From Georgenia sp. EYE_87 (GTDB lineage Bacteria; Actinomycetota; Actinomycetes; Actinomycetales; Actinomycetaceae), in contig NZ_JAHXNL010000003.1 of the NCBI RefSeq assembly GCF_023148685.1, positions 412,379 to 476,378 on the forward strand: 64,000 nt of DNA. Direction: 5' to 3'. Below, one piece after another: positions 1 to 64,000 of this stretch. The number at the start of each line of letters is the position of its first letter. The stretch's first letter is position 1. Under the pieces are notes generated by a model that searched no databases, had not been told where the DNA came from, and saw only the letters and a list, made by a program, of their open reading frames with translations. Position numbers and translations under genes: made by a program.

Positions 1-515
1 GGGAAGCTGGCGTTCGTCGGCAGGTCGACGACTGGCAGCAGCACCTCCGGTCGCGTACGCCCGACGAGCGCCTTGGTGAGCGGCACCAGCACGAGGAGAC
101 CAAGCCCGGTGACCGCGACGTAGGCGGCGAGCCGGCGCTGGTCGCGGATGAGGAGCCACAGCACGGCCAGCGCCATGACCAGGCCCGCCGTGGCGCCACC
201 GCCTGCCTCGGAGGCGATCTCCAGCACTCGTACCACCAGCGGGTGAGGCGAGACAAGATCGTTCAGGCCCTGGGCGACCGCGACGTCGAGCTCTTCCAGC
301 GGCGGCCAACGCTGTTCGACCAGGGCGAGCAGGGTCAGGAAGGGCAGCGCCCCCAGGGTCACCGCGAGCAGGCCCAGCAGGCTCAGCCCTCCGAACCGAC
401 CGGCTCCCTCCAGCTGCTGCTCGTCCCCACCATGACCTCTCCAGACCGCCTTCGTGCCGCGAGCATCGCTGCGGCGAGGTCTGGGTGGCTCGGACGGGCG
501 CTCTGCACGGTTCAT
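1..515 (-). CDS. PAP2-family phosphatase (N-terminal part)
   Basis: Partial gene whose 3' end lies beyond the left edge; 171 residues are visible. Members of the PAP2 superfamily are membrane phosphatases acting on lipid phosphates or pyrophosphates such as undecaprenyl pyrophosphate. A hydrophobic segment lies at about residues 45-65, two more follow at about 105-145, and the first PAP2 signature, KALVGRTRPE, ends the visible part. It is followed by TNASFP, the usual lead-in to the PSGH motif, which is cut off. The ATG at 515 is preceded on the minus strand by GGGAGCTGATCAC, a weak ribosome site. It lies 19 nt downstream of the metallophosphoesterase gene and is the last visible gene of a leftward operon. 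The family call is firm; the substrate is unknown. Confidence 0.82.
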   Translation of the reverse strand, partial: MNRAERPSEPPRPRRSDARGTKAVWRGHGGDEQQLEGAGRFGGLSLLGLLAVTLGALPFLTLLALVEQRWPPLEELDVAVAQGLNDLVSPHPLVVRVLEIASEAGGGATAGLVMALAVLWLLIRDQRRLAAYVAVTGLGLLVLVPLTKALVGRTRPEVLLPVVDLPTNASF

Positions 516-534
516 GTGATCAGCTCCCATGCCT

Positions 535-1428
535 TCAGTCGCTTGCCATGAGCTCGAAGAACACGACCTGGGGGGCGGCGCCGATCCGCACCGGGACCAC
601 ACTGAACCCGATCCCGCACGTCACGAACAGGTCGTTCCCGCGCGCGCCGTAGTCGGTCGGGGCGAAACCGTCGGCGACGATCTTCTCCTCAGCGGTCAGT
701 CCGAGGTAGGACCACTGCGGCATGCCGGGCACCGCTACCTGTCCGCAGTGGGTGTGCCCGGCCACGGCCAGCGGAGCCGAACCCTCCGGCAGCTGGGGGA
801 ACGCAGTCGGGTTGTGCATCATGACAACCCGGGCTCCCTCCGGAGGCAGGGCGGAGAGCGCCTCCCCCGTGTCGGCGAGACGGGGCCGGGTCGGGGCAAT
901 GCCGACGACGTACAGCTGCTCGCCGCTCGTCGGGTCTGGCGCCGGGATCCGGGCCACCCCGTTGTGCAGCACCGTCACCCCGGCCTCCTCCAGGGCATCG
1001 GTGAGGGCGTCGGCGCCGCCGACTGCGTAGTCGTGGTTGCCCAGGACCGCGAAGGTGGGGATCCCGGCCTCCACCAGCGGCTCCAGCAGCCTCACCGCGG
1101 TGTCCGCCTGCTCGGCAACGTCGGGGCTGGCGCTGTAGAGAAAGTCCCCGGCGACCAGAGCCGCTGCGGGGCGCTCGTCCACCACCCGATCTACCACCCG
1201 CTCGACCATGGCCGTGTTGGCCCACCACATGCCCACCTGCAGGTCGGAGAACACGGCGATCTCGGCACCTTGCCACTGCCGCCCGAGCCGCGGCAGCTCC
1301 GCCCGGTAGCGGCGCTCGTCCAGGATCAGCCGCGGCTCGAGCACCGAGCCGTAGACCAGGACTGCCATGACGACCGCCGTGGCCGCGGCAGCCACCCGGA
1401 CCAGGGTGCGCCTGCTCCTCGAGGTCAT
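535..1428 (-). CDS. Membrane-anchored metallophosphoesterase (YkuE-like)
   Basis: A 297-residue calcineurin-like phosphoesterase. One hydrophobic segment close to the N-terminus should anchor it with the catalytic domain outside the cytoplasm. Metal-binding motifs appear in order: FSDLQVG (Gln replaces the usual His of DxH), GDFLY, GNHDY, MMHNP and GHTHCGQ. YkuE-type relatives act on phospholipid head groups or cell-wall phosphates, which fits the PAP2 gene directly downstream. I chose the ATG at 1428 because GAGAGG lies just upstream and the hydrophobic segment then sits correctly; an in-frame ATG at 1491 would add 21 charged residues. The DxH-to-DxQ change is seen in parts of the family and need not abolish activity. 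Confidence 0.85.
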   Translation of the reverse strand: MTSRSRRTLVRVAAAATAVVMAVLVYGSVLEPRLILDERRYRAELPRLGRQWQGAEIAVFSDLQVGMWWANTAMVERVVDRVVDERPAAALVAGDFLYSASPDVAEQADTAVRLLEPLVEAGIPTFAVLGNHDYAVGGADALTDALEEAGVTVLHNGVARIPAPDPTSGEQLYVVGIAPTRPRLADTGEALSALPPEGARVVMMHNPTAFPQLPEGSAPLAVAGHTHCGQVAVPGMPQWSYLGLTAEEKIVADGFAPTDYGARGNDLFVTCGIGFSVVPVRIGAAPQVVFFELMASD

Positions 1429-1520
1429 CTCGACTGCCTCTCGTCCTAGCCGTGGTCGGTGCTGGACCCAGGATGGTTCGATCGCGCGCATCCGCTACCG
1501 GCCGGTGGGGCTGTCGTCCC

Positions 1521-2288
1521 TCACTGGTTGGGTTCGAGCACCGGCTCCGCCGCGGTGACGTTCTCCGCGACGAGCACGAGATCGCCGGCGTAGGCGTCGT
1601 ACAACGCATCGTCGAGATCGGTGCCGAACTCCTCCTCGAGCTCGGCGATGTCGAGCTGGCGGACCGTGCCGGTGACCTGAACGTAGTCACCGCGGCTGAC
1701 CTCTGCCTGCTGTGCGTCCAGGACCACCACCGTCCAGCCGGCACCGGCCAGCTGGAACGCCACCGTGCTGACCAGTGCGGACACCTCTCCGGCGATCGTC
1801 AGGCTCTCCCCCGCGAGTGTTGAGACCTGGTCCGCGACGATGACGACCTCACCTTCGAACTCCTCGTAGAGCTCGTCGTCGTAGTCGACCCCGAACTCCT
1901 CCTCGAAGGCCGCGAGGTCGAACTCTCGGACGGTGCCCGTCACCTGGACCACGGTGTCGTCCTCGACAAGGCCTTCGTTGACGTCGGTTCCTAGGTCGTC
2001 GAAGCTGCCCGACTGGCTCAGCACGAGCGCGGAGTCGCCGCCGAGGTCGTCTCCGCCGACCCGGAAGGCGCCTTCGTCGACGACCTCGTCGACCTCCCCG
2101 CTGACCGTCACATTCTGGCCGAGAAGCTGTGCGCCTTCGCCCTCCTCGGGCTCGGCCTCCGCGACGTCCTCGACATCGGTACCCTGCTCGGGCCCGGCGC
2201 TGTCGTTCGAGCATCCAGCCACCAGTGCGACGACCGTGGCTAGAGCGAGCGGAGCTGCGACGCTCCTGTTGTTGCGGATCCTGGACAT
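1521..2288 (-). CDS. Lipoprotein with two tandem acidic OB-like repeats
   Basis: A 255-residue secreted lipoprotein: a basic start (MSRIRNNR), hydrophobic core and lipobox VAGC, then an acidic linker. The mature part is an internal duplication. The first copy contains VQVTGTVREFDLAAFEEEFG and ends EGEVVIVADQV; the second contains VQVTGTVRQLDIAELEEEFG and ends AGDLVLVAENV. The VTVSGEV / VQVTGTV strands look like small beta-barrel (OB-type) domains as found in periplasmic stress lipoproteins, but the family is not certain. The start at 2288 was preferred over an in-frame ATG at 2351 because it begins directly with the signal peptide. It belongs to the leftward operon with the other envelope genes. 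Function unknown. Confidence 0.75.
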   Translation of the reverse strand: MSRIRNNRSVAAPLALATVVALVAGCSNDSAGPEQGTDVEDVAEAEPEEGEGAQLLGQNVTVSGEVDEVVDEGAFRVGGDDLGGDSALVLSQSGSFDDLGTDVNEGLVEDDTVVQVTGTVREFDLAAFEEEFGVDYDDELYEEFEGEVVIVADQVSTLAGESLTIAGEVSALVSTVAFQLAGAGWTVVVLDAQQAEVSRGDYVQVTGTVRQLDIAELEEEFGTDLDDALYDAYAGDLVLVAENVTAAEPVLEPNQ

Positions 2289-2350
2289 GATGTTTGTCTC
2301 CTCAGGTCTGGCAATGAACGGGTCGGTTTGTCCGCCCTGGTCCGGTCGCA

Positions 2351-2827
2351 TCAGTGACGATCGAGGTACCGGTCGTAGGGGGGGAGCGTGCCGTCGAGCA
2401 CGGGGATGTAGACGGTGTAGGCACCGCTCTGCTCGGAGAGGATCACCGAGGTGAGGGTGGCGCCGGGAGGTTCGTCGACACGGGGGATGACGACCTGGCT
2501 GTCGGTGAAGTTCACGAGGCCGTTGGCGGGCACGTCCACGGGGACGGCGTACCCGTCCGACCCCAGGACCACGGTGACCACGACGGGCTGCTCGGAGTTG
2601 TTGTCGATGGCGCCGAGCAGGTGGCCCGGTAGCCCCTCACCCTCGGTGAGGATCATGAGGTTCTCGGCCGTGACGTCTTCTGTCAGGTCGATCCGGATGC
2701 CGTCGCCGGGGGCGTACTCCTCCATCGTGGTGATCGGGTTGAGGAAGGAGCACCCGCCGAGCAGCAGCGCGGTGCAGAGGGCACCGGTGAAGGTGCTCCT
2801 GACCCTGCGTTCGCCATGGTGGCTCAT
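2351..2827 (-). CDS. Small lipoprotein of unknown function
   Basis: A 158-residue predicted lipoprotein. After a polar start (MSHHGERRVR) comes a hydrophobic stretch with the lipobox LLGGC, then a beta-rich domain. The mature sequence resembles extracytoplasmic Ig-like actinobacterial lipoproteins (for example VVTVVLGSDGY, VDVPANGLVNF), but I cannot name a family. The start codon at 2827 overlaps the stop of the upstream 72-residue protein by ATGA, so the two are probably translationally coupled. Its stop lies 62 nt before the duplicated lipoprotein gene in the same leftward operon. Confidence 0.72.
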   Translation of the reverse strand: MSHHGERRVRSTFTGALCTALLLGGCSFLNPITTMEEYAPGDGIRIDLTEDVTAENLMILTEGEGLPGHLLGAIDNNSEQPVVVTVVLGSDGYAVPVDVPANGLVNFTDSQVVIPRVDEPPGATLTSVILSEQSGAYTVYIPVLDGTLPPYDRYLDRH

Positions 2828-3042
2828 CGCATCTTCTCCTGCAGTGTCGTCGGTTTCCGCGGCCAGTCCAGCCAGATCGTGTTCACCGCAGCGAAGATCC
2901 CGGTGCCCAGCACCACGGCGGTGATCACCGCGGCCCGGTGCAACAGCCGCGGCGCCCGTGCTGGGGCTGCCGGTCGGCGCCATCCGCGCATCGCGCTCAT
3001 GGGGTGCCGTGCAGCTTGGACCCGCCGGGGTGGACGGGACAT
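2824..3042 (-). CDS. Small single-pass membrane protein
   Basis: A 72-residue basic protein with one transmembrane helix at about residues 37-56 (AVITAVVLGTGIFAAVNTIW), followed by a short charged tail. Its stop overlaps the start of the following lipoprotein gene by ATGA, a strong sign that both are translated together. It begins 2 nt after the stop of a 22-codon reading frame. An internal ATG at 3000 could be the true start and would remove 14 Arg/Pro-rich residues. It may be a membrane partner of the lipoprotein; no known family recognised. Confidence 0.6.
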   Translation of the reverse strand: MSRPPRRVQAARHPMSAMRGWRRPAAPARAPRLLHRAAVITAVVLGTGIFAAVNTIWLDWPRKPTTLQEKMR

Positions 3043-3044
3043 GG

Positions 3045-3113
3045 CTACTGGTCCGAGGCGACCGAGATGCCGGCCATGGCGAGACGTCCGGACGTGCGGT
3101 GCCTGAGTCTCAT
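3045..3113 (-). CDS. Possible 22-residue leader peptide
   Basis: A 22-codon reading frame (MRLRHRTSGRLAMAGISVAS plus two residues) at the head of the leftward operon. It has the best ribosome-binding site of the region, AAGGAGGAAGTC just before its ATG, and its TAG is followed after 2 nt by the ATG of the 72-residue membrane protein. This suggests a leader peptide or translation-coupling device. It could instead be the N-terminus of the next gene separated by a frameshift. Only the signals and spacing support it. Confidence 0.35.
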   Translation of the reverse strand: MRLRHRTSGRLAMAGISVASDQ

Positions 3114-3422
3114 GACTTCCTCCTTGTCCGGAACCGAACCCCGGTCCCGGGTCGGCGGCCTATCGGCCTCCACCACCGTGCGCACGCTTCGGGTGCGTTC
3201 GCGAGGACGGAGTGCCCGCGAACGCCGAACGCCCTCGGAACGCGTTCCCGGCGTCACCTTCATGACGGCGAGATGGCGGTTCCGTAACATCCGGCCGCGC
3301 TCGCCCGGAGGCCCCGCACGATCTGGCTCAGCCGGGCCCGTGTCGTCCGCACCGCTTCCCCTCGGGCCGGGAGACAGCGCGAGCGGTGGCGTGGTTGCCT
3401 TGCCGAGGCGGAGACTGCGGGG
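3114..3422. promoter_or_regulatory. Divergent promoter region with two palindromes
   Basis: This 309-nt stretch separates the leftward envelope operon from the rightward two-component operon and holds no convincing gene. It contains an inverted repeat with 9-nt perfect arms, GCGTTCGCG (3195-3203) and CGCGAACGC (3217-3225), and shortly after it the perfect palindrome GGAACGCGTTCC (3237-3248). Such elements between divergent operons are typical regulator sites. The adjacent response regulator is an obvious candidate, but its family usually prefers direct repeats. Confidence 0.45.
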
Positions 3423-4100
3423 ATGCGGCGAACGGTGCTGATCATCGAGGACGACGCGGGCATACGTCGTGTGGTCAACCTCGCCCTGGCCGCCGAGGGC
3501 ATGGAGGTCCACGAGGCAACTACGGGTGAGGACGGCTTGGCGCTGCTTGCCAGACGGACCTTTGACGTCGTTCTGCTCGACCTCATGCTGCCGGGCCGGG
3601 ACGGTTTCGAGATCTGCCGGGAGATCCGGCGGACCAGCGAGGCGCCGGTCATCATGGTCACCGCCCGGTCGGACAGCCACGACGTCGTGGCAGGGCTCGA
3701 GGCTGGCGCGGACGACTACGTCTCCAAGCCCTTCGTCGCCAAGGAGCTGTCGGCCCGGATCCGTGCGCTGCTCCGCCGATCGGCAGAGTCCTCCACGCAG
3801 GGGAACGTGAGTGTCGAGGACGTGGAGATCGCCCCGCGCAACGGCCTGGTCCTGAAGGCGGGGGTTCCGGTGGCGCTGACCAAGACAGAGTTCCGGCTGT
3901 TGGGTGAGCTGGCAGCCACGCCGGGCCGGGTCCTGAGCCGTGAGGAGCTCCTCGAGCGGGTCTGGGGGTACGGCTACTTCGGGGACGTCCGCCTGGTGGA
4001 CGTCCATATCGGCCGCCTGCGCAAGAAGGTCGAGGCAGACCCGACGAACCCACGGATCGTGGTCACGGTCCGGGGAATGGGATATCGGTTGGGGACATGA
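3423..4100 (+). CDS. OmpR/PhoB-family response regulator
   Basis: A 225-residue two-component regulator. The receiver domain (about 1-120) shows the acidic pair D10/D11 in LIIEDD, the phosphoacceptor D53 in LLDLMLPG, and K102 in VSKPF. The winged-helix output domain (about 130-225) ends with the usual VDVHIGRLRKKVE and VRGMGYRL motifs. The kinase start overlaps the stop of this gene by ATGA, so this is its partner. The order regulator-kinase-lipoprotein recalls MtrA-MtrB-LpqB and the Cse system, but the lipoprotein is short. An envelope-stress role is inferred from the neighbours on both sides. Confidence 0.92.
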   Translation: MRRTVLIIEDDAGIRRVVNLALAAEGMEVHEATTGEDGLALLARRTFDVVLLDLMLPGRDGFEICREIRRTSEAPVIMVTARSDSHDVVAGLEAGADDYVSKPFVAKELSARIRALLRRSAESSTQGNVSVEDVEIAPRNGLVLKAGVPVALTKTEFRLLGELAATPGRVLSREELLERVWGYGYFGDVRLVDVHIGRLRKKVEADPTNPRIVVTVRGMGYRLGT

Positions 4101-5545
4101 CGGGCCACCCCCACGGCGAGGACAAGACGTCACGGAGCGGTGCCGGACCGCGCGGGTCGGACCCACACCGCACTCTTCGTCACGCCCGCTGGCGCAGCCT
4201 GCGCGGCAGGGCCACGGTCGCCTTCGCGGCGCTCACGCTGGTGCTCTCCGCCGCGATGGCGCTGAGCGTCTGGCTCACCGTGTCGCAGTTCCTGTTCGTC
4301 CAGCGCGAGCGGTCCACGGTGGCGCAGGTGACGGCCAACGCTGACCAGGTGCAGCGGTCAATGTGGACCCAGGGGCTGAGCACGCCCGAGATGCTCTCGC
4401 AGGTCAGCCGTGAGCTCGGCTCGACGTCCCTGCTGGTCGACGGCCAGGAGTGGTTCACCACCTCCTTGCGGATCGGTCGGGACGACCTCCCCGCCGCTTT
4501 CCGCGAGATGGTGATCGACGGGCAGGCATCCCGCCAACGCATCGTGGTCGACGGTCGCACGATGATGGCGGTCGGGGTGCCGTTGGCGGGCCTGGGAGAG
4601 GCGTACTTCGAGGTCTTTCCTCTCGACGAGCTCGACAAGGCACTGCGGGTCCTCAGCAGCATGCTGCTCACCGGGGTCACGATCGTGCCGCCGGCTTCCC
4701 TCGCCCTGGGCTGGTGGGTCACCAAACCGGCACTGCGGCCGCTGACCCACGTGGCGGACGCTGCTGCGGCCGTCGCCGCCGGAAACCTCGACGTCCGGAT
4801 CGACCCCGGGCACGATCCCGAGCTGCTGCCGATCGCCACCTCCTTCAACGCCACTGCTGCGTCGCTCCAACGCCGCGTCCAGGCCGATGCCCGCTTCGCC
4901 GCCGACGTCAGCCACGAACTGCGCAGCCCGCTGACGACGATGGTCAGCGCCATCGCCCTGGTCGAGGACTACCGGCATCGCCTTCCCGAAGGGGGCCGCG
5001 AGGCGCTCGACATCCTCACGTCCGAGGTAGAGAGGTTCGCCCGACTGGTGCAGAACCTGCTGGAGATATCCCGGACCGACGCCATCGGCGGCACCGACCT
5101 GGTCCTTACCCCGGTCCGGCTCGCCGAGTTCGTCCGGCGGACCTTGGAACCGCGGCATCAGGAACAGCTCCGTATCGAGGACGGTGCCGCCTCCCTGGAC
5201 GTCCTGGTCGACAAACGGCGCCTGGAACAGGTCATCACCAACCTCGTCGACAACGCGGAGAAGCACGGTGGGGGCCTCACCTGCGTGACCCTCCGACGCG
5301 GCGACACCGTGGCGACGGTCATCGTCGACGACGCCGGCCCCGGGATACCCGCCGCCGACAGGGCTCACATCTTCGAACCCTTCGCGCGCGGCCCCGGCAA
5401 CGAGCGGGCAAGCAGTGACGGGGCGGGTCTGGGCCTGGCACTGGTGAGTCGGCACGCCCGTCTCCTCGGTGGAGCGGTCCACGTCGAGGACGGTCCACGA
5501 GGCGGAGCCCGGTTCGTGCTGTCCCTCCCCCTGGAGGCGGAATGA
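4097..5545 (+). CDS. Sensor histidine kinase (HAMP-HisKA-HATPase)
   Basis: A 482-residue membrane sensor kinase. The first transmembrane helix is at about 40-66 and the second at about 185-207, framing an extracytoplasmic sensor domain of roughly 120 residues. A HAMP linker follows to about 260. The dimerisation/phosphoacceptor domain has H273 in DVSHELRSPLT. The ATP-binding domain shows the N box NLVDNAEKHG (N386), the G1 box DDAGPGIP and the G2 box GAGLGLALV. It overlaps the regulator upstream and the lipoprotein downstream by 4 nt each, so all three are probably one transcript. The signal sensed is unknown. Confidence 0.93.
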   Translation: MTGHPHGEDKTSRSGAGPRGSDPHRTLRHARWRSLRGRATVAFAALTLVLSAAMALSVWLTVSQFLFVQRERSTVAQVTANADQVQRSMWTQGLSTPEMLSQVSRELGSTSLLVDGQEWFTTSLRIGRDDLPAAFREMVIDGQASRQRIVVDGRTMMAVGVPLAGLGEAYFEVFPLDELDKALRVLSSMLLTGVTIVPPASLALGWWVTKPALRPLTHVADAAAAVAAGNLDVRIDPGHDPELLPIATSFNATAASLQRRVQADARFAADVSHELRSPLTTMVSAIALVEDYRHRLPEGGREALDILTSEVERFARLVQNLLEISRTDAIGGTDLVLTPVRLAEFVRRTLEPRHQEQLRIEDGAASLDVLVDKRRLEQVITNLVDNAEKHGGGLTCVTLRRGDTVATVIVDDAGPGIPAADRAHIFEPFARGPGNERASSDGAGLGLALVSRHARLLGGAVHVEDGPRGGARFVLSLPLEAE

Positions 5546-6150
5546 AACGGCTCATCACAGCGCTGCTCAGCCTCGCGGTGATCCTGCTGCCCGGCTGCGG
5601 CGTCCGCCCCGAGCAGGAACCGACCGCAATCGAGATCACCGCGGCCACGCCTTCCTCCCAGCCAACGCCCGACGACGGCCCCCTCACCGTCACCGTCTAC
5701 TACATCCGCAACGAGCGCCTCGAACCGGTCGAACGGTCCGTCGCCCGAGCCTCCGCCGCAACGGTCCTCTCCCTCCTCACGGCAGGGCCCACCCGTCGAG
5801 AGGTCACCACCGGCCTGCGCACCGCCCTCACCCTCCAACCGCTCACACTGACCACCGACGAGAAGACACCCGGCACCGGGGACGTCACTGTGACGCCGGA
5901 CTTCACCAGCATCTCAGGGCAGAACCAGCTCCTCGCCGTCGCCCAGCTCGTCTGGACGGTCACCGAGCTGCCCGGCATCGACCGCGTCCGCCTGTCCTCG
6001 AACGGCAAACCTCTGGAGCTCCCTACCGATCGGGGCCTGTCCCGGATACCGGTGGGGCGGGACGACTACATGTCCGTCGCGCCAGGCTCGCCACCTGAGC
6101 CACCAGAGTCCTCGACCGTAGCCACCGCGTCGGCCGCAGGGCCCGGCTGA
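5542..6150 (+). CDS. GerMN-domain lipoprotein, third gene of two-component operon
   Basis: A 202-residue lipoprotein: signal MKRLITALLSLAVILLPGC with its lipobox ending at C19, a Thr/Pro-rich linker, then a GerMN domain. Typical GerMN features are VTVYYIRNERLEPV near residues 49-62, LLTAGPTRREVTTGLRTAL, and the C-terminal block QLLAVAQLVWTVTELPGID with VRLSSNGKPLELP. LpqB, the MtrB-associated lipoprotein, carries the same domain in a much larger protein. The start overlaps the kinase stop (ATGA). It probably modulates the sensor kinase from outside the membrane, by analogy with LpqB; this is inference. Confidence 0.85.
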   Translation: MKRLITALLSLAVILLPGCGVRPEQEPTAIEITAATPSSQPTPDDGPLTVTVYYIRNERLEPVERSVARASAATVLSLLTAGPTRREVTTGLRTALTLQPLTLTTDEKTPGTGDVTVTPDFTSISGQNQLLAVAQLVWTVTELPGIDRVRLSSNGKPLELPTDRGLSRIPVGRDDYMSVAPGSPPEPPESSTVATASAAGPG

Positions 6151-6230
6151 GCTGCCCATCACTTGCCGGGCCGGTCCGCACCCATGCCGCCGGGGGCTGT
6201 CATGAGACCACCCCGCCCCTCGTCACCGCC

Positions 6231-6257
6231 GTGACACCAGTGTGACGATCCGGTGAA
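6231..6257 (+). promoter_or_regulatory. Three direct GTGA repeats at 11-bp spacing
   Basis: GTGAC at 6231, GTGAC at 6242 and GTGAA at 6253 are spaced by exactly 11 bp, one helical turn. They lie about 110 bp upstream of the PRC-barrel gene and just downstream of the two-component operon. Direct repeats at 10-11 bp are the usual site architecture for OmpR/PhoB regulators, so this is a candidate binding site for the response regulator encoded at 3423-4100. Confidence 0.4.
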
Positions 6258-6366
6258 GTCCGTGGCCTCATCCCTAGTCCGGGATGCCTAGGGACGCGGC
6301 GAGGGGTGACGCTGGTCGGGCGACCACAGGCAGGCCCGGTTCCGGGCCCGACCACGAAGGAGCACC

Positions 6367-6783
6367 ATGAGTGAGACACGCCCCGGGGCCAACCTGGTCC
6401 CGGTCACCGAGACCGACCGCACCATCGCCGATCCAGACCTCGACGTCCGTGGCCGCGACGTCGTCACCAGCGACGGCGAGAAGGTCGGCAGCGTCGACGA
6501 TATTCTGATCGACGACGAGGAGTTGCGCGTACGGTTCCTCCGGGTCAGCTCCGGTGGGTTTCTCGGCATCGGCAAGGACCACTTTCTCGTACCCGTCGAC
6601 GTCATCACCGGCATCGAGCCCGAACGCGTGCGCGTCGATCGCGACCGCGCACGACTGAGCGACGTACCGGCCTACGACCCCGAGCTGGTTCGGGAGGGCG
6701 ACTACTACCAGAACCTCTACGGCTGGTGGGGAGCACCACCGTACTGGGGCGCGGGCTACACATACCCGTACCCCTACTACTAG
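6367..6783 (+). CDS. PRC-barrel domain protein with Tyr-rich tail
   Basis: A 138-residue cytoplasmic protein. The PRC-barrel domain spans about residues 24-95, with the characteristic GRDVVTSDGEKVGSVDDILID and FLRVSSGGFLGIGKDHFLVP strands and turns. The last about 25 residues are rich in Tyr, Trp, Gly and Pro (YWGAGYTYPYPYY). Such proteins are common in actinomycetes and often stress-linked; their binding partners are unknown. The ribosome site GAAGGAG lies 5 nt before the ATG. The 11-bp GTGA repeats upstream suggest control by the neighbouring two-component system. Confidence 0.82.
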   Translation: MSETRPGANLVPVTETDRTIADPDLDVRGRDVVTSDGEKVGSVDDILIDDEELRVRFLRVSSGGFLGIGKDHFLVPVDVITGIEPERVRVDRDRARLSDVPAYDPELVREGDYYQNLYGWWGAPPYWGAGYTYPYPYY

Positions 6784-6996
6784 ACAGCCCAGGCCTCCAG
6801 GTGACGTCCTGGTCTGCTCGTCAGAATCACGCTCGGCGCCGGCATCTTGCACTGACTTCTGTGTCCGGCCGTGACCGTCACGGACCCGTTCTCCACGTCG
6901 CTGCGCGCGCCGTGCGGCGAAGCGACCGCACCACGGCTCGCCGTGCCCCTCCCAGCAAGATGCATCACCTGAGACGACCGAGATCGGGAGTCGACC

Positions 6997-7161
6997 ATGA
7001 CGATCGACTGCGACGCCCTGCGCAACCACGAGGAAGATGGCGCCGAGCCCATCGCCGCGCTCGCGGCCAGGAACGATGCCATGGCATCGGCCCAGACCGA
7101 CGCCGACGACGGCGCCGAGGCCGCGGAGGAGTTCGAGCTGCCCGGTACCGACCTCGAATGA
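6997..7161 (+). CDS. Small acidic protein (54 residues), uncertain
   Basis: A short frame encoding a strongly acidic, Ala-rich peptide (MTIDCDALRNHEEDGAEPIA at the start, EEFELPGTDLE at the end). It has a weak GGGAG ribosome site. The 213 nt before it and about 165 nt after it contain no clear gene. The acid-rich composition without Arg runs is unlike the Arg-rich shadows normal in this DNA, which is the main reason to list it. No family recognised. Confidence 0.35.
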   Translation: MTIDCDALRNHEEDGAEPIAALAARNDAMASAQTDADDGAEAAEEFELPGTDLE

Positions 7162-7328
7162 CGCTCACCGTGCGGAGCATTCCAGTCCAGGCCGACGAGC
7201 TCACCTGCTCGCGCTGGTTCAGCACCCCCGACACGCTGCGGCAATCGCCGTTCGCCGCCTCTGGTGGCCGGCCCTAGACGCGCCCGGTTATCCGCGCCTG
7301 CGCCCCGACATCCTGACACCCTGGTGCG

Positions 7329-8663
7329 ATGGACACCCTCGGACGGTTGCTGGAGCGGTTCTGGTTCGTCCCCACCGCGATCTGTGTCGTGGCGGCTGTG
7401 GCCGCCGAGGTGCTGGTGGCTGTCGACGAACGCCTCGGCGTGCTACCCCTCCCAGCGTGGGCGGAGACCTTCGTCTACCGGGTGGGCGAGAGCGGGAGCC
7501 GTGACCTGCTCGGTGCCATCGCGACCTCTGCCCTTGCGGTTGCCGGCACGACGTTCTCGATCACCGTCGCGGTACTCGCCCTGACGTCGTCGAGCTACGG
7601 TCCCCGGCTGGTCCGCAACTTCATGGCCGACAAGGTCAACCAGGCCGTGCTGGGCATCTTCGTCGCGACGTTCCTCTACGCCCTTCTGGTGCTGCGGTCG
7701 GTCCGCGCGATCGGCGACCCCGGCGACCCGGACGCCGAGGTGTTCGTCCCGCACCTCGCCGTCAACGGCGCCGTGCTGCTCGCGGTGCTCGACGTCACCG
7801 TGCTCGTGTACTTCATCCACCACATCGCCGACTCGATCCAGGTCACGACCATCTCCCGACGCGTGCAGAACGACCTGCGGGCCACCGTCGAACGGCTGTA
7901 CCCGGAGGAGCTCGGCGTGGACGAGCATGCCGTGACCGAGCGGCCCCGTCTCCCGGCCGGCCTGGAGACGGACGGCGGACGCGTCACGGCCGGGCGCGCC
8001 GGCTACGTCTCCTACGTCCAGGACGACGACCTCATGGCCGCCGCCCGCGAGCACGACGTCCTGCTCGCGCTCCAGGTCCACCCCGGCCGGTACGTCCTCG
8101 GCGACGGCGACGTCTGCCTGGTGCACCCGGCCGAGCGACTCACCGAGAAGCTGGCAGACCGGGTGCGCGACGCGGTGGGCATCACCGACGGCCGCAGTCC
8201 GCACCAGGACGTCGGGTTCGCGGTGCAGCAGCTCACGGAGCTCGCCGTCCGGGCGCTCTCGCCGGGCACGAACGACCCGTACACGGCGATCAACGCCATC
8301 GACGACCTCTCCGTCGGGCTCTCGATGCTGGCCGGGCGCCGCATGCCCTCACCGGCACGGCTGGACGACGACCACGTCCTGCGTGTCCACGCGCCGTACG
8401 AGGACGCCACGGCGCTGACCGGGGAGGTGCTCGGCACCCTCCGCTGGTACGCCACCGGGTCCCCCGCGGTCATGCACGCCGCGCTGACCCTCGCCGAGCG
8501 CGTCGGCGGGCGCGCCCGGGACGACGAGCTGCGCGCCCGGCTCAGCCGTGAGGTCTCTCTGCTCGACGAGGCGTTCCGGCGGGCGGGGCACCAGGACCAC
8601 GACGTCGAGGCGTACGCCGAGCGGGCGGGCCGCGTGCGCGCCGCCCTCGCCACCGGCCGGTAG
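7329..8663 (+). CDS. DUF2254 membrane protein
   Basis: A 444-residue predicted integral membrane protein of the DUF2254 family. Hydrophobic segments lie at about residues 13-33, 63-88, 102-122 and 145-163. The conserved block FSITVAVLALTSSSYGPRLVRNFM follows the second helix. The soluble C-terminal half contains the family-typical DVGFAVQQLTELAVRALSPGTNDPYTAI stretch in the middle and ends in charged helices. Function unknown; it is transcribed in the same direction as the MscS gene 40 nt downstream, so both may be membrane-stress genes. Confidence 0.85.
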   Translation: MDTLGRLLERFWFVPTAICVVAAVAAEVLVAVDERLGVLPLPAWAETFVYRVGESGSRDLLGAIATSALAVAGTTFSITVAVLALTSSSYGPRLVRNFMADKVNQAVLGIFVATFLYALLVLRSVRAIGDPGDPDAEVFVPHLAVNGAVLLAVLDVTVLVYFIHHIADSIQVTTISRRVQNDLRATVERLYPEELGVDEHAVTERPRLPAGLETDGGRVTAGRAGYVSYVQDDDLMAAAREHDVLLALQVHPGRYVLGDGDVCLVHPAERLTEKLADRVRDAVGITDGRSPHQDVGFAVQQLTELAVRALSPGTNDPYTAINAIDDLSVGLSMLAGRRMPSPARLDDDHVLRVHAPYEDATALTGEVLGTLRWYATGSPAVMHAALTLAERVGGRARDDELRARLSREVSLLDEAFRRAGHQDHDVEAYAERAGRVRAALATGR

Positions 8664-8703
8664 CCGCTCCCGGGGCGCTCGCCCGGCGGGCCGCGGCGCG
8701 GCG

Positions 8704-9609
8704 ATGCATGATGGCCGGGTGAGACCACCGGCGGCCGTCGACTCCTGGGAGCTCCCGCCCGTCGAGCCCGGCCAGCTCGGTGCCGGCGCGCTGGTGATCG
8801 TCGGAGGCTGGGTGCTCTCCCGGCTGGTGCGCGCGGTGCTGCGCCGCTACTGGACCTGGCGACGCCGCAGCCCGAGCTTCAGCTCGGTGTTCGCCTCGAT
8901 GACCGGCTGGGTGGTCCTCGCGCTGGCCGTCGGCGCGGGGCTGACCATCGCCTTCCCCAGCGTCCGGCCCATCAACATCCTGGGCGGGCTCGGCGTGGCG
9001 TCGATCGCCGCCGGCATCGCGTTCCAGGCGGTGCTCGGCAACCTCTTCGCCGGGGTGCTGCTGATCAGCCGTGAGCCGTTCCGGTCCGGGGACCAGATCG
9101 CGCTGGGTGACGTCCGCGGGACCGTCGACGAGATCAACCTGCGCGAGACGGTCGTGCGCACGTTCGACGGGCGCCGGGTGCTCATCCCCAACAGCGTGAT
9201 GAGCAGCGGGGTCGTCACGGTGCAGACGGGTTACGAGAAGGTCCGGACGTCGGTCGTGGTCGGCGTCGCCTACGACGCCGACCTCGAGCGCGCTCGCAGC
9301 ACCGCACTGACGGCGGTGGAGGGCCTGCCGTCCGTGGCGAGGGACCCGGCGCCGCAGGCCCTCATCACCGAGCTCGGCTCCTCCACGATCAACATCGAGC
9401 TGCGGTTCTGGTCCGGCGCCCGTCAGCTCGAGACCCTCGAGGCCCAGGACCAGGTGATCGGCGCTGTCGTGCGCGCCTTCAACGAGGCGGAGATCGCCAT
9501 GCCGGCGGACATCCGTGTCCTCGAGGCCTCCCCCAGCTTCACCGCGGCGCTGGCCGGGCTGGGACGCGGAGACGACGGCGGACGTCGGGAGCGTTCCGCG
9601 CCCTCCTAG
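8704..9609 (+). CDS. MscS-family mechanosensitive channel
   Basis: A small-conductance mechanosensitive channel homologue of about 301 residues. Transmembrane helices are near residues 25-43 and 60-85. The pore helix and following beta domain are clear: GLGVASIAAGIAFQAVLGNL, then EPFRSGDQIALGDVRGTVDEI, VLIPNSVMSSGVV and the soluble domain with VGVAYDADLERA. The start is uncertain: ATG 8704 was used, and a GTG at 8719 is an alternative; neither has a good ribosome site. It releases solutes under hypo-osmotic shock in characterised homologues. It converges with the P450 gene, with only 4 nt between their stops. Confidence 0.88.
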   Translation: MHDGRVRPPAAVDSWELPPVEPGQLGAGALVIVGGWVLSRLVRAVLRRYWTWRRRSPSFSSVFASMTGWVVLALAVGAGLTIAFPSVRPINILGGLGVASIAAGIAFQAVLGNLFAGVLLISREPFRSGDQIALGDVRGTVDEINLRETVVRTFDGRRVLIPNSVMSSGVVTVQTGYEKVRTSVVVGVAYDADLERARSTALTAVEGLPSVARDPAPQALITELGSSTINIELRFWSGARQLETLEAQDQVIGAVVRAFNEAEIAMPADIRVLEASPSFTAALAGLGRGDDGGRRERSAPS

Positions 9610-9613
9610 CTCG

Positions 9614-10930
9614 CTACGCGGGTCGGGGCTCGGGCACCACCCAGGACCCGTCGCGCGGGCGCAGGGTCAGGAGCGGGTCGGGGACCAGCGGGCGGCCCGG
9701 CACCGGCCGGAGCCGCCAGCGCGCCAGGATGACGGCCAGCGTCAGGACACCCTCCGTCCAGGCGAAGGACTCGCCGATGCACTGCCGCGTCCCGCCCCCG
9801 AACGGGAAGTACGCGAAGCGCGGCCGGTCCGGCGCGGGGCCGAGGAACCGGTCCGGGTCGAAGGCCTCGGGGTCCGGCCACCAGCGGGCGTCGCGGTGGA
9901 CCACCCACTGCGGGGCGAGCAGGACCGTGCCGGCCGGGATCTCGACGTCGGCCACCTTGGTGCTCGCCCGGGCCTGGCGCCCCATGGTCCACGCCGGCGG
10001 GTAGAGCCGGAGCGCCTCCGCCATCACCGCCCGGGTGAGCGGAAGGCGTTCGAGGTCGTCGACCATCGGCACCCCGCCGTCGCCGCACGCCTCCCGCACC
10101 TCCGCGGCGACGCGGTCCTGGACGGAGGGGTGGCCGGCCAGGAGGTGACCGGCGAACGCCAGCGCGCTCGCGGTGGTCTCGTGCCCGGCCAGCAGCATGG
10201 TGACCACCTGGTCGCGCGCGTGACGCGGGTCGAAGTCCTCGAGCAGCAGCGAGAGCAGGTCCTCCCGCCCCGGTCCGCCCCGGGCGTGCTCCCCGACCAG
10301 CCGGGCGGTGAGGGTGTCCAGCGCCGCGGTGCCCCGGCGGACGCGCCCGCGGGTCGGCGGCAGCCGCACCAGGAGGTCACCCAGCGGCAGCATGAGGACC
10401 GGGTACGCCGAGAGCACGTCCCGCACGGCACCGGCCACCAGCTCCACGTCCTCGTCGAGGCGCGTGCCGAACAGCGTCCGGCCCGCCACGGTGAGCGTGG
10501 TCCGGACGGTCTGCGCGTGCAGGTCGAGCGGTCGGCCCGGCGTCCAGGAGCCGACGACGGCGACCGCGACGTCGACCATCTCCTCGGCGTACCGCGCCAC
10601 GCGCTGCCGGCTGAACGCGGTCTGCAGCAGCCGCCGGTCGTGCAGGTGCACGTCGCCCTCGCTCGTGAGCAGCCCGTCGCCGAGCACGGCCCGGGCGCGC
10701 CGAAGCACCGGGCTCTTCCCGAAGTCGTGCTGCCGGACGGTGAGCAGCTCGTGGACCGCGTCGGGGTGGGAGAGCAGGACGACGGCGGTGCCGCCGATGC
10801 GGAACGCGGCGGCGTCCCCGTGCTCGCGGGCGCACCGGGTGAGAAAACCCAGCCGGTCGCGGCGGAGCTGCAGCGCGTTGCCGACGAGCGGCGACGCGGC
10901 TGGTCCGGGCAGATCGGCCACCGTCCGCAC
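9614..10930 (-). CDS. Cytochrome P450
   Basis: A complete 438-residue P450 monooxygenase. The I-helix oxygen-binding motif AGHETT is at 248-253, the ExxR motif EALR at 305-308, the PERF-like segment FDPDRF near 357-362, and the heme-binding loop FPFGGGTRQCIGE with the proximal ligand C384. There is no N-terminal membrane anchor. The overall look (TMGRQARASTKVADVEIPAGT) is of a class that includes fatty-acid and terpenoid hydroxylases. It needs separate redox partners and none is adjacent. It is transcribed towards the MscS gene and ends 4 nt from it; it starts 63 nt downstream of the RpiB gene on the same strand. Substrate unknown. Confidence 0.93.
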   Translation of the reverse strand: MRTVADLPGPAASPLVGNALQLRRDRLGFLTRCAREHGDAAAFRIGGTAVVLLSHPDAVHELLTVRQHDFGKSPVLRRARAVLGDGLLTSEGDVHLHDRRLLQTAFSRQRVARYAEEMVDVAVAVVGSWTPGRPLDLHAQTVRTTLTVAGRTLFGTRLDEDVELVAGAVRDVLSAYPVLMLPLGDLLVRLPPTRGRVRRGTAALDTLTARLVGEHARGGPGREDLLSLLLEDFDPRHARDQVVTMLLAGHETTASALAFAGHLLAGHPSVQDRVAAEVREACGDGGVPMVDDLERLPLTRAVMAEALRLYPPAWTMGRQARASTKVADVEIPAGTVLLAPQWVVHRDARWWPDPEAFDPDRFLGPAPDRPRFAYFPFGGGTRQCIGESFAWTEGVLTLAVILARWRLRPVPGRPLVPDPLLTLRPRDGSWVVPEPRPA

Positions 10931-10993
10931 GTCCTCACCGTAGCGCGAAGGACGGGCGCCGACTCAGCCCCCCCGGGACCCGCCAGGTCGTCA

Positions 10994-11482
10994 TCAGCGG
11001 CCGACGGGCTCGCTGTCGCCGGCCGGCGTCACCGACTCGTACTCGGAGAGGAGCGCGACCTTCTCGGCCGACGCCGAGGACTCGTCGAACCCGTGACCCA
11101 GCCACTCCCTGGCGAGCTTGCGCGCCAGCTCGAGCCCGATCACCCGCTGACCGAACGTGAGCACCTGGGCGTTGTTGGACTTGACGAGGCGCTCGACCGA
11201 GAAGGAGTCGTGGGCGACCGAGGCCCGGATGCCGGGCACCTTGTTGGCGGCCATCGCCACGCCGATGCCGGTGCCGCAGACCAGCAGCGCCCGGTCGGCC
11301 CGCCCCTCGGCGATCGTGCGGCCGGCGGCGACCCCGACGTGCGGGTAGGCGGTGTGCTCGTCGGCGCCGACGCCGACGTCGATGACCTCGTCGACGCGCT
11401 CGTCAGCCTCGAGGTCCCGCTTGAGGGCCTCCTTGTAGTCGAAGCCCGCGTCGTCCGAGCCGACGACGATCCTCAGTCCCAT
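10994..11482 (-). CDS. RpiB/LacAB-family sugar-phosphate isomerase (DerI/EryI-like)
   Basis: A 162-residue RpiB-type isomerase. It shows GSDDAG (8-13; usual RpiB is GSDHAG), the catalytic C69 in VCGTGIG, the NKVPGIRASVAHD segment and NNAQVLTFGQRVIG. Family members interconvert ribose/ribulose 5-phosphate, or D-erythrulose 4-phosphate and D-erythrose 4-phosphate (EryI/DerI). The second role is favoured because the DhaK-DhaL kinase gene ends 29 nt upstream in the same operon and a triosephosphate isomerase paralogue lies in the same regulon. The ATG at 11482 has GAGGGAG upstream. Confidence 0.88.
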   Translation of the reverse strand: MGLRIVVGSDDAGFDYKEALKRDLEADERVDEVIDVGVGADEHTAYPHVGVAAGRTIAEGRADRALLVCGTGIGVAMAANKVPGIRASVAHDSFSVERLVKSNNAQVLTFGQRVIGLELARKLAREWLGHGFDESSASAEKVALLSEYESVTPAGDSEPVGR

Positions 11483-11511
11483 GGTGTTCTCCCTCGTTCG
11501 TTGGTTCCTGG

Positions 11512-13236
11512 TCAGTTCTCGAGCAGTCCGGACTCGGCGACCGCCGACATGAGCAGGGCGAACGACGTCGCGCCCGGGTCCGGGGTGCCCACGGACTTCT
11601 CGCCGAGCACGCGCGAGCGGCCGCGCCGTGCCTGGATCTCCGCGGTGGCGCGGGCAGCGTGGGAGGCCGCCTCGGCGGCCTGCGCCCACGCCCGTGGCAG
11701 CGGGTCGCCCGAGGCGAACCGCTCGGTCAGCACGGTGGTGAAGGGCACGAGTGCGTCGACCATGGTCTTGTCGCCCGGTTCCGCACCGCCGAGCCGCTGG
11801 ACCGCCTGCCCGCCCTGCTCGACCGCACGGACGATGTCCGCCGACGCGGCCGGGGCGTCGTCGGAGAGCGCGGCGCCGGCGGCCGTGAGAGCACCGCCCC
11901 ACAGGGCGCCGGACGTCCCGCCCGCCGCCTCCGACCAGGCCTCACCCGCCCGGACGAGCAGGGTCCGCGCGCCGGCGCCCCGCGCGAGCGCGTCCGACGC
12001 GGCGCGCCAGGCTCCCGTGGTCCCGTAGCTCATGCCCTGCCCGTGGTCGCCGTCACCGGCGATCGCGTCCAGGCGGCCGAGCTCCGGCTCCGCGGCGACG
12101 GCCGTCGCCCTGAGGACCTCGAGGACGTCCGTGATCGCCTGCGCGAGCTCGCGCGACTCCGCGGAGGCCTCGGGGATCGGTTCGGCGGCGACGGCGTCGG
12201 CCGTCACCTCGCGCCGCCCGCGCTCCTGCACCGCTCCGCGGCGGTAGGCGATCGTGTCGACCGGAGCGACCCAGAGCTCCTCGAGCTCGGGGTCGAGGAA
12301 GGTGACGGTCAAGGACAGCCCGGCCATGTCGAGGGACGACATGAGCTCGCCGACCTCAGGCAGCACCGGGGTGAGGCCGGCGTCCTCGAGTCGCTGCGCG
12401 ACGCGCCCGTAGACGACGTAGAGCTCCTCGTTCTTCACCGTGCCGAGGCCGTTGAGGATCACGACGGCGCGTCCCTCGTACCCGTCTCGCCCGCGCGGCG
12501 GTTCCTCGGCGAGCACGCCGTCGACGAGCAGGTCCGCCACCTCGGCCGCGGTGCCCATCGGCACGTCGCGCACGCCCGGTTCGCCGTGGACGCCGAGCCC
12601 GACGCTCATCACGCCCGCAGGCACCCTGAACAGCGGCTCCGCGGCGCCGGGGAGCGTGCAGCCGTTGAACGCGACACCGAGGGAGCGCGTCCGGTCGTTG
12701 GCCCGGCGGGCGAGCCGCTCCACCGCGTCGAGGTCGTCGCCCCGCTCGGCGGCCGCGCCGGTGACCTTGAGGACGACGAGGTCGCCGGTCACCCCGCGCC
12801 GGTCCCGGTGGTTCTCCGGCGTGTTGGAGGCGACGTCGTCGGAGACCGCCAGCGTGCGCACGTCCAGCCCCTCGGCGCGGAGGCGCTCGGCGGCCTGGCC
12901 GAAGTGCAGGACGTCGCCGGCGTAGTTGCCGTACAGGAGCAGCACGCCGCCGCCGTTGTCGGCCGCGCGGACGACGGAGTACACCTGGGAGGCCGACGGC
13001 GACGCGAAGACGTTGCCGCAGGCGGCGCCGTGCGCCAGGCCAGGCCCCACCCACCCGGCGAAGGCCGGGTAGTGGCCCGAGCCGCCGCCGACGACGACGG
13101 ACACGGATCCGCGCGGGCTGTCCGTCGACCGCACGACACCGCCGTGAACGCGCTGGACGTGACCGGGGTGGGCCAGCGCCATGCCCGCCAGCGCTTCGTC
13201 CGAGAACTGCTTGGGGTCGTTGTAGAGGCGGGTCAT
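11512..13236 (-). CDS. DhaK-DhaL fusion kinase, probable erythrulose or sugar-acid kinase
   Basis: A 574-residue ATP-dependent kinase of the dihydroxyacetone kinase family. The DhaK half (about 1-335) has GGGSGHYPAF (50-59) and the His that covalently holds the keto substrate, H217 in GLGVHGEPG. The DhaL half (about 365-574) has the metal/ATP loop GDGDHG (394-399), GGTSGALWG and GDKTMVDAL. Actinobacterial relatives phosphorylate D- or L-erythrulose (DerK/LerK). In place of the usual GGGSGHEPAH it has HYPAF, so the substrate pocket may differ. The ATG at 13236 follows TAGGAG. The promoter region carries an operator-like palindrome at 13280-13291. It is the first gene of an operon with the RpiB isomerase. 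Confidence 0.88.
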   Translation of the reverse strand: MTRLYNDPKQFSDEALAGMALAHPGHVQRVHGGVVRSTDSPRGSVSVVVGGGSGHYPAFAGWVGPGLAHGAACGNVFASPSASQVYSVVRAADNGGGVLLLYGNYAGDVLHFGQAAERLRAEGLDVRTLAVSDDVASNTPENHRDRRGVTGDLVVLKVTGAAAERGDDLDAVERLARRANDRTRSLGVAFNGCTLPGAAEPLFRVPAGVMSVGLGVHGEPGVRDVPMGTAAEVADLLVDGVLAEEPPRGRDGYEGRAVVILNGLGTVKNEELYVVYGRVAQRLEDAGLTPVLPEVGELMSSLDMAGLSLTVTFLDPELEELWVAPVDTIAYRRGAVQERGRREVTADAVAAEPIPEASAESRELAQAITDVLEVLRATAVAAEPELGRLDAIAGDGDHGQGMSYGTTGAWRAASDALARGAGARTLLVRAGEAWSEAAGGTSGALWGGALTAAGAALSDDAPAASADIVRAVEQGGQAVQRLGGAEPGDKTMVDALVPFTTVLTERFASGDPLPRAWAQAAEAASHAARATAEIQARRGRSRVLGEKSVGTPDPGATSFALLMSAVAESGLLEN

Positions 13237-13279
13237 CGAAGATCTCCTAGCTCCGTCGCATCGAAGTCGTACAGCATGC

Positions 13280-13291
13280 ATCCTATTGGAT
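13280..13291. promoter_or_regulatory. Operator palindrome upstream of DhaK-DhaL gene
   Basis: ATCCTATTGGAT lies 43 nt upstream of the kinase start. It is the exact reverse complement of the element at 15210-15221 and differs by one base from that at 17378-17389. This is a probable binding site for the GntR regulator encoded at 14483-15190. Confidence 0.65.
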
Positions 13292-13408
13292 ATTGGCAGA
13301 CAAGTAGGTCAGTGGTGTGCGGTTGACGAGGGGGTGTTGGCAGGCTGTGGACCCAGTGGGGTTGTCGACCGTGGCGTTCCCGACGTCGGCGGTCACGCCA
13401 CCTGGCGA

Positions 13409-14392
13409 TCACGCCACGGTGGCGGGCTCCACGTCCGGCGTGACCGTCCCCGAGCGCAGCGTCAGCTTGGCCGCGAGGATGGTGCGCAGGTAGTCCCGGT
13501 TCCTGGCGGCCACGGACAGCCCGTCGCCCCCGTAGTGCTCGACGCAGAACGTCCCGGCGAAGCCGGCGTCGAGCGCCATGTCGACGACCGCCCGGTAGTT
13601 GATGAAGCCGAGCTCGAGCGGGGCGGGCGCGCTGAAGTAGGCCCCGGTCGCGACGTCGAGGTCGCGGTAGTAGTTCTTCACGTGCATGTAGTTGGTGTAC
13701 GGCAACATCTTCTCGAACTGCGTGCGCCAGTCCTCGACCGGCCGGTGGAGGCGGACGAGGTTGCCGACGTCGGGGTTGAGGCCGACGTTCTCCAGCCCGA
13801 TGTCCGTGACCATGCGCACGCACGAGTCCGCGGTGCCCAGGTAGGTGTCCTCGTACATCTCGAGGGAGAGTGCCACCCCGCGCTCGGCCGCGTACGCGCC
13901 CAGCTCGCGGAACGTCGACACGGCGTGGCGGTACACCTCTGGGTCCTCGGGGTCGGCGGCCCCCGGCTCGTGCCAGAACCACATGGCGGCCTGCTGGTCA
14001 GCCGTGAGCGCCTGGTGCAGGCCGAGGCAGACGGTGTCCACCCCGAGCGCGACCGCCGCGTCGATCGTGCGGTACGAGTACGCGACGTTGGCCTCGGCGG
14101 CAGCGGCGTCGTGGTCGATGATCGAGCGGCGCGAGACCGAGATCGCGCTGACGCCCAGACCCTCCTGGAGCAGCAGCCGCCGGAGCGCGTCCAGGCGCGG
14201 GGCCGCCAGGTCCCCGACCGGGAGCCACGTGTCGGTGAGGTCGACGTGGTCGAAGCCTGCGAGCCGGACCTCGCGGAGAACGCCGGCCCACGCCGCGTCG
14301 TCGGCCATGGTCGTGCTTGTGCCGTCCGGCAGCGTGCCGGGATACTGCAGCAGCGCGGCGCCGATGGGCCACGTCTCAGATGTCCAGGACAA
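13409..14392 (-). CDS. Xylose-isomerase-like TIM-barrel sugar-phosphate epimerase/isomerase
   Basis: A 327-residue protein of the AP-endonuclease-2/xylose-isomerase-like TIM-barrel family. Typical strands and metal-site residues are visible: GFDHVDLTDTW, VSRRSIIDHD, DTVCLGLHQ, ALSLEMYEDT (metal Glu), NVGLNPDVGN (Asp), YMHVKNYYRD (His) and TFCVEHYGGD (Glu). EryC-type racemases of erythritol catabolism belong to this fold, and here the gene sits with a DhaK-DhaL kinase, an RpiB isomerase and a TPI paralogue. A step on a tetrulose or sugar acid is therefore likely, but the reaction is unproven. It is transcribed divergently from the GntR gene, from the shared region 14393-14482. Confidence 0.82.
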   Translation of the reverse strand: MSWTSETWPIGAALLQYPGTLPDGTSTTMADDAAWAGVLREVRLAGFDHVDLTDTWLPVGDLAAPRLDALRRLLLQEGLGVSAISVSRRSIIDHDAAAAEANVAYSYRTIDAAVALGVDTVCLGLHQALTADQQAAMWFWHEPGAADPEDPEVYRHAVSTFRELGAYAAERGVALSLEMYEDTYLGTADSCVRMVTDIGLENVGLNPDVGNLVRLHRPVEDWRTQFEKMLPYTNYMHVKNYYRDLDVATGAYFSAPAPLELGFINYRAVVDMALDAGFAGTFCVEHYGGDGLSVAARNRDYLRTILAAKLTLRSGTVTPDVEPATVA

Positions 14393-14420
14393 CGGTGTCT
14401 CCTTCGCAGGCTCTCCAGAG

Positions 14421-14439
14421 ATCCTGGAGCATATAGGAT
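14421..14439. promoter_or_regulatory. Operator-like repeat between epimerase and GntR genes
   Basis: An inverted repeat ATCCT (14421-14425) and AGGAT (14435-14439), continuing as CATATAGGATGTTGG, lies in the 90-nt region shared by two divergent genes. The ATAGGAT half matches the palindrome at 15210-15221. It could serve autoregulation of the GntR gene and control of the epimerase. Confidence 0.5.
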
Positions 14440-14482
14440 GTTGGTGAGAGTACTACATGATCGATCTCGATAGGGGCTACGC

Positions 14483-15190
14483 ATGGTGACTCGCACGACG
14501 CATCTGACCCGGAAGGTGCTGAGGGACGACGTCCACGACGCCCTGCTGGAGATGCTCATGACACAGCAGCTCGCCCCGGGGCAGTCCCTGAGCATCGACT
14601 CGCTGGCCCGCCAGCTGGGCGTCTCGCCGACGCCGGTGCGCGAGGCGCTGGTGGAGCTCGAGCACACCGGTCTCGTCACGCGCGCCGCCCTCAAGGGCTA
14701 CACGGTCACGTCCCCGCTCTCCGCGCGGCAGATGGCCGAGCTGATCGACGCGCGGCAGGTGATCGAGCTCGCCGCGGTGGAGCGCGCCGTGCGGGCCGCC
14801 GGCATCGTGGAGACGCTCAAGGGCGTCCACGCGGACCACGAGGCGGTGATCCGGCGCTACGGCCTCGACGGGCCGGCCGGGGTCCGCGAGGCCTCCCAGG
14901 ATCAGATCCTGGAGTACTTCCGGGCGGACTGGGCGTTCCACGAGGCGATCATCCGGTCGTGCGGGAACCGCTTCATCCAGCAGATGGCGTCCATCCTGGG
15001 CGCGAACGTCCACCGGATGCGCCAGACCATGGACGTGGGCCTGACCGACGCCATGGACGCCCTCCACGAGCACGCCGAGATCGTGGCGGCGTTCGAGAGC
15101 GGCGACCCGGCCACCGCCGTCGAGGCGATGCGCAGGCACCTCGACCTGGTCTCCGGGCGGGCGCAGGCGGAGGCCGCAACACCGGAGTAG
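14483..15190 (+). CDS. GntR-family regulator, FadR/FCD subfamily
   Basis: A 235-residue transcription regulator. The N-terminal winged helix (about 10-80) has the hallmark SIDSLARQLGVSPTPVREAL and LEHTGLVTRAALKGYTV. The C-terminal all-helical FCD ligand domain contains the metal-site residues expected for this subfamily (DARQVIELAAVERA, DWAFHEAIIRSCGN, LHEHAEIVAAFESGD). FCD regulators usually bind a carboxylate or sugar-acid effector, in line with the carboxylate transporter and PdxA-like dehydrogenase in the cluster. It lies centrally between leftward and rightward catabolic genes. Matching ATCC-N4-GGAT palindromes occur in all surrounding promoter regions. The start ATG 14483 has only a weak ribosome site. 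Confidence 0.9.
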   Translation: MVTRTTHLTRKVLRDDVHDALLEMLMTQQLAPGQSLSIDSLARQLGVSPTPVREALVELEHTGLVTRAALKGYTVTSPLSARQMAELIDARQVIELAAVERAVRAAGIVETLKGVHADHEAVIRRYGLDGPAGVREASQDQILEYFRADWAFHEAIIRSCGNRFIQQMASILGANVHRMRQTMDVGLTDAMDALHEHAEIVAAFESGDPATAVEAMRRHLDLVSGRAQAEAATPE

Positions 15191-15209
15191 CGTTGGACAT
15201 AGATCCAAC

Positions 15210-15221
15210 ATCCAATAGGAT
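15210..15221. promoter_or_regulatory. Operator palindrome upstream of pdxA2-like gene
   Basis: ATCCAATAGGAT, the exact reverse complement of the 13280-13291 element, lies 20 nt after the GntR stop and about 170 nt before the PdxA-like start. A further half-like GATCC lies 4 nt upstream. Probable GntR operator. Confidence 0.65.
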
Positions 15222-15392
15222 CGCTCCATGCCCTCGGAGCACCCGAGGGCGGTCGGCTCGACGGGGAGCGCGTGGTCCCGCGGCACGGCTCGTGCGGGCG
15301 TCCGACGCGGCCGCCTCGTCGCGAGCGGCTGAGCCCGCCTCGCGGGCAGCCACGGCGTGCTCCCCGGGCACGTCACTACTACGAGGAGAACC

Positions 15393-16406
15393 ATGACCAT
15401 GACCGATGCGACCCGCCCCCGGCTCGCGCTCACGCTGGGCGACCTCTCAGGGGTCGGTCCCGAGCTGGCGATGAAGCTGCTCGCCGTGGAGGAGAACCGG
15501 GAGAAGGCGGAGATCTACCTGCTCGCCTCCCAGGCCGAGGTGGACCGGTTCGCCGCGGAGGTGGGCGTGCAGGTGCCGACGGCGACCGTCCCGGGGCCGG
15601 GCACGGTCACGCTCGTCGGCTCGAAGCTGGCCGACCGCCCGGTCGAGCGGGGCGTCGCGTCCACCGCCGGCGGCGCCAGGGTGCTCCAGGACCTGCTCGA
15701 CTGCCTCGAGCTGTACAAGCGGGGCAAGGTCGACTCGATCATGTTCCTCTCGCTCAACAAGTCCGCGCTGCACGACGCCGGCATGCACGAGGAGGACGAG
15801 CTCCGGTGGTTCGCCAAGGAGCTGGACCACGACGGCGTGACGTCGGAGCTCAACTTCGTCCCCGGCCTCACGACCTCCCGGGTGACGTCCCACTGCGCGA
15901 TCAAGGAGGTCCCGGAGCGCATCAGCGCGCGCTCCGTGCTCGACGCGATCCGCCTGCTCAACGACGTCGTCAGCGCGAACGGCGTCGAGCGGCCCCGGCT
16001 CGCGGTGTGCGCGCTGAACCCGCACGCGGGGGAGAGCGGCCAGTTCGGACGCGAGGAGATCGACCACATCGCACCCGGCGTCCGGCTGGCGCAGGTCGAG
16101 GGCATCGACGCGCGGGGGCCGTACCCCTGCGACACCATCTTCATCGCGGCGCGCGACGGGGAGTACGACGGCGTCGTGACGATGTACCACGACCAGGGGC
16201 AGATCGCGATGAAGCTCATGGGCTTCGACCAAGGGGTGACCGTCCAGGGCGGCCTGCCCGTGCCGATCGCGACGCCGGCGCACGGCACCGCCTACGGGAT
16301 CGTCGGGCAGAACAAGGCAAACCTGGGCCCTACGCAGCGGGCGTTCGACATCGCGGTGCAGCTCGGTCGCCGGACGCTGCAGGAGCGTGTTCCCGCGTCC
16401 GTCTGA
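15393..16406 (+). CDS. PdxA2-type phosphorylated sugar-acid dehydrogenase/decarboxylase
   Basis: A 337-residue homologue of 4-hydroxythreonine-4-phosphate dehydrogenase. The family motif appears as TLGDLSGVGPEL (usual TxGDPxGIGPE). The three metal-binding histidines are present: H167 in SRVTSHCAIKE, H211 in NPHAGESGQFG and H266 in MYHDQGQ. The context is catabolic, not vitamin B6 synthesis, so PdxA2 is the better label. PdxA2 proteins oxidatively decarboxylate 4-phospho-D-threonate or 4-phospho-erythronate to dihydroxyacetone phosphate. The usual partner, a DUF1537 kinase, is absent; the DhaK-DhaL protein may supply the phosphate. The ATG at 15393 follows GAGGAG. An operator-like palindrome lies upstream. 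Confidence 0.87.
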   Translation: MTMTDATRPRLALTLGDLSGVGPELAMKLLAVEENREKAEIYLLASQAEVDRFAAEVGVQVPTATVPGPGTVTLVGSKLADRPVERGVASTAGGARVLQDLLDCLELYKRGKVDSIMFLSLNKSALHDAGMHEEDELRWFAKELDHDGVTSELNFVPGLTTSRVTSHCAIKEVPERISARSVLDAIRLLNDVVSANGVERPRLAVCALNPHAGESGQFGREEIDHIAPGVRLAQVEGIDARGPYPCDTIFIAARDGEYDGVVTMYHDQGQIAMKLMGFDQGVTVQGGLPVPIATPAHGTAYGIVGQNKANLGPTQRAFDIAVQLGRRTLQERVPASV

Positions 16407-16417
16407 CGGGGGACGCC

Positions 16418-16443
16418 AGGGGCCGGCCGACGGGCCGGCCCCT
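16418..16443. terminator. Bidirectional hairpin between convergent genes
   Basis: An 11-bp perfect stem AGGGGCCGGCC / GGCCGGCCCCT with a 4-nt loop lies between the convergent PdxA2-like and TPI genes, 12 nt after one stop and 39 nt before the other. No U-run follows, as is usual in such G+C-rich DNA. Confidence 0.6.
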
Positions 16444-16481
16444 CCGGCGCGCCCGGGACCGCGGGGGAGGTCCGCGCCCGC

Positions 16482-17243
16482 TCAGGCGCGGCCGTCGCCC
16501 GCCCTGGCGGCCGCCTCGTCGATCACCTGGGCCAACGCCGCGGGGTCGTGGGCGAAGCGTCCGAGGAAGAGGCCGTCGACGGCGTCGCCGAGCTCGGTGA
16601 GCAGGCCGGGGCCCGCCGAGCCGCCGTAGACGAGCGTGGTCTCGCGCCCCGCTGCGGCAAGGTCCGCCCGGATCATGGCGCAGACGGCGCGGACGTGGTC
16701 GGCCGGTGCGGGCTCGGCCGCACCGATCGCCCAGTACGGCTCGTAGGCGATCCACACCTCGGAGCTGGCGGTGACCTCGGCGAGGGCCCGCTCCACCTGG
16801 CGGACGCACTCACGGGCGGCGGCCTCCGGCGTCGTGCGCCCCGCCTCGCCGACGCACAGCAGCGGGGTGAGGCCGTTGCGCACGGCCGCCGCCGTCTTGG
16901 CGGCCACCATGGCATCGTCCTCGCCGAAGATCGTGCGCCGTTCGGCATGGCCGATCTCCACGCAGGAGCAGCCCAGTGCCGCGAGGTCCGCGCCGGAGAC
17001 CTCGCCGGTGAAGGCGCCCCGATCGGCGGGGCAGAGGTCCTGCGCGCCGACGAGCGCCGCCGTGGACGACAGGGCCTCGCACGCCGCCGACAGGGTAAGA
17101 AAGTCCGGCAGCACCGCCAGGCGCACGTCACCGGCGGCGACTGCGGTGCGGCCGGCCAGGTCCCGCACGGCGTCGAGGTACTCCAGGGAGCGCGCACGGT
17201 CGAAGTACATCTTCAGGCTCACTGCCACGAGCGGTCTGTTCAT
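16482..17243 (-). CDS. Triosephosphate isomerase paralogue (LerI/EryH-like)
   Basis: A 253-residue TIM-barrel isomerase with all TPI catalytic residues: K11 in SLKMY (glycolytic TPI has NWKMN), H99 in EIGHAERR and E168 in AYEPYWAIG, plus the phosphate loop VYGGSAGP. The changed entry motif and its place in a sugar-catabolic regulon argue for a specialised paralogue. EryH/LerI enzymes of this family convert L-erythrulose 1-phosphate to D-erythrulose 4-phosphate, the substrate of the RpiB-type isomerase. Alternatively it converts dihydroxyacetone phosphate made by PdxA2. The ATG at 17243 has GGAGG upstream and diverges from the transporter operon over a shared operator. Confidence 0.87.
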   Translation of the reverse strand: MNRPLVAVSLKMYFDRARSLEYLDAVRDLAGRTAVAAGDVRLAVLPDFLTLSAACEALSSTAALVGAQDLCPADRGAFTGEVSGADLAALGCSCVEIGHAERRTIFGEDDAMVAAKTAAAVRNGLTPLLCVGEAGRTTPEAAARECVRQVERALAEVTASSEVWIAYEPYWAIGAAEPAPADHVRAVCAMIRADLAAAGRETTLVYGGSAGPGLLTELGDAVDGLFLGRFAHDPAALAQVIDEAAARAGDGRA

Positions 17244-17376
17244 CAGATCCTCCGGGATCGGGGGGACGGCGGGCGGAGTGCGGCGCCCGGGCCCCCGGTC
17301 GAGGCCGCCGGGAAGGGCGCCGCGCGATTCGATTGCGCCAGGGCTCCGTGAGGTGGCACACTCCCTCCTGTAATAG

Positions 17377-17390
17377 ATCCTATGGGATCG
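17377..17390. promoter_or_regulatory. Operator palindrome between TPI-like and tctB genes
   Basis: GATCCTATGGGATC, with perfect GATCC/GGATC arms, lies in the 223-nt region between the divergent TPI-like and transporter genes. It matches the elements at 13280 and 15210 and probably controls both directions. Confidence 0.65.
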
Positions 17391-17466
17391 ATGCTGTAGT
17401 GATGGTCGAGCATGGTGGCTCGCTTGCAAGGAGGCAACCGTCGATGAAGAAGCACAGGGGTAGGTC

Positions 17467-18009
17467 GTGAACGTCAGCGGCGCGAGACTCGCCACTGGGC
17501 CCTGGGTGATGCGGCTGGTGCTGCTCGCCCTCGGCGTCGCCGCGCTGGTCGGCGGCTCCAGCTACGGCCTGCGGACCGCCGAAGGGCTCGTCGGCGCCGG
17601 TCTGATGCCCGCCCTCGCCGGGTTCGTCATGGTCGTCGCGTCCCTGTGGGACGGCGCCAGGGCGTTGCGCGACGCGCGCGCCGCGGTCGCCGTCGACGCG
17701 GAGGCGGCCGCCGTGCCGGAAGCGGCCGACGAGGCGGGCGAGCTCGACGTCTTCGGCCGCAGGGCCGGGCAGCGCAACCGCGCCGTGCTCATGGTCTTCG
17801 CCGTGATCCTGCTGGCCGTGCTCCTCTCCCACGTCGTGGGCCTGCTCCTCGCGCTGACCGCCATGGTCGTCGTGCTGCTGGGCGTGGTGGAGAAGATGCC
17901 GTGGTGGGTGGCGCTCGTCGGTGGCGCCGCCGCCTTCCTCTTCGGGTACCTGGTGTTCGGCGTGGCGCTCAACGTGCCGCTGCCCACCGGGATGCTCGGC
18001 CTGGTCTGA
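17467..18009 (+). CDS. tctB: Tripartite tricarboxylate transporter small membrane subunit (TctB)
   Basis: A 180-residue membrane protein with the TctB layout: two hydrophobic segments near the N-terminus (about 16-34 and 45-62), a charged loop rich in Ala/Glu, and a long C-terminal hydrophobic stretch in two helices, ending NVPLPTGMLGLV, which is typical of the family. The GTG start at 17467 follows CAGGGG. It is first in a tctB-tctA-tctC operon and is followed after 12 nt by tctA. With them it forms a secondary, binding-protein-dependent importer of carboxylates. Confidence 0.85.
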   Translation: MNVSGARLATGPWVMRLVLLALGVAALVGGSSYGLRTAEGLVGAGLMPALAGFVMVVASLWDGARALRDARAAVAVDAEAAAVPEAADEAGELDVFGRRAGQRNRAVLMVFAVILLAVLLSHVVGLLLALTAMVVVLLGVVEKMPWWVALVGGAAAFLFGYLVFGVALNVPLPTGMLGLV

Positions 18010-18021
18010 GAGAGAAGACAG

Positions 18022-19578
18022 ATGCTCGAGAACATCGCCCTGGGATTTCAGACCTCGCTGACCCCCGAGAACCTGCTCTGGTGCTTCATCGGTGTGGTCC
18101 TCGGGACCGTCATCGGCATGCTGCCGGGCCTCGGCGCCACCACCGGCGTCGCCATCCTGCTGCCGCTGACGCTCAGCATGGAGCCGGTCACGGCGCTCAT
18201 CATGCTCGCCGGGATCTACTACGGCTGCCAGTACGGCGGCACGATCGCAGCGGTGCTGATCGCGACGCCTGGTGACGCCAACGCCGTCGCCACGGTGGTC
18301 GACGGCTATGCGCTCGCCCGCAAGGGGCAGGCCGGCAAGGCGCTCGCGATCGCCGCCATCGGCTCCTTCGTGGCAGCGATCCTCTCGCTCGTCCTCCTCA
18401 TGCTGATCGCGGCCCCGATCGCCACCTTCGCGCTCCGGTTCGGTCCGGCCGAGATGCTGGCGATCATGATCATGGGCCTGCTCACGATCATCTCCTTCTC
18501 CGGCGACAACCTGGCGAAGGGCCTGATCATGGCGGGGCTGGGCATCCTGCTCTCCACCGTCGGGATGTCCTCGGGCTTCGCGGAGTCCCGGTTCACCTTC
18601 GGCAGCGTCAACCTGCTCGGCGGCATCGACTTCGTCGTCGTCATGATCGGCGTCTTCGCGATCGGCGAGGTCGTCAGCCAGATCGGCACCGGCGGCGTCG
18701 AGCCCATCCGCACCCGCATGCGCGACATGGTGATCCGGTTCAGCGACGTCAAGGCCTCGTTCTCCGCGATCCTGCGCGGGAGCGGCATCGGCTTCGCGCT
18801 CGGCACCCTGCCCGGGGCCGGCTCGACGCTGGCCGCCCTCGTCGGCTACGGCGTCGAGAAGCAGGTGAGCCCGAACCGCAAGGAGTTCGGCAAGGGTGCG
18901 ATCCAGGGAGTGGCCGCCGCGGAGTCGGCGAACAACGCCGCCGCGAACGCGAACTTCATCCCCACCCTCGCGCTCGGCGTCCCCGGCGGCACGACGACGG
19001 CCGTCCTCCTCGGCGCCTTCGTCATGTACGGCGTCCAGCCCGGACCGCTGCTGTTCGAGAACCAGCCCGGCCTGGTCTGGGGCCTGCTGACGTCGTTCTT
19101 CATCGGCAACGTCATCCTGCTGGTGCTCAACCTGCCGCTCGCGCCCGCCTTCGCGCAGGTGCTGCGCATGCGCTACACGTACCTGTACCCGGCGATCATC
19201 TTCTTCAGCATGATGGGCGCGTTCGCGGTCCAGAACAACCTGTTCGCCCTCCCCGTGCTGCTGGCGGCGGGCGTCGGCGGCTTCTTCATGAAGAAGTTCG
19301 ACTACCCGACGGCGCCGCTGATTCTCGGCCTCGTCCTCGGCCCGATGGTCGAGAAGGCGCTCGTGCAGACCTCGTCCTTCGCGAACGGCGATCTCACGGT
19401 GATCTTCACCGAGCCGCTCTCCCTGGCGATCCTCGTCGCGACGGCGCTGATCATGCTCGTGCCGACGGTCGCCAAGCGCATCGCGGGCCGCGGCGGGCCC
19501 GTCCCGGCCGGTCCGGCCCCCGCCGGGCCCGCCACCACCTCCGACGACGTCCCGGTCAGGACCGGCGCCGAGGAGTGA
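18022..19578 (+). CDS. tctA: Tripartite tricarboxylate transporter large permease (TctA)
   Basis: A 518-residue polytopic membrane protein with the TctA signatures: GMLPGLGATTGVAILLPLT near the N-terminus, YYGCQYGGTIAAVLIATPGD, and later LPGAGSTLAALVGYGVEK, AAESANNAAANANFIPTLALG and VPGGTTTAVLLGAF. About eleven to twelve hydrophobic segments are visible. The last about 35 residues are Pro/Ala-rich and cytoplasmic or exposed. It carries the substrate delivered by the TctC lipoprotein using an ion gradient. The ribosome site GAGAGAAG precedes the ATG. Confidence 0.93.
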   Translation: MLENIALGFQTSLTPENLLWCFIGVVLGTVIGMLPGLGATTGVAILLPLTLSMEPVTALIMLAGIYYGCQYGGTIAAVLIATPGDANAVATVVDGYALARKGQAGKALAIAAIGSFVAAILSLVLLMLIAAPIATFALRFGPAEMLAIMIMGLLTIISFSGDNLAKGLIMAGLGILLSTVGMSSGFAESRFTFGSVNLLGGIDFVVVMIGVFAIGEVVSQIGTGGVEPIRTRMRDMVIRFSDVKASFSAILRGSGIGFALGTLPGAGSTLAALVGYGVEKQVSPNRKEFGKGAIQGVAAAESANNAAANANFIPTLALGVPGGTTTAVLLGAFVMYGVQPGPLLFENQPGLVWGLLTSFFIGNVILLVLNLPLAPAFAQVLRMRYTYLYPAIIFFSMMGAFAVQNNLFALPVLLAAGVGGFFMKKFDYPTAPLILGLVLGPMVEKALVQTSSFANGDLTVIFTEPLSLAILVATALIMLVPTVAKRIAGRGGPVPAGPAPAGPATTSDDVPVRTGAEE

Positions 19579-19700
19579 CCCCCAGTCCGGAGGCCCGCAC
19601 GGTCTCTCCGGTTCGCACGACCCCTCGTCCCCGGCGTCCCGCCGCGGACGGGACCCACCCCCGTCTCGCAACGAAGTTCGGTCAAGGAGGACTTATCACC

Positions 19701-20684
19701 ATGTCTGTTCGCAGAGCAGCAGGAATCGTCGCAGGGCTCGGAGCCGCGGCTCTGACGCTGGGCGCATGCTCCGGCGGGAGCTCGTCGGCCGGCGAGGGCG
19801 CCGGCGCCGAGAGCTTCGACCCGGGCGACCGGCTCACCATGATCGTGCCGATGGGCCCGGGCGGGGGCTCCGACCTCTCCGGCCGGTCGATCGCGTCCGG
19901 TCTCGAGGAGGTCACCGAGAAGACGATCTCGGTGGAGAACCAGGAGGGCGGCGGCGGCGCCGTCGGCTACGCGAACTTCCTGGGGCTGGAGGGCGACCCG
20001 TCCTACCTGCTGGCCACGGAGACCGCCCTCGTCAACCTCGCGCTGACGGAGGACGTGCCGTTCAGCTGGGAGTCGTTCACGCCGATCATGAAGGTCGGCC
20101 AGGACTCCACCATCATGGTGGTCCCCGCCGGCGCCTCGTACGGCACCTGCACCGACGTCGTCGACGCCGCCCGGGCGGGCGACGTCAAGGTCTCCGTCTC
20201 CGGCGGTGTCACGGGCAACGACGCCATCCAGTTCGGCCTCATCGAGAAGGACCAGGACGTCGCCTTCCAGCGCGTGCCCTACGAGTCGGGCGGCGAGGCG
20301 ATCGCCGCCGTGCTCGGCGGCCACGTCGACGTCGCACTGACCAACCCGGGAGAGGTCATCGGGCAGCTCGAGTCCGGCGACCTCAAGGCTCTCTGCGTGA
20401 TCGCCGAGGAGCGCTACGAGTACGAGGACCTCGCCGACATCCCGACGACCGTGGAGCAGGGCATCGACGTCACGTTCTCCCAGTACCGCGGCATCATCGC
20501 TCCGGGCGGCATCGCCGACGAGGCCAAGGAGTACTGGATCGAGGCCAGCAAGGAGTACGTCGAGACCGAGTCCTTCAAGGAGTACATGTCGGCCAACTTC
20601 ATGCAGGCCGACCCGCTCTTCGGCGACGACTTCGTCTCCTACCTGGAGCAGTACGAGGCCGACCTGGCGGCCGGCCTCGAGTAG
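19701..20684 (+). CDS. tctC: TctC-type extracytoplasmic solute-binding lipoprotein
   Basis: A 327-residue binding protein of the TctC/Bug family. The signal is MSVRRAAGIVAGLGAAALTLGAC with a lipobox Cys, then a Gly/Ser linker. The ligand region shows the family feature VPMGPGGGSDLSGRSIASGL, which clamps a carboxylate, and YESGGEAIAAVLGGHVDVALTNP. Bug proteins commonly bind di- or tricarboxylates and sugar acids, so the regulon likely takes up an acidic sugar. The ATG at 19701 has the strong ribosome site AAGGAGG 10 nt upstream. The 122 nt after tctA contain no gene. A strong terminator follows. Confidence 0.92.
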   Translation: MSVRRAAGIVAGLGAAALTLGACSGGSSSAGEGAGAESFDPGDRLTMIVPMGPGGGSDLSGRSIASGLEEVTEKTISVENQEGGGGAVGYANFLGLEGDPSYLLATETALVNLALTEDVPFSWESFTPIMKVGQDSTIMVVPAGASYGTCTDVVDAARAGDVKVSVSGGVTGNDAIQFGLIEKDQDVAFQRVPYESGGEAIAAVLGGHVDVALTNPGEVIGQLESGDLKALCVIAEERYEYEDLADIPTTVEQGIDVTFSQYRGIIAPGGIADEAKEYWIEASKEYVETESFKEYMSANFMQADPLFGDDFVSYLEQYEADLAAGLE

Positions 20685-20698
20685 GCAGCACCGCGGAC

Positions 20699-20731
20699 GG
20701 CGGGGTGGTGGCGCGCAGCCACCACCCCGCC
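20699..20731 (+). terminator. Strong hairpin terminator after tctC
   Basis: A 13-bp perfect stem GGCGGGGTGGTGG / CCACCACCCCGCC (14 bp with the inner C-G pair) starts 14 nt after the tctC stop. It ends the transporter operon just before the dinB promoter. Confidence 0.8.
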
Positions 20732-20762
20732 CTCGTTCGTACCCGCGGCGCCGACCTGTTCA

Positions 20763-20778
20763 TCGAACGGGCGTTCGA
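20763..20778. promoter_or_regulatory. LexA (SOS) box of dinB
   Basis: TCGAACGGGCGTTCGA matches the actinobacterial LexA consensus TCGAAC-N4-GTTCGA in all 12 fixed positions. It lies 14 nt before the DNA polymerase IV start, so polymerase IV should be damage-inducible. Confidence 0.88.
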
Positions 20779-20792
20779 CTACGCTGGGTGAC

Positions 20793-22049
20793 ATGTCCGG
20801 CGGGCCGACCATCCTGCACGCCGACCTCGACGCGTTCTACGCGTCGGTCGAGCAGCTGCTGGACCCGTCGCTGCGTGGCCGGCCCGTCGCGGTCGGGGGC
20901 AGCGCAGGTGGCGGCGTGGTCCTCGCGGCGTCCTACGAGGCCAAGGCGCACGGCGTGCAGGGCGGCATGCCCGGCTGGCGCGCGGCCCGGCTGTGCCCCG
21001 ACCTGCTCTTCGTCCGCGGCCACTTCGGCCGCTACCAGGAGCTCGCGGACCGCGTGATGGCGGTCCTCGGCGACTTCACGCCGGCGGTCCAGCGCATCTC
21101 GATCGACGAGGCGTTCCTCGACGTCTCCGGCTCCACGCACCTCTTCGGCGCCCCGGGGGCGATCGGTGCCAGCATCCGCCACCGCGTGCGCGCCGAGGTC
21201 GGGCTGCCGATCTCGGTCGGCGCCGCGAGCACCAAGCACCTCGCGAAGATCGCCTCTCAGGTCGCGAAGCCCGACGGGCTGGTCGTGGTCGAGCCCGGGC
21301 GCGAGCGGGAGTTCCTCGACCCGCTCCCCGTCGGCCTGATGTGGGGCGTGGGCCCGGTGACCGAGCAACGGCTGGCCGACCGTGGCATCCGCACCATCGG
21401 CGAGCTCGTCCAGGAGCCCGGCCACACCCTCGAGAAGCTCCTCGGCAGGGCGACCGGCTCCACCCTCCACGCGCTCGCCCTCAACGAGGACCCCAGGAAG
21501 GTCACCCGCACCGCCCGGGCGGGCTCGGTCGGAGCCCAGTCGGCCCTCGGGCGCCGCACGCCGACGCCGGAGCTCGTCCGGTCCGTGCTCGGGCACCTGG
21601 CCGAGCGGGTCGCCGGCCGGCTCCGGACGAAGGACAGGGCCGGCCGCACGATCACCGTCCGGGTGCGCTTCGCCGGGATGCGGTCGGTGACGCGATCGCG
21701 CACCCTGCCCGGACCGGTGTCGGCGACCCTCACGCTCACCGAGATGGCCGAGGCGCTCGTCTGGCAGGCGATCCGCGACCAGACCGAGACGCCCGAGATC
21801 ACGCTGCTCGCCGTCTCCGTGTCGAACCTGACCCGTCAGGCGGCCGTCCAGCTCGAGCTGCCGCTCCAGCCGGAGGACCCGTGGCGGCCCGGCTCGCCCA
21901 CGGGGTCGGCCAGGTGGGCGCTCGACCGGTCGATGGACGCCGCGCGCGCCCGGTTCGGCCGGGACGCGGTCGGCTACCTGCCGGCCACCATGCGCCGCCC
22001 GGGCGGGGTGCCCGACGACTTCCGGGAGCTTGCCGAACGCGATCTCTGA
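20793..22049 (+). CDS. dinB: DNA polymerase IV (Y family)
   Basis: A complete 418-residue translesion polymerase. The palm carries the catalytic acids in LHADLDAFYASVEQ (D11) and ISIDEAFLD (D105, E106). Fingers (ASYEAKAHGVQGGMPGWRA), the helix-hairpin-helix thumb (LMWGVGPVTEQRLADRGIRTIGEL), and the little-finger domain (after about 235) follow. A likely beta-clamp motif QLELPL is near residue 355. It copies damaged DNA with low fidelity. A perfect LexA box overlaps the expected promoter. It is the only SOS polymerase gene in the window and stands alone behind the tctC terminator. Confidence 0.95.
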   Translation: MSGGPTILHADLDAFYASVEQLLDPSLRGRPVAVGGSAGGGVVLAASYEAKAHGVQGGMPGWRAARLCPDLLFVRGHFGRYQELADRVMAVLGDFTPAVQRISIDEAFLDVSGSTHLFGAPGAIGASIRHRVRAEVGLPISVGAASTKHLAKIASQVAKPDGLVVVEPGREREFLDPLPVGLMWGVGPVTEQRLADRGIRTIGELVQEPGHTLEKLLGRATGSTLHALALNEDPRKVTRTARAGSVGAQSALGRRTPTPELVRSVLGHLAERVAGRLRTKDRAGRTITVRVRFAGMRSVTRSRTLPGPVSATLTLTEMAEALVWQAIRDQTETPEITLLAVSVSNLTRQAAVQLELPLQPEDPWRPGSPTGSARWALDRSMDAARARFGRDAVGYLPATMRRPGGVPDDFRELAERDL

Positions 22050-22120
22050 CCGGGACGATGATCGAGCGGCTGACCAGCTCGCAGGCTCGCCGTCCGGGAG
22101 CATGACAGGGAGGGGACGTC

Positions 22121-22585
22121 GTGGGTGTCGACGTGACCACGAAGATCGTGATCGCCCGACGGCCCGAGGTCGTCGCGGCCTACGCCGCCGACCCGGACAA
22201 GGCACCGCAGTGGTACCGGAACATCACGTCCGTCACGTGGCGCACGCCGCCGCCGCTGGCGGTCGGCTCCCAGGTCGACTTCGTCGCACGGTTCCTCGGC
22301 CGCACGCTGGCCTACACCTACGGCGTCGTCGAGAACGTGCCGCACACCCGGCTCGTCATGCGCACGGCCCCTGGGTCGTCGTTCCCGATGGAGACCACCT
22401 ACACCTGGCGGGCGCTCGGCGACGACCGGACGGAGATGAGCCTGCGCAACCGGGGAGGTCCGTCCGGCCGGCTCGTCGCGCGGGTCATGGCAGCGGCGAT
22501 GCGTCGGGCCAACCGATCGGACCTCGCCCGGCTCCGGCGCATCCTCGAGACGCGCGAGAAGCCCCCCGAACGTGCCAGTCCCTGA
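22121..22585 (+). CDS. SRPBCC-family protein
   Basis: A 154-residue protein with the START/Bet v1-like (SRPBCC) layout: MGVDVTTKIVIARRPEVVAAY at the first strand and helix, KAPQWYRNITSVTW, the long central strands (VGSQVDFVARFLGRTLAYTYGV), and a C-terminal amphipathic helix. Such domains bind hydrophobic ligands; many are called polyketide cyclase/dehydrase-like without proof. The GTG start at 22121 follows GGGAGGGG. It lies 71 nt after dinB and 79 nt before the ABC operon, and may be monocistronic. Confidence 0.75.
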   Translation: MGVDVTTKIVIARRPEVVAAYAADPDKAPQWYRNITSVTWRTPPPLAVGSQVDFVARFLGRTLAYTYGVVENVPHTRLVMRTAPGSSFPMETTYTWRALGDDRTEMSLRNRGGPSGRLVARVMAAAMRRANRSDLARLRRILETREKPPERASP

Positions 22586-22664
22586 CACGTGCTCGCCCGG
22601 ATGGCGGACCACCGTCTACCCTGCCCAGCACACGGCACCCCTCCGCCGAAAGGACCAGACCATC

Positions 22665-23663
22665 ATGAAGCGCCCCGTGCGTCTCCTCGGCGCCCTCGCG
22701 GCGTCGGCCCTTCTCCTCGCCGGGTGCGGCTCGGGCGGCGGCGACGCCGACCCCGCCGCGGACGGCACCGGCGCCGCGGCCGGCGAGACCGTCGAGATCG
22801 GCATCACCCAGATCGTCTCCCACGCCTCCCTCGACGCCGCCCGTGAGGGCTTCAAGCGCGCTCTGGAGGAGAACGGGATCGACGCGAACTACGACGAGCA
22901 GAACGCGCAGGGCGACCAGACCACCGCGACCTCGATCGCCAACACCTTCGCCTCGGACGGCAAGGACCTGGTGCTCGCCATCGCGACGCCGACGGCGCAG
23001 GCCGCGGCGCAGGCGATCACGGACATCCCGGTCCTGTTCACCGCCGTCACCGAGCCCGCCGAGGCCGGCCTCGTCGACAGCTGGGAGGCGCCCGGGGGCA
23101 ACCTCACCGGCACCTCGGACCTCAACCCGGTCCGCGAGCAGCTCGAGCTGCTCGCGGAGATCGCGCCGGACGCGAGGACGGTGGGCATCGTCTACAGCTC
23201 CGGCGAGGTCAACTCCCAGGTGCAGGTCGATCTCGCGAAGGAGGCGGCCGCGGAGCTGGGTCTGACGATCGAGGAGGCCACCGTCAGCACCTCCGCCGAG
23301 GTGCAGCAGGCGGCCCAGTCCCTCGAGGTTGACGCGTTCTACGTGCCCACGGACAACGCCGTCGTCAATGCCCTGGAGTCGGTCATCGCCGTCGCCGAGC
23401 AGCGTCAGATCCCGATGGTCGTCGGGGAGTCCGACAGCGTCGAGCGGGGCGGCCTCGCCACCTACGGCATCGACTACGACAAGCTCGGCTACCAGACCGG
23501 CCTCATGGCGGTGAGGATCCTCCAGGAGGGGGCCGACCCGGCCGAGATGCCGGTGGAGACGCTCGACGAGCTCACCCTCGTCGTCAACCAGGGCGCCGCC
23601 GAGCGCATGGGCGTGGAGATCCCCCAGACCGTCCTCGACCACGCCGACACGGTCGTCGAGTAG
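22665..23663 (+). CDS. ABC importer substrate-binding lipoprotein (COG2984 type)
   Basis: A 332-residue lipoprotein with signal MKRPVRLLGALAASALLLAGC and a Gly/Asp-rich linker. The two-lobed binding domain begins EIGITQIVSHASLDAAREGF and contains ANTFASDGKDLVLAIATPTA, FTAVTEPAEAG, GTSDLNPVREQLELL and TDNAVVNALESVIAVAEQ, all typical of the ABC-substrate-binding (TrpX-like) family. Firmicute relatives carry aromatic amino acids; the substrate here is unknown. It heads an operon whose next gene starts 4 nt after its stop. The operon's downstream ATP-grasp and CocE-like enzymes suggest an amide- or ester-linked substrate. Confidence 0.88.
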   Translation: MKRPVRLLGALAASALLLAGCGSGGGDADPAADGTGAAAGETVEIGITQIVSHASLDAAREGFKRALEENGIDANYDEQNAQGDQTTATSIANTFASDGKDLVLAIATPTAQAAAQAITDIPVLFTAVTEPAEAGLVDSWEAPGGNLTGTSDLNPVREQLELLAEIAPDARTVGIVYSSGEVNSQVQVDLAKEAAAELGLTIEEATVSTSAEVQQAAQSLEVDAFYVPTDNAVVNALESVIAVAEQRQIPMVVGESDSVERGGLATYGIDYDKLGYQTGLMAVRILQEGADPAEMPVETLDELTLVVNQGAAERMGVEIPQTVLDHADTVVE

Positions 23664-23667
23664 TCCG

Positions 23668-24570
23668 GTGGTCGTCGCCGTCGAGCTCGGCCTCATCTAC
23701 GCCGTCATGGCGCTGGGGGTCTACCTCACCTTCCGCATCCTCGACTTCCCCGACCTCACGGTCGACGGGTCATTCACCACGGGCGGTGCGACGGCGGCGA
23801 CCCTCATCATCTCGGGCACCCCGCCCCTCCTGGCGACGGCGGTGGCGGGGGTGGCGGGTCTCCTCGCCGGCGTCGTCACCGGGCTGCTGCACACCAAGGG
23901 CAAGATCAACGGGCTCCTGGCGGGCATCCTCACCCAGATCGGGCTCTACTCGATCAACCTGCGGATCATGGGGAACAAGGCCAACCTGCCCCTGCTCCGC
24001 GAGGAGACGTTGTTCACCCCGCTGCGGGACTCGGCGCTGCTCGGCACCCTCGCCGCGGTGGGCATCTTCGCCGTCGGCGCACTCGTCCTCAAGCTGATCC
24101 TCGACTGGTTCCTCCACACCGACATCGGTCTGGCGATGCAGGCCACCGGCGACAACGAGGAGATGATCCGCTCGCTCGGCGTCACCACCGACGGCATGAA
24201 GGTGCTCGGCCTGGCGCTGTCGAACGGCCTGGTGGCCGTGTGCGGTGCCCTCATCGCGCAGTACCAGGGCTTCTCCGACGTCGGCATGGGCATCGGCCTC
24301 ATCGTCGCCGGTCTGGCGTCCGTCATCATCGGCCAGGCGATCGTCGGTCAGCGGGTCATCTTCATCGCCACCCTCGCCGTCGTCGTCGGCTCGGTCCTCT
24401 ACCGCGTCGTCATCCAGCTCGCCCTTCAGGCGGGCCTCGAGGCCAACGACATGAAGCTCGTCTCCGCCGTGCTCGTGGTCTTCGCGCTGGTGCTGCCGCA
24501 GTGGTCGGTGCTGCGGCGGTTCCGGCCGGCGCGGCGGCTGCGCGCGGTGACGTCCGGGGCGGAGGCGTGA
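23668..24570 (+). CDS. ABC importer permease (COG4120 type)
   Basis: A 300-residue integral membrane protein of the branched-chain-amino-acid/ribose permease fold with eight or nine hydrophobic segments. Characteristic stretches are LGVYLTFRILDFPDLTVDGSF close to the N-terminus and GLALSNGLVAVCGALIAQYQ with GMGIGLIVAGLASVIIGQ in the second half. The GTG start at 23668 lies 4 nt after the binding-protein stop. Its TGA overlaps the start of the ATPase gene (ATGA-type coupling), so the three importer genes are translated together. Confidence 0.88.
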   Translation: MVVAVELGLIYAVMALGVYLTFRILDFPDLTVDGSFTTGGATAATLIISGTPPLLATAVAGVAGLLAGVVTGLLHTKGKINGLLAGILTQIGLYSINLRIMGNKANLPLLREETLFTPLRDSALLGTLAAVGIFAVGALVLKLILDWFLHTDIGLAMQATGDNEEMIRSLGVTTDGMKVLGLALSNGLVAVCGALIAQYQGFSDVGMGIGLIVAGLASVIIGQAIVGQRVIFIATLAVVVGSVLYRVVIQLALQAGLEANDMKLVSAVLVVFALVLPQWSVLRRFRPARRLRAVTSGAEA

Positions 24571-25361
24571 TGCTCGACGTCGACAACGTCACCAAGACCT
24601 TCTTCCCCAACAGCGTCAACGAGCGGGTCGCGCTGCGCGATCTCGACCTGCACCTGACGGAGGGCGAGTTCGTCACCGTCATCGGGTCCAACGGGGCCGG
24701 GAAGTCGACCCTGCTGAACATCGTCTCCGGCAAGATGCGACCGGAGACGGGCGCCGTGCGGATCGGTGGGCGCGACGTCACCCGCCTCGCCGACTTCCAG
24801 CGCGCCCGCTACATCGGCCGGGTCTTCCAGGACCCGATGGCCGGGACCGCCCCTCACATGACCATCGAGGAGAACCTCGCCATCGCGCTCGAGCGCGGCC
24901 GACGGCGGGGCCTTCGCCGTGGGGTCACGGGCGCCAAGCGCGACCGCTTCCGCGTCGAGCTGGCCAGCCTCGAGCTCGGGCTGGTGAACCGGCTCAAGGC
25001 CAAGGTCGGGCTGCTCTCCGGCGGGCAGCGCCAGGCGCTGTCCCTGCTCATGGCCACCTTCTCCGAGCCGCAGATCCTCCTCCTCGACGAGCACACCGCG
25101 GCCCTGGACCCCCAGCGTGCGGCGCTCATCACCAGGCTGACGGCCGAGCTCGTCGAGCGGCACCGCCTGACGACCCTCATGGTCACCCACAACATGGAGC
25201 AGGCCCTGAGCATGGGCACGCGGCTCGTGATGATGCACGAGGGCACGATCATCCTCGACGTCGACGACGCCCGGAAGTCCCGGATGACCCCGGCCGACCT
25301 GCTGGCCGAGTTCGAGAAGATCAAGGGCGGCGGTCTGGACGACCGCACCCTGCTGCAGTAG
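24570..25361 (+). CDS. ABC importer ATPase (COG1101 type)
   Basis: A 263-residue ATP-binding subunit. It has Walker A GSNGAGKST, the Q-loop region VFQDPMAGTAPHM, the signature LSGGQRQAL, Walker B ILLLDEHTAALDP and the switch His in VTHN. The insert between Q-loop and signature (ERGRRRGLRRGVTGAKRDRF) is basic and typical of this subgroup. The start overlaps the permease stop. It energises the transporter formed with the two genes upstream. Confidence 0.92.
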   Translation: MLDVDNVTKTFFPNSVNERVALRDLDLHLTEGEFVTVIGSNGAGKSTLLNIVSGKMRPETGAVRIGGRDVTRLADFQRARYIGRVFQDPMAGTAPHMTIEENLAIALERGRRRGLRRGVTGAKRDRFRVELASLELGLVNRLKAKVGLLSGGQRQALSLLMATFSEPQILLLDEHTAALDPQRAALITRLTAELVERHRLTTLMVTHNMEQALSMGTRLVMMHEGTIILDVDDARKSRMTPADLLAEFEKIKGGGLDDRTLLQ

Positions 25362-25419
25362 GCGGCGGTAGCACCCGTCCGGCCGAGGTGCGACGATCGT
25401 CCTCTCCGGAAGGACGCGC

Positions 25420-26709
25420 ATGAGGCGGAACGTCTTCGTGGTGGGTCTCGACGACCTGAACCTGTCGACGCTGCAGGCGCTGCCCGACGTCGAGAGCTAC
25501 GCCTTCCACCAGCTCCTGACCCGGCCCGAGCTCCAGTCCGGCACGGTCTCGGTGGCCGAGCTGCTGGCCAGGGCCTTCCGCCAGCTGGACGCCTTCGACG
25601 GCACGATCGACGCCATCGTCGGGTACTGGGACTTCCCCGTGAGTCTCCTCGTGCCGGTGCTCTGCCGGCGCTACGGCCTGCGCTCCGCGCCCCTGACCGC
25701 CGTCATGCGGTGCGAGCACAAGTACTGGAGCCGCCTGGAGCAGCGGAAGGTCGTCGACAACGTCCCCGCCTTCGCCCTGCTCGACCCGGCCGTCACCCGA
25801 GCCACGCTGCCGCGCGGGCTCCGCTACCCGGTGTGGGTCAAGCCGGTGAAGTCCGCCAGCTCCGAGGGGGCCAGCTACGCGGCCGACGAGGCGCAGCTGC
25901 AGACGGCGGTGGCCCGCGCGCGAGCGACCATGGACCGCATCGGGCCACCGTGGGAGGAGCTCCTCGCCATGGTCGACCTGCCGCCCGAGGTCGCCGCCGC
26001 AGGCGCTCGCGCGTGCCTGGTCGAGGAGGCGGTGACCGGGCACCAGTTCACCGTCGAGGGGTACTCCCGGGCCGGCCGGGTGCGGACCTACGGCGTGATC
26101 GACTCCCACCGGTACCCGGACTCCTCGAGCTTCCTGCGCTACCAGTACCCGTCCGTGCTCCCCGAGCGGGTCCGCCGCGAGGCCGCCGCGGTGACCGAGA
26201 AGGTGATGAGCGCCGTCGGCCTGACGAGCTCGACCTTCAACGTCGAGTACTTCTGGGACCCCGAGTCGGACCGGCTCGCCCTGCTGGAGATCAACACGCG
26301 GCACTCGCAGTCCCACGCCATGCTCTTCCGCCTGGTCGACGGCGTCCCCAACCACGCCTGCATGATCGACCTGGCGCTCGGCCGGGAACCGCACCTGCCC
26401 AGCGGCGAGGGCCCGTACCGGACGGCCGCGAAGTGGTTCCTGCGGCGGTTCTCGGACGGCGTCGTGCGCCGCGTCCCCACGCCCGCCGAGGTCGCCGCCG
26501 TCGAGCGCGCCGTGACGGGGACGACGGTGCGACCCCTCGTCGCCGCCGGGGACCGGCTCTCGCAGGGCGGCGAAGGGGAGGACAGCTACAGCTACGTCCT
26601 CGCCGAGATCTACACCGCCGGCGACGACGAGGCGGCTCTGACGGCGAGGTACGCCGCGTGCGTCGACGCGCTGAGGTTCGAGATCGACGACGTCGACGGA
26701 GGGTCCTGA
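25420..26709 (+). CDS. ATP-grasp domain ligase
   Basis: A 429-residue protein with an ATP-grasp fold. After an N-terminal preATP-grasp domain (about 1-110) come the ATP-binding Lys in VWVKPVKSASSEGASY, the LVEEAVTGHQFTVEGY block and the metal-binding acid/Asn pair in FNVEYFWDPESDRLALLEIN followed by RHSQSH. The family joins a carboxylate to an amine or thiol via an acyl phosphate; carnosine-synthase-like and L-amino-acid ligases are possible relatives. It starts 58 nt after the ATPase and overlaps the CocE-like gene by TGATG. Pairing a ligase with a peptidase-fold hydrolase is unusual; the acceptor and donor cannot be read from the sequence. Confidence 0.82.
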   Translation: MRRNVFVVGLDDLNLSTLQALPDVESYAFHQLLTRPELQSGTVSVAELLARAFRQLDAFDGTIDAIVGYWDFPVSLLVPVLCRRYGLRSAPLTAVMRCEHKYWSRLEQRKVVDNVPAFALLDPAVTRATLPRGLRYPVWVKPVKSASSEGASYAADEAQLQTAVARARATMDRIGPPWEELLAMVDLPPEVAAAGARACLVEEAVTGHQFTVEGYSRAGRVRTYGVIDSHRYPDSSSFLRYQYPSVLPERVRREAAAVTEKVMSAVGLTSSTFNVEYFWDPESDRLALLEINTRHSQSHAMLFRLVDGVPNHACMIDLALGREPHLPSGEGPYRTAAKWFLRRFSDGVVRRVPTPAEVAAVERAVTGTTVRPLVAAGDRLSQGGEGEDSYSYVLAEIYTAGDDEAALTARYAACVDALRFEIDDVDGGS

Positions 26710-28730
26710 TGCGCACGGTCTCGTCGCTGCCCTACCAGGTCCAGGAGGTCGAGCACCTCTGGATCACGATGTCCGACGGCACCCGGCTCGCCGCCCGGCT
26801 CTGGCTCCCGGTCTCCGCCGTCGCCGAGCCGGTCCCGGGCGTGCTGGAGCTGATCCCGTACCGCAAGCGTGACCTCACGGCGCAGCGCGACTCCGTCCAC
26901 CACCCGTACATCGCGGGCCACGGCTACGCGTGCGTGCGGGTGGACCTGCGCGGCAGCGGCGACTCCGAGGGCGTGCTCATGGACGAGTACCTCGAGCAGG
27001 AGCTGCAGGACGCCGAGGAGGTGCTCGCGTGGATGGCCGTGCAGCCCTGGTGCGACGGCACCACCGCGATGATGGGCATCTCCTGGGGCGGGTTCAACGC
27101 CCTGCAGGTCGCCGCTCGCCGGCCACCGAGCCTGGGCGCGATCGTCACTGTGTGCTCGACGGACGACCGCTACACCGACGACGTGCACTACATGGGCGGG
27201 TGCCTGCTCAGCGACAACCTCTCCTGGGCCTCGACGATGTTCGCCTACAACTCCTGTCCGCCCGACCCCGCCGTCGTGGGCGCGCGGTGGCGCGAGATGT
27301 GGCTGGAACGGCTCGAGCGCAGCGGGCTGTGGCTGGAGGAGTGGCTGCGTCACCAACGCCGCGACGACTACTGGAGGCACGGGTCGGTGGGCGAGGAGTT
27401 CTCCGCGATCCGGTGCCCGGTGTTCGCCGTCAGCGGGTGGGCGGACGGGTACTCCAACGCGGTGTTCCGGCTGCTGCGCGGGCTCGACGTGCCCACCCGC
27501 GGGCTCGTCGGCCCGTGGAGCCACAAGTACCCGCACCTGGGCCAGCCCGGCCCGGCCATCGGTTTCCTCCAGGAGGTCGTCGCCTGGTGGGACCGGTGGC
27601 TCAAGGGCAAGGACGACGGTGCCGACCCGCCGGCCCTGACCATCTGGATGCAGGACTCGGTCCGTCCCTCGACCACCTACGCCGACCGCCCCGGCAGGTG
27701 GGTGGGGGAGCCGAGCTGGCCCAGCCCGCGGATCGTCGAGACCCGGTTCCCGCTCGGGCGTCACCGGATCGCCGCGCCGGACCGGCCCGAGCCGAGCCCG
27801 GTGCTGAGCGTCCAGTCCCCGCTCTGGGTCGGCCACTTCGCGGGCAAGTGGTGCTCCTACAACGCACCCCCGGACATGCCGTACGACCAGCGTGAGGAGG
27901 ACGGCGGGTCGATGGTCTTCGACAGCGACCTGCTGCCCGAGCGGCTGGAGGTGCTCGGCGCCCCGAGGGTCGAGCTCACCCTCGCGGCCGACCGCCCGGT
28001 CGCGATGGTGGTGGCCCGGCTGTCCGACGTCGCACCGGACGGCGAGGCCACGCGGGTCAGCTACGGCGTCCGGAACCTCACCCACCACGCCGGCTCGGAG
28101 GACCCGCAGCTGCTCGAGCCGGGGGAGCGGTACACCGTCGCCGTCCAGCTCAACGGCATGGCGCAGTCGTTCCCCGCCGGGCACCGGCTACGCCTGTCCC
28201 TCTCGACGACGTACTGGCCGGTGGTCTGGCCGTCCCCCGAGCCGGTGCGGCTCACCGTCTTCCCGGAGGAGAGCCACCTGGTGCTCCCGGTGCGCCCGGT
28301 GGGCGTCGACGACGGCGAGCCCGCCCCCGTGTTCGGCGAGCCCGAGGGCACGCCGCCGATCTCGGTGACCCAGCTCCGGCCGGGCGAGCACGACTGGACC
28401 GTCACCCGCAACATGGTGGACCTCTCCGGAGCGCTCGACGTGCTCAAGGACCTCGGGGTGGTTCGCTTCGACGCCATCGACCTCGCGGTCACGCGACGCG
28501 CGCACGAGCGATACACGTTCGTCGGGCGTGACTTCTGCTCGGTGCGCGGCGAGACGGACTGGGCCATGGGCTTCGAGCGCGGGGACTGGCAGGTGCGCAC
28601 CCGGACGCGGACGGTGCTGACCTCGACCGCCACCGACTTCCACCTGATCGCCGAGCTGGACGCCTACGAGGGCGAGGTGCGCGTGGCGTCGAAGACCTGG
28701 CGCACGACCATCCCGCGGGACTTCCTCTAG
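26709..28730 (+). CDS. CocE/NonD-family (S15-type) hydrolase
   Basis: A 673-residue alpha/beta hydrolase of the X-Pro dipeptidyl-peptidase/cocaine-esterase family. The catalytic triad is apparent: S125 in MGISWGG, Asp in SGWADGY and His in GPWSHKYPH. RVDLRGSGDSEG and QPWCDG are family landmarks. The C-terminal half (from about residue 370) is the jelly-roll domain with RVELTLAADRPVAM and the FPAGHRLRLSLS block, and is longer than in typical members. No signal peptide, so cytosolic. It is the last gene of the importer/ATP-grasp operon and converges with a truncated reductase pseudogene 17 nt away. It cleaves an acyl ester or amide; the substrate is unknown. Confidence 0.88.
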   Translation: MRTVSSLPYQVQEVEHLWITMSDGTRLAARLWLPVSAVAEPVPGVLELIPYRKRDLTAQRDSVHHPYIAGHGYACVRVDLRGSGDSEGVLMDEYLEQELQDAEEVLAWMAVQPWCDGTTAMMGISWGGFNALQVAARRPPSLGAIVTVCSTDDRYTDDVHYMGGCLLSDNLSWASTMFAYNSCPPDPAVVGARWREMWLERLERSGLWLEEWLRHQRRDDYWRHGSVGEEFSAIRCPVFAVSGWADGYSNAVFRLLRGLDVPTRGLVGPWSHKYPHLGQPGPAIGFLQEVVAWWDRWLKGKDDGADPPALTIWMQDSVRPSTTYADRPGRWVGEPSWPSPRIVETRFPLGRHRIAAPDRPEPSPVLSVQSPLWVGHFAGKWCSYNAPPDMPYDQREEDGGSMVFDSDLLPERLEVLGAPRVELTLAADRPVAMVVARLSDVAPDGEATRVSYGVRNLTHHAGSEDPQLLEPGERYTVAVQLNGMAQSFPAGHRLRLSLSTTYWPVVWPSPEPVRLTVFPEESHLVLPVRPVGVDDGEPAPVFGEPEGTPPISVTQLRPGEHDWTVTRNMVDLSGALDVLKDLGVVRFDAIDLAVTRRAHERYTFVGRDFCSVRGETDWAMGFERGDWQVRTRTRTVLTSTATDFHLIAELDAYEGEVRVASKTWRTTIPRDFL

Positions 28731-28747
28731 CGGCGCGATGATGCAGG

Positions 28748-29083
28748 TCAGCGGGCGGTGAGCTGCATCCGCACCTCACTACGGGCCGGGCGGAGCAGCC
28801 CCTCGAGCCGGACGAGCTCGTCGAGCATCGCGACGGCCGACGCCTCGAGGACGTCGGTCGGGTGGAAACCGCCCTCCCGGACGAGGTTCGCGACGAACGG
28901 GACGTTCACCGCCTCGACGGCGACCGCCATGCGCAGGGCGTCGAGCACCGGCTTGAGCTGCTGCGTGGCGCGGATGCCCGCGGAGATGCCGCCGTAGCTG
29001 ACGATGCCGACCGGCTTGTCCGCCCACTCCTGGTGGAGGAAGTCCAGCGCGTTCTTCAGCGCGGCGTTGTAGCCGGGAAGTGG
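28748..29083 (-). pseudogene. C-terminal remnant of NADPH-dependent FMN reductase
   Basis: About 111 residues match the second half of a flavodoxin-fold FMN reductase: LPGYNAALKNALDFLHQEWA, KPVGIVSYGGISAGIRATQQ and LKPVLDALRM. The N-terminal half with the FMN-phosphate loop (usually GSxRxGS) is missing. Reading upstream in the same frame gives only unrelated Arg/Pro-rich sequence and no start codon with a ribosome site. The break at about 29083 coincides with the promoter region of the rightward catabolic island, so the gene was probably truncated when that DNA arrived. Confidence 0.78.
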
Positions 29084-29216
29084 CCGTTCGACCGGTGCCG
29101 CACGTCGGTCGCGGTCGGGTTTCCGGCGTTGCCGGGCCGTTTCCGGGAGCTCGGGTGCGCGCCGCCCGGCATGCGTGCCGCGCCGTCCACCCGCCAGACC
29201 GGCCTTGACTTTAGCC

Positions 29217-29229
29217 TGACAAGATGTCA
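29217..29229. promoter_or_regulatory. Palindrome in promoter region of hydrolase island
   Basis: TGACA-AGA-TGTCA, a perfect 5-bp inverted repeat, lies about 210 nt upstream of the first phosphotriesterase-like gene within a 354-nt gene-free stretch (29084-29437). A TTGACT hexamer 12 nt upstream could be a -35 box. The half-sites resemble the GTGTC/GACAC repeats beside the TetR gene (37191-37216). Nothing else is recognisable in this stretch. Confidence 0.45.
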
Positions 29230-29437
29230 ACTTAGTGGACGTGACGTAAGGGGGATCACACCCGCGGCAGGGACCGCGGCCCACGGGCCGGACCTCGGGA
29301 TCCTGCGGCGACCTCCCCCGCCCACCTGCTCGCACCGAGTTCGACGAGGAACCGATCCAGATGTCGCGGTGCACGATCCTCTCCACCACACGTGACGCCG
29401 GAGCTGGCGTGGCGCTGACGAAAGGTAGTCCCCGCCG

Positions 29438-30430
29438 ATGACGGACCCCACGACTGTCACCAGCAGGACCGTCAACACCGTCCTCGGCCCGGTCCCGGCC
29501 GACGAGCTGGGCGTCGTCTCGGTCCACGAGGCGCTGCTCTCGGTGGTCCCGGGGGCGGAGCACGCGTACGACGTCACGATGGACCGGGCGGAGATCTTCG
29601 AGGTCCTGGCAAGGAAGCTGACGGACTTCCGCGACCACGGCGGCAGGACGATCGTCGACAGCACCGGCATGTTCCACGGTCGCGACGTGCGGCTGTACGA
29701 GGCGCTCTCGCGCTCGACCGGCGTGCACATCGTCGCCTCGACGGGCATGGGGCCCGAGGAGCTGCTCGGCGGTTACTTCCTGACGCCGCAGACCAACCCG
29801 CCCACGCCGTGGCCCGCCGAGAAGTTCGCGGACCTCTTCACGAAGGAGGCCACCGAGGGCATGGTGGTCCCCCGCGTCGAGCGCCGCGCCCCCGCGGGCC
29901 TCGTGACCACCACCGCCACCCGCGAGGGCATGACCGCGACGGACGAGAGCCTGTTCCGTGGCGCCGCCCGGACCGCCCTCGGCACGGGCGTGCCGCTCTC
30001 CGTCAGGTTCGGCGAGGACGCGCGGCACGACCTCGACGTCGTCCTGGACGAGCAGCTGCCGGCCGACCGCGTCGTCGTCGGCGGGCTCGACCGGAAGGAC
30101 GCGGTGGCCGCCGGCGCGCCCCTCGCGGTCGCCGGGCGCGGCGCCTTCGTCGCCCTGGACCACGTGGGCCTGGACGACGACGACGAGCACCTCTCCGACC
30201 GGGAGCGCGCCGCGCTGGTGCTCGAGCTCGTCGGGGCCGGCCACGCAGGCCGCATCCTGCTCTCGAGCAACGCCGTCGGCGTGGCCAAGGGCCAGCCCGG
30301 GTACGACCTGCCGTTCAGCCACGTGGTGTCGACGTTCGTGCCCTTCGCCAAGTCGCTGGGGCTCACCGACGAGGACGCCGTACGGATCCTCGTGGACAAC
30401 CCGCGCGAGCTGCTGACCCTGCGCCGATAA
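29438..30430 (+). CDS. Phosphotriesterase-family protein lacking metal ligands (pseudoenzyme)
   Basis: A 330-residue TIM-barrel protein clearly paralogous to the next gene (shared VNTVLGPVPA-ELGVV-VHE at the start, HGGRTIVDSTGMFHGRDV, TGVHIVASTG, VDNPREL-L at the end). Aligned with it, the metal centre has been lost: HEH is HEA, the carbamylated Lys of VIKVG is replaced by Thr (LVTTT), THL is VRF, FGHVDD is VGGLDR, and SADAN is SSNAV. Only the first His remains. The reading frame is intact and full-length, so a structural or regulatory role, or altered chemistry, is more likely than decay. The ATG at 29438 follows GAAAGG. First gene of the island. Confidence 0.82.
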   Translation: MTDPTTVTSRTVNTVLGPVPADELGVVSVHEALLSVVPGAEHAYDVTMDRAEIFEVLARKLTDFRDHGGRTIVDSTGMFHGRDVRLYEALSRSTGVHIVASTGMGPEELLGGYFLTPQTNPPTPWPAEKFADLFTKEATEGMVVPRVERRAPAGLVTTTATREGMTATDESLFRGAARTALGTGVPLSVRFGEDARHDLDVVLDEQLPADRVVVGGLDRKDAVAAGAPLAVAGRGAFVALDHVGLDDDDEHLSDRERAALVLELVGAGHAGRILLSSNAVGVAKGQPGYDLPFSHVVSTFVPFAKSLGLTDEDAVRILVDNPRELLTLRR

Positions 30431-30472
30431 CGCGCCGTCCACCCATTCGTACGAACTTCTGAGGTGAGGGTT

Positions 30473-31426
30473 TTGTCGAGAGTCAACACCGTGCTGGGAC
30501 CGGTCCCGGCCGAGGAGCTCGGCGTCGTGGCCGTCCACGAGCACATCGGGTACGGGATGCCCGGCTCCGAGCTGGACACGCGATGGTGGAAGACGCCGGA
30601 GCAGCGGTACGAGGAGACGGTGCCGAAGCTGCGGAGGTTCCACGAGCACGGCGGCGGGACGTTCGTCGACGCCACCGGCATCTGCAACGGCCGCGACGTC
30701 GACTACTACCGGTCGCTGTCCGCGAAGACCGGGGTCCACATCGTCGCCTGCACCGGCTTCGTCGGCGGCGACACCGCCCTGCCGCACTTCGCCCGCGCGA
30801 GCGTCGACTACCTGACCCGCCAGTTCGTCCACGAGATCACCGTCGGCATCGGTGGCACCGGCAGTCGCGCCGGCGTGATCAAGGTCGGCGTCAGCCGCGG
30901 TGGGCGGATGACCGACCTGGACAAGCGCATCTACCGCGCCGCCGCCCGGGCCGCCCTGACGACCGGGGTGCCCATCCTGACCCACCTGGCGATCGACGCC
31001 GAGAACGCCGTCGCCATCTTCGCGGAGGAGGGTCTCCCGCTGGACCGCGTGCTGTTCGGGCACGTCGACGACGGGGTGAACGCCGACAAGACGCGCGACA
31101 CCTGGATCGTCGAGCAGGGCGGGCGCCTCGGCTTCGACACCTTCGGGTACGAGACCGAGCTGCCGGACCCGCCGTTCTGGGCCCGCCCCCGCAAGGAGCG
31201 CCTGGACCACTTCCTGCGGTTCGTCAAGGGCGGCCACGCGGACAGGGTGCTCGCCTCGGCCGACGCGAACTGCAGCCCCCTGGGCTGGCCGGGCGTCAAG
31301 GGCCACACCGTGAACTACATCTTCGAGGTGCTGATCCCCGACCTCCGCGACAACGGCGTGGACGAGGCGACGATCACGAAGCTGTTCGTCGACAACCCCG
31401 CCGACTTCCTGACCGTCCAGTCCTGA
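30473..31426 (+). CDS. Phosphotriesterase-like lactonase/amidohydrolase
   Basis: A 317-residue amidohydrolase-superfamily TIM barrel with the complete phosphotriesterase metal site: HEH in VVAVHEHIGYG, the bridging (carbamylated) Lys in AGVIKVGVS, His in ILTHLAI, His in LFGHVDD and Asp in LASADANCSP. Relatives hydrolyse lactones or, rarely, organophosphates. I favour the TTG start at 30473 because GAGGTGAGG lies just upstream; a GTG at 30464 would place the ribosome site inside the gene. It directly follows its metal-less paralogue. In the island it could open a lactone produced by the monooxygenase. Confidence 0.86.
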   Translation: MSRVNTVLGPVPAEELGVVAVHEHIGYGMPGSELDTRWWKTPEQRYEETVPKLRRFHEHGGGTFVDATGICNGRDVDYYRSLSAKTGVHIVACTGFVGGDTALPHFARASVDYLTRQFVHEITVGIGGTGSRAGVIKVGVSRGGRMTDLDKRIYRAAARAALTTGVPILTHLAIDAENAVAIFAEEGLPLDRVLFGHVDDGVNADKTRDTWIVEQGGRLGFDTFGYETELPDPPFWARPRKERLDHFLRFVKGGHADRVLASADANCSPLGWPGVKGHTVNYIFEVLIPDLRDNGVDEATITKLFVDNPADFLTVQS

Positions 31427-31481
31427 CCGCCCGCCATCACCCCCGCGGCGCACCGACGCGCCCCGCCCGAAAGGCAGCACA

Positions 31482-32603
31482 ATGAACACCTCCGACCTGA
31501 ACAACCTGACCGTCGCCATCGTCGGTGCCGGTTACGGCGGCGCCGCCGCGGCCAAGGCGCTCAGCCGGCTCGGGGCAGACGTCACCGTGTACGAGCAGGC
31601 GAACGAGATCCGCGAGGTGGGGGCAGGCATCGGCCTCCGTCCGTCCTCGATGGACCAGTTCCGCCAGTGGGGGATCTTCGACGCGATCGCGAAGGTGAGC
31701 TCTCCGAGCGACTACTTCGAGATCCTCTCGGCCACCGGCGACCCGATCATGAAGGACTCGTGGCCGGGCATGGACGACTACGAGGTGAAGACCCACACGC
31801 ACCTCATCCACCGCAACGACTTCCTCCAGGCCCTCCTCAGCGTCCTGCCCGAGGGCATGGTGCAGCTGGGCCACAAGCTCGAGACCGTCACCGACCACGG
31901 CGACCGCGCCACGCTCACCTTCACGAACGGCAGGACCGTCGAGGCGGACCTGGTCGTCGGGGCGGACGGCATCAAGTCCACGGTGCGCCAGCAGCTGTTC
32001 AGCGACCAGCAGCCGGTGTTCGCCGGCGAGCACGCCTACCGCGTCGTCGTCGACGCCGAGGACGCTCATGGCCTGGTCACCGACGACAACCTCCGGATGT
32101 TCATCGGCAGGGGCACCAAGGTGTACGTGCTGCCGCTGCGCCACCGCGGCCAGATGTCCTTCGACGTCACCGCCCTGAACCCCGACGGCACCTGGAGCCC
32201 GCAGGTCACCAAGGAGGACCTGCTGCGGACGGTGGAGGGCTTCGACGAGCGCATCGTCGGCCTCGTGCGGGACCTCGACATGGACAGGGTCAACATCCGC
32301 GCCGTGTACGACATCGACCCCGTCGACACCTGGCACTCGGACTCCGTGGTGCTGCTCGGCGACTCCGCGCACTCGATGTGCCACCACCAGGGTCAGGGCG
32401 CGAACTCGGCGATCCTGGACGCCGGCGCGCTCGCGGACGCCCTTCGGGAGGCCGGCTCCGTCACGGAGGCGCTGGCGTCGTACCAGGCGACCCGCAAGCC
32501 GGTCACGGACGAGCTGCAGCGCATCTCCCGCCAGGGCTGGACCGAGGACGAGGTCAACGACGTCTTCCCCGGGCAGAAGCCCGCGGCCGGGACGAGGGCC
32601 TGA
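31482..32603 (+). CDS. FAD-dependent (class A) monooxygenase
   Basis: A 373-residue flavoprotein hydroxylase. The dinucleotide-binding fold at the N-terminus carries GAGYGG (15-20) and the ribose-binding Glu in VTVYEQ. The DG motif reads VGADGIKSTVRQ, and the FAD-pyrophosphate GD motif reads VLLGDSAHSMCHHQGQG, followed by NSAILDAGALADAL. This is the salicylate-hydroxylase/PHBH group, which uses NAD(P)H and oxygen to hydroxylate an aromatic or similar ring. The ATG at 31482 follows GAAAGG. It lies 55 nt after the lactonase gene and 4 nt before the esterase gene, so it is in the same operon. Confidence 0.9.
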   Translation: MNTSDLNNLTVAIVGAGYGGAAAAKALSRLGADVTVYEQANEIREVGAGIGLRPSSMDQFRQWGIFDAIAKVSSPSDYFEILSATGDPIMKDSWPGMDDYEVKTHTHLIHRNDFLQALLSVLPEGMVQLGHKLETVTDHGDRATLTFTNGRTVEADLVVGADGIKSTVRQQLFSDQQPVFAGEHAYRVVVDAEDAHGLVTDDNLRMFIGRGTKVYVLPLRHRGQMSFDVTALNPDGTWSPQVTKEDLLRTVEGFDERIVGLVRDLDMDRVNIRAVYDIDPVDTWHSDSVVLLGDSAHSMCHHQGQGANSAILDAGALADALREAGSVTEALASYQATRKPVTDELQRISRQGWTEDEVNDVFPGQKPAAGTRA

Positions 32604-32607
32604 CGCC

Positions 32608-33531
32608 GTGGCGCTGCATCCCGAGATCGCCAGGATCGTCGCCAGCCTGCCCGCCCCGCCGCCGGGCCCGATCGACCCGGCGGCCCTCCGTGCCGCCGAG
32701 GAGGCGTCGGTGCCCCCGCCGGAGGAGCGGCTGCCGCTCCACGCCGTCGAGGACCTGACCGCGCACACCCCCGCCGGGGACGTGCCCGTGCGGATCTACA
32801 CCCCGGTCGACGCCGACTCCTACGGCGTGCTGGTCTACTTCCACGGCGGCGCGTTCTTCCTCGGCAGCCTGGACACCCACGACCATGTTGCGCGGTCCCT
32901 GGCGAGGGAGACCGGGCTCAAGGTCGTCTCCGTGGGCTTCCGCCGCGCCCCCGAGGCCGCGTTCCCGGCCGGTCTGGAGGACTGCTACGGCGCGGTCCGC
33001 TGGGCCGCCGAGAATGGCGAGCTGCTCGGGTGGGACGGGCAGACCCTGGCGATCGCCGGCGACAGCTCCGGCGGCACGTTCGTCGCCGCCGTCGCCGCGA
33101 CTGCCCACGACGACGGGTTCGACCGCATCACCCACCAGGTGCTCTTCTACCCGTCGCTGGACCTCGACTTCGACGTCGACCGCTACGCCTCCCTGCGGGA
33201 GAACGCGGAAGGGTACGGCCTGGAGACGGCGGGGCTCAAGCCGTTCAACGCCTTCTACCTCGACAGCGGGGCGGACCCCGCGGACCCGCGCGTCTCGCCG
33301 ATCAAGCGCGCGGACCTCAGCGGCCTGCCGCCGGCGCTCGTCGTCACGGCGGAGCACGACCCGCTGCGCGACGAGGGCGAGCTGTACGCCGAGCGGCTGC
33401 GCGAGGCCGGCGTGGACGTGACGGTCAGCCGGTACGCCGGCGCCAACCACGGGTTCGTGCAGCACTTCTCCTGGATCCCGGAGTACCACCGGGTCTTCGA
33501 GGAGACCGCCGCGTTCCTCGGTCGTCGCTGA
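32608..33531 (+). CDS. HSL-family alpha/beta-hydrolase esterase
   Basis: A 307-residue hormone-sensitive-lipase-type carboxylesterase. It shows the oxyanion motif HGGAF (79-83), the nucleophile S153 in GDSSGG, the Asp in AEHDPLRDEG and the His in ANHGFVQH. The N-terminal cap helices are present (MALHPEIARIVASLPAPPPG). The family cleaves short-chain esters. The GTG start lies 4 nt after the monooxygenase stop, so translation is coupled. Its likely role in the island is removal of an acyl group from the substrate or an intermediate. Confidence 0.9.
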   Translation: MALHPEIARIVASLPAPPPGPIDPAALRAAEEASVPPPEERLPLHAVEDLTAHTPAGDVPVRIYTPVDADSYGVLVYFHGGAFFLGSLDTHDHVARSLARETGLKVVSVGFRRAPEAAFPAGLEDCYGAVRWAAENGELLGWDGQTLAIAGDSSGGTFVAAVAATAHDDGFDRITHQVLFYPSLDLDFDVDRYASLRENAEGYGLETAGLKPFNAFYLDSGADPADPRVSPIKRADLSGLPPALVVTAEHDPLRDEGELYAERLREAGVDVTVSRYAGANHGFVQHFSWIPEYHRVFEETAAFLGRR

Positions 33532-33556
33532 CCCCCGCCCTCCTGAGAGGAGAGTC

Positions 33557-34498
33557 ATGACGCAGAACGTCCCCGTCCACCCGCTCGTGTCGCCGTGGGG
33601 CCGCTTCGGGCTGTACAGCTTCTTCGTCGACGCGCCAGAGCCGGCGATCGTCGACACCGGCATCGCCTCCTCGCCCGCGGAGGGGATGGTGCCCGCGCTG
33701 GAGGCGCTGGGGCGCCGCGTCGAGGACGTGCGCTGGATCCTGCTCACCCACGGCCACATCGACCACATCGGCGGTGCCCACGCCCTGTGGGAGCTGACGG
33801 GCCGGCGTGCCCGGGTGGTCATCCACGAGGCGGACGCGCCGATGCTGCGCTCACGCCGCGCCCACGTGGAGGAGTACCTCGACGGCCGTGGCCGGTACCT
33901 GGACGACCCCGAGGGGGAGGCGAAGGTGACGGCGGCGGGCGAGGCCGTGATCTCCGGCGAGATGGAGCCGACCATGCTGGTCAGGGGCGGCGAGACCCTC
34001 ACCCTGGGCGGCGGCGTGACGGTCTCCGTCCACGCGATCCCGGGCCACACCCCCGGATCGGTCGCCTACGTCATCGACGGGCAGGACGACGTCTTCGTCG
34101 GCGACGCGGTCCAGGTGCACGGGGCCGCCAACGGCTTCCCCGGCTACGTGGACCCGGTGCGCTACCGCAGGAGCCTGGAGCACCTGCGCGACGAGGTCCG
34201 GCCGCAGCACCTCTACCTCGGCCACCCGTACCGCCGCGCCGACGGCGTCCCCTACGGCGTCGAGCTCGACGCCGTGCAGGCGCGCGAGGCGCTGGACGAG
34301 AGCCTCGCGATCGAGGCCCGGGTGAGCGCGGCGGCCCACGACTGCCTGGGCGCCGGGCTGCACGAGACGGCGTCGCCGTACTCCCCGTTCGCGCCCGTCG
34401 CGGAGGCGGTCGGCTACGACGGCGACCCCACGCTCGAGCCGTCGCCGTTCTTCACGTCGATGCACGGCTACCGCACCCACTTCACCCAGAACGCCTGA
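33557..34498 (+). CDS. Metallo-beta-lactamase-fold hydrolase
   Basis: A 313-residue MBL-fold protein. The di-zinc motif is LLTHGHIDHIGG (H65, H67, D69, H70), with a further His in IPGHTPGSVAYV and the bridging Asp in FVGDAVQVHG; the last His is in LYLGHPYRR. Glyoxalase-II-like proteins, acyl-homoserine lactonases and arylsulfatase-like enzymes share this layout. The start ATG has GAGAGGAGA directly upstream. Within the operon it is a second candidate lactonase or thioesterase. The C-terminal about 70 residues (AHDCLGAGLHETASPYSPFA onward) form an extra helical region. Confidence 0.87.
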   Translation: MTQNVPVHPLVSPWGRFGLYSFFVDAPEPAIVDTGIASSPAEGMVPALEALGRRVEDVRWILLTHGHIDHIGGAHALWELTGRRARVVIHEADAPMLRSRRAHVEEYLDGRGRYLDDPEGEAKVTAAGEAVISGEMEPTMLVRGGETLTLGGGVTVSVHAIPGHTPGSVAYVIDGQDDVFVGDAVQVHGAANGFPGYVDPVRYRRSLEHLRDEVRPQHLYLGHPYRRADGVPYGVELDAVQAREALDESLAIEARVSAAAHDCLGAGLHETASPYSPFAPVAEAVGYDGDPTLEPSPFFTSMHGYRTHFTQNA

Positions 34499-34516
34499 CG
34501 AGGAGCTCATCCACCC

Positions 34517-36265
34517 ATGCCGGACTTCCAGACCACCCAGGCTGACCTCCAGACCATCCGGGCGGGCCGGCAGCAGATCGCCGTCCGCAAGGACCTCCGG
34601 GTGCCGATGCGCGACGGCGTGACGCTGGCCGCGGACGCCTACCACGGCGTCGAGGACCGGCCGCGCCCGGCGCTCGTCGCGCTCAGCCCGTACGGCAAGG
34701 AGCTGCAGGCGCTCGCGCTGACGACGCCGCCGCAGCGGCGCCCCTCCCCGATGTGGGACGGCTGCATCGAGGCCGGGGACATCGCCCGGGTCGTGCAGGA
34801 GGACTACGTCCACGTCATCGGCGACCTCCGCGGCTCGGGCGACTCCGAGGGCGAGCACATCGGCAACTACAACGCCGGCGGTGTGCCGCTGGGGCAGGAC
34901 GCCTACGACTTCATCGAGTGGGTCGCCGAGCAGCCCTGGTGCGACGGGAACGTCGGCATGATCGGCATCTCCTACTTCGGCTCGATGCAGATCTTCGCCG
35001 CCGCCGAGCGGCCGCCGAGCCTCAAGGCCGTCTTCATCTCCGGCGGTCACTACGACTTCTACGAGACCACCTACCACGGCGGCATCATGTGGCTCATGCC
35101 GCGCGCCGCCCGCGAGGGCCGTGGCGGCGACTCCGGCTGGGCCTTCACCGACCGCATCAGGTCCCGGATGCTCGAGACCTGCTCGCCCGAGGAGGTCAAG
35201 GCCCGCGTCGCCGAACGGCTCAAGGACCCCGACGTGGCCGCCTGGCCCAACCTGGTGCACCTGCTGCACTACCCGAAGCACCACGAGGCCTGGTTCGACA
35301 TCGTCATGAACGAGCTCGACGGCGAGTGGTACGAGGAGGGCAACCCGATCAACCTCGCCCGGAACATCGAGGTGCCGGTCTACCTGCAGATCGACCAGGG
35401 CCGCGGCTGGACCGTCGACGGCCACATCGAGCTGTTCGGGACCCTGAAGGGCCCGAAGAAGCTGGACATCGGCTCCTACCCGCCGATGCAGTCGCGCCCC
35501 TGGATCGAGGAGCACGACAAGATGTTCCGCTGGTACGAGTACTGGCTCAAGGGCATCGACAACGGGGTCATGGACGAGCCGGCCGTGAGCGTGTTCGTGG
35601 AGGGCTCCCGAGAGGTGGTCACCGCGCAGCAGTGGCCGCCGAAGGAGGTGGAGCACCGGTCGCTCTACCTGCGTCCGCGGCGCAAGCTCTCGCCGGAGCC
35701 CGAGCTCATGGGTGCCGAGCACGCGGCGCCGGACGGCTTCTACCAGGCCCCGCTGACCGTCACCGACAAGGTCGAGGTCCTCAGCTGGAGCACCGAGCCG
35801 TTCACCGAGCCCACCGAGCTCATCGGCACGGGGGCGGCGCACCTGTTCGCCGAGATCGACCAGCCGGACACCAACTTCATCCTGCGCCTGTGGGACGTCG
35901 CGCCGGGCGGGAGGCGCCAGCTCATCACGACCGGGTTCCTCAAGGCCTCGCACCGCGAGCTGGACGACCGCACGACCGAGGGCAACCCCTACCACCCGCA
36001 CACCCGGGCGGTGCCGGTCGAGCCGGGCGCGATCGAGGAGTACGTGGTGCGCCTGTACCCGTTCGCGGCGACGTTCCTGCCCGGCCACCAGCTGGTGGTG
36101 GAGCTCTCGAACGACGAGCCGCTGGCGGACGAGCACAACGCGCTGCTGCCGCCGGACGCCTTCCACCTGCCGGTGGGCCGGCCCGTCACCCACAAGATCT
36201 ACCGCGACGCCGACCACCCCTCGCGCCTGGTGCTGCCCTTCACCGCACGCGACGCCGAGCGGTAG
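34517..36265 (+). CDS. CocE/NonD-family hydrolase with altered His region
   Basis: A 582-residue alpha/beta hydrolase of the S15/cocaine-esterase family: VHVIGDLRGSGDSEG, EQPWCDGNVG, and nucleophile S152 in GISYFGSMQ. The C-terminal jelly-roll domain includes LFAEIDQPDTNFILRLWD and FLPGHQLVVELS. Where most relatives have GPWxH, the sequence reads DIGSYPPMQSRPW, so the canonical catalytic His is missing there; a His in EEHDKMFRWYEYWLKG follows 13 residues later. The acid may be the Asp in QIDQGRGW. It is the last gene of the rightward half of the island, ahead of a strong terminator. It is only distantly similar to the CocE-like protein at 26709. Confidence 0.87.
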   Translation: MPDFQTTQADLQTIRAGRQQIAVRKDLRVPMRDGVTLAADAYHGVEDRPRPALVALSPYGKELQALALTTPPQRRPSPMWDGCIEAGDIARVVQEDYVHVIGDLRGSGDSEGEHIGNYNAGGVPLGQDAYDFIEWVAEQPWCDGNVGMIGISYFGSMQIFAAAERPPSLKAVFISGGHYDFYETTYHGGIMWLMPRAAREGRGGDSGWAFTDRIRSRMLETCSPEEVKARVAERLKDPDVAAWPNLVHLLHYPKHHEAWFDIVMNELDGEWYEEGNPINLARNIEVPVYLQIDQGRGWTVDGHIELFGTLKGPKKLDIGSYPPMQSRPWIEEHDKMFRWYEYWLKGIDNGVMDEPAVSVFVEGSREVVTAQQWPPKEVEHRSLYLRPRRKLSPEPELMGAEHAAPDGFYQAPLTVTDKVEVLSWSTEPFTEPTELIGTGAAHLFAEIDQPDTNFILRLWDVAPGGRRQLITTGFLKASHRELDDRTTEGNPYHPHTRAVPVEPGAIEEYVVRLYPFAATFLPGHQLVVELSNDEPLADEHNALLPPDAFHLPVGRPVTHKIYRDADHPSRLVLPFTARDAER

Positions 36266-36324
36266 AGCGGAGCGGCGGCGCAGGGGTGCTGCCGAGGAGA
36301 GCGCTGAGAACAAGACGGGACTGA

Positions 36325-36394
36325 GCGAGTAACGGGGAGCGGGTAGCGGGTGACGCGGCGCGGGTAGCGGGAGACGCGGAGCGAGTAACGGGGA
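36325..36394. repeat. 21-bp tandem repeats
   Basis: Two adjacent 21-bp units, GCGGGTAGCGGGTGACGCGGC (36339) and the same with one T-to-A and one C-to-A change (36360), are flanked on both sides by a 14-bp block GCGAGTAACGGGGA (36325 and 36381). The array abuts the terminator hairpin. No function is apparent. Confidence 0.75.
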
Positions 36395-36428
36395 AGATCC
36401 GTGTCGCCCGGCGACACGGATCTTCCCC
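36390..36428. terminator. Perfect 19-bp hairpin, bidirectional terminator
   Basis: GGGGAAGATCCGTGTCGCC and its exact complement are separated by a single C, giving a 39-nt almost perfect palindrome. It lies between the convergent CocE-like and TetR genes and should stop transcription from both sides. Confidence 0.82.
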
Positions 36429-36466
36429 GATCATCCCTCTGCGGCTCCCGGTCGCTCCGCCGCTCC

Positions 36467-36538
36467 TGTTCGGCCCGCGGCTCATGCTTAATCCGCGGCT
36501 GCTGGGTTGGTCCGTGGCTCTTGTTCGGCCCGCGGCTC
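36467..36538. repeat. 17-bp direct repeat downstream of TetR gene
   Basis: TGTTCGGCCCGCGGCTC occurs at 36467 and again at 36522, with degenerate CGCGGCT copies between. It lies just past the TetR stop. With the tandem repeats on the other side of the hairpin, the whole 36266-36552 stretch is repetitive and holds no gene. Confidence 0.6.
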
Positions 36539-36552
36539 CGGCCGCGAGCCCG

Positions 36553-37164
36553 CTAGCTGCCCGCGGCGTCGTCCGAGAGCAGGTGGCACCAGGAGTCGGC
36601 GAGGACCCCCAACGCCGTCTCGCGGTCCACGACGCTCCAGCCGCGCAGCATCCAGCGCACCGAGAGGTACTCCAGCTGGCCGAAGGCCAGCGAGCACCGG
36701 ATGCGGCGGGTGGCCGGTTCGAACCGGCCGGCGTCGTCGAGCCCGTGCTGCATCTCCGCGATCGTCGCCTCGTACCACTGCTCCTTGATGGCGGCGATGT
36801 CCGGCTCGACGGCGGCCGCCTGATTCGCCACGAGGACGTAAGACCGCGTTGCGGGCCACTGGTCGGCCTTGGTCTCGATGAAGGCGCGGATGAGCCGGGG
36901 GTCGCCGGACCGCACGACCTGGCGCAGGGGCGGGTCGTCCGCGCTGGTGAAGATCTCGTCGAGCTCGGCCACCAGGTCCTGCATGAGCTGCGCCTTCGAC
37001 GCGAAGTGCATGTAGAACGTCGTCCGCGTGGTGCCGGCGCCCGCAGCGATGTCGTCGATCGTCGTCGCGAAGTAGCCCTTCCCCTCGAAGAGCTCGAGGG
37101 CCTTCTCCAGCAGCAGACGCCGGGTCATCTGCTTCTGGGCTTCGCGGAGGCGGGTCACAGGCAC
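36553..37164 (-). CDS. TetR-family transcriptional regulator
   Basis: A 203-residue regulator. The DNA-binding domain (about 14-62) has LLLEKALELFEGKGYFATTI followed by DDIAAGAGTTRTTFYMHFAS, the TetR hallmark. The C-terminal ligand domain is all-helical. It is transcribed away from the ribose-type ABC genes and towards the CocE-like gene. The GTG at 37164 is used; a second GTG at 37158 is possible. GTGTC/GACAC repeats lie just upstream of its start and are probable autoregulatory sites that would also control the ABC genes. The ligand is presumably the substrate of the island or an intermediate. Confidence 0.9.
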   Translation of the reverse strand: MPVTRLREAQKQMTRRLLLEKALELFEGKGYFATTIDDIAAGAGTTRTTFYMHFASKAQLMQDLVAELDEIFTSADDPPLRQVVRSGDPRLIRAFIETKADQWPATRSYVLVANQAAAVEPDIAAIKEQWYEATIAEMQHGLDDAGRFEPATRRIRCSLAFGQLEYLSVRWMLRGWSVVDRETALGVLADSWCHLLSDDAAGS

Positions 37165-37190
37165 ACCCTATAGTCGGCGACTCTGCACGC

Positions 37191-37216
37191 TGTGTCCAGA
37201 CACTAGACGCAGTGTC
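37191..37216. promoter_or_regulatory. TetR operator candidate
   Basis: TGTGTC-CA-GACACT-AGACGC-AGTGTC holds three half-sites: GTGTC/GACAC with a 2-nt gap, and GACACT/AGTGTC with a 6-nt gap, the latter a perfect 6-bp inverted repeat. It lies 27 nt upstream of the TetR start and about 80 nt from the divergent ABC gene. Confidence 0.6.
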
Positions 37217-37297
37217 AACTCACCTGCTACAAAGGTGTTCTAGTGAGTCGGCGCACACCTGTGCGCGTCCCGAATGCCCCACACGAGGAGGTGTGCC

Positions 37298-38899
37298 GTG
37301 CGTCCCCTGTCCCCAGAGAGCAGCACCGGCCAGGCCCCGAGCCCGCACGACACCGCCGGACGTCCGTCCGTCCCTCCGCGCCTCGAGGTCCGGGACCTGT
37401 CGAAGACCTTCGCCGGCGTGACGGTCCTGGACCGCGCGACCATGAGCATCGAGCCCGGCGAGATCCACGCCCTCGTGGGGCAGAACGGCTCCGGGAAGTC
37501 GACCCTGATCAAGCTCGTCAGCGGTGTCTACCGCGCCGACCCGGGCGGCGAGATCCTCGTGGACGGCGAGCACGTCGGCCCGCCCGTCCACCCCCGGCGG
37601 CTGTTCGAGCAGGGCCTCGCCTTCGTCCACCAGGACCTCGGGCTCGTCCCGGACGTGAGCGTGCGGGAGAACGTCCGGGTCGGGCGCCACTCGACCGGGC
37701 GCTTCACCGGCTGGATCGACAAGCGCCGCGACCGCGAGGCCGTGCGGCGCACGTTCGAGTTCCTCGGGCTCCCGCTGGACCCCGACGCCAAGGTCGCCTC
37801 CCTCCAGCCCAGCGAGCGGGTCGCCGTTGCCGTCGCCCGCGCGCTGCAGGACCGGGAGGCCGGGACCGGCGTCGTCGTCTTCGACGAGTCCTCCCGCGCG
37901 ATCCCGCGCGAGTCGCTGCCGGCGTTCTACGACATGATCCGGCTGCTGGCCTCCCAGGGGACCGCGGTGCTGCTCGTGAGCCACAACCTCAAGGAGGTCC
38001 TCGCGGTCACCCACCGGGTCACGGCCCTGCGCAACGGCCGCGTGGTCGAGACCGGGGTGCCCACCGCGGACCTGGACGAGGCGGCCCTGACGCGGCTGGT
38101 CCTGGGCCGCGAGGGGCGGCTCGACAACCTCGTCGAGACGCTCCCCGCCAGGCTCGCCCCCGGGACGGTCGCCATCGACCGAGTGGCGGGCGGGCGTGTG
38201 CGCGACTTCTCCGCCCGGATCACCCCCGGCGAGGTCGTCGGGGTCACCGGCGCGATCGACTCGGGCCTGCCGGACCTCGCCGCGCTGCTCGGCGCCGTCC
38301 GCCCCGCGGAGGGTCGGGTCGCCGTCGAGGGCCGGCCCGCCGTCGACCTGGCGCGGGCGGGCGTCGCGGACCTGCTGGCCGCCGGTGTCGCGCTTATCCC
38401 GCAGGACCGGGCCGCCCAGGGCCTCGCGCTCACGCTCACGGTCGAGGAGAACGTCACCGCCCCGCACCTGATGAACCGCGGGCACGTGTGGTGGACGGGG
38501 CGGAGGTGGCGTCACGACGAGACCGACTACGTCCTCGACACCTTCGAGGTCCGGCCCCGACAGCGGGACGCCCTCGTCGCCACGCTCAGCGGCGGCAACC
38601 AGCAGAAGGTCCTCATGGGTAAGTGGCTCCTCGGCCGGCCGCGGCTGCTGATCCTGGACGACCCGACCCAGGCGGTCGACGTCGGGGCCCGGTCCGCCAT
38701 CCTCCACGCCACCCGCCAGGCCGCCCAGCAGGGCACCGCGGTGCTCCTGTGCTCCTCCGAGGTCGAGGACCTGGCCGCGGTGTGCGACCGCGTCCTCGTG
38801 CTCGTCGACGGTGAGGTCGCCCGCGAGCTCACCGCCCCCCTGACCCCCGAGTCGATCCTCGACGCCACCTTCACCCCCGCCGCTGGAGGCGCAGCATGA
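37298..38899 (+). CDS. Ribose-type ABC importer ATPase (two nucleotide-binding domains)
   Basis: A 533-residue RbsA-like protein with two ATPase domains. The first has an intact Walker A (GQNGSGKST) and Q-loop (FVHQDLGLVP), but its signature is degenerate (LQPSERVAVA) and Walker B reads VVVFDESS. The second has a degenerate Walker A (GAIDSGLPDL) but an intact signature LSGGNQQKV and Walker B LLILDDPTQ. This complementarity leaves one composite ATP site, as known for this class. The GTG at 37298 follows GAGGAGG. The permease start overlaps its stop (ATGA). It drives uptake of the island's substrate or of its sugar part. Confidence 0.9.
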   Translation: MRPLSPESSTGQAPSPHDTAGRPSVPPRLEVRDLSKTFAGVTVLDRATMSIEPGEIHALVGQNGSGKSTLIKLVSGVYRADPGGEILVDGEHVGPPVHPRRLFEQGLAFVHQDLGLVPDVSVRENVRVGRHSTGRFTGWIDKRRDREAVRRTFEFLGLPLDPDAKVASLQPSERVAVAVARALQDREAGTGVVVFDESSRAIPRESLPAFYDMIRLLASQGTAVLLVSHNLKEVLAVTHRVTALRNGRVVETGVPTADLDEAALTRLVLGREGRLDNLVETLPARLAPGTVAIDRVAGGRVRDFSARITPGEVVGVTGAIDSGLPDLAALLGAVRPAEGRVAVEGRPAVDLARAGVADLLAAGVALIPQDRAAQGLALTLTVEENVTAPHLMNRGHVWWTGRRWRHDETDYVLDTFEVRPRQRDALVATLSGGNQQKVLMGKWLLGRPRLLILDDPTQAVDVGARSAILHATRQAAQQGTAVLLCSSEVEDLAAVCDRVLVLVDGEVARELTAPLTPESILDATFTPAAGGAA

Positions 38900-39921
38900 C
38901 CACCACCTCGACCACCCCGGCCCGCACCGGGCCGCGCGAGCCGGCCGGCGGCACCCACCCGGCGGGCCGCCTCAAGCGCCTGGGGCGCGTGGTGCTCCAG
39001 CGCTACAGCCTGGTGCTGCTCTGGCTCCTCATGATCGCCCTGTTCACCGTGCTGCTGCCGGGCGAGGTCTCCGGCTCGGAGGCGCTGCGTGCGGTGCTCG
39101 GCTCCCAGACCCCGCTGGTCTTCCTCGGGCTGGCCGTCGTGACCACCATGGCGGTGGGGGAGTTCGACCTCTCCTTCGCCTCGATCTTCGGCCTTGCCGC
39201 CACCGCGGTGCCGTCGCTGGTGGTCCTGCACGGCTGGTCCTTCCCGGCGGCCGCGGCCGCGGCGATCGTGCTCGCCCTGGTGATCGGTGCGGTCAACGCC
39301 GCGCTCGTCGTTCTCGTGGCGATCAACTCGGTCGTCGTCACCCTGGGCGTCGGGTCCGTCGCGGGCGGCGCGGCGTACTACATCTCCCGGGAGACGTCGG
39401 TCTCCGGCCTGGACCCCGCTCTGTCCGTCATCGCGCTCGGCCGGTTCCTCGGTCTGCCGATGATCTTCTGGTACGGGCTGATCATCGTGGCCGTCGCCGC
39501 GTACATCATGTCCGCCACCCCCGTCGGACGGCACATGCTGTTCGTCGGCTCCAACCGCGAAGTGGCCCGCCTCGCCGGCATCCCCGTCACCCAGATCCGC
39601 ATCGGCGCCTACCTCGCCTCCGCGCTGCTGTGCGGGCTCGGCGGAGTCGTCCTCGCCGCCGGCCTGGGCGGGTTCGACCCGGCGACGGCGCAGACGAACC
39701 TCATGCCGGCCTTCGCCGGGGTGTTCCTCGGAACGGTCGCCGTGGTGCCGGGCCGGTTCAACCCGGTCGGGATGCTCATCGGCGTGTACTTCCTCCTGAC
39801 GGGTGTCTTCGGCCTGCAGCTCCTCGGGGCGGCCGGCTGGGTCACCGACGTCTTCTACGGCCTCGCCCTCGTCGTCGCCGTCTCCGTCTCCTTCCTGCTG
39901 CAGCGCCGCGTGCGCGGCTGA
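38896..39921 (+). CDS. Ribose-type ABC importer permease
   Basis: A 341-residue RbsC-like membrane protein with about nine hydrophobic segments. Landmarks are QTPLVFLGLAVVTTMAVGEFDLSFASIFGLAA in the first half (here in two parts) and the cytoplasmic coupling loop ATPVGRHMLFVGSNREVARLAGI with the following GLGGVVLAAGLGGFDP. The first about 45 residues are hydrophilic and Pro/Thr-rich. It overlaps the ATPase gene by 4 nt and is followed after 92 nt by the binding protein. Confidence 0.9.
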   Translation: MTTTSTTPARTGPREPAGGTHPAGRLKRLGRVVLQRYSLVLLWLLMIALFTVLLPGEVSGSEALRAVLGSQTPLVFLGLAVVTTMAVGEFDLSFASIFGLAATAVPSLVVLHGWSFPAAAAAAIVLALVIGAVNAALVVLVAINSVVVTLGVGSVAGGAAYYISRETSVSGLDPALSVIALGRFLGLPMIFWYGLIIVAVAAYIMSATPVGRHMLFVGSNREVARLAGIPVTQIRIGAYLASALLCGLGGVVLAAGLGGFDPATAQTNLMPAFAGVFLGTVAVVPGRFNPVGMLIGVYFLLTGVFGLQLLGAAGWVTDVFYGLALVVAVSVSFLLQRRVRG

Positions 39922-40013
39922 CCCCGCACCTCACCCCCTACCGGCCGACCGCCGCCACCCGTCCACCGAACACCGGCCCACCCCATCCACCCGAACGAGA
40001 TCGGACCCTGAAG

Positions 40014-41192
40014 ATGAAGAAGTCTGTCAAGGCTCTGTGGGGCGGCGCCGTCGCCGCCTCGGCCCTGCTGCTCGCCGCGTGCGGCGGTGCCACGCCCGCG
40101 CCGGAGGCCACCGCGGCCGCCGGTGGCGCCGGCACCGCGGACGCCGGCCCTGCCGTCGCGGCCGCCCAGGAGATGGTCGACCGCTTCTCCGGGCCGGTCG
40201 AGGAGTTCACGCCTCCCGGGCCCGCGCTGGGCGACCTCTCCGCCCTGGAGGGCAAGACCGTCTACTACATCCCGGCCAACTACAAGATCCCGCTGTTCCA
40301 CCTCGTCGGCGACGGCATGGCCCGGGCCCTGGCCACCGCCGGGGTGGACGTCCAGGTCTGCGACGGCGAGGCGAGCCCCGCGTCCATGGCCAGCTGCCTG
40401 GCCCAGGCGGTCGACGCCAAGGCCGACGCCGTCGTCTCCGGCTCCATCCCCGACGAGCTGGCCTCCGTCGCGTTCCAGTCGGTGCGCGACGCCGGCATCC
40501 CGCTGCTGTACATGCTCGTGGCCCCGGAGGGCCCGGGCGAGCCGGACAAGGTCGGCTACCTCACCCCGGACAACGTCCAGCTGCAGGCCCTCAACGCCAA
40601 CTGGATCATCGCCGACTCCGGCGGCCAGGCGGACGTCCTGGTCGTGAAGGTCACCGACACCCCGGCCACGACGCTGTGGACCGAGCAGGGTGCGCTCGCG
40701 ACCTACGAGGAGGCCTGCCCCGACTGCAACGTCACCGTCGTCGAGACGAACACCGGCCAGCTGCAGAAGCTGCCGAGCCTCGTCAGCAGCGCGCTGGTGC
40801 GCAACCCCGACATCACGCACGTCCAGGTGCCCTTCGACGTCATCGTCCAGCCCACCGTCCAGGGCCTGCAGAGCGCCGGCAAGGTCGACGGCGTGACCGT
40901 CAGCAGCTCCGACGGCACCCTCGCCGTGATGCAGATGCTGGGCGAGGGCCGCTCCATCGGCAGCGAGATCGGCACGAACCTCGACGCCCTGGGTTGGTAC
41001 GGCGCGGATCAGGTGCTGCGCATGATGTCCGGCGAGGAGAGCGTCCAGAAGCTGGAGTTCCCCTACCGGCGCATCTTCACGGCCGACAACGTCGGCGAGC
41101 TGGACCTGACCCCCGAGGGCGAGGCCTCCGGCTCGTGGTTCGGCGGCACCGACTACCAGGACGGCTTCAAGGAGCTGTGGGGCGTCAACTGA
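40014..41192 (+). CDS. Ribose-type ABC importer substrate-binding lipoprotein
   Basis: A 392-residue periplasmic-binding-protein-like lipoprotein. The signal has LLLAAC as lipobox, followed by an Ala/Pro/Thr-rich linker. The binding domain begins KTVYYIPANYKIPLFHLVGD and includes VDVQVCDGEASPASM, ADAVVSGSIPDELASVAFQ and GIPLLYMLVAPEGPGEPD. This is Peripla_BP_4 style, but the usual sugar-ring-stacking residues are hard to place, so the ligand may not be a sugar. The Cys pair in EEACPDCN may form a disulfide. The ATG at 40014 has no clear ribosome site, so the start is slightly uncertain. A strong terminator follows. Confidence 0.88.
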   Translation: MKKSVKALWGGAVAASALLLAACGGATPAPEATAAAGGAGTADAGPAVAAAQEMVDRFSGPVEEFTPPGPALGDLSALEGKTVYYIPANYKIPLFHLVGDGMARALATAGVDVQVCDGEASPASMASCLAQAVDAKADAVVSGSIPDELASVAFQSVRDAGIPLLYMLVAPEGPGEPDKVGYLTPDNVQLQALNANWIIADSGGQADVLVVKVTDTPATTLWTEQGALATYEEACPDCNVTVVETNTGQLQKLPSLVSSALVRNPDITHVQVPFDVIVQPTVQGLQSAGKVDGVTVSSSDGTLAVMQMLGEGRSIGSEIGTNLDALGWYGADQVLRMMSGEESVQKLEFPYRRIFTADNVGELDLTPEGEASGSWFGGTDYQDGFKELWGVN

Positions 41193-41204
41193 TCGTCGCA
41201 GCAC

Positions 41205-41242
41205 ACGGGCGGTGCCCGGCCGCGCGGCCGGGCACCGTCCGT
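41205..41242 (+). terminator. Hairpin terminator after ABC operon
   Basis: A 12-bp perfect stem CGGTGCCCGGCC / GGCCGGGCACCG with loop GCGC, extended to 17 bp by ACGGG / TCCGT pairing with one G-T wobble. It begins 12 nt after the binding-protein stop. Confidence 0.8.
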
Positions 41243-41345
41243 CGTCACTCTATGGGGGTCAGCACCGCGATCTGGTAGCCCTCGGCCCCTTCGACCAGCT
41301 GGTAGCACAGGCGCTCGCGAACCGACCGTAGAACGGACCGGCCCG

Positions 41346-41702
41346 CTACGACACGGACTTCGCGGGCGGCCCGTCGCCCGCCTCCGCCCGCACCTTGATG
41401 TCCTCGAGGCGACGGTCCCAGCCGGCCGCGACTCCCTCGAGCGTCCGGGCGACGGCGTTCAGCCGCGCTCCGACGGCGGCGTAGCGGACCTCGCGGCCGA
41501 CCCGCTCCGCCGAGACCAGCCCGGTCTCACGGAGCAGGACCAGGTGCTTCGCGACCGCCTGCCGGGAGACGGGCAGCTCGGACGCGAGCGTCGAGGCCGA
41601 CGCCGGCGCGGAGCCGAGCCGGACGAGGATCTCCCAGCGGGTCTCGTCGGCCAGGGCCGCACAGACCGTGGGGACCTGCAGTGCAGGCTCAGCGGGCGGC
41701 AC
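41346..41702 (-). CDS. ArsR-family winged-helix regulator
   Basis: A 118-residue regulator. The winged helix shows ALADETRWEILVRLGSAPAS, ASELPVSRQAVAKHLVLLRE and TGLVSAERVGREVRYA. There is no metal-binding Cys motif, so it belongs to the metal-independent group that accompanies AHSA1/SRPBCC genes. The GTG start overlaps the end of the upstream SRPBCC gene by 14 nt, so both are co-translated and the regulator probably controls its own operon. Confidence 0.88.
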   Translation of the reverse strand: MPPAEPALQVPTVCAALADETRWEILVRLGSAPASASTLASELPVSRQAVAKHLVLLRETGLVSAERVGREVRYAAVGARLNAVARTLEGVAAGWDRRLEDIKVRAEAGDGPPAKSVS

Positions 41703-42138
41703 GGACGCCCTCGAGGTGGCTCTTGGCGAGGGCGAGCTCGATCGTCCAGCCCTCGGTGTTCTCGTCGAACCGCCGGCGGCGCTCCTGCGCGTCGCCGGGC
41801 AGGGAGGCGAAACCGCTCTCGGCCACCTTCAGCACGACCGAGGCCTCGGACGTCTCCTCGATCCAGAACTCCACGAGAGTCGACGCGGCCTCCGGGTCAG
41901 CGGCGTCGGCCAGCCACCGGAACGCGGCGTACCGGGGTTCGTCGAGCGCGACCGTGCGGAAGGCGAAGGCGCCGTGCACCGGGTCGTGGACGACGGCCAC
42001 CGGCCCCGACCGCTCGATCCGGTGCTCGACGATCTGGTTGTCGTTGATGTACCACCCCGGCTCGCTGACCAGCTGCCACACGCGTGACGCCGGCGCGCCG
42101 ATCTCGATCTGCCGCTCGATGCGGTCGAACTCGTCCAT
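41689..42138 (-). CDS. AHSA1/SRPBCC-domain protein
   Basis: A 149-residue START-like protein of the AHSA1 group: MDEFDRIERQIEIGAPASRV at the N-terminus, WQLVSEPGWYINDN, strands around HGAFAFRTVALDEPRYAAFR, and the C-terminal helix ENTEGWTIELALAKSHLEGV, which is diagnostic of AHSA1-like proteins. The ATG at 42138 follows GGAGGGA. It is coupled to the ArsR regulator gene. Ligand unknown. Confidence 0.85.
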   Translation of the reverse strand: MDEFDRIERQIEIGAPASRVWQLVSEPGWYINDNQIVEHRIERSGPVAVVHDPVHGAFAFRTVALDEPRYAAFRWLADAADPEAASTLVEFWIEETSEASVVLKVAESGFASLPGDAQERRRRFDENTEGWTIELALAKSHLEGVRAAR

Positions 42139-42161
42139 GTCGGTCCCTCCGTGGATATGGT

Positions 42162-42213
42162 GTGCAACCTCTAGGTCGCACCTGTCGAACCGGTGGTGCA
42201 ACCCCCCGGTTGC
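42162..42213. promoter_or_regulatory. Repeated GTGCAACC boxes, probable ArsR operator
   Basis: GTGCAACC occurs at 42162 and 42196, and the second copy forms a perfect inverted repeat GCAACC-CCCC-GGTTGC (42198-42213). They lie 24-75 nt upstream of the SRPBCC/ArsR operon. ArsR regulators bind such repeats. The rest of the 282-nt region 42139-42420 shows nothing else. Confidence 0.5.
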
Positions 42214-42420
42214 CCTCCCATGTGCGAGGGGGCATGCGCGGATCGCTCCAGCGGGGCGTGCCCGCGTCGATGCTGCGGCGGTTGCGCGTGCCGGCGGTGA
42301 CCGGGTGGCGAACCGTGCTTCGTGCCAGAGTTGTTCAGGCCCCTAGCGTGATGAGGTCCCCACCGGTTGCCTGCACGGACCGCCCGGACGTCCGCGCAAG
42401 AAGGTCCGGGAGGGCTCAGC

Positions 42421-42744
42421 ATGAAGACCACCGACGACCTGACCGGCGCCGCCCTGACGACCACGGTGGCCACACCGCTGCCGCTGGGACCGTACGGGCA
42501 GGCCGTCGCGCGCCTGCGCGCCGCGCACTACGAGTTCGTCTCCACGCCGGTGATCAGCGAGTCCTTGCTGATGGCCCGCAACGTCGCGGTGGTCCAGGCT
42601 CTCGAGGCGGGCGTGCCGGACTCGGTGGTCCGGCAGATCATCCGTTCGGACGACGTGGCGTTCGAGCTGGCGGTCGCGCGCGGCACCTACCACCGCGACG
42701 CCGCGCGACGGTGCGCGGGCTCCGCCGTCGGGGAGCCGGCCTGA
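42421..42744 (+). CDS. Hypothetical protein (107 residues)
   Basis: I do not recognise a family. The protein has a short polar start, then a largely helical stretch (PYGQAVARLRAAHYEFVSTP, VISESLLMARNVAVVQALEA, GVPDSVVRQIIRSDDVAFEL) that could be a small helical bundle or a winged-helix-like core. There are no membrane segments or signal peptide. The ATG at 42421 has GGGAGGG upstream, supporting a real gene. It is flanked by the ArsR operon (divergent) and an SDR-like gene (convergent). Confidence 0.6.
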   Translation: MKTTDDLTGAALTTTVATPLPLGPYGQAVARLRAAHYEFVSTPVISESLLMARNVAVVQALEAGVPDSVVRQIIRSDDVAFELAVARGTYHRDAARRCAGSAVGEPA

Positions 42745-42772
42745 GCCGGCACCCCCGCAGCGTTGGCCGGTC

Positions 42773-43363
42773 TCAGCTCGCGGCGGTGAAGCGCCGGCCC
42801 CGGAACTGCGGGTTCTCGAGCTCGTCGAGGATGGCGACGGCGAGGTCCTTCGTGGAGATGGCCTCGCCCGCCGGGGTGTCGGCGGCGGTGCGGTAGCTGC
42901 CCGTGCGCTCGCCCGGGGCGATCTGCGGGGCCGGGGAGACGGCCGTCCAGTCCAGCCCCTCCGACGCGCGGAACTTCTCGAGCACCTCGCGCATCGTCAC
43001 CATCTCCGGGCGGTACAGCTCCGGCACCTGCGGGTCGTCGAGCAGCAGGCCGTCGCCGACCTCGAGGCTGCCGGCCCCCACCACGGGGATCAGGCGAGCG
43101 CCCGGCCGGGCGGCGATGACGCGGTCGTAGGCCTCGAGCAGCGGCGCGTGCGACCCGCCGGTGCGGTCCGGGGACAGGGACATGATGACGGCGTCGTGCT
43201 CGGCGGCGACCTGCTGGAACCTCTCCGTGTCGCCGAGGTCGGCCACGGCCACGCCGTCGCCCCCGGACCGCGAGTACCCCCTGACGTCGTGGCCCCGGCC
43301 GGCGGCCTCGGCGAGGATCTCGCGGCCGATCATGCCCGTGGCTCCGTAGACGGCGATCTTCAT
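42773..43363 (-). CDS. NAD(P)-binding oxidoreductase (atypical SDR/NmrA-like)
   Basis: A 196-residue Rossmann-fold protein with MKIAVYGATGMIGREILAEA carrying the GxxGxxG nucleotide loop, RGYSRSGG after the second strand (Arg favours NADPH), and AVIMSLSPDRTGG. The C-terminal part (WTAVSPAPQIAPGERTGSYR, then AISTKDLAVAILDELENPQF) is typical of the YwnB/NAD(P)H-binding family. The canonical YxxxK pair is not evident, so it may sense redox cofactors rather than catalyse. Stands alone on the minus strand. Confidence 0.82.
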   Translation of the reverse strand: MKIAVYGATGMIGREILAEAAGRGHDVRGYSRSGGDGVAVADLGDTERFQQVAAEHDAVIMSLSPDRTGGSHAPLLEAYDRVIAARPGARLIPVVGAGSLEVGDGLLLDDPQVPELYRPEMVTMREVLEKFRASEGLDWTAVSPAPQIAPGERTGSYRTAADTPAGEAISTKDLAVAILDELENPQFRGRRFTAAS

Positions 43364-43499
43364 GTGTGCTCCTCAGGTGTGCGGTGGCCAGCGTCCGGCG
43401 TCGCCGGACGGTTCTGGGCTGGAACGGCCGGGTGCAGCTAGGAAATTCCGTCGACGCCGGAAGGAGACGCTCCCGACACGTGCCCTCGGTGCGCGGGGT

Positions 43500-44972
43500 G
43501 TGGCGGAGGAGACAGCCGAGAGCCTGTTGCGGACAGCGCTGCGGGTCTACCGTTCAGCGGTGCTCACCCGCGGGCCGTCGGCACGCAACCGGCGGCTGTT
43601 CCACCTGCCGCACCTGAGGCATCCCGCCCAGGTGATCGTCCTCAGCTTCCTCGTCGCGCTCGCGGCCGGGACCGCCCTGCTCATGCTGCCGGCGTCGGTG
43701 ACCGAGGCGCCGCCCGCCGGCCCGCTGCCCGCCCCGGTGTCGCCGGCCGGCGGCGCGCCGCCGGTGGAGGCCGTCTTCACGGCCGCCTCGGCGGTCTTCG
43801 TCACCGGGCTGGTCGTCGTCGACACCGCCACGTACTGGAGCGGCTTCGGGCAGCTCGTCATCCTCGGACTGATCCAGGTGGGCGGGCTGGGGATCATGAC
43901 GTTCGCGTCCCTGCTCGGCCTGCTGACGGCACGCCGGCTGGGGTTCCGCACCCGCATGGTCACCGGCGCCTCGCTCGGCACGCTGAGCCTGGGCGACCTG
44001 CGCGCCGTCCTCCTCGGCGTCGCCCGGACCGCGCTGGCGATCGAGACGGTCGTCGCGGCCGTCGTCGCCGGCCGGCTCGTGGTCGCCTACGACTACACGC
44101 CGGGCCGGGCCCTGTGGCACGGCGTCTTCCACGCGGTCTCGGCCTTCAACAACGCGGGCTTCGCCCTCTACACCGACAACCTGATGCGCTTCGCCACCGA
44201 CCCGTGGGTCTGCCTGCCCGTGGCGGCCGCGGTGATCCTCGGTGGCCTCGGCTTTCCCGTGGTGCTGGAGCTGGTGCGCTCCTACCGGTTCCCGGCGCGG
44301 TGGAGCCTGACCGCCAAGGTCGTGCTCGCCGGCACCGCGGTGCTCCTCGTGGTCAGCACGACGACGGTCCTCGCCCTCGAGTGGTCGAACCCCGGCACGC
44401 TCGGCCCGCTCGACACCCCCGGCAAGCTGCTCGCCGGGTTCTTCACCGCCGTCGCCGCCCGCACCGCCGGCTTCAACACGCTGGACGTGGCCGCCATGCA
44501 CACCCAGACGTGGTTCGCCCACGACGTCTTCATGTTCATCGGCGCCGGCCCCGCCGGCACGGCCGGCGGCCTGAAGATCACCACCTTCTCGGTGCTGCTG
44601 TTCATCATCGTCACCGAGATCCGCGGCGGGACGGCCGTGAACATGTTCGGCCGCCGCCTCCCGCGGTCGCTCCACCGGGAGGCGACGACGATCGCGCTGC
44701 TCGCCGTCGCCGTCGTCATGACCGGCACGTGGATCCTGCTGATCACCACCCCCTTCAGCCTCGACCAGGCCCTCTTCGAGGTCATCTCCGCCTTCGCCAC
44801 GGTTGGCCTGTCCACCGGCATCACCCACCTGCTCCCCGACGCCGGGCAGCTGATGCTCGTCGTGATCATGTTCGCCGGCCGCGTCGGCCCGATCACCGTG
44901 GCCTCCGCGCTCGCGCTGCGCACCCGCGCCCTGCTGTACGAACTCCCGAAGGAGAGACCCCTCATTGGCTAG
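43500..44972 (+). CDS. TrkH/KtrB-family potassium channel subunit
   Basis: About 490 residues of integral membrane protein with the four P-loop repeats of the Trk/Ktr family: AASAVFVTGLVVVDTATYW, AVSAFNNAGFALYTDN, AARTAGFNTLDVAAM and ISAFATVGLSTGITH, each with the selectivity-filter Gly. GAGPAGTAGGLKITTF is also characteristic. It takes up K+ with the TrkA subunit. The start is uncertain: GTG 43500 was chosen, GTG 43560 is an alternative, and neither has a good ribosome site. The end overlaps the start of trkA by 8 nt. Confidence 0.9.
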   Translation: MAEETAESLLRTALRVYRSAVLTRGPSARNRRLFHLPHLRHPAQVIVLSFLVALAAGTALLMLPASVTEAPPAGPLPAPVSPAGGAPPVEAVFTAASAVFVTGLVVVDTATYWSGFGQLVILGLIQVGGLGIMTFASLLGLLTARRLGFRTRMVTGASLGTLSLGDLRAVLLGVARTALAIETVVAAVVAGRLVVAYDYTPGRALWHGVFHAVSAFNNAGFALYTDNLMRFATDPWVCLPVAAAVILGGLGFPVVLELVRSYRFPARWSLTAKVVLAGTAVLLVVSTTTVLALEWSNPGTLGPLDTPGKLLAGFFTAVAARTAGFNTLDVAAMHTQTWFAHDVFMFIGAGPAGTAGGLKITTFSVLLFIIVTEIRGGTAVNMFGRRLPRSLHREATTIALLAVAVVMTGTWILLITTPFSLDQALFEVISAFATVGLSTGITHLLPDAGQLMLVVIMFAGRVGPITVASALALRTRALLYELPKERPLIG

Positions 44973-45654
44973 CAGCACTCATCGCCACCGCGTCGCGCTC
45001 GACAGCGACGACTCGGTCGTCGTGGTCGGCCTGGGCCGCTTCGGCCGGGCGCTCGCCATCGAGCTCGCGAGCGCGGGCGTCGACGTCCTCGGCATCGACA
45101 CCGACGAGGACATCGTCCAGTCCCTCGGCGGCGTGCTCACCAACGTCGTGCGGGCCGACGCCACCAAGGAGGAGGTGCTGCGGCAGCTCTCCGTGCCCGA
45201 CTTCTCCCACGCCGTGGTGGCGATCGGCTCCAGCGTGGAGGCCTCCATCCTGGTCAGCTCCTGGCTCCTGCGCTTCGAGGTCGAGAACGTCTGGGCCAAG
45301 GCGATCAACGACCCGCACGGGCAGATCCTCACCCAGCTCGGCGTCCAGCACGTCGTCTACCCCGAGGCGGACATGGGCCGGCGCACCGCGCACCTGCTCC
45401 GCGGCTCCCTGGCCGACTACCAGGACATCGGCGGCGGTTTCGCGATGGTGACCGCCCCCGCCCCGCCGTCGATGGTGGGCCGGCCGCTGGACAAGGTGGG
45501 CTTCCGCAAGAAGCACAACCTCAACGTCGTCGCCGTGCGCCAGCCCGACGGCACCTGGGGCCACGCCACCGGCGAGACGATCCTGAACTGGAACGACACG
45601 GTGGTCGTGATCGGCCCGTCGGCCGTGGCCGAGCGATTCATCGACATGGCCTGA
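44965..45654 (+). CDS. TrkA-type potassium uptake regulatory subunit
   Basis: A 229-residue peripheral protein with an RCK_N domain: VVVVGLGRFGRALAIELASA (GLGRFG at 22-27), VLGIDTDEDIVQSL with the ribose-binding Asp, VVRADATKEEVL, and AVVAIGSSVEASIL. The C-terminal RCK_C domain follows from about residue 140. It binds nucleotide and gates the TrkH/KtrB pore. The TTG start at 44965 has GAAGGAGAG upstream and lies inside the end of the channel gene, giving tight coupling. Confidence 0.92.
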   Translation: MASSTHRHRVALDSDDSVVVVGLGRFGRALAIELASAGVDVLGIDTDEDIVQSLGGVLTNVVRADATKEEVLRQLSVPDFSHAVVAIGSSVEASILVSSWLLRFEVENVWAKAINDPHGQILTQLGVQHVVYPEADMGRRTAHLLRGSLADYQDIGGGFAMVTAPAPPSMVGRPLDKVGFRKKHNLNVVAVRQPDGTWGHATGETILNWNDTVVVIGPSAVAERFIDMA

Positions 45655-46084
45655 CCGCGGCGAACCGGCGCACGAACGCCGCCTGCCACGGCGTCTCGAC
45701 CGCCCGTCGGTCGTAGCGCTCGCGGACCAGGCTCAGCGCGGCGTCCGGCGCCAGCCCGTCGAGGACCGCCAGGCACGCCAGCGCAGTGCCGGTGCGTCCC
45801 CGCCCGCCCGCGCAGACGACCTCCACCCGCTCCTGCGCGGCCCGCAGCCAGGCCTCCCGCAGGGCGGCCTCGGCGTCGGGACGGTCGGCAGGCAGCCGGA
45901 AGTCGGGCCAGCGCACCCACCGGGCGGGCCATGCCACGGCCGGGGGCCGGCGGCCGAGCAGGAACAGCGTGAACGCGGGCTGCCCGGTGGGCGGAGTGCG
46001 CAGCCCGCGGCCGCGGACCGTGCGTCCGGACGGCAGCACGAGCACGCCCGGCCCGGCCGGGTCCCAGCGCTGCGGCAGGCCCAT
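45638..46084 (-). CDS. Small protein-tyrosine/dual-specificity phosphatase-like protein
   Basis: A 148-residue protein with the phosphatase loop CX5R as VVCAGGRGRTGTALACLAVL (C91, R97). The acid loop may be WVRWPDFRLPADRP (Asp at about 61). The residue before the Cys is Val rather than the common His. The start MGLPQRW at 46084 was preferred; an upstream extension would be Arg-rich and lacks support. Its 3' end overlaps that of trkA by 17 nt in a convergent arrangement. The substrate is unknown. Confidence 0.7.
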   Translation of the reverse strand: MGLPQRWDPAGPGVLVLPSGRTVRGRGLRTPPTGQPAFTLFLLGRRPPAVAWPARWVRWPDFRLPADRPDAEAALREAWLRAAQERVEVVCAGGRGRTGTALACLAVLDGLAPDAALSLVRERYDRRAVETPWQAAFVRRFAAVRPCR

Positions 46085-46224
46085 GCCGACCTCCGTGCCG
46101 TGGAGGGATCGTGGTGCCGGTCGCGGGCGCGTCCGGCACCCTGGCAGCGTAGGCGGCTTCCGATAGGTTCTGCCACGACGGCACGGCTCCGCCCTGCCCG
46201 ACCGCCACGACGACGGGAGCACCC

Positions 46225-46947
46225 ATGGCTATCCACGGCACCCTGTTCCACGACTTCCGCGAGAACGTCTCGCAGGACCCCTTCTCGCTCCAGAACAAGA
46301 AGCTGCTGAAGATCCAGATGGGGTACGGGCCGGTCTGGGCCAAGACAGGCTCGATGGTGGCCTACCAGGGCGACATCCGCTTCGAGAACAAGGGCGCGGG
46401 CGGCCTCGGCAAGATGTTCAAGTCCGCGGTGACGGGCGAGGGCGTCAACATGATGCAGTGCACCGGGCAGGGTGAGCTGTTCGTGGCCGACGACGCCGCC
46501 GACGTGCAGATCATCTACCTCGAGAACGACCTCGTCTCCGTCAACGGCAACAACGTGCTCGCGTTCTCCGCCTCGATCGAGTGGGACATCCACCGCATCC
46601 AGGCTCGTGGCGCCGCCATGACCGGCGGGCTGTACAACGTCTCGCTGCGGGGTACCGGCTACGTGGCGATCGCGACCAAGGGTGAGCCCGTGGCGCTCGA
46701 CGTCGCCAGCGCGCCCACCTTCGGCGACGCGCAGGCGGTGGTGCTGTGGACCGGCGGGGTGACCATGGACGTGCGCGTGGACACCGGCGGCCTCCGGTCG
46801 ATGGTCCGGGGCGGGACCGGGGAGACGTTCCAGATGGCGTTCGGCGGGCAGGGGTACGTGCTGGTCCAGCCGAGCGAGTCCGTCAACGCCAGCGGCAACC
46901 AGCAGGCCGGGAAGAGCGGCTCCGGGATCGGAGAGCTCTTCTCCTGA
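46225..46947 (+). CDS. AIM24-family protein
   Basis: A 240-residue beta-rich protein of the AIM24 family, common in actinomycetes. Typical features are the repeated Gly-rich strands AKTGSMVAYQGDIRFENKGA, GLGKMFKSAVTGEGVNMMQC, GQGELFVADDAADVQIIYLE, ALSTN-like DLVSVNGNNVLAFSASIEWD and GGLYNVSLRGTGYVAIATKG. Cytoplasmic, without signal or membrane segments. Biological role unknown. Convergent with the 82-residue SOS-box gene, 6 nt away. Confidence 0.88.
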   Translation: MAIHGTLFHDFRENVSQDPFSLQNKKLLKIQMGYGPVWAKTGSMVAYQGDIRFENKGAGGLGKMFKSAVTGEGVNMMQCTGQGELFVADDAADVQIIYLENDLVSVNGNNVLAFSASIEWDIHRIQARGAAMTGGLYNVSLRGTGYVAIATKGEPVALDVASAPTFGDAQAVVLWTGGVTMDVRVDTGGLRSMVRGGTGETFQMAFGGQGYVLVQPSESVNASGNQQAGKSGSGIGELFS

Positions 46948-46953
46948 CGCCGC

Positions 46954-47202
46954 TCACCGCCGGGTGACGGCGTTGGCCCACACCCAGGCGTAGCCCTCGC
47001 GTCCGTGCTCGTCGGTGTAGCGGATCCGCGCCGCCCTCGGCGTCCAGCCGACGGCGACGCCGGTGACGAGGTGGTGGCCGCTGCGCGTGTGGATCCACGC
47101 GGAGACCGGCAGCGGCTCGGTCGCCTGGTGCACCGGCGTGCCGTACTGCGCGGGTCCCAGGCTGTAGGCCTGCTCCCGCAGCGGAACCTGCTCGATCGCC
47201 AC
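46954..47202 (-). CDS. Hypothetical protein under a LexA box
   Basis: An 82-residue protein not recognised as any family. It is rich in aromatic and basic residues, with predicted strands such as PVSAWIHTRSGHHLVTGVAV and RIRYTDEHGREGYAWVWANA, suggesting a small beta-barrel that could bind nucleic acid or peptide. The GTG start at 47202 lies 21 nt downstream of a perfect LexA box, in the position expected for operator control. This makes it a candidate SOS gene. Alternative starts upstream in frame would overlap the box. Gene reality is supported by composition and by the operator. Confidence 0.62.
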   Translation of the reverse strand: MAIEQVPLREQAYSLGPAQYGTPVHQATEPLPVSAWIHTRSGHHLVTGVAVGWTPRAARIRYTDEHGREGYAWVWANAVTRR

Positions 47203-47223
47203 GCACCCATCGTACGCCCGGGA

Positions 47224-47239
47224 TCGAACTGACGTTCGA
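47224..47239. promoter_or_regulatory. Second LexA (SOS) box
   Basis: TCGAACTGACGTTCGA matches TCGAAC-N4-GTTCGA perfectly. It lies 21 nt from the start of the leftward 82-residue gene and 162 nt from the rightward NlpC/P60 gene; the short distance favours control of the former. Confidence 0.82.
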
Positions 47240-47240
47240 T

Positions 47241-47275
47241 ATGTCACTTGTGCACTGGTGGGGCAGATGTGACAT
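47241..47275. promoter_or_regulatory. Inverted repeat in NlpC/P60 promoter region
   Basis: ATGTCAC (47241-47247) and GTGACAT (47269-47275) are perfect 7-bp inverted arms 21 nt apart, immediately next to the LexA box. They may bind a further regulator of the NlpC/P60 gene. Confidence 0.35.
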
Positions 47276-47401
47276 CCGTGGCAGAAGTGAACGAGTGCCT
47301 TCGTTCCGTCCGAAAAATGGTTCCGCGTCCATACACTCGGACGGGTCGGGTCGCCGGACCGTGGCGGACCGTAACTCGCACGAGCTTCGGGGGACAGGAA
47401 C

Positions 47402-48724
47402 GTGGGACGACGCATCAGGGCGCTGGTTGCAGCGGGGCTGGTCGCCGCGAGCACCGTCGTCGGCCTGCCGGCCGCGGCGGCCAAGGGCGGGGAGGTCGGA
47501 GGGAGCGGCGCCGGCTACTACCTCTCCGACACGTTCTCCCCCCTGGCCAACGTCGAGCTCAGCTACGGAGGTGCGAGCGACGACGTCTTCGTCGGGGACT
47601 GGGACGGTGACGGCGTCGACACCCTCGCCTATCGGCGCGGCAACACCTTCTACGTACGGAACACCAACACCACCGGGCCGCACGAGCTGACCTTCTCCTA
47701 CGGGCGTGCCGGGGAGACGGTCCTCGTGGGCGACTGGGACGGTGACGGCGTCGACACCCTCGCCGTCCGGCGGGGGAACCTCTTCCACGTCAAGAACACC
47801 CTCGTCTCGGGGGTCGCCGACCACGTGATCGCCTACGGCCGGGTGGGCGACACCGTCCTCGTCGGCGACTGGGACGCGGACGCTCAGGACACCTTCGCCG
47901 TGCGGCGGGGGCGCGACTACCACGTGCGGAACTCGATGACCTCGGGGCCGGCCGACAAGGTCGCGGCGTACGGCCGGCCGGAGGACGAGGTCTACGTCGG
48001 CGACTGGGACGGCGACGGCGAGGACACCTTCACGGTGCGGCGCGGGAGCGTCTACTACGTCGCCAACGCCATCCGTGCTGGCGAGGCCGACCTCGAGGTC
48101 GTGTACGGCCGGGCCACCGACACCACGCTGGTCGGTGACTGGAACGGCGACGGTGTCGACTCGCTCGGCGTGCGGCGCCTGGAGGAGCCGGCGCCGACCG
48201 GGTCGGGGTCCGACGTCGTGCCCGACGACGACCCCGTCCTCGCGGGACTCGAGGAGGACGGCAAGAACACGGGCACCGCGCCGCCGGTCGTCACCGACGA
48301 GATGTCGAGGATCGCCGCGTCCTACGTCCCGCCCGCCCCCTCGCGAGGTGCGGGCCTGACCGCCCTGGCCTGGGCGCGCACCCAGATCGGCATCCCGTAC
48401 GTCTGGGCCGGCACCGGGCCCGACGGTTACGACTGCTCGGGGCTGACCATGCGCGCCTACGAGAGGGCCGGGGTCAAGCTGCCGCGCACGACGAGGGATC
48501 AGTGGACCGCGACGACCCGCGTCGCACTCGACGACCTTCAGCCCGGCGACCTGATGTTCTGGTCCAGCAACGGGCAGCCGAACGGGATCTACCACGTCGC
48601 GATCTACTCCGATGTCTCGAACGGCAGCAAGATGCGTGTCCACGCGCCGAGCAAGGACAAGACGGTCGAAGAGGTCCCGGTCTGGAGCGGCAACCTCCTG
48701 CCGTACGGCGGCCGCATCGGCTGA
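47402..48724 (+). CDS. Secreted NlpC/P60 peptidase with FG-GAP-like repeats
   Basis: A 440-residue exported protein. Signal peptide about 1-27 (MGRRIRALVAAGLVAASTVV, cleaved near AAAAK). Residues about 40-285 hold five repeats of about 50 residues, each with VGDWDGDG-D-LAVRRG-like loops (GDWDGDGVDT, GDWDGDGVDT, GDWDADAQDT, GDWDGDGEDT, GDWNGDGVDS); these Asp-rich loops probably bind calcium. After a linker, the NlpC/P60 domain (about 315-440) has the catalytic Cys in GYDCSGLT, His in YHVAIY and a third polar residue in VHAP. It cleaves peptidoglycan stem peptides. GTG start at 47402. Confidence 0.9.
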   Translation: MGRRIRALVAAGLVAASTVVGLPAAAAKGGEVGGSGAGYYLSDTFSPLANVELSYGGASDDVFVGDWDGDGVDTLAYRRGNTFYVRNTNTTGPHELTFSYGRAGETVLVGDWDGDGVDTLAVRRGNLFHVKNTLVSGVADHVIAYGRVGDTVLVGDWDADAQDTFAVRRGRDYHVRNSMTSGPADKVAAYGRPEDEVYVGDWDGDGEDTFTVRRGSVYYVANAIRAGEADLEVVYGRATDTTLVGDWNGDGVDSLGVRRLEEPAPTGSGSDVVPDDDPVLAGLEEDGKNTGTAPPVVTDEMSRIAASYVPPAPSRGAGLTALAWARTQIGIPYVWAGTGPDGYDCSGLTMRAYERAGVKLPRTTRDQWTATTRVALDDLQPGDLMFWSSNGQPNGIYHVAIYSDVSNGSKMRVHAPSKDKTVEEVPVWSGNLLPYGGRIG

Positions 48725-48855
48725 CCGGCCGACGTCGCCCGCGATTCGCTCGTCGCGGTTGATTGACGCCCGTCATGGTCGGTCGCCCGCCCGCTTCCTA
48801 GCGTCGTTCTCAGCAGCCCCGGTCCGGGGCGGCAGAGGCGGAGAGGAAGCGGATC

Positions 48856-50877
48856 ATGACGAGGTTGCAGCAGTGGTGGCACGGGCCGTGGGGGGTGCCG
48901 ACGGCGGCCGGGGCGCTGATCCTGGTGTCGTTCGTCGTCGCCCGGGTGCTGGGGTCGGACGCGGCGAGCGACGCCCTCATGGTGGCGGCCGCGGTGGTCG
49001 CCGGCGTCCCCGTCGCGGTCAAGGCGGGCCGGGCGCTGACGGCCAGGGCCGTCAGCATCGACCTGCTGGTCTCGGTCGCCGCGGCCGGCGCCGTGATCAT
49101 CGGCGAGTACTGGGAGGCCGCCGCGGTGACCTTCCTGTTCGCCGTCGGGCACGCCCTCGAGGCGCGCACGATGAACCGGACGCGCTCCGCTCTGGCCGAG
49201 CTGGTCGCCGTCGCCCCCGACGTCGCTGTCGTGATGCGCGACGGCGAGCAGGTGGAGGTGCCGGCCGCCGCCGTCGTCATGGGGGAGACGGTGCTGGTCA
49301 AGAACGGCGCGAAGGTCCCCGTCGACGGCGAGGTCCTGGCCGGCACCGGCGCCCTGGACGAGGCCTCCATCACCGGGGAGTCCGTCCCGGCCGAGAAGGC
49401 CGAGGGCGACCGGGTCTACGCGGGCACGGTCTCGCGCGGCGGGTTCCTGCAGGTCCGCGCCACCGGGGTCGGCGCGGACACCACCCTGGCCCGGATCATC
49501 CACCGCGTCGAGGAGGCCCAGGACGCGCGGGCCAGGACCCAGGCCTTCATCGACCGGTTCTCCACCTGGTACACCCCCGGCATCATGCTGCTCGCGGTCG
49601 TGGCCGGCCTGCTCACCGGGGACGTCGTCCTCGCGCTGACCCTGCTGGTGATCGGCTGCCCCGGGGCGCTCGTGATCTCGATCCCCGTCGCGATCGTCGC
49701 CGGCATCGGCCGGGCCGCCAAGGACGGCATCCTCGTCAAGGGCGGGGAGTTCCTGGAGCGCTCCGCCAGGATCGACGCGGTCGCCGTCGACAAGACCGGC
49801 ACCCTCACCGAGGGGCGGCCGCACCTGACCGACGTCGTGGTCCTGGATCCCGCGCTCGACCGCGAGCAGGTCCTGACCTGGGCCGCGGCCGCGGAGGCCG
49901 GCTCCGAGCACCCGCTCGCCCGCCCGATCCTCGACGCCGCGGCGGCGGAGGGACTCGCGACCCCGGGCCTGCCCGAGAGCACCGAGCCCGTGCCCGGCAG
50001 GGGCGTCGTCGCCACGACCGGCGGCCACCGCGTCCTCGTCGGCAACGCGGCCCTGCTGGCCGCCGAGGGCGTGGTCGCCGACGGTGCCGTCCGCGCGGCC
50101 GAGGAGCTCGCCGCCGCCGGACGCACCCCGATGGTCGTCGCGGTCGACGGCCGGGTGGTGGGGGTCATCGCCGTCGCGGACCGCGTCCGCGAGGACGCCG
50201 CCGAGATGGTCCGCCGCCTCCACGCGGCGGGGGTGAGGAGGGTCGTCATGCTCACCGGCGACGCCCCGGCGGTGGCCGAGGCGATCGGGCGGGCCACCGG
50301 GGTGGACGAGGTCCGCGCGGGGCTGCTGCCCGAGGACAAGCTCGACGCGGTGCGCGAGCTGCAGCGGCGGGGCCTGACGGTCGCCATGGTCGGCGACGGC
50401 GTCAACGACGCCCCGGCCCTGGCCGCCGCGGACCTCGGGGTCGCCATGGGCGCCGCCGGCTCCGCCGTCGCCGTGGAGACCGCCGACATCGCCCTGATGG
50501 GCGACAACCTGCTCAGGCTCCCCGAGGCGATCGGCCTGGCCAGGCGCACGGTCTCGGTGATGCGCCAGAACATCGCCGTCGCCCTGGTCACGGTCGCCCT
50601 GCTGCTGGCCGGCGTCTTCGCCGGCGGCGTGACGATGGCGATCGGGATGCTCGTCCACGAGGCCTCGGTGCTCGTGGTCATCGCCAACGCGATGCGCCTG
50701 CTGCGCCGCGGGACCGCAGGTGCGCGTCAGGACCCGGCGGCCACGGGCTCGCTCGGGTCGGGCACATCGGGGTCGGCATCGGTCACCTCGACGACCTCGC
50801 CGATCCCGGTGACCTCCAGCAGGAACTCCACCACCCCGGGCGGGCGGATCAGCCGGGGCGGGGTGGGCGACGCGTAG
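48856..50877 (+). CDS. P1B-type heavy-metal ATPase with CPG motif
   Basis: A 673-residue P-type ATPase. It has TGES (173-176, actuator), the transmembrane metal motif CPG in GCPGALVISIP (268-270; usual CPC, CPS or SPC), the phosphorylation site DKTGT (D312), MLTGDAP and MVGDGVNDAP. Near the end TMAIGMLVHEASVLVVIANA corresponds to the HEG-type motif of zinc/cobalt pumps. No N-terminal metal-binding domain is present. Metal specificity is unclear. The frame continues for about 50 Ser/Thr/Gly-rich residues through the end of the antisense STAS gene, so the true C-terminus may be near residue 620. GAGAGGAAG precedes the ATG. Confidence 0.9.
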   Translation: MTRLQQWWHGPWGVPTAAGALILVSFVVARVLGSDAASDALMVAAAVVAGVPVAVKAGRALTARAVSIDLLVSVAAAGAVIIGEYWEAAAVTFLFAVGHALEARTMNRTRSALAELVAVAPDVAVVMRDGEQVEVPAAAVVMGETVLVKNGAKVPVDGEVLAGTGALDEASITGESVPAEKAEGDRVYAGTVSRGGFLQVRATGVGADTTLARIIHRVEEAQDARARTQAFIDRFSTWYTPGIMLLAVVAGLLTGDVVLALTLLVIGCPGALVISIPVAIVAGIGRAAKDGILVKGGEFLERSARIDAVAVDKTGTLTEGRPHLTDVVVLDPALDREQVLTWAAAAEAGSEHPLARPILDAAAAEGLATPGLPESTEPVPGRGVVATTGGHRVLVGNAALLAAEGVVADGAVRAAEELAAAGRTPMVVAVDGRVVGVIAVADRVREDAAEMVRRLHAAGVRRVVMLTGDAPAVAEAIGRATGVDEVRAGLLPEDKLDAVRELQRRGLTVAMVGDGVNDAPALAAADLGVAMGAAGSAVAVETADIALMGDNLLRLPEAIGLARRTVSVMRQNIAVALVTVALLLAGVFAGGVTMAIGMLVHEASVLVVIANAMRLLRRGTAGARQDPAATGSLGSGTSGSASVTSTTSPIPVTSSRNSTTPGGRISRGGVGDA

Positions 50878-51056
50878 GCGACCCGGGCGATGAGCGCGAT
50901 CGCGGACGAGTCCATGTGGGTGACGGCGCGGACGTCGAAGTCGACGGGCCGCCCCCGGCGCAGGGCGACGTCGCAGGCCCCGACGAGCTCGGCGGTCAGC
51001 TCGATGTCGATCTCGCCGCCCAGCGTCACCAGGGTGCGGGCGTCGGTCGAGAGCAC
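50727..51056 (-). CDS. STAS-domain anti-sigma-factor antagonist-like protein
   Basis: A 109-residue STAS protein. The fold shows TLGGEIDIELTAELVGACDV, PVDFDVRAVTHMDSSAIALI (S50/S51 at the usual phosphoserine site) and a helix from FLLEVTGIGEVVEVT. SpoIIAA-like proteins bind anti-sigma kinases in a phosphorylation-dependent way. No partner kinase is adjacent. The GTG start at 51056 follows GAGGTGAGG. Its 3' end overlaps the 3' end of the ATPase gene by 151 nt on the opposite strand. Confidence 0.82.
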   Translation of the reverse strand: MLSTDARTLVTLGGEIDIELTAELVGACDVALRRGRPVDFDVRAVTHMDSSAIALIARVAYASPTPPRLIRPPGVVEFLLEVTGIGEVVEVTDADPDVPDPSEPVAAGS

Positions 51057-51226
51057 GGAGACCTCACCTCGCGGCTGCGCCGCCCGACCGCTACCTGCCC
51101 TCAACCTGACCAACCCATCGTGACGCGACGCGTCCCGGCGGATCTGCCGCCGGGACGATGACCTCGGGCGCAGAACGCCCAGAACATGGTGCGGCGGACG
51201 GCGCCGGTCGGCAACCCGGGAGCCGC

Positions 51227-51709
51227 TCAGCCGGCGTGGTAGCGCCGGTGGAGCTCGCGCATCCGCAGGTCGAGCCCCGGGACGGGCCCCTCGACGGTGA
51301 CGCCGGGGACGACGTCGTGCACGGGGACCGCCCGGACCGGCCCCGGCGCGACGCCGAGCTCGGCCAGCCACGCGCCGAGCTGGGCCGAGGAGTGCACGTA
51401 CACGATCCGGCCGAGCCCCACCCATCCGTGCGCCGCCGAGCACATCGGGCAGTGCTCGCCGGAGGTGTAGACGGTCGCGGCCGCCCGCTCGGTCGCGCCC
51501 AGATGGGCGGCTGCCCACCGGGCGAGGGCGATCTCGGGGTGCGCCGTCGGGTCGCCGGTGCTCGCGATCCGGTTCCGGTCCTCGGCCAGCACCGTGCCGT
51601 CCGGGCCCACGAGCACGGAGCCGAAGGGCTGGTCGCCGGCCTCGAGCGCCTCCTCGGCGAGGTCGACGCAGCGCTGAAGGTGAGTCAGGTCGGGTCGCAC
51701 GGTCGACAT
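51227..51709 (-). CDS. Nucleoside/cytidine-type deaminase
   Basis: A 160-residue zinc deaminase of the CDA fold. The catalytic motifs are HPE (H57, E59) in PTAHPEI and CPMC (C87, C90) in SGEHCPMCSAAH. Guanine/cytosine and tRNA-adenosine deaminases share this fold. The region GLGRIVYVHSSAQLGAWL continues the conserved core. It is transcribed leftward, 29 nt downstream of the thioesterase gene, so they could be co-transcribed. Substrate not decided from sequence. Confidence 0.87.
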   Translation of the reverse strand: MSTVRPDLTHLQRCVDLAEEALEAGDQPFGSVLVGPDGTVLAEDRNRIASTGDPTAHPEIALARWAAAHLGATERAAATVYTSGEHCPMCSAAHGWVGLGRIVYVHSSAQLGAWLAELGVAPGPVRAVPVHDVVPGVTVEGPVPGLDLRMRELHRRYHAG

Positions 51710-51738
51710 CCTGGCACGGACGCCTCGGCGCCGGTCCG

Positions 51739-52185
51739 CTACTCGCGGCCGTGCCGCTTGGCGGGCAGCCTGAGCCGCTCGGGGATGCGGTTGCGGTCGT
51801 AGGTGATCTCCGTGTAGCCGTGGGGCGCCGGGTGGCCGTCCGCGCCGAGGTTGACGAAGACGATCTTGTCGATCGTCAGGATGCTCTGCCGGGTGAAGAG
51901 GTTGCGCACCTCGGCGCGCATCGTCATCGAGGTGCGACCGAACGCCGTCGCCCGCAGACCCATCTCGACGATGTCGCCCTGCTCCGCGGAGCTGACGAAG
52001 TTGATCTCGGACATGTACTTCGTGACCACCCGCTCGTTGCCGAGCTGGATCATCACGTAGATCGCCGCCTCCTCGTCGATCCACCGCAGGAGGCTGCCGC
52101 CGAAGAGGGTGCCGTTGGCGTTGAGGTCCTCGGGCTTGATCCACTTCCGGGTGCGGAAGTTGATGTCGTCGTCGTCCGTGGTCAT
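51739..52185 (-). CDS. Hotdog-fold acyl-CoA thioesterase
   Basis: A 148-residue thioesterase of the YciA/BACH hotdog group. The motif DLNANGTLFGGSLLRWIDEEA places the catalytic Asn and Asp and the central helix; NFVSSAEQGDIVEMG and LTIDKIVFVNLGADGHP complete the fold. It hydrolyses acyl-CoA to free CoA. Transcribed divergently from NAD-glutamate dehydrogenase, with 147 nt between. Confidence 0.88.
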   Translation of the reverse strand: MTTDDDDINFRTRKWIKPEDLNANGTLFGGSLLRWIDEEAAIYVMIQLGNERVVTKYMSEINFVSSAEQGDIVEMGLRATAFGRTSMTMRAEVRNLFTRQSILTIDKIVFVNLGADGHPAPHGYTEITYDRNRIPERLRLPAKRHGRE

Positions 52186-52332
52186 GGGGTCAGGGTACGG
52201 ACGCAGCCTGTGGCCGACGCCTGCCGGCCGGGCCGGCGCCGTGCCCGAGGTTCGCCGCCGGACGTTCGTGCGTACCATCCCGGTCAGGGCCGACGACGGG
52301 CCGGGGCGAGACCTACGGAGGAATCCACCAGC

Positions 52333-55300
52333 ATGGCTGCCACGCGTGACGCTGCTCGTACCGAGGTGTTCCGGAGGGCGGCCGAGTCGGCCGACGGCCT
52401 CCCGGGTGCCCTCCCGCCGGACGACTCCGTCGTGCTCCTGGAGCGCTACTACCGCGACGTCCTCACCGAGGACCTCCTCGACCAGGACCCGCGCGACCTG
52501 CTCGGCGCGGCCCTCTCCCACCGCGACGCCGCGCACGTGCGCCGCCCGGGCGAGACGATCGTGCGCGTCTTCACCCCCACCGTCGAGCAGGACGGCTGGT
52601 CCACGGGGCTGACGGTCATCGAGATCGTCACGGAGGACATGCCGTTCCTCGTCGACTCCATCTCGGCCGAGCTCGCCCGCCAGGGCCGGACGATCCGGCT
52701 GCTCGTCCACCCCCAGCCGCTGGTGCGGCGCGACGCGGACGGCGCGCTCCTCGAGGTCGTGGCCGAGGGTGAGGACGGGGCGGCGACGCGCGAGTCCTGG
52801 ATCCACGTCCACGTCGACCGCGTCGACCAGGCGGAGGAGGAGCGCCAGCCGCTCGCGGTCGCCCTGCGCCGGGTCCTCGCGGACGTGCGCTCGGCCGTCA
52901 CGGACTGGCCGCGCATGGAGGCCCGGGCCCGCGACATCTCCGCCCTGCTGCTCCAGGCGCCCCCCAGCGGGGTCGACGAGGAGGAGATCGTCCAGGCCCG
53001 CCACCTGCTCGACTGGCTCGTGGCCGGCCAGTTCATCTTCCTGGGCTACCGCGAGTACCGGTTCGAGCGCGGCGAGACCCCCGACGACGCCTCGCTCGAG
53101 GCCATCCCGGGCACCGGGCTCGGGCTGCTGCGCGACGAGGACCACCACGGCGGCCCGACCAAGCTGCCGCGGGCCGTCGCCCGGAAGGCGGCCGAGCCCC
53201 GTCTTGTCATCATCACCAAGGCCAACTCGCGCTCGACCGTCCACCGCCCCGACTACCTCGACTACATCAGCCTGAAGACGTTCGACGACGACGGCACGGT
53301 GGTCGGCGAGCAGCGGTTCCTTGGCCTGTTCACGCCCACCGCGTACAGCTGGTCGGTCCGTGAGGTGCCGTTCGTCTCCACCAAGGTGTCCCAGGTGCTC
53401 GCCCGCACGGGCTTCGCGCCCGAGAGTCACCTGGGGAAAGACCTCGTCGGCGTCCTCGAGGACTACCCCCGCGACGAGATGTTCCAGAGCGACGTCGACA
53501 CCCTCACCGAGGTGGCGACCGCGGTGGTCCACCTCCAGGAACGTCCCCGCACGCGCCTGTTCCTGCGCCGCGACCAGTACCTGCGCTTCATGTCCTGCCT
53601 GGTCTACCTCGCCCGCGACCGGTACACCCCCGCGGTGGAGCGCCGGGTGGGCGCGCTGCTGAAGGAGGCCTTCCACGGCACGAGCGTGGAGAGCGACGCC
53701 CGGGTCTCCGAGTCCACGCTGGCCCAGCTGCACGTCGTGGTCCGGGTGGCGCGCGGCACCCAGCTGCCCGACGTCGACGCCGCCGAGCTCGAGCGGCGCG
53801 TGGTCGAGGCGACCCGCACCTGGGAGGAGGACCTCGCGGAGGCCGCCGCCACCCGCTACGGCGACGAGGGGGCCCGGATGGCCTCGCGGTTCGCCTTCCC
53901 CGAGGGGTACAAGGAGGACGTCGACGCCGTCGCCGCCGCGGAGGACCTGCGGCACCTGAGCGCGCTGACGGCGACGTCCCTCGGGCTCCACCTCTACCGG
54001 CCCGACGGCGCCGCCGAGGAGGAGCGTCGCCTCAAGCTGTACCGCCGCGGCGAGCTCTCGCTGTCCGCGGTGCTCCCGATCTTCCAGGGCCTCGGGCTCG
54101 AGGTGACGGACGAGCGCCCCCACACCCTCGAGGCGCTCGACGGCGGACGCATCCACGTCTACGACTTCGGCCTGCGCGCGGGCACCCCGCGGGCGTGGGC
54201 GGGCCAGGAGGACGCGGTCCGCGCGCGGCTGCAGGAGGCGTTCCTCGCGTCGTGGGAGCGCCGGGCGGAGAGCGACGGCTTCAACGCCCTCGTCCTCCTC
54301 GCCGGCCTGACCTGGCGGCAGGTGGTCGTGCTGCGCGCGGCGGCGGCGTACCTGCGCCAGACCGGCTCGATCTTCTCCCGTGAGTACGTCGAGGCGGCGC
54401 TGCGGGACAACCCGGCGCTCGCCGCGATGCTCGTGGAGCTGTTCGAGACGCGCTTCGACCCGGCCGGCCCGTACGGCGACGCCGCGGACGAGGCCCGCAC
54501 GGCGGCCGAGGAGGACATCGCCCGGCGCATCACCGCCGCGCTCGACGACGTCGCCTCCCTCGACCAGGACCGCATCGTCCGCGCGCTGACGGGCGTGATC
54601 CGCTCCACCCTGCGCACGAACTACTACCAGCCCGGCCCCGGGCCGGCCCACGGCGGGGAGGGGGAGGCCGGCGCCGACGAGCACCGGCTCACCGTCGCCT
54701 TCAAGATCGACCCGCGCCGCCTGCGGGACCTGCCCGAGCCCCGGCCGATGTTCGAGATCTGGGTCTACAGCCCCCGCGTGGAGGGCGTGCACCTGCGCTT
54801 CGGCCCGGTCGCACGCGGCGGGCTGCGCTGGTCCGACCGGCGCGAGGACTTCCGCACCGAGGTCCTGGGCCTGGTCAAGGCCCAGACCGTCAAGAACGCG
54901 GTCATCGTCCCCACCGGCTCCAAGGGCGGCTTCTTCGTCAAGAACCCGCCGGACCCGGCCGTGGACCGGGAGGCGTGGCTGGCCGAGGGCACCGCCGCGT
55001 ACCGGCTGTTCATCTCCTCCCTCCTCGACGTCACGGACAACATCGTCGGCGGCGACGTCGTCCCGCCGGAGCACGTGGTGCGGCACGACGGCGACGACCC
55101 CTACCTCGTCGTCGCGGCGGACAAGGGGACCGCCGCGTTCTCCGACGTCGCCAACGCCGTCTCCCGGGACTACGGCTTCTGGCTCGACGACGCCTTCGCC
55201 TCCGGCGGCTCCACCGGCTACGACCACAAGAAGATGGGGATCACCGCCCGCGGCGCGTGGGAGTCGGTCAAGCGCCACTTCCGCGAGCTGGGGCACGACA

Positions 55301-57216
55301 CGCAGACCCAGGACTTCACCGTCGTCGGCATCGGGGACATGTCCGGCGACGTCTTCGGCAACGGGATGCTGCTCTCCGAGCACATCCGGCTGGTCGCCGC
55401 CTTCGACCACCGCCACGTCTTTCTCGACCCCGACCCCGACGCCGCCGCCTCCTACGCCGAGCGGCGCCGCCTCTTCGAGACGCCCCGCTCGTCCTGGGCG
55501 GACTACGACACCGGCCTGCTCAGCGAGGGCGGCGGGGTCTACCCCCGCACCGCGAAGTCCGTGCCGGTCACCGACCAGGTGCGGACCCGCCTCGGCCTCG
55601 ACGACGACGTCACCGAGCTGACGCCCGCCGAGCTCATCCGGGCGGTGCTCCGGGCCCCGGTCGACCTGCTGTGGAACGGCGGGATCGGGACCTACGTCAA
55701 GGCCGCGGCGGAGACGGACGAGCAGATCGGGGACCGGTCCAACGACGCGATCCGCGTGGACGGCGCCGACCTGCGCTGCGCCGTGGTGGGCGAGGGCGGC
55801 AACCTCGGCTTCAGCCAGCGGGGGCGCGTGGAGGCGGCCCTGCACGGCGTGCACCTCAACACCGACGCCATCGACAACTCCGCCGGGGTCGACTCCTCCG
55901 ACCACGAGGTCAACATCAAGATCCTGCTCACCGCCGTCACCCGGGCGGGGCGGATGACGCTGGAGGAGCGCAACGAGCTGCTCGGGTCGATGACGGACGA
56001 GGTCGCCGCCCGGGTGCTGCGCCAGAACTACGAGCAGAGCGTGCTGCTCGGCAACGCTCGCCGTCAGCACAACCAGATGGCGGGCGTCCACCGCCGGGCG
56101 ATCGAGTGGCTCGAGGAGCGCGGCGAGCTCGACCGTGCGCTCGAGTTCCTCCCGAGCGACGCCGAGCTGGCAAGGCGGGCCGAGTCGGGCTCGGGCCTGA
56201 CCTCGCCGGAGCTCGCGATCCTCGTCGCCTACGCCAAGCTCTCCCTCAAGGCCAGCCTCGTGGCCTCCGACCTGCCGGACGACCCGTGGTTCGAGGCCGA
56301 GCTCCGCGGCTACTTCCCGGAGCCGCTGCAGGAGCGGTTCGCGGAGGAGATGCGCGGGCACCGGCTGCGCCGGGAGATCATCGCGACCCGCGTGGCCAAC
56401 TCGGTGGTCAACCGCGGCGGCACCTCCTTCGTCTACCGGGCCGCCGAGGAGACCGGCGCCGAGCCCGCGCAGATCGCGCGGGCGTTCGTCGTCGCCCGCG
56501 AGGTCTACGGCATCGCGCCGTTCGTCCGCGAGGTCGAGGCGCTCGACAACGTCGTCCCCACCGACGCGCAGGCTGACCTGTACCTGGAGTTCCGCCGGCT
56601 GCTGGACCGCTCGGTGCGCTGGCTGGTCCAGCACCGGCCCGAGGGGCTGGACGTCGCGGCGGAGATCGAGCGGTTCGGCGGCGCCGCCCGGACCCTCACG
56701 CCGCTGATCCCGGACCTGCTGCGCGGCCGGGCGCTCGCCGACGCCGAGCGGCGCCGCGACCATCTCGCCGGGGCCGGCGTGCCGGACGACCTGGCCCGGC
56801 GGTACGGCGCCCTCGTGGAGGAGTTCGCCGTGCTCGACGTCGTCGAGCTCGCCGAGCGCACCGGCCAGCCGCTCGAGGTGGTGGCGGAGATGCGGTTCGC
56901 CGCGGAGGAGCACTTCGGCATCGGGGCGCTGCTCGCGCGGGTCGGCGAGCTGCCCCGCGAGGGCCGCTGGGACACCCTCGCCCGGGCCGCCGCCCGGGAG
57001 GACCTCTACGCGGTCCTCAACACCCTCACGGCGCGCGTCATCGGGGAGACCGACGACGACGGTTCGCCCGACCACCGGCTGAAGGTCTGGGACCGGGCGA
57101 ACGCCGCCTACCTGGGGCGGGCCCGCTCCGCCGTCGAGGGTGTCAACGACCTCGACGTGGCCGGGCTCGCGCCGCTGTCCGTGGCGCTGCGCGCCCTGCG
57201 GGCGGGGGCGAGGTAG
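52333..57216 (+). CDS. NAD-dependent glutamate dehydrogenase, large (GDH180) type
   Basis: A 1627-residue protein of the Bac_GDH family, which deaminates glutamate to 2-oxoglutarate. The N-terminal about 700 residues hold ACT-like regulatory segments (VIEIVTEDMPFLVDSISAEL; FLGYREYRFE). The catalytic core begins near 740 with PRPMFEIWVYSPRVEGVHLR, then GGLRWSDRREDFRTEVLGLV and the Lys-rich AVIVPTGSKGGFFVK; DMSGDVFGNGMLLSEHIRLV and AVVGEGGNLGFSQRGRVEAA belong to the coenzyme domain. The C-terminal helical part completes the usual length. The ATG at 52333 follows CGGAGGA. It stands alone. Allosteric control, for example by amino acids, is typical of the family. Confidence 0.95.
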   Translation: MAATRDAARTEVFRRAAESADGLPGALPPDDSVVLLERYYRDVLTEDLLDQDPRDLLGAALSHRDAAHVRRPGETIVRVFTPTVEQDGWSTGLTVIEIVTEDMPFLVDSISAELARQGRTIRLLVHPQPLVRRDADGALLEVVAEGEDGAATRESWIHVHVDRVDQAEEERQPLAVALRRVLADVRSAVTDWPRMEARARDISALLLQAPPSGVDEEEIVQARHLLDWLVAGQFIFLGYREYRFERGETPDDASLEAIPGTGLGLLRDEDHHGGPTKLPRAVARKAAEPRLVIITKANSRSTVHRPDYLDYISLKTFDDDGTVVGEQRFLGLFTPTAYSWSVREVPFVSTKVSQVLARTGFAPESHLGKDLVGVLEDYPRDEMFQSDVDTLTEVATAVVHLQERPRTRLFLRRDQYLRFMSCLVYLARDRYTPAVERRVGALLKEAFHGTSVESDARVSESTLAQLHVVVRVARGTQLPDVDAAELERRVVEATRTWEEDLAEAAATRYGDEGARMASRFAFPEGYKEDVDAVAAAEDLRHLSALTATSLGLHLYRPDGAAEEERRLKLYRRGELSLSAVLPIFQGLGLEVTDERPHTLEALDGGRIHVYDFGLRAGTPRAWAGQEDAVRARLQEAFLASWERRAESDGFNALVLLAGLTWRQVVVLRAAAAYLRQTGSIFSREYVEAALRDNPALAAMLVELFETRFDPAGPYGDAADEARTAAEEDIARRITAALDDVASLDQDRIVRALTGVIRSTLRTNYYQPGPGPAHGGEGEAGADEHRLTVAFKIDPRRLRDLPEPRPMFEIWVYSPRVEGVHLRFGPVARGGLRWSDRREDFRTEVLGLVKAQTVKNAVIVPTGSKGGFFVKNPPDPAVDREAWLAEGTAAYRLFISSLLDVTDNIVGGDVVPPEHVVRHDGDDPYLVVAADKGTAAFSDVANAVSRDYGFWLDDAFASGGSTGYDHKKMGITARGAWESVKRHFRELGHDTQTQDFTVVGIGDMSGDVFGNGMLLSEHIRLVAAFDHRHVFLDPDPDAAASYAERRRLFETPRSSWADYDTGLLSEGGGVYPRTAKSVPVTDQVRTRLGLDDDVTELTPAELIRAVLRAPVDLLWNGGIGTYVKAAAETDEQIGDRSNDAIRVDGADLRCAVVGEGGNLGFSQRGRVEAALHGVHLNTDAIDNSAGVDSSDHEVNIKILLTAVTRAGRMTLEERNELLGSMTDEVAARVLRQNYEQSVLLGNARRQHNQMAGVHRRAIEWLEERGELDRALEFLPSDAELARRAESGSGLTSPELAILVAYAKLSLKASLVASDLPDDPWFEAELRGYFPEPLQERFAEEMRGHRLRREIIATRVANSVVNRGGTSFVYRAAEETGAEPAQIARAFVVAREVYGIAPFVREVEALDNVVPTDAQADLYLEFRRLLDRSVRWLVQHRPEGLDVAAEIERFGGAARTLTPLIPDLLRGRALADAERRRDHLAGAGVPDDLARRYGALVEEFAVLDVVELAERTGQPLEVVAEMRFAAEEHFGIGALLARVGELPREGRWDTLARAAAREDLYAVLNTLTARVIGETDDDGSPDHRLKVWDRANAAYLGRARSAVEGVNDLDVAGLAPLSVALRALRAGAR

Positions 57217-57242
57217 CGGCTCCGCAGATCCTGCCGGAGGTG

Positions 57243-57269
57243 TGTCGAGAACGGGACCCCGGTCTCGAC
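57243..57269 (+). promoter_or_regulatory. Candidate ECF42-type promoter
   Basis: TGTCGA at 57243-57248 and CGAC at 57266-57269 are separated by 17 nt, 37 nt before the DGPF gene. As I recall, the published ECF42 promoter has TGTCGA at -35 and CGA(T/C) at -10, so this would be an autoregulated promoter for the DGPF/sigma operon. The same bases also form an inverted repeat GTCGAGA/TCTCGAC. Confidence 0.62.
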
Positions 57270-57306
57270 CACGGGGCGAGGGGACACGCAACCACAGGAG
57301 GCTGAC

Positions 57307-57690
57307 ATGGACACCCCCGGCAAGTACCTGCTGCTCATCTACCTCGCCGCGAACGCCCGGGAGGAGTGGGAAGCCATGAGCCCGGCCGAGCAGGCCGCCG
57401 GCCTCGACCTCCACGCCCGCCTGCGGGAGGACCTGGCCGGGAGCGGGGAGCTCGTCGTCGCGGAGGCGCTCGCGGACGGCTCGGCCGCCCGGCAGGTCCG
57501 GGTGGTCGACGGGCGGACCCAGACCACGGACGGCCCGTTCGGGGAGAGCAAGGAGTTCCTCGCGGGCTTCTACCTCGTGGAGTGCGAGAGTCTCGACCGC
57601 GCCACCGAGCACGCCGCGCGTCTGCCCGAGGCGACCTTCGGGCGGGTCGAGGTCCGGCCCGTCCTCCAGCTCGGCGGGGGCGAGATGTGA
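57307..57690 (+). CDS. DGPF-domain (YCII-related) protein
   Basis: A 127-residue YCII/DGPF protein with a ferredoxin-like beta-alpha core. The name-giving motif is in TQTTDGPFGESKEFLAGFYL, and YLLLIYLAANAREEWEAMSP starts the domain. Such proteins are encoded beside ECF42 sigma factors. Here the sigma gene start overlaps the stop (GTGA). Its biochemical role is unknown; it may be the sigma factor's partner or target. GGAGG lies upstream of the ATG. Confidence 0.9.
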   Translation: MDTPGKYLLLIYLAANAREEWEAMSPAEQAAGLDLHARLREDLAGSGELVVAEALADGSAARQVRVVDGRTQTTDGPFGESKEFLAGFYLVECESLDRATEHAARLPEATFGRVEVRPVLQLGGGEM

Positions 57691-58898
57691 CCGACGACGG
57701 CGTCGGGGACCTGCTGCGCGACCTGGCGCCGCGGGTCCTCGGCCGGCTCGTGCGGCGCCACGGCGACCTGGCCACCTGCGAGGACGCCGTCCAGGAGGCG
57801 CTGCTCGCCGCCGCCCTGCAGTGGCCCCGCGAGGGCGTTCCCGCCAGCCCGCAGGGGTGGCTGACCACGGTCGCCTCCCGCCGCCTCGTCGAGATCGTGC
57901 GCAACGAGAGCGCCCGGCGACGGCGGGAGGTCGCCGTCGTCGCCGCCGAGCCGGACCCGCCCCCGCCGGGCGCGTCGGAGGACGACACGCTCACCCTGCT
58001 GCTCCTGTGCTGCCACCCGGCGCTGACCCCGCCCGCCCAGGTGACCCTCACCCTGCGCGCGGTCGGCGGGCTGACGACGGCGGAGATCGCCCGGGCCCTC
58101 CTGGTGCCGGAACCGACCGTGGCGCAGCGGGTCAGCCGGGCCAAGCAGCGCGTCCGGGCCGCCGGCGCCCGGTTCGAGCTGCCCCCTGCCGACCGGCTCG
58201 GCGAGCGCGTGCGCGCCGTGCGCCAGGTGCTGTACCTGATCTTCAACGAGGGCTACACCGCCAGTGCCGGGCCCGCGCTGCAGCGGGTGGAGCTCACCGC
58301 GGAGGCGATCCGGCTCACCCGGCAGCTCCACGCCCGGCTGCCGGAGGACGCCGAGACCGCCGGGCTGCTCGCGCTCATGCTGCTCACCGACGCCCGCCGC
58401 CCAGCGCGCACCGGGCCCGCCGGCGAGCTCGTCCCGCTCGCCGAGCAGGACCGCGGCCGCTGGCTCACCGCGTCGATCGTCGAGGGCGTCGACCTCCTCA
58501 CCCGCACGCTCGCCTCGGGCCGGCCGGTCGGGCCCTACCAGCTGCAGGCGGCGATCGCGGCGGTGCACGACGAGGCGCCGTCGGCGGCGGAGACCGACTG
58601 GTCCCAGATCCTGGGTCTCTACGACCTCCTCGACGCCGCGGCGCCGTCGCCGGTCGTCACCCTCAACCGCGCGGTGGCCGTCGCGATGGTGCACGGTCCC
58701 CGTGCCGGGCTGGCGGCGCTCGCCGACGCCGAGGCGGCGCTGGCGGGGCACCATCGGCTCGACGCCGTCCGGGGGCACCTGCTGCAGCTGGCCGGCCAGC
58801 CGGAGGCGGCCCGGGAGCACTACCTGCGCGCCGCCCGGCGCACCCTGAGCATCCCGGAGCGGCGGTACCTCCTCTCGCGGGCGGGGCGGGCGTGCTAG
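57687..58898 (+). CDS. ECF42-type sigma factor with C-terminal extension
   Basis: A 403-residue sigma-70 family protein. Region 2 (RRHGDLATCEDAVQEALLAA and WLTTVASRRLVEIVRNESAR) and region 4 (LTTAEIARALLVPEPTVAQR, VSRAKQRVRAAG) occupy the first about 170 residues. The extra C-terminal TPR-like domain (ELTAEAIRLTRQLHARLPED to the end; LNRAVAVAMVHGPRAGLAAL) is the mark of ECF42. No anti-sigma gene is adjacent, fitting control through the C-terminal domain. The GTG start overlaps the DGPF stop by 3 nt. A matching promoter lies upstream of the pair. Confidence 0.92.
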   Translation: MTDDGVGDLLRDLAPRVLGRLVRRHGDLATCEDAVQEALLAAALQWPREGVPASPQGWLTTVASRRLVEIVRNESARRRREVAVVAAEPDPPPPGASEDDTLTLLLLCCHPALTPPAQVTLTLRAVGGLTTAEIARALLVPEPTVAQRVSRAKQRVRAAGARFELPPADRLGERVRAVRQVLYLIFNEGYTASAGPALQRVELTAEAIRLTRQLHARLPEDAETAGLLALMLLTDARRPARTGPAGELVPLAEQDRGRWLTASIVEGVDLLTRTLASGRPVGPYQLQAAIAAVHDEAPSAAETDWSQILGLYDLLDAAAPSPVVTLNRAVAVAMVHGPRAGLAALADAEAALAGHHRLDAVRGHLLQLAGQPEAAREHYLRAARRTLSIPERRYLLSRAGRAC

Positions 58899-59131
58899 GA
58901 GGCGCCAAGCCCCTGCACGAGACCACCGGGAGCTGGAAGGCCGTCGTCGACTCCGCCACCGACCGGATCCTCGGCGTCGCGCTGCTCGGGCACGGCTCCG
59001 GCGAGGTGGTCACCGCCGTGCAGCTGGCCATGGTGGGCGGGCTCACCTACCAGCAGGTGCGCGACGCGGTCATCACGCACCCGACGACGGGGGAGGGCCT
59101 TAACCTGCTCCTCGACGCGCTCGGGGACTGA
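58892..59131 (+). pseudogene. C-terminal dimerisation domain of a disulfide oxidoreductase, orphan fragment
   Basis: A 79-residue frame matching only the last third of pyridine-nucleotide disulfide oxidoreductases (mercuric-reductase/lipoamide-dehydrogenase type): ETTGSWKAVVDSATDRILGV, ALLGHGSGEVVTAVQLAMVG and GLTYQQVRDAVITHPTTGEG, where THPT is the usual THPT/S and the preceding His is the active-site acid. The FAD and NAD(P) domains are absent. It overlaps the sigma stop by 7 nt. Either a decayed gene or a small stand-alone dimerisation module. Confidence 0.75.
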
Positions 59132-59146
59132 CGACCCGCGGCGCCC

Positions 59147-60700
<1,554 letters not shown>

Positions 60701-60780
60701 TCACGGCGTGGGGCTGCCCGTACCATCGTCACGCCTACGGGCACCAAGGCCGGGACGGGCCACGACCACGGGAGCCGACG

Positions 60781-61689
60781 ATGACGAGCACGCCGACAGC
60801 TACCGGACGCCCGCGCGCGAAGGACGTGGCGCGGGTCGCCGCGCTGCGCGCCGCCTTCGGCGGGCTCGACGCCGTCGCCCCCTCGCTCGCGGCGCGGTGG
60901 GCGCTGCGCGTGTGGTGCACGCTGCCCGCCAACGGCGGGCGCCGCCGTGACGAGCGGCCCGGCGCCGGCGAGCGGTCCACGGTGGACCTGCCCGGTGGCC
61001 GCACCGTCGCCGTCGAGACCTGGGGTTCGGGGGACCCCGTCTACCTCGTGCACGGCTGGGGCGGCTGGCGGGGCCAGCTCGGCGCCTTCGTCGCCCCGGT
61101 CGTCGCAGCCGGACGGCGCGTGATCGGCTTCGACGCCCCGAGCCACGGCGAGTCCGCGCCCGGGGCCCTCGGGCGGGGACGCAGCACCGCCGTCGAGATG
61201 GCGGAGGCGCTCGCGGCCGTCGGGCGGCGGCACGGGGCGCCGAGCGCCGTCGTCGCCCACTCGCTCGGCTGCACGACGGCGGCCCTCGCCCTCGCGGACG
61301 GGATGCCGGTGGGCCGGCTCGCCTTCGTCGCACCCAGCGCCGACGTGATGGCGATGACGGCGCAGCTGGCCCGCACGCTCGGGTACGGCGAACGGACCAG
61401 GCGGCTCTTCGACGCGCGGCTCGAGGCGCTCGCGGGCCGCCCGCTGACGGACTTCGACCTCACCCGGACGTCCGCGGCCACCCCGACGCTCGTGGTCCAC
61501 GACCGGCACGACAAGGAGGTGCCGTACGCCGAGAGTCTGCGCATCGCCGAGGCGTGGCCCGCCGCCACGCTGGTGACCACCGAGGGCCTGGGTCACCAGC
61601 GCATCCTGCGCGACCCCGGGGTGGTGGCGCGCGTGGCCGAGTTCGTCACCGGCGAGCGCCCGGACGGTGCGGGTTCTGCGGCACAGTAG
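60781..61689 (+). CDS. Alpha/beta hydrolase
   Basis: A 302-residue hydrolase. The oxyanion region is YLVHGWGGWRGQLG, the nucleophile Ser lies in VVAHSLGCTTAA (GxSxG variant AHSLG), the Asp probably in LVVHDRHDKEVPY and the His in TEGLGHQRILRD. The N-terminal 40 residues are hydrophilic, then a hydrophobic segment ARWALRVWCTLP. Related to haloperoxidase/esterase-like members; substrate unknown. It lies 5 nt before the racemase-like gene, so the two are one operon. Confidence 0.85.
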   Translation: MTSTPTATGRPRAKDVARVAALRAAFGGLDAVAPSLAARWALRVWCTLPANGGRRRDERPGAGERSTVDLPGGRTVAVETWGSGDPVYLVHGWGGWRGQLGAFVAPVVAAGRRVIGFDAPSHGESAPGALGRGRSTAVEMAEALAAVGRRHGAPSAVVAHSLGCTTAALALADGMPVGRLAFVAPSADVMAMTAQLARTLGYGERTRRLFDARLEALAGRPLTDFDLTRTSAATPTLVVHDRHDKEVPYAESLRIAEAWPAATLVTTEGLGHQRILRDPGVVARVAEFVTGERPDGAGSAAQ

Positions 61690-61694
61690 GGGGC

Positions 61695-62405
61695 ATGCGG
61701 ACCATCGGGCTGATCGGCGGCATGAGCTGGTACTCCTCCGCCGAGTACTACCGCGTGATCAACGCGGAGGTGCAGCGCCGGCTGGGCGGGCACCACTCCG
61801 CCGAGCTGGTGATGATCTCCCTGGACTTCGAGGTGATCCGCGCGTGCCAGCTGGACGGCGACTGGGCCCGCGCCGGCCGGCTGCTCGCGGACGCCGGGCG
61901 GCGGCTGGAGGGGGCGGGCGCCGACGTCGTCCTCATCGGCACCAACCTCATGCACAAGGTGGCGGACGACGTCGAGGCGGCCCTCGGCGTGCCGCTGCTG
62001 CACATCGGCGACGCCGTGGGCCGCGCCGCCGTCGCGGCCGGGCACCGCACCGTCGGGATCCTCGGGACCCGGTGGGTGATGAGCGAGCCGTTCTACGCCG
62101 ACCGGCTCGCGCGCCACGGCGTCCGGGCCGTGGTCCCGCCGGAGGAGGAGCGGGGGATGATCGACCAGATCATCTTCGACGAGCTCACCCGGGGGATCGT
62201 CTCGGACGTCTCGCGACGGCGGTACGTCCGGGTTCTCGAGGGGCTCAGGGCGGCCGGGGCGGAAGCCGTGGTACTGGCCTGCACGGAGATCGAGCTGCTC
62301 ATCGGGCCCGAGGACAGCCCGCTGCCGGTGATCGACTCCATGCGCGCCCATGCGCTGCACGCCGTGGAGGTCTCCCTGGAGGACGCGGACGTCAGCGGTC
62401 CGTGA
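61695..62405 (+). CDS. Aspartate/glutamate racemase-family protein with one catalytic Cys
   Basis: A 236-residue protein of the Asp/Glu racemase (YgeA-like) fold: MRTIGLIGGMSWYSSAEYYR at the start, GIVSDVSRRRYVRVLEGLRA, and AVVLACTEIELLIG with the second catalytic Cys (C196). The first Cys is absent: the place of the usual CTNTMHK reads GTNLMHK (G82). Such Cys-to-Gly changes occur in arylmalonate-decarboxylase-type members, which use one Cys. It may thus not be a racemase. It starts 5 nt after the hydrolase stop. Confidence 0.85.
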   Translation: MRTIGLIGGMSWYSSAEYYRVINAEVQRRLGGHHSAELVMISLDFEVIRACQLDGDWARAGRLLADAGRRLEGAGADVVLIGTNLMHKVADDVEAALGVPLLHIGDAVGRAAVAAGHRTVGILGTRWVMSEPFYADRLARHGVRAVVPPEEERGMIDQIIFDELTRGIVSDVSRRRYVRVLEGLRAAGAEAVVLACTEIELLIGPEDSPLPVIDSMRAHALHAVEVSLEDADVSGP

Positions 62406-62512
62406 TTGGGTCGTGCCCGAGCACACGCAAGCCGTCGTGCGGCGGCTCCAGCTCCACGACATGCACGCGACCAGGCTCTGACGCTTCCCACCGACACCCG
62501 AGGAGACCCCGC

Positions 62513-63700
62513 TTGCACACCGACACCTACACCGTCCTGCGCCACCCCGAGCGCGTGCCGCTGGCCGTGCGCTCCCAGGCATCGGCGCGGTCCCTCGGGG
62601 ACGGGCTCGCCACGCTGCCCGAGGTGGACATCGCCCGGCTCAGCAAGGACGAGCTGCGGGAGGTCGCCGGCGACCCCGAGGTCCGCGCGGTCGCACCCGT
62701 GATGCCTACCCGCCTGGTCTTCCCGGTCGCGGGACCCCGGGCGGTGACGGCCGTCGAGGCAGGGCCCGCCTGGGGCGTGGCCGCCGTCGGCGCCGACTCG
62801 TCTGCGCGCACCGGCGCGGGGGTGACGGTGGCCGTGCTGGACACAGGCATCGACGCCGCCCACCCGGCCTTCGCCGGCGCGACGGTGGTGGAGGAGGACT
62901 TCACCGGGAGCGGCAACGGTGACGTGCAGGGTCACGGGACGCACTGCGCGGGCACGGTGCTCGGACGGGACGTGGAGGGGGCGCGGATCGGCGTCGCGCC
63001 CGGGGTCGGCCGTCTGCTGGCGGGGAAGGTGCTCGGCGACGACGGCAGCGGCGACTCCACGATGCTCTTCAACGGGATCCAGTGGGCGCTGCGCGAGGGG
63101 GCGCACGTAATCTCCATGTCCCTCGGGTTCGACTTCCCCGGGCTGGTCCGTCGCCTGGTGGACGACGGCTGGCCGGCGGACCTCGCGACGTCGGCGGCGC
63201 TGGAGGGGTACCGGGCGAACCTGCGGATGTTCGACGCGCTCATGGAGGTGGTGCGCAGCCAGGCCGCGTTCGGGCACGGTGCGGTGGTGGTCGCCGCCGC
63301 CGGGAACGAGAGCCGGCGCGACGAGCACCCAGACCTGGAGATCGCCGTCTCGCTGCCCGCGGCCGCCGACGGGATCGTGTCGGTCGGCGCGCTCGGGCGC
63401 GGTCCCGACGGGCTGGTGGTCGCGCCGTTCTCCAACACCTTCCCCCAGGTGGCGGCCCCCGGGGTCGACGTGGTCTCGGCGCAGCGTGGCGGTGGCCTGT
63501 CGAGCCTGAGCGGGACGAGCATGGCCGCTCCCCACGTGGCGGGCGTGGCGGCGCTGTGGTGGGAGGAGGTCCTCTCCACCGCACTGCCGGGGACCGCCGC
63601 CACCGTGACCGCGCGCCTGCTGGCGAACAGCGACCTCACCGCCCTCGCCCCGGGCGTCGAGGTGGCCGACCGGGGCGTCGGCGTCGTGCGGGCCCCCTGA
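62513..63700 (+). CDS. Subtilisin-family serine protease without signal peptide
   Basis: A 395-residue S8 protease. The triad is D110 in VAVLDTGID, H141 in QGHGTHCAGTV and S336 in LSGTSMAAPHVAG; the oxyanion N265 is in VAAAGNES. Residues 1-95 resemble a short propeptide or inhibitor-like domain (RLSKDELREVAGDPEVRAVA). No signal peptide is present, so the enzyme is intracellular or leaves by another route. The TTG at 62513 follows GAGGAGACC; no better start was seen. It stands 108 nt after the racemase-like gene. Confidence 0.88.
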   Translation: MHTDTYTVLRHPERVPLAVRSQASARSLGDGLATLPEVDIARLSKDELREVAGDPEVRAVAPVMPTRLVFPVAGPRAVTAVEAGPAWGVAAVGADSSARTGAGVTVAVLDTGIDAAHPAFAGATVVEEDFTGSGNGDVQGHGTHCAGTVLGRDVEGARIGVAPGVGRLLAGKVLGDDGSGDSTMLFNGIQWALREGAHVISMSLGFDFPGLVRRLVDDGWPADLATSAALEGYRANLRMFDALMEVVRSQAAFGHGAVVVAAAGNESRRDEHPDLEIAVSLPAAADGIVSVGALGRGPDGLVVAPFSNTFPQVAAPGVDVVSAQRGGGLSSLSGTSMAAPHVAGVAALWWEEVLSTALPGTAATVTARLLANSDLTALAPGVEVADRGVGVVRAP

Positions 63701-63797
63701 CCTCTGGCACGGCCCGGGGACCCGACAGCCCGGCCAGGGCGTGCGCCGGTGCCTGACGGTGACGCACAATGGCTGCTCCCAGACCCAGGAGGACCCC

Positions 63798-64000
63798 TTG
63801 CGTCACCGCTCCATGCTCGCCGCCGCCGCCGTCTCGCTCACCCTGCTGGTCGGCTCCTGCTCGGCCGAGGACGTCCCCGAGGAGGTCCGGCAGTCCGCCT
63901 CCGACGTCGTCGAGGGTCTTGGTGACTCCGCCGAGGAGGCGCGCACGGCGCTGGAGGGTGCGGCCGAGGAGGCGCGTTCGGCGGCGGAGGACGCCCGCTC
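63798..64000 (+). CDS. Ala/Glu-rich lipoprotein (N-terminal part)
   Basis: Partial gene running off the right edge; 67 residues visible. The signal (LRHRSMLAAAAVSLTLLVGS followed by Cys) ends in a lipobox-like VGSC. The mature part is an amphipathic helix with repeated SAEEARTALEGAAEEARSAA, suggesting a coiled coil or membrane-surface helix. The TTG at 63798 follows AGGAGG at 5 nt and was preferred to the ATG at 63813, which lies inside the signal. No further identification. Confidence 0.7.
   Translation, partial: MRHRSMLAAAAVSLTLLVGSCSAEDVPEEVRQSASDVVEGLGDSAEEARTALEGAAEEARSAAEDAR

Follow-up and report, generated by a model that had tools for sequence, protein, structure and literature searches.

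A nine-gene cluster in Georgenia sp. EYE_87 gathers isomerases, a kinase, a dehydrogenase and an importer around a GntR-type regulator, and the question is which compound it degrades and in which order its enzymes act. Predicted from sequence, it would be a GntR-controlled catabolic unit taking an unphosphorylated C5 sugar acid via L-erythrulose to erythrose 4-phosphate, a reading to which we give about even confidence. Genes in the window, that is the whole 64,000-nt stretch of DNA analysed, were assigned using open reading frames, inspection of starts, and Pfam and NCBIfam models. All nine genes that the original prediction had placed together were found (RpiB, DhaK-DhaL, TIM barrel, GntR/FCD, PdxA family, TPI paralogue and TctBAC), with Pfam E-values from 3e-12 (TctB) to 4e-150 (TctA):

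10994..11482, minus strand: RpiB-type isomerase (PF02502, 148 bits)
11512..13236, minus strand: fused DhaK-DhaL kinase, proposed L-erythrulose 1-kinase in the LerK role (PF02733 and PF02734)
13280..13291, unstranded: predicted GntR operator core ATCCTATTGGAT, upstream of the kinase-RpiB unit
13409..14392, minus strand, TTG start: xylose-isomerase-like TIM barrel, proposed beta-keto-acid decarboxylase yielding L-erythrulose (PF01261, 99 bits)
14428..14439, unstranded: weaker predicted operator core AGCATATAGGAT with two mismatches, between the TIM-barrel gene and gntR
14483..15190, plus strand: GntR/FCD regulator of the cluster (PF00392, PF07729)
15210..15221, unstranded: predicted operator core ATCCAATAGGAT, upstream of the pdxA-like gene
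15399..16406, plus strand: PdxA-family dehydrogenase, proposed 3-dehydrogenase for an unphosphorylated sugar acid (PF04166, 252 bits)
16482..17243, minus strand: TPI-family paralogue (PF00121)
17377..17388, unstranded: predicted operator core ATCCTATGGGAT, between the divergent TPI and tctBAC genes
17467..18009, plus strand: TctB (PF07331)
18022..19578, plus strand: TctA permease (PF01970)
19695..20684, plus strand: TctC solute-binding protein (PF03401)

The grouping goes beyond chance, as the same genes co-occur in other genera and, without TPI and RpiB, also on alphaproteobacterial plasmids. A palindromic predicted operator common to relatives occurs at four sites in the window, the fourth of them weak, and its near-perfect form is found in three copies in the 4.35-Mb genome, 3/3 of them in this cluster. 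Because the window site at 17373 was used along with relatives to derive the operator consensus, it is no independent test; the three remaining sites in the window and the count across the genome are. A GntR gene also lies near the TIM-barrel gene in 17/17 PdxA-type loci among the 119 listed loci described below. With a predicted operator at each unit, the cluster looks like one local GntR-governed regulon, in line with the GntR-centred arrangement proposed originally. The carboxylate-type importer likewise stands, given the presence of TctBAC. The solved relatives of TctC point to no particular ligand: the best of them, the TTT binding protein 25hk (E 3e-42), names no ligand in its entry and the distant ones include terephthalate-binding proteins.

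Recurrence of the module and its probable tetrulose branch

Recurrence was assessed at 119 distinct TIM-barrel loci forming two samples from larger sets (first sample: 77 of 297 genomes matched, with stretches of up to 20 kb taken for 40 matches; second sample: 80 of at least 535 confirmed relatives), L079 and L094 having been dropped as duplicates of L034 and L040. Scored by tblastn within 10 kb of the TIM barrel, DhaKL is present at 103/119, RpiB at 96/119 and TPI at 79/119 listed loci; together with the TIM barrel, these three make up a module that recurs. The dehydrogenase is PdxA-like at 17 loci and 3-hydroxyacyl-CoA-dehydrogenase-like (HCDH) at 87, with both types at none and neither at 15, counts that come from related and Arthrobacter-rich loci, so that a Fisher value on them exaggerates independence. 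TctA lies near the TIM-barrel gene in 16/17 PdxA-type and 0/87 HCDH-type loci. A TIM-barrel tree with 56 rows requires 7 changes between the two states, and because they alternate on it, one step has seemingly been swapped. Enzymes of both families oxidise hydroxyl groups located beta to a carboxyl or thioester, and the HCDH-type partner tested (L060) matches lambda-crystallin (E ~1e-27), behind other family members. Of the 17 PdxA-type loci, only 12 have DhaKL nearby, 11 RpiB and 13 TPI (all three are missing from L078 and L093, and from the retrieved stretch of L063), which counts against the proposed route.

The window kinase contains Dak1 and Dak2 domains, as does the Dak-type kinase of the LerK-LerI-DerI pathway, and is a candidate L-erythrulose kinase. 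The window TPI scores 186 bits, compared with 314 bits for the genome's other TPI (contig C1), and the two are 36% identical. It shares 49% identity with the TPI of the Erwinia cluster L192, and both the putative TPI 3s6d and true TPIs are closer to it than LerI (11ef) is. In sister locus L074, the TPI best matches 11ef, an L-erythrulose-1-phosphate isomerase structure (211 bits versus 154 for the next), and a LerI-type protein occupies the TPI slot in 25/80 loci; TPIs closest to the genome's other TPI do so in 0/80. The window RpiB, 31% identical to the genome's other RpiB (contig C33), scores above the cut-off of TIGR02133 (ribose-5-phosphate isomerase, 197 bits) and below that of the DerI model NF051858 (143 bits, cut-off 240). 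The affinity of the window TPI and this DerI score both weigh against the proposed route. That kinase, TPI and RpiB are simply duplicated housekeeping genes is made unlikely by the paralogue scores and identities together with two further Dak1 genes in the genome. The tetrulose branch foreseen originally is supported by the recurrent DhaKL/TPI/RpiB module and the LerI-like TPI of sister loci, and the downstream half very probably runs to erythrose 4-phosphate.

The main rival, which we regard as unlikely, is a C4 acid route in which the PdxA enzyme would oxidise an unphosphorylated tetronate, decarboxylation would give dihydroxyacetone, DhaKL would form DHAP and the TPI paralogue would lead into glycolysis, with RpiB incidental. 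Relatives of the TIM-barrel gene occur in 94 plasmid records, and TPI and RpiB are missing from alphaproteobacterial versions of the cluster, a further point against the route to erythrose 4-phosphate. The Shinella cluster, consisting of GntR, PdxA, Tct, TIM barrel and DhaKL alone, would suffice for the C4 acid route; the Paracoccus operon, with additional genes for a 3-oxo-tetronate kinase and an aldolase, points the same way, as does the low share of PdxA-type loci with RpiB. Among three plasmid records searched, that of S. medicae has RpiB only and that of Shinella neither TPI nor RpiB. The Paracoccus plasmid, however, carries an adjacent EryH/EryI-like TPI/RpiB pair elsewhere, in an erythritol-type locus, and this pair argues against the rival, as do the frequency of RpiB across all listed loci, the LerI relative in the TPI slot of sister loci and the genome's other TPI, already present and with a far higher family score.

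The PdxA-family dehydrogenase and the TIM barrel

No other PdxA gene was found in the genome. At four positions that we take to serve the phosphorylated substrate (E. coli PdxA numbering), all 17 module PdxA proteins are changed (H136 to E, T137 to L/M, N283 to T, R292 to I/V), whereas 29 other PdxA proteins, the loci returned among 36 matches outside this genome, mostly keep them (T137 and R292 in 29, H136 in 27, N283 in 26). All 46 proteins, the module's 17/17 included, retain the metal-binding His triad and the Lys.

PdxA2 substrates are 4-phosphorylated C4 acids, and the PdxA2-type label of the original prediction would have the window enzyme turn a 4-phosphorylated tetronate into DHAP, next to a separate tetrulose branch. 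PdxA2-type proteins are indeed among its closest solved relatives (2hi1 first, 6e85 third), and two DUF1537 kinases exist elsewhere in the genome, which also tells against the proposed C5 route. Yet the cluster itself has no DUF1537 kinase, the 18 kb surrounding each of the two contain no close operator match, and the D-threonate-4-phosphate dehydrogenase model gives 169 bits against a cut-off of 583, although every PdxA model stays below its cut-off here. Since the phosphate-substrate residues are lost in 17/17 module proteins, the label finds no support and such an activity is very improbable. The enzyme's substrate is likely an unphosphorylated acid, judging from these residues, and the family presumably offers a precedent in 4aty, a distant structural-database match that we take to be terephthalate dihydrodiol dehydrogenase, a PdxA-fold enzyme acting on an unphosphorylated acid.

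The TIM barrel matches 5tnv, a xylose-isomerase-like TIM barrel of M. smegmatis, with an E-value of 4e-91, and its model (pLDDT 91) retrieves the same entry in a fold search (46% identity in the structural alignment, TM 0.89). The 5tnv entry carries no function in the search results and is not named in the openly licensed PMC literature searched. The folds listed after it are an isomerase (Art22), UlaE, ketose 3-epimerases and similar proteins at 12-20% identity. E178, D208, H/Q237 and E285, presumably the metal ligands, occur in 119/119 listed loci, as do the basic residues R88, R214, K239 and R243, which suit an anionic substrate. A decarboxylase role appears reasonably probable.

As the nearest named folds are isomerase- or epimerase-like, an epimerase role is possible too: the PdxA enzyme would convert a D-pentonate to D-erythrulose, from which the TIM barrel, acting as a tetrulose 3-epimerase, would make L-erythrulose for the same downstream enzymes. 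PdxA enzymes are able to decarboxylate by themselves, which favours this alternative and, by making a separate decarboxylase needless, counts against the proposed route. Against it, HCDH-type loci keep the TIM barrel (by which the loci were selected), and HCDH relatives are not known to decarboxylate. Epimerising merely to reach L-erythrulose 1-phosphate would moreover be a detour, because D-erythrulose can be phosphorylated directly at C4, as by DerK of M. smegmatis. We consider this alternative rather unlikely.

Quite improbable is a branched C5 acid (D-apionate or isoapionate) entering a route that resembles apionate breakdown but starts with another enzyme. The downstream gene types match those of the Erwinia cluster, which carries a second TIM barrel together with a PGDH_C protein; the window DhaKL is closest (64-65%, out of 102 loci and records matching over more than 400 residues) to those of L056, L061 and L062, and in the latter two the kinase stands in a same-strand run with such a pair. 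A 2-hydroxymethyl tetronate (isoapionate) would remain compatible. PGDH_C, which we take to be the family of the apionate oxidoisomerase, nevertheless gave no match in this genome though it was found in both positive-control relatives (G118 and G275; 14 standard control genomes gave none), and the window barrel matches the second TIM barrel, a 3-oxo-isoapionate decarboxylase candidate assigned by context alone, at only 27% over 98 residues (E 0.008). The C3 of apionate is tertiary and has no hydrogen, so that PdxA chemistry is inapplicable and an oxidoisomerase would be needed; D-apionate, earlier given as an example substrate, fits poorly.

Proposed route and substrate

From the gene content, the predicted shared operators, the recurrent module, the dehydrogenase swap and the phosphate-site change, all of them features of the sequences, we infer the reactions, their order and the substrate. 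TctABC would import an unphosphorylated C5 sugar acid, the PdxA-family enzyme would oxidise its C3 hydroxyl to give a 3-keto acid, and the presumably metal-dependent TIM barrel would decarboxylate this to L-erythrulose; DhaKL would then form L-erythrulose 1-phosphate, the TPI paralogue would convert it to D-erythrulose 4-phosphate, and RpiB would yield D-erythrose 4-phosphate for the pentose phosphate pathway. The earlier suggestion that a C5 acid loses its carboxyl group to give a tetrulose is thereby retained as the best reading; its decarboxylation to erythrulose phosphate probably had the order wrong, with oxidation and decarboxylation coming first and the kinase after.

A C5 substrate is about as probable as the decarboxylase role of the TIM barrel, and our confidences in these two, in the unphosphorylated acid and in the downstream half are strongly correlated and should not be multiplied. 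The best fit is a linear L-pentonate (L-xylonate, L-lyxonate, L-arabinonate or L-ribonate), since each of the four yields L-erythrulose after C3 oxidation and decarboxylation; that the present data do not fix carbon number or stereochemistry counts against the reading. The relevant passages of PMC11066805 describe L-lyxonate and L-xylonate as arising from plant ascorbate.

We tentatively propose, at somewhat less than even confidence, an undescribed linear L-pentonate route in which a PdxA-fold enzyme has moved to free acids, the TIM barrel decarboxylates and dehydrogenase families have been repeatedly swapped. Its substrates would include acids such as L-xylonate and L-lyxonate from plant vitamin C breakdown; a PdxA-fold enzyme once acting on phosphorylated acids would now make a 3-keto pentonate; and unrelated dehydrogenase families, PdxA and HCDH at the least and perhaps a third that is L-threonate-dehydrogenase-like, would be interchanged, each with its own importers. 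The recurrent module (at least 119 distinct loci, besides the plasmid records with a TIM-barrel relative) gains a concrete, testable route. If true, this would provide a first function for the TIM-barrel family of 5tnv, correct the annotation of module PdxA proteins that, as in Shinella and Paracoccus, now carry a vitamin B6 label, add a case of unrelated enzymes repeatedly replacing one another at one catalytic step and perhaps reveal a bacterial sink for C5 acids of plant origin.

Comparison with known systems

The original claim that no described route combines all of these enzymes is only partly right. No description of the gene combination was found in openly licensed PMC literature, a scope too narrow to weigh much, and the apionate route reportedly has the downstream half in common with the window. 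PdxA2 (D-threonate-4-phosphate dehydrogenase) has the PdxA fold, the metal ligands and the proposed C3 oxidation beta to the carboxylate in common with the window protein, which differs in its changed phosphate-substrate residues and in a cluster lacking a DUF1537 kinase.

The tetritol-route kinase of the M. smegmatis L-erythrulose branch is Dak-type, like the window DhaKL. In the parts of the literature that treat them, this branch (EltD, LerK, LerI, DerI) and Brucella EryH/EryI employ TPI-fold and RpiB-fold isomerases to reach erythrose 4-phosphate, as proposed here (PMC10733421, PMC12780249, PMC5992420), and an E. coli strain with EltD, LerK, LerI and DerI is described as making erythrose 4-phosphate from L-threitol or erythritol (PMC10733421). 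The window differs in its input, via a PdxA-family enzyme, a TIM barrel and a carboxylate-type importer, and its cluster contains no tetritol dehydrogenase.

The D-apionate route reportedly consists of an oxidoisomerase and a 3-oxo-isoapionate decarboxylase followed by LerK, LerI and DerI (Carter et al. 2018). It shares with the window proposal the course from a sugar acid through a beta-keto acid and L-erythrulose to erythrose 4-phosphate, and a TIM barrel beside dehydrogenase and kinase genes; the window has no PGDH_C protein, a different TIM-barrel subfamily and a linear instead of a branched proposed acid. Another apionate branch, as outlined in PMC11747546, uses an oxidoisomerase, a kinase and a 4-phosphate decarboxylase.

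A known parallel is the pair of L-gulonate 3-dehydrogenase and beta-ketogulonate decarboxylase, which, in the relevant passages of PMC12435205, lead to L-xylulose by the reactions proposed here, one carbon longer. There, the decarboxylase is a DUF1907 protein rather than a TIM barrel and the product a C5 ketose (PMC12435205). Lambda-crystallin, matched by the HCDH-type partner of L060, is L-gulonate 3-dehydrogenase.

Gene content and predicted operators

Open reading frame and family-model checks of the window bore out the original observation that nine genes lie together at 10994–20684, namely those for an RpiB, a DhaKL kinase, a TIM barrel, a GntR/FCD regulator, a PdxA-family dehydrogenase, a TPI paralogue and TctB, TctA and TctC. 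In the Georgenia genome (4.35 Mb, 38 contigs, 99% completeness) PdxA is present as a single copy, that of the cluster, and further copies of RpiB, TPI and Dak1 are found elsewhere. Because the cluster TPI and RpiB share just 36% and 31% identity with the genome's other TPI and RpiB, respectively, both look like specialised paralogues. Next to the cluster, on the RpiB strand, lies a cytochrome P450 gene (9614–10930) that is outside the genes scored for the module. The region 22662–28730 encodes a PF04392-type ABC transporter, whose binding protein and ATPase were recognised by Pfam and whose permease was recognised by eye; genes for an ATP-grasp protein and a peptidase of the S15 family follow.

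A 20-base palindromic consensus for a putative operator, ATAGATCCTATAGGATCTAT, was derived from relatives together with the TPI–tctB gap of the window itself. With up to five mismatches it occurs in cluster gaps of 14 of the 17 PdxA-type loci scanned, window included, and was not found in the remaining L034, L078 and L137; 12 of 102 loci without PdxA have a match at up to four mismatches. The window contains four sites at up to six mismatches, every one in an intergenic gap of the cluster, and five block shuffles of the window contained none. The 12-base core matches four times in 64 kb at up to two mismatches (0.12 expected; 0 of 100 shuffles reached four) and, at up to one mismatch, in three places genome-wide, all within the cluster, and the pattern read backwards does not occur genome-wide at up to one mismatch. 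The predicted operators reach each transcription unit of the cluster:

upstream of the kinase–RpiB unit
in the gap separating gntR from the TIM-barrel gene (the weakest site, with 2 mismatches)
upstream of the PdxA gene
in the gap from which the TPI and tctBAC genes diverge

This arrangement supports a local GntR regulon governing the cluster, so that the regulon originally proposed holds as a prediction from shared palindromic sites. A DUF1537 kinase gene at about 94 kb of contig C23 (L195) lies some 330 kb away from the cluster, and its neighbours look by eye like genes for a GntR regulator and a protein of the isocitrate-dehydrogenase type; no close operator match was found near it.

Recurrence of the module and its dehydrogenases

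We compared 119 distinct loci (40 stretches from genomes of the same order, 80 named records and the window, minus two duplicates), some of which stop at a contig edge. Seventeen loci have a PdxA-like module dehydrogenase and 87 have one related to 3-hydroxyacyl-CoA dehydrogenase (HCDH; the representative tested matched PF02737 and PF00725), and the two never occur together (Fisher p 3e-12, overstated given locus kinship and the abundance of Arthrobacter); clustering at 75% identity leaves 12 PdxA versus 17 HCDH among 37 clusters. Within 10 kb of the TIM-barrel gene, DhaKL, RpiB, TPI and GntR are found in 103, 96, 79 and 84 of the 119 loci (12, 11, 13 and 17 of the 17 PdxA-type loci; 79, 75, 62 and 57 of the 87 HCDH-type loci). 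DhaKL, RpiB and TPI were not found in L078 and L093 despite 10 kb on either side of the TIM-barrel gene. All PdxA loci except L087, a truncated stretch, have TctA nearby (16 of 17); no HCDH locus does.

The two dehydrogenase states require 7 changes on a tree of 56 TIM-barrel proteins, with L071 (HCDH) sister to L073 (PdxA) at full support and L061 (HCDH) sister to L063 (PdxA) at weaker support. One and the same TIM-barrel enzyme would therefore operate alongside unrelated dehydrogenases, which we read as different folds carrying out a single step, in which a hydroxyl beta to a carboxylate is oxidised.

Of the remaining 15 loci, nine have none of the three dehydrogenases, several ending at contig ends, and six (L119, L141, L145, L064, L072 and L084) have an L-threonate-dehydrogenase-like protein alone near the TIM barrel, with no PdxA and no HCDH at 40% identity or more. 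The latter are a possible third form of the module; L119, L141 and L145 also show a distant GntP-type transporter match (29–31%). In L035, L036, L038, L042 and L043, genes for a glycosidase-like protein, an ABC sugar transporter, an aldo-keto reductase and an SDR precede the HCDH-type module, suggesting that a sugar is converted to the acid inside the cell. The glycosidase-like protein is GH39-like by eye, its sole model match being a weak one to alpha-1,4-L-rhamnosidase.

Named carriers of the PdxA form include Phytoactinopolyspora, Isoptericola, Prauserella, Nocardiopsis, Micromonospora, Saccharopolyspora, Streptomyces and Haematomicrobium; one of them, locus L076, belongs to Isoptericola halalbus. 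Plasmids of Shinella, Paracoccus and Sinorhizobium medicae carry GntR, PdxA, Tct, TIM barrel and DhaKL with no TPI or RpiB alongside. On the Paracoccus plasmid, genes for a LerI-like TPI and an RpiB sit side by side in an erythritol-type locus some 45 kb away from the operon; the S. medicae plasmid has RpiB with no LerI-like TPI found, and neither was found on the Shinella plasmid. Since a SAF-domain protein, a 3-oxo-tetronate kinase and an aldolase are also encoded further along the Paracoccus operon (L190), a C4-acid route may be part of it too.

Predicted substrate sites of the PdxA-family and TIM-barrel proteins

The three metal histidines and the lysine are conserved in all 46 PdxA proteins compared. 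At the positions that we take to match those of E. coli PdxA, the 17 module proteins carry E for H136, L or M for T137, T for N283 and I or V for R292, and three alphaproteobacterial module proteins show changes of the same kind; other PdxA proteins of the phylum keep T137 and R292 in 29/29, H136 in 27/29 and N283 in 26/29. These alterations make the usual phosphate ester an improbable substrate and speak against the phosphorylated substrate first assigned to a PdxA2-type enzyme. The window protein scores below cut-off with both the D-threonate-4-phosphate dehydrogenase model (169 bits, cut-off 583) and the general PdxA model (233 vs 290).

The TIM-barrel structure model is confident (pLDDT 91). 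Among the best 50 matches of the fold search, the nearest is 5tnv, an entry without stated function, behind which come isomerases, ketose 3-epimerases and a small number of other proteins, with identities of 12–20%. The presumed metal ligands E178, D208, H237 and E285 are kept in 119/119 loci (position 237 being Q in 12), as are the basic residues R88, R214, K239 and R243, and R217 is kept in 118/119; a site so conserved would accommodate an anionic substrate well. Since the TIM barrel would act between a dehydrogenase and a tetrulose kinase, its simplest role would be decarboxylation of a 3-keto acid.

Isomerases, kinase and the proposed route

The TPI slot is filled by two subfamilies, window-like (55) and L074-like (25), in 80 loci with TPI (Erwinia plasmid locus L192 included), and none is nearest to the Georgenia genome's other TPI. 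The best match of the L074 TPI is 11ef, the structure of the L-erythrulose-1-phosphate isomerase LerI, which ranks fifth among structure matches of the window TPI. Window-like TPI is 49% identical to that of the Erwinia cluster, which also encodes RpiB and DhaKL together with a PGDH_C protein and a second TIM barrel and which we take to be an apionate route. The window TPI (16482–17243) shares SLKMYF, GHAERR and GRFAHD stretches with the "putative TPI" structure 3s6d, presumably fungal, which may be an erythrulose-phosphate isomerase too.

The window kinase is nearest to those of L056, L061 and L062 (64–65%), and the L061 and L062 kinases accompany a PGDH_C protein and a second TIM barrel of the Erwinia kind, which supports, short of proof, the role of the L-erythrulose kinase LerK. 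The main rival to an L-erythrulose route is degradation of a C4 acid to dihydroxyacetone. The PGDH_C/second-TIM-barrel pair, which we presume to resemble the apionate route, occurs in L061, L062, L063, L069 and L192; it is accompanied by DhaKL, RpiB and TPI in L061, L062 and L192, and in L061, L062, L063 and L069 it shares its stretch with the TIM barrel of the present module. D-apionate, the example originally offered as substrate, is unlikely: a dehydrogenase acting at C3 would not suit it, and a search of the Georgenia genome returned no PGDH_C match. The original interpretation is supported in part.

In the L-erythrulose route that we favour, the PdxA-family enzyme would oxidise C3 of a linear L-pentonate, the TIM barrel would remove C1 from the resulting 3-keto acid, and the L-erythrulose formed would be phosphorylated by DhaKL and converted by the isomerases to erythrose 4-phosphate. 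By chemical reasoning, any linear L-pentonate gives L-erythrulose upon C3 oxidation and C1 loss. Plant ascorbate gives rise to L-lyxonate and L-xylonate (PMC11066805). Conversion of L-erythrulose 1-phosphate to erythrose 4-phosphate by LerI and the RpiB-fold isomerase DerI is supported elsewhere (PMC10733421), and the chemistry proposed for the cluster parallels that of animal L-gulonate to L-xylulose (PMC12435205). The cluster would thus follow, in modified form, the known scheme leading from a sugar acid to L-erythrulose, with a repurposed PdxA enzyme and a TIM barrel without known function.
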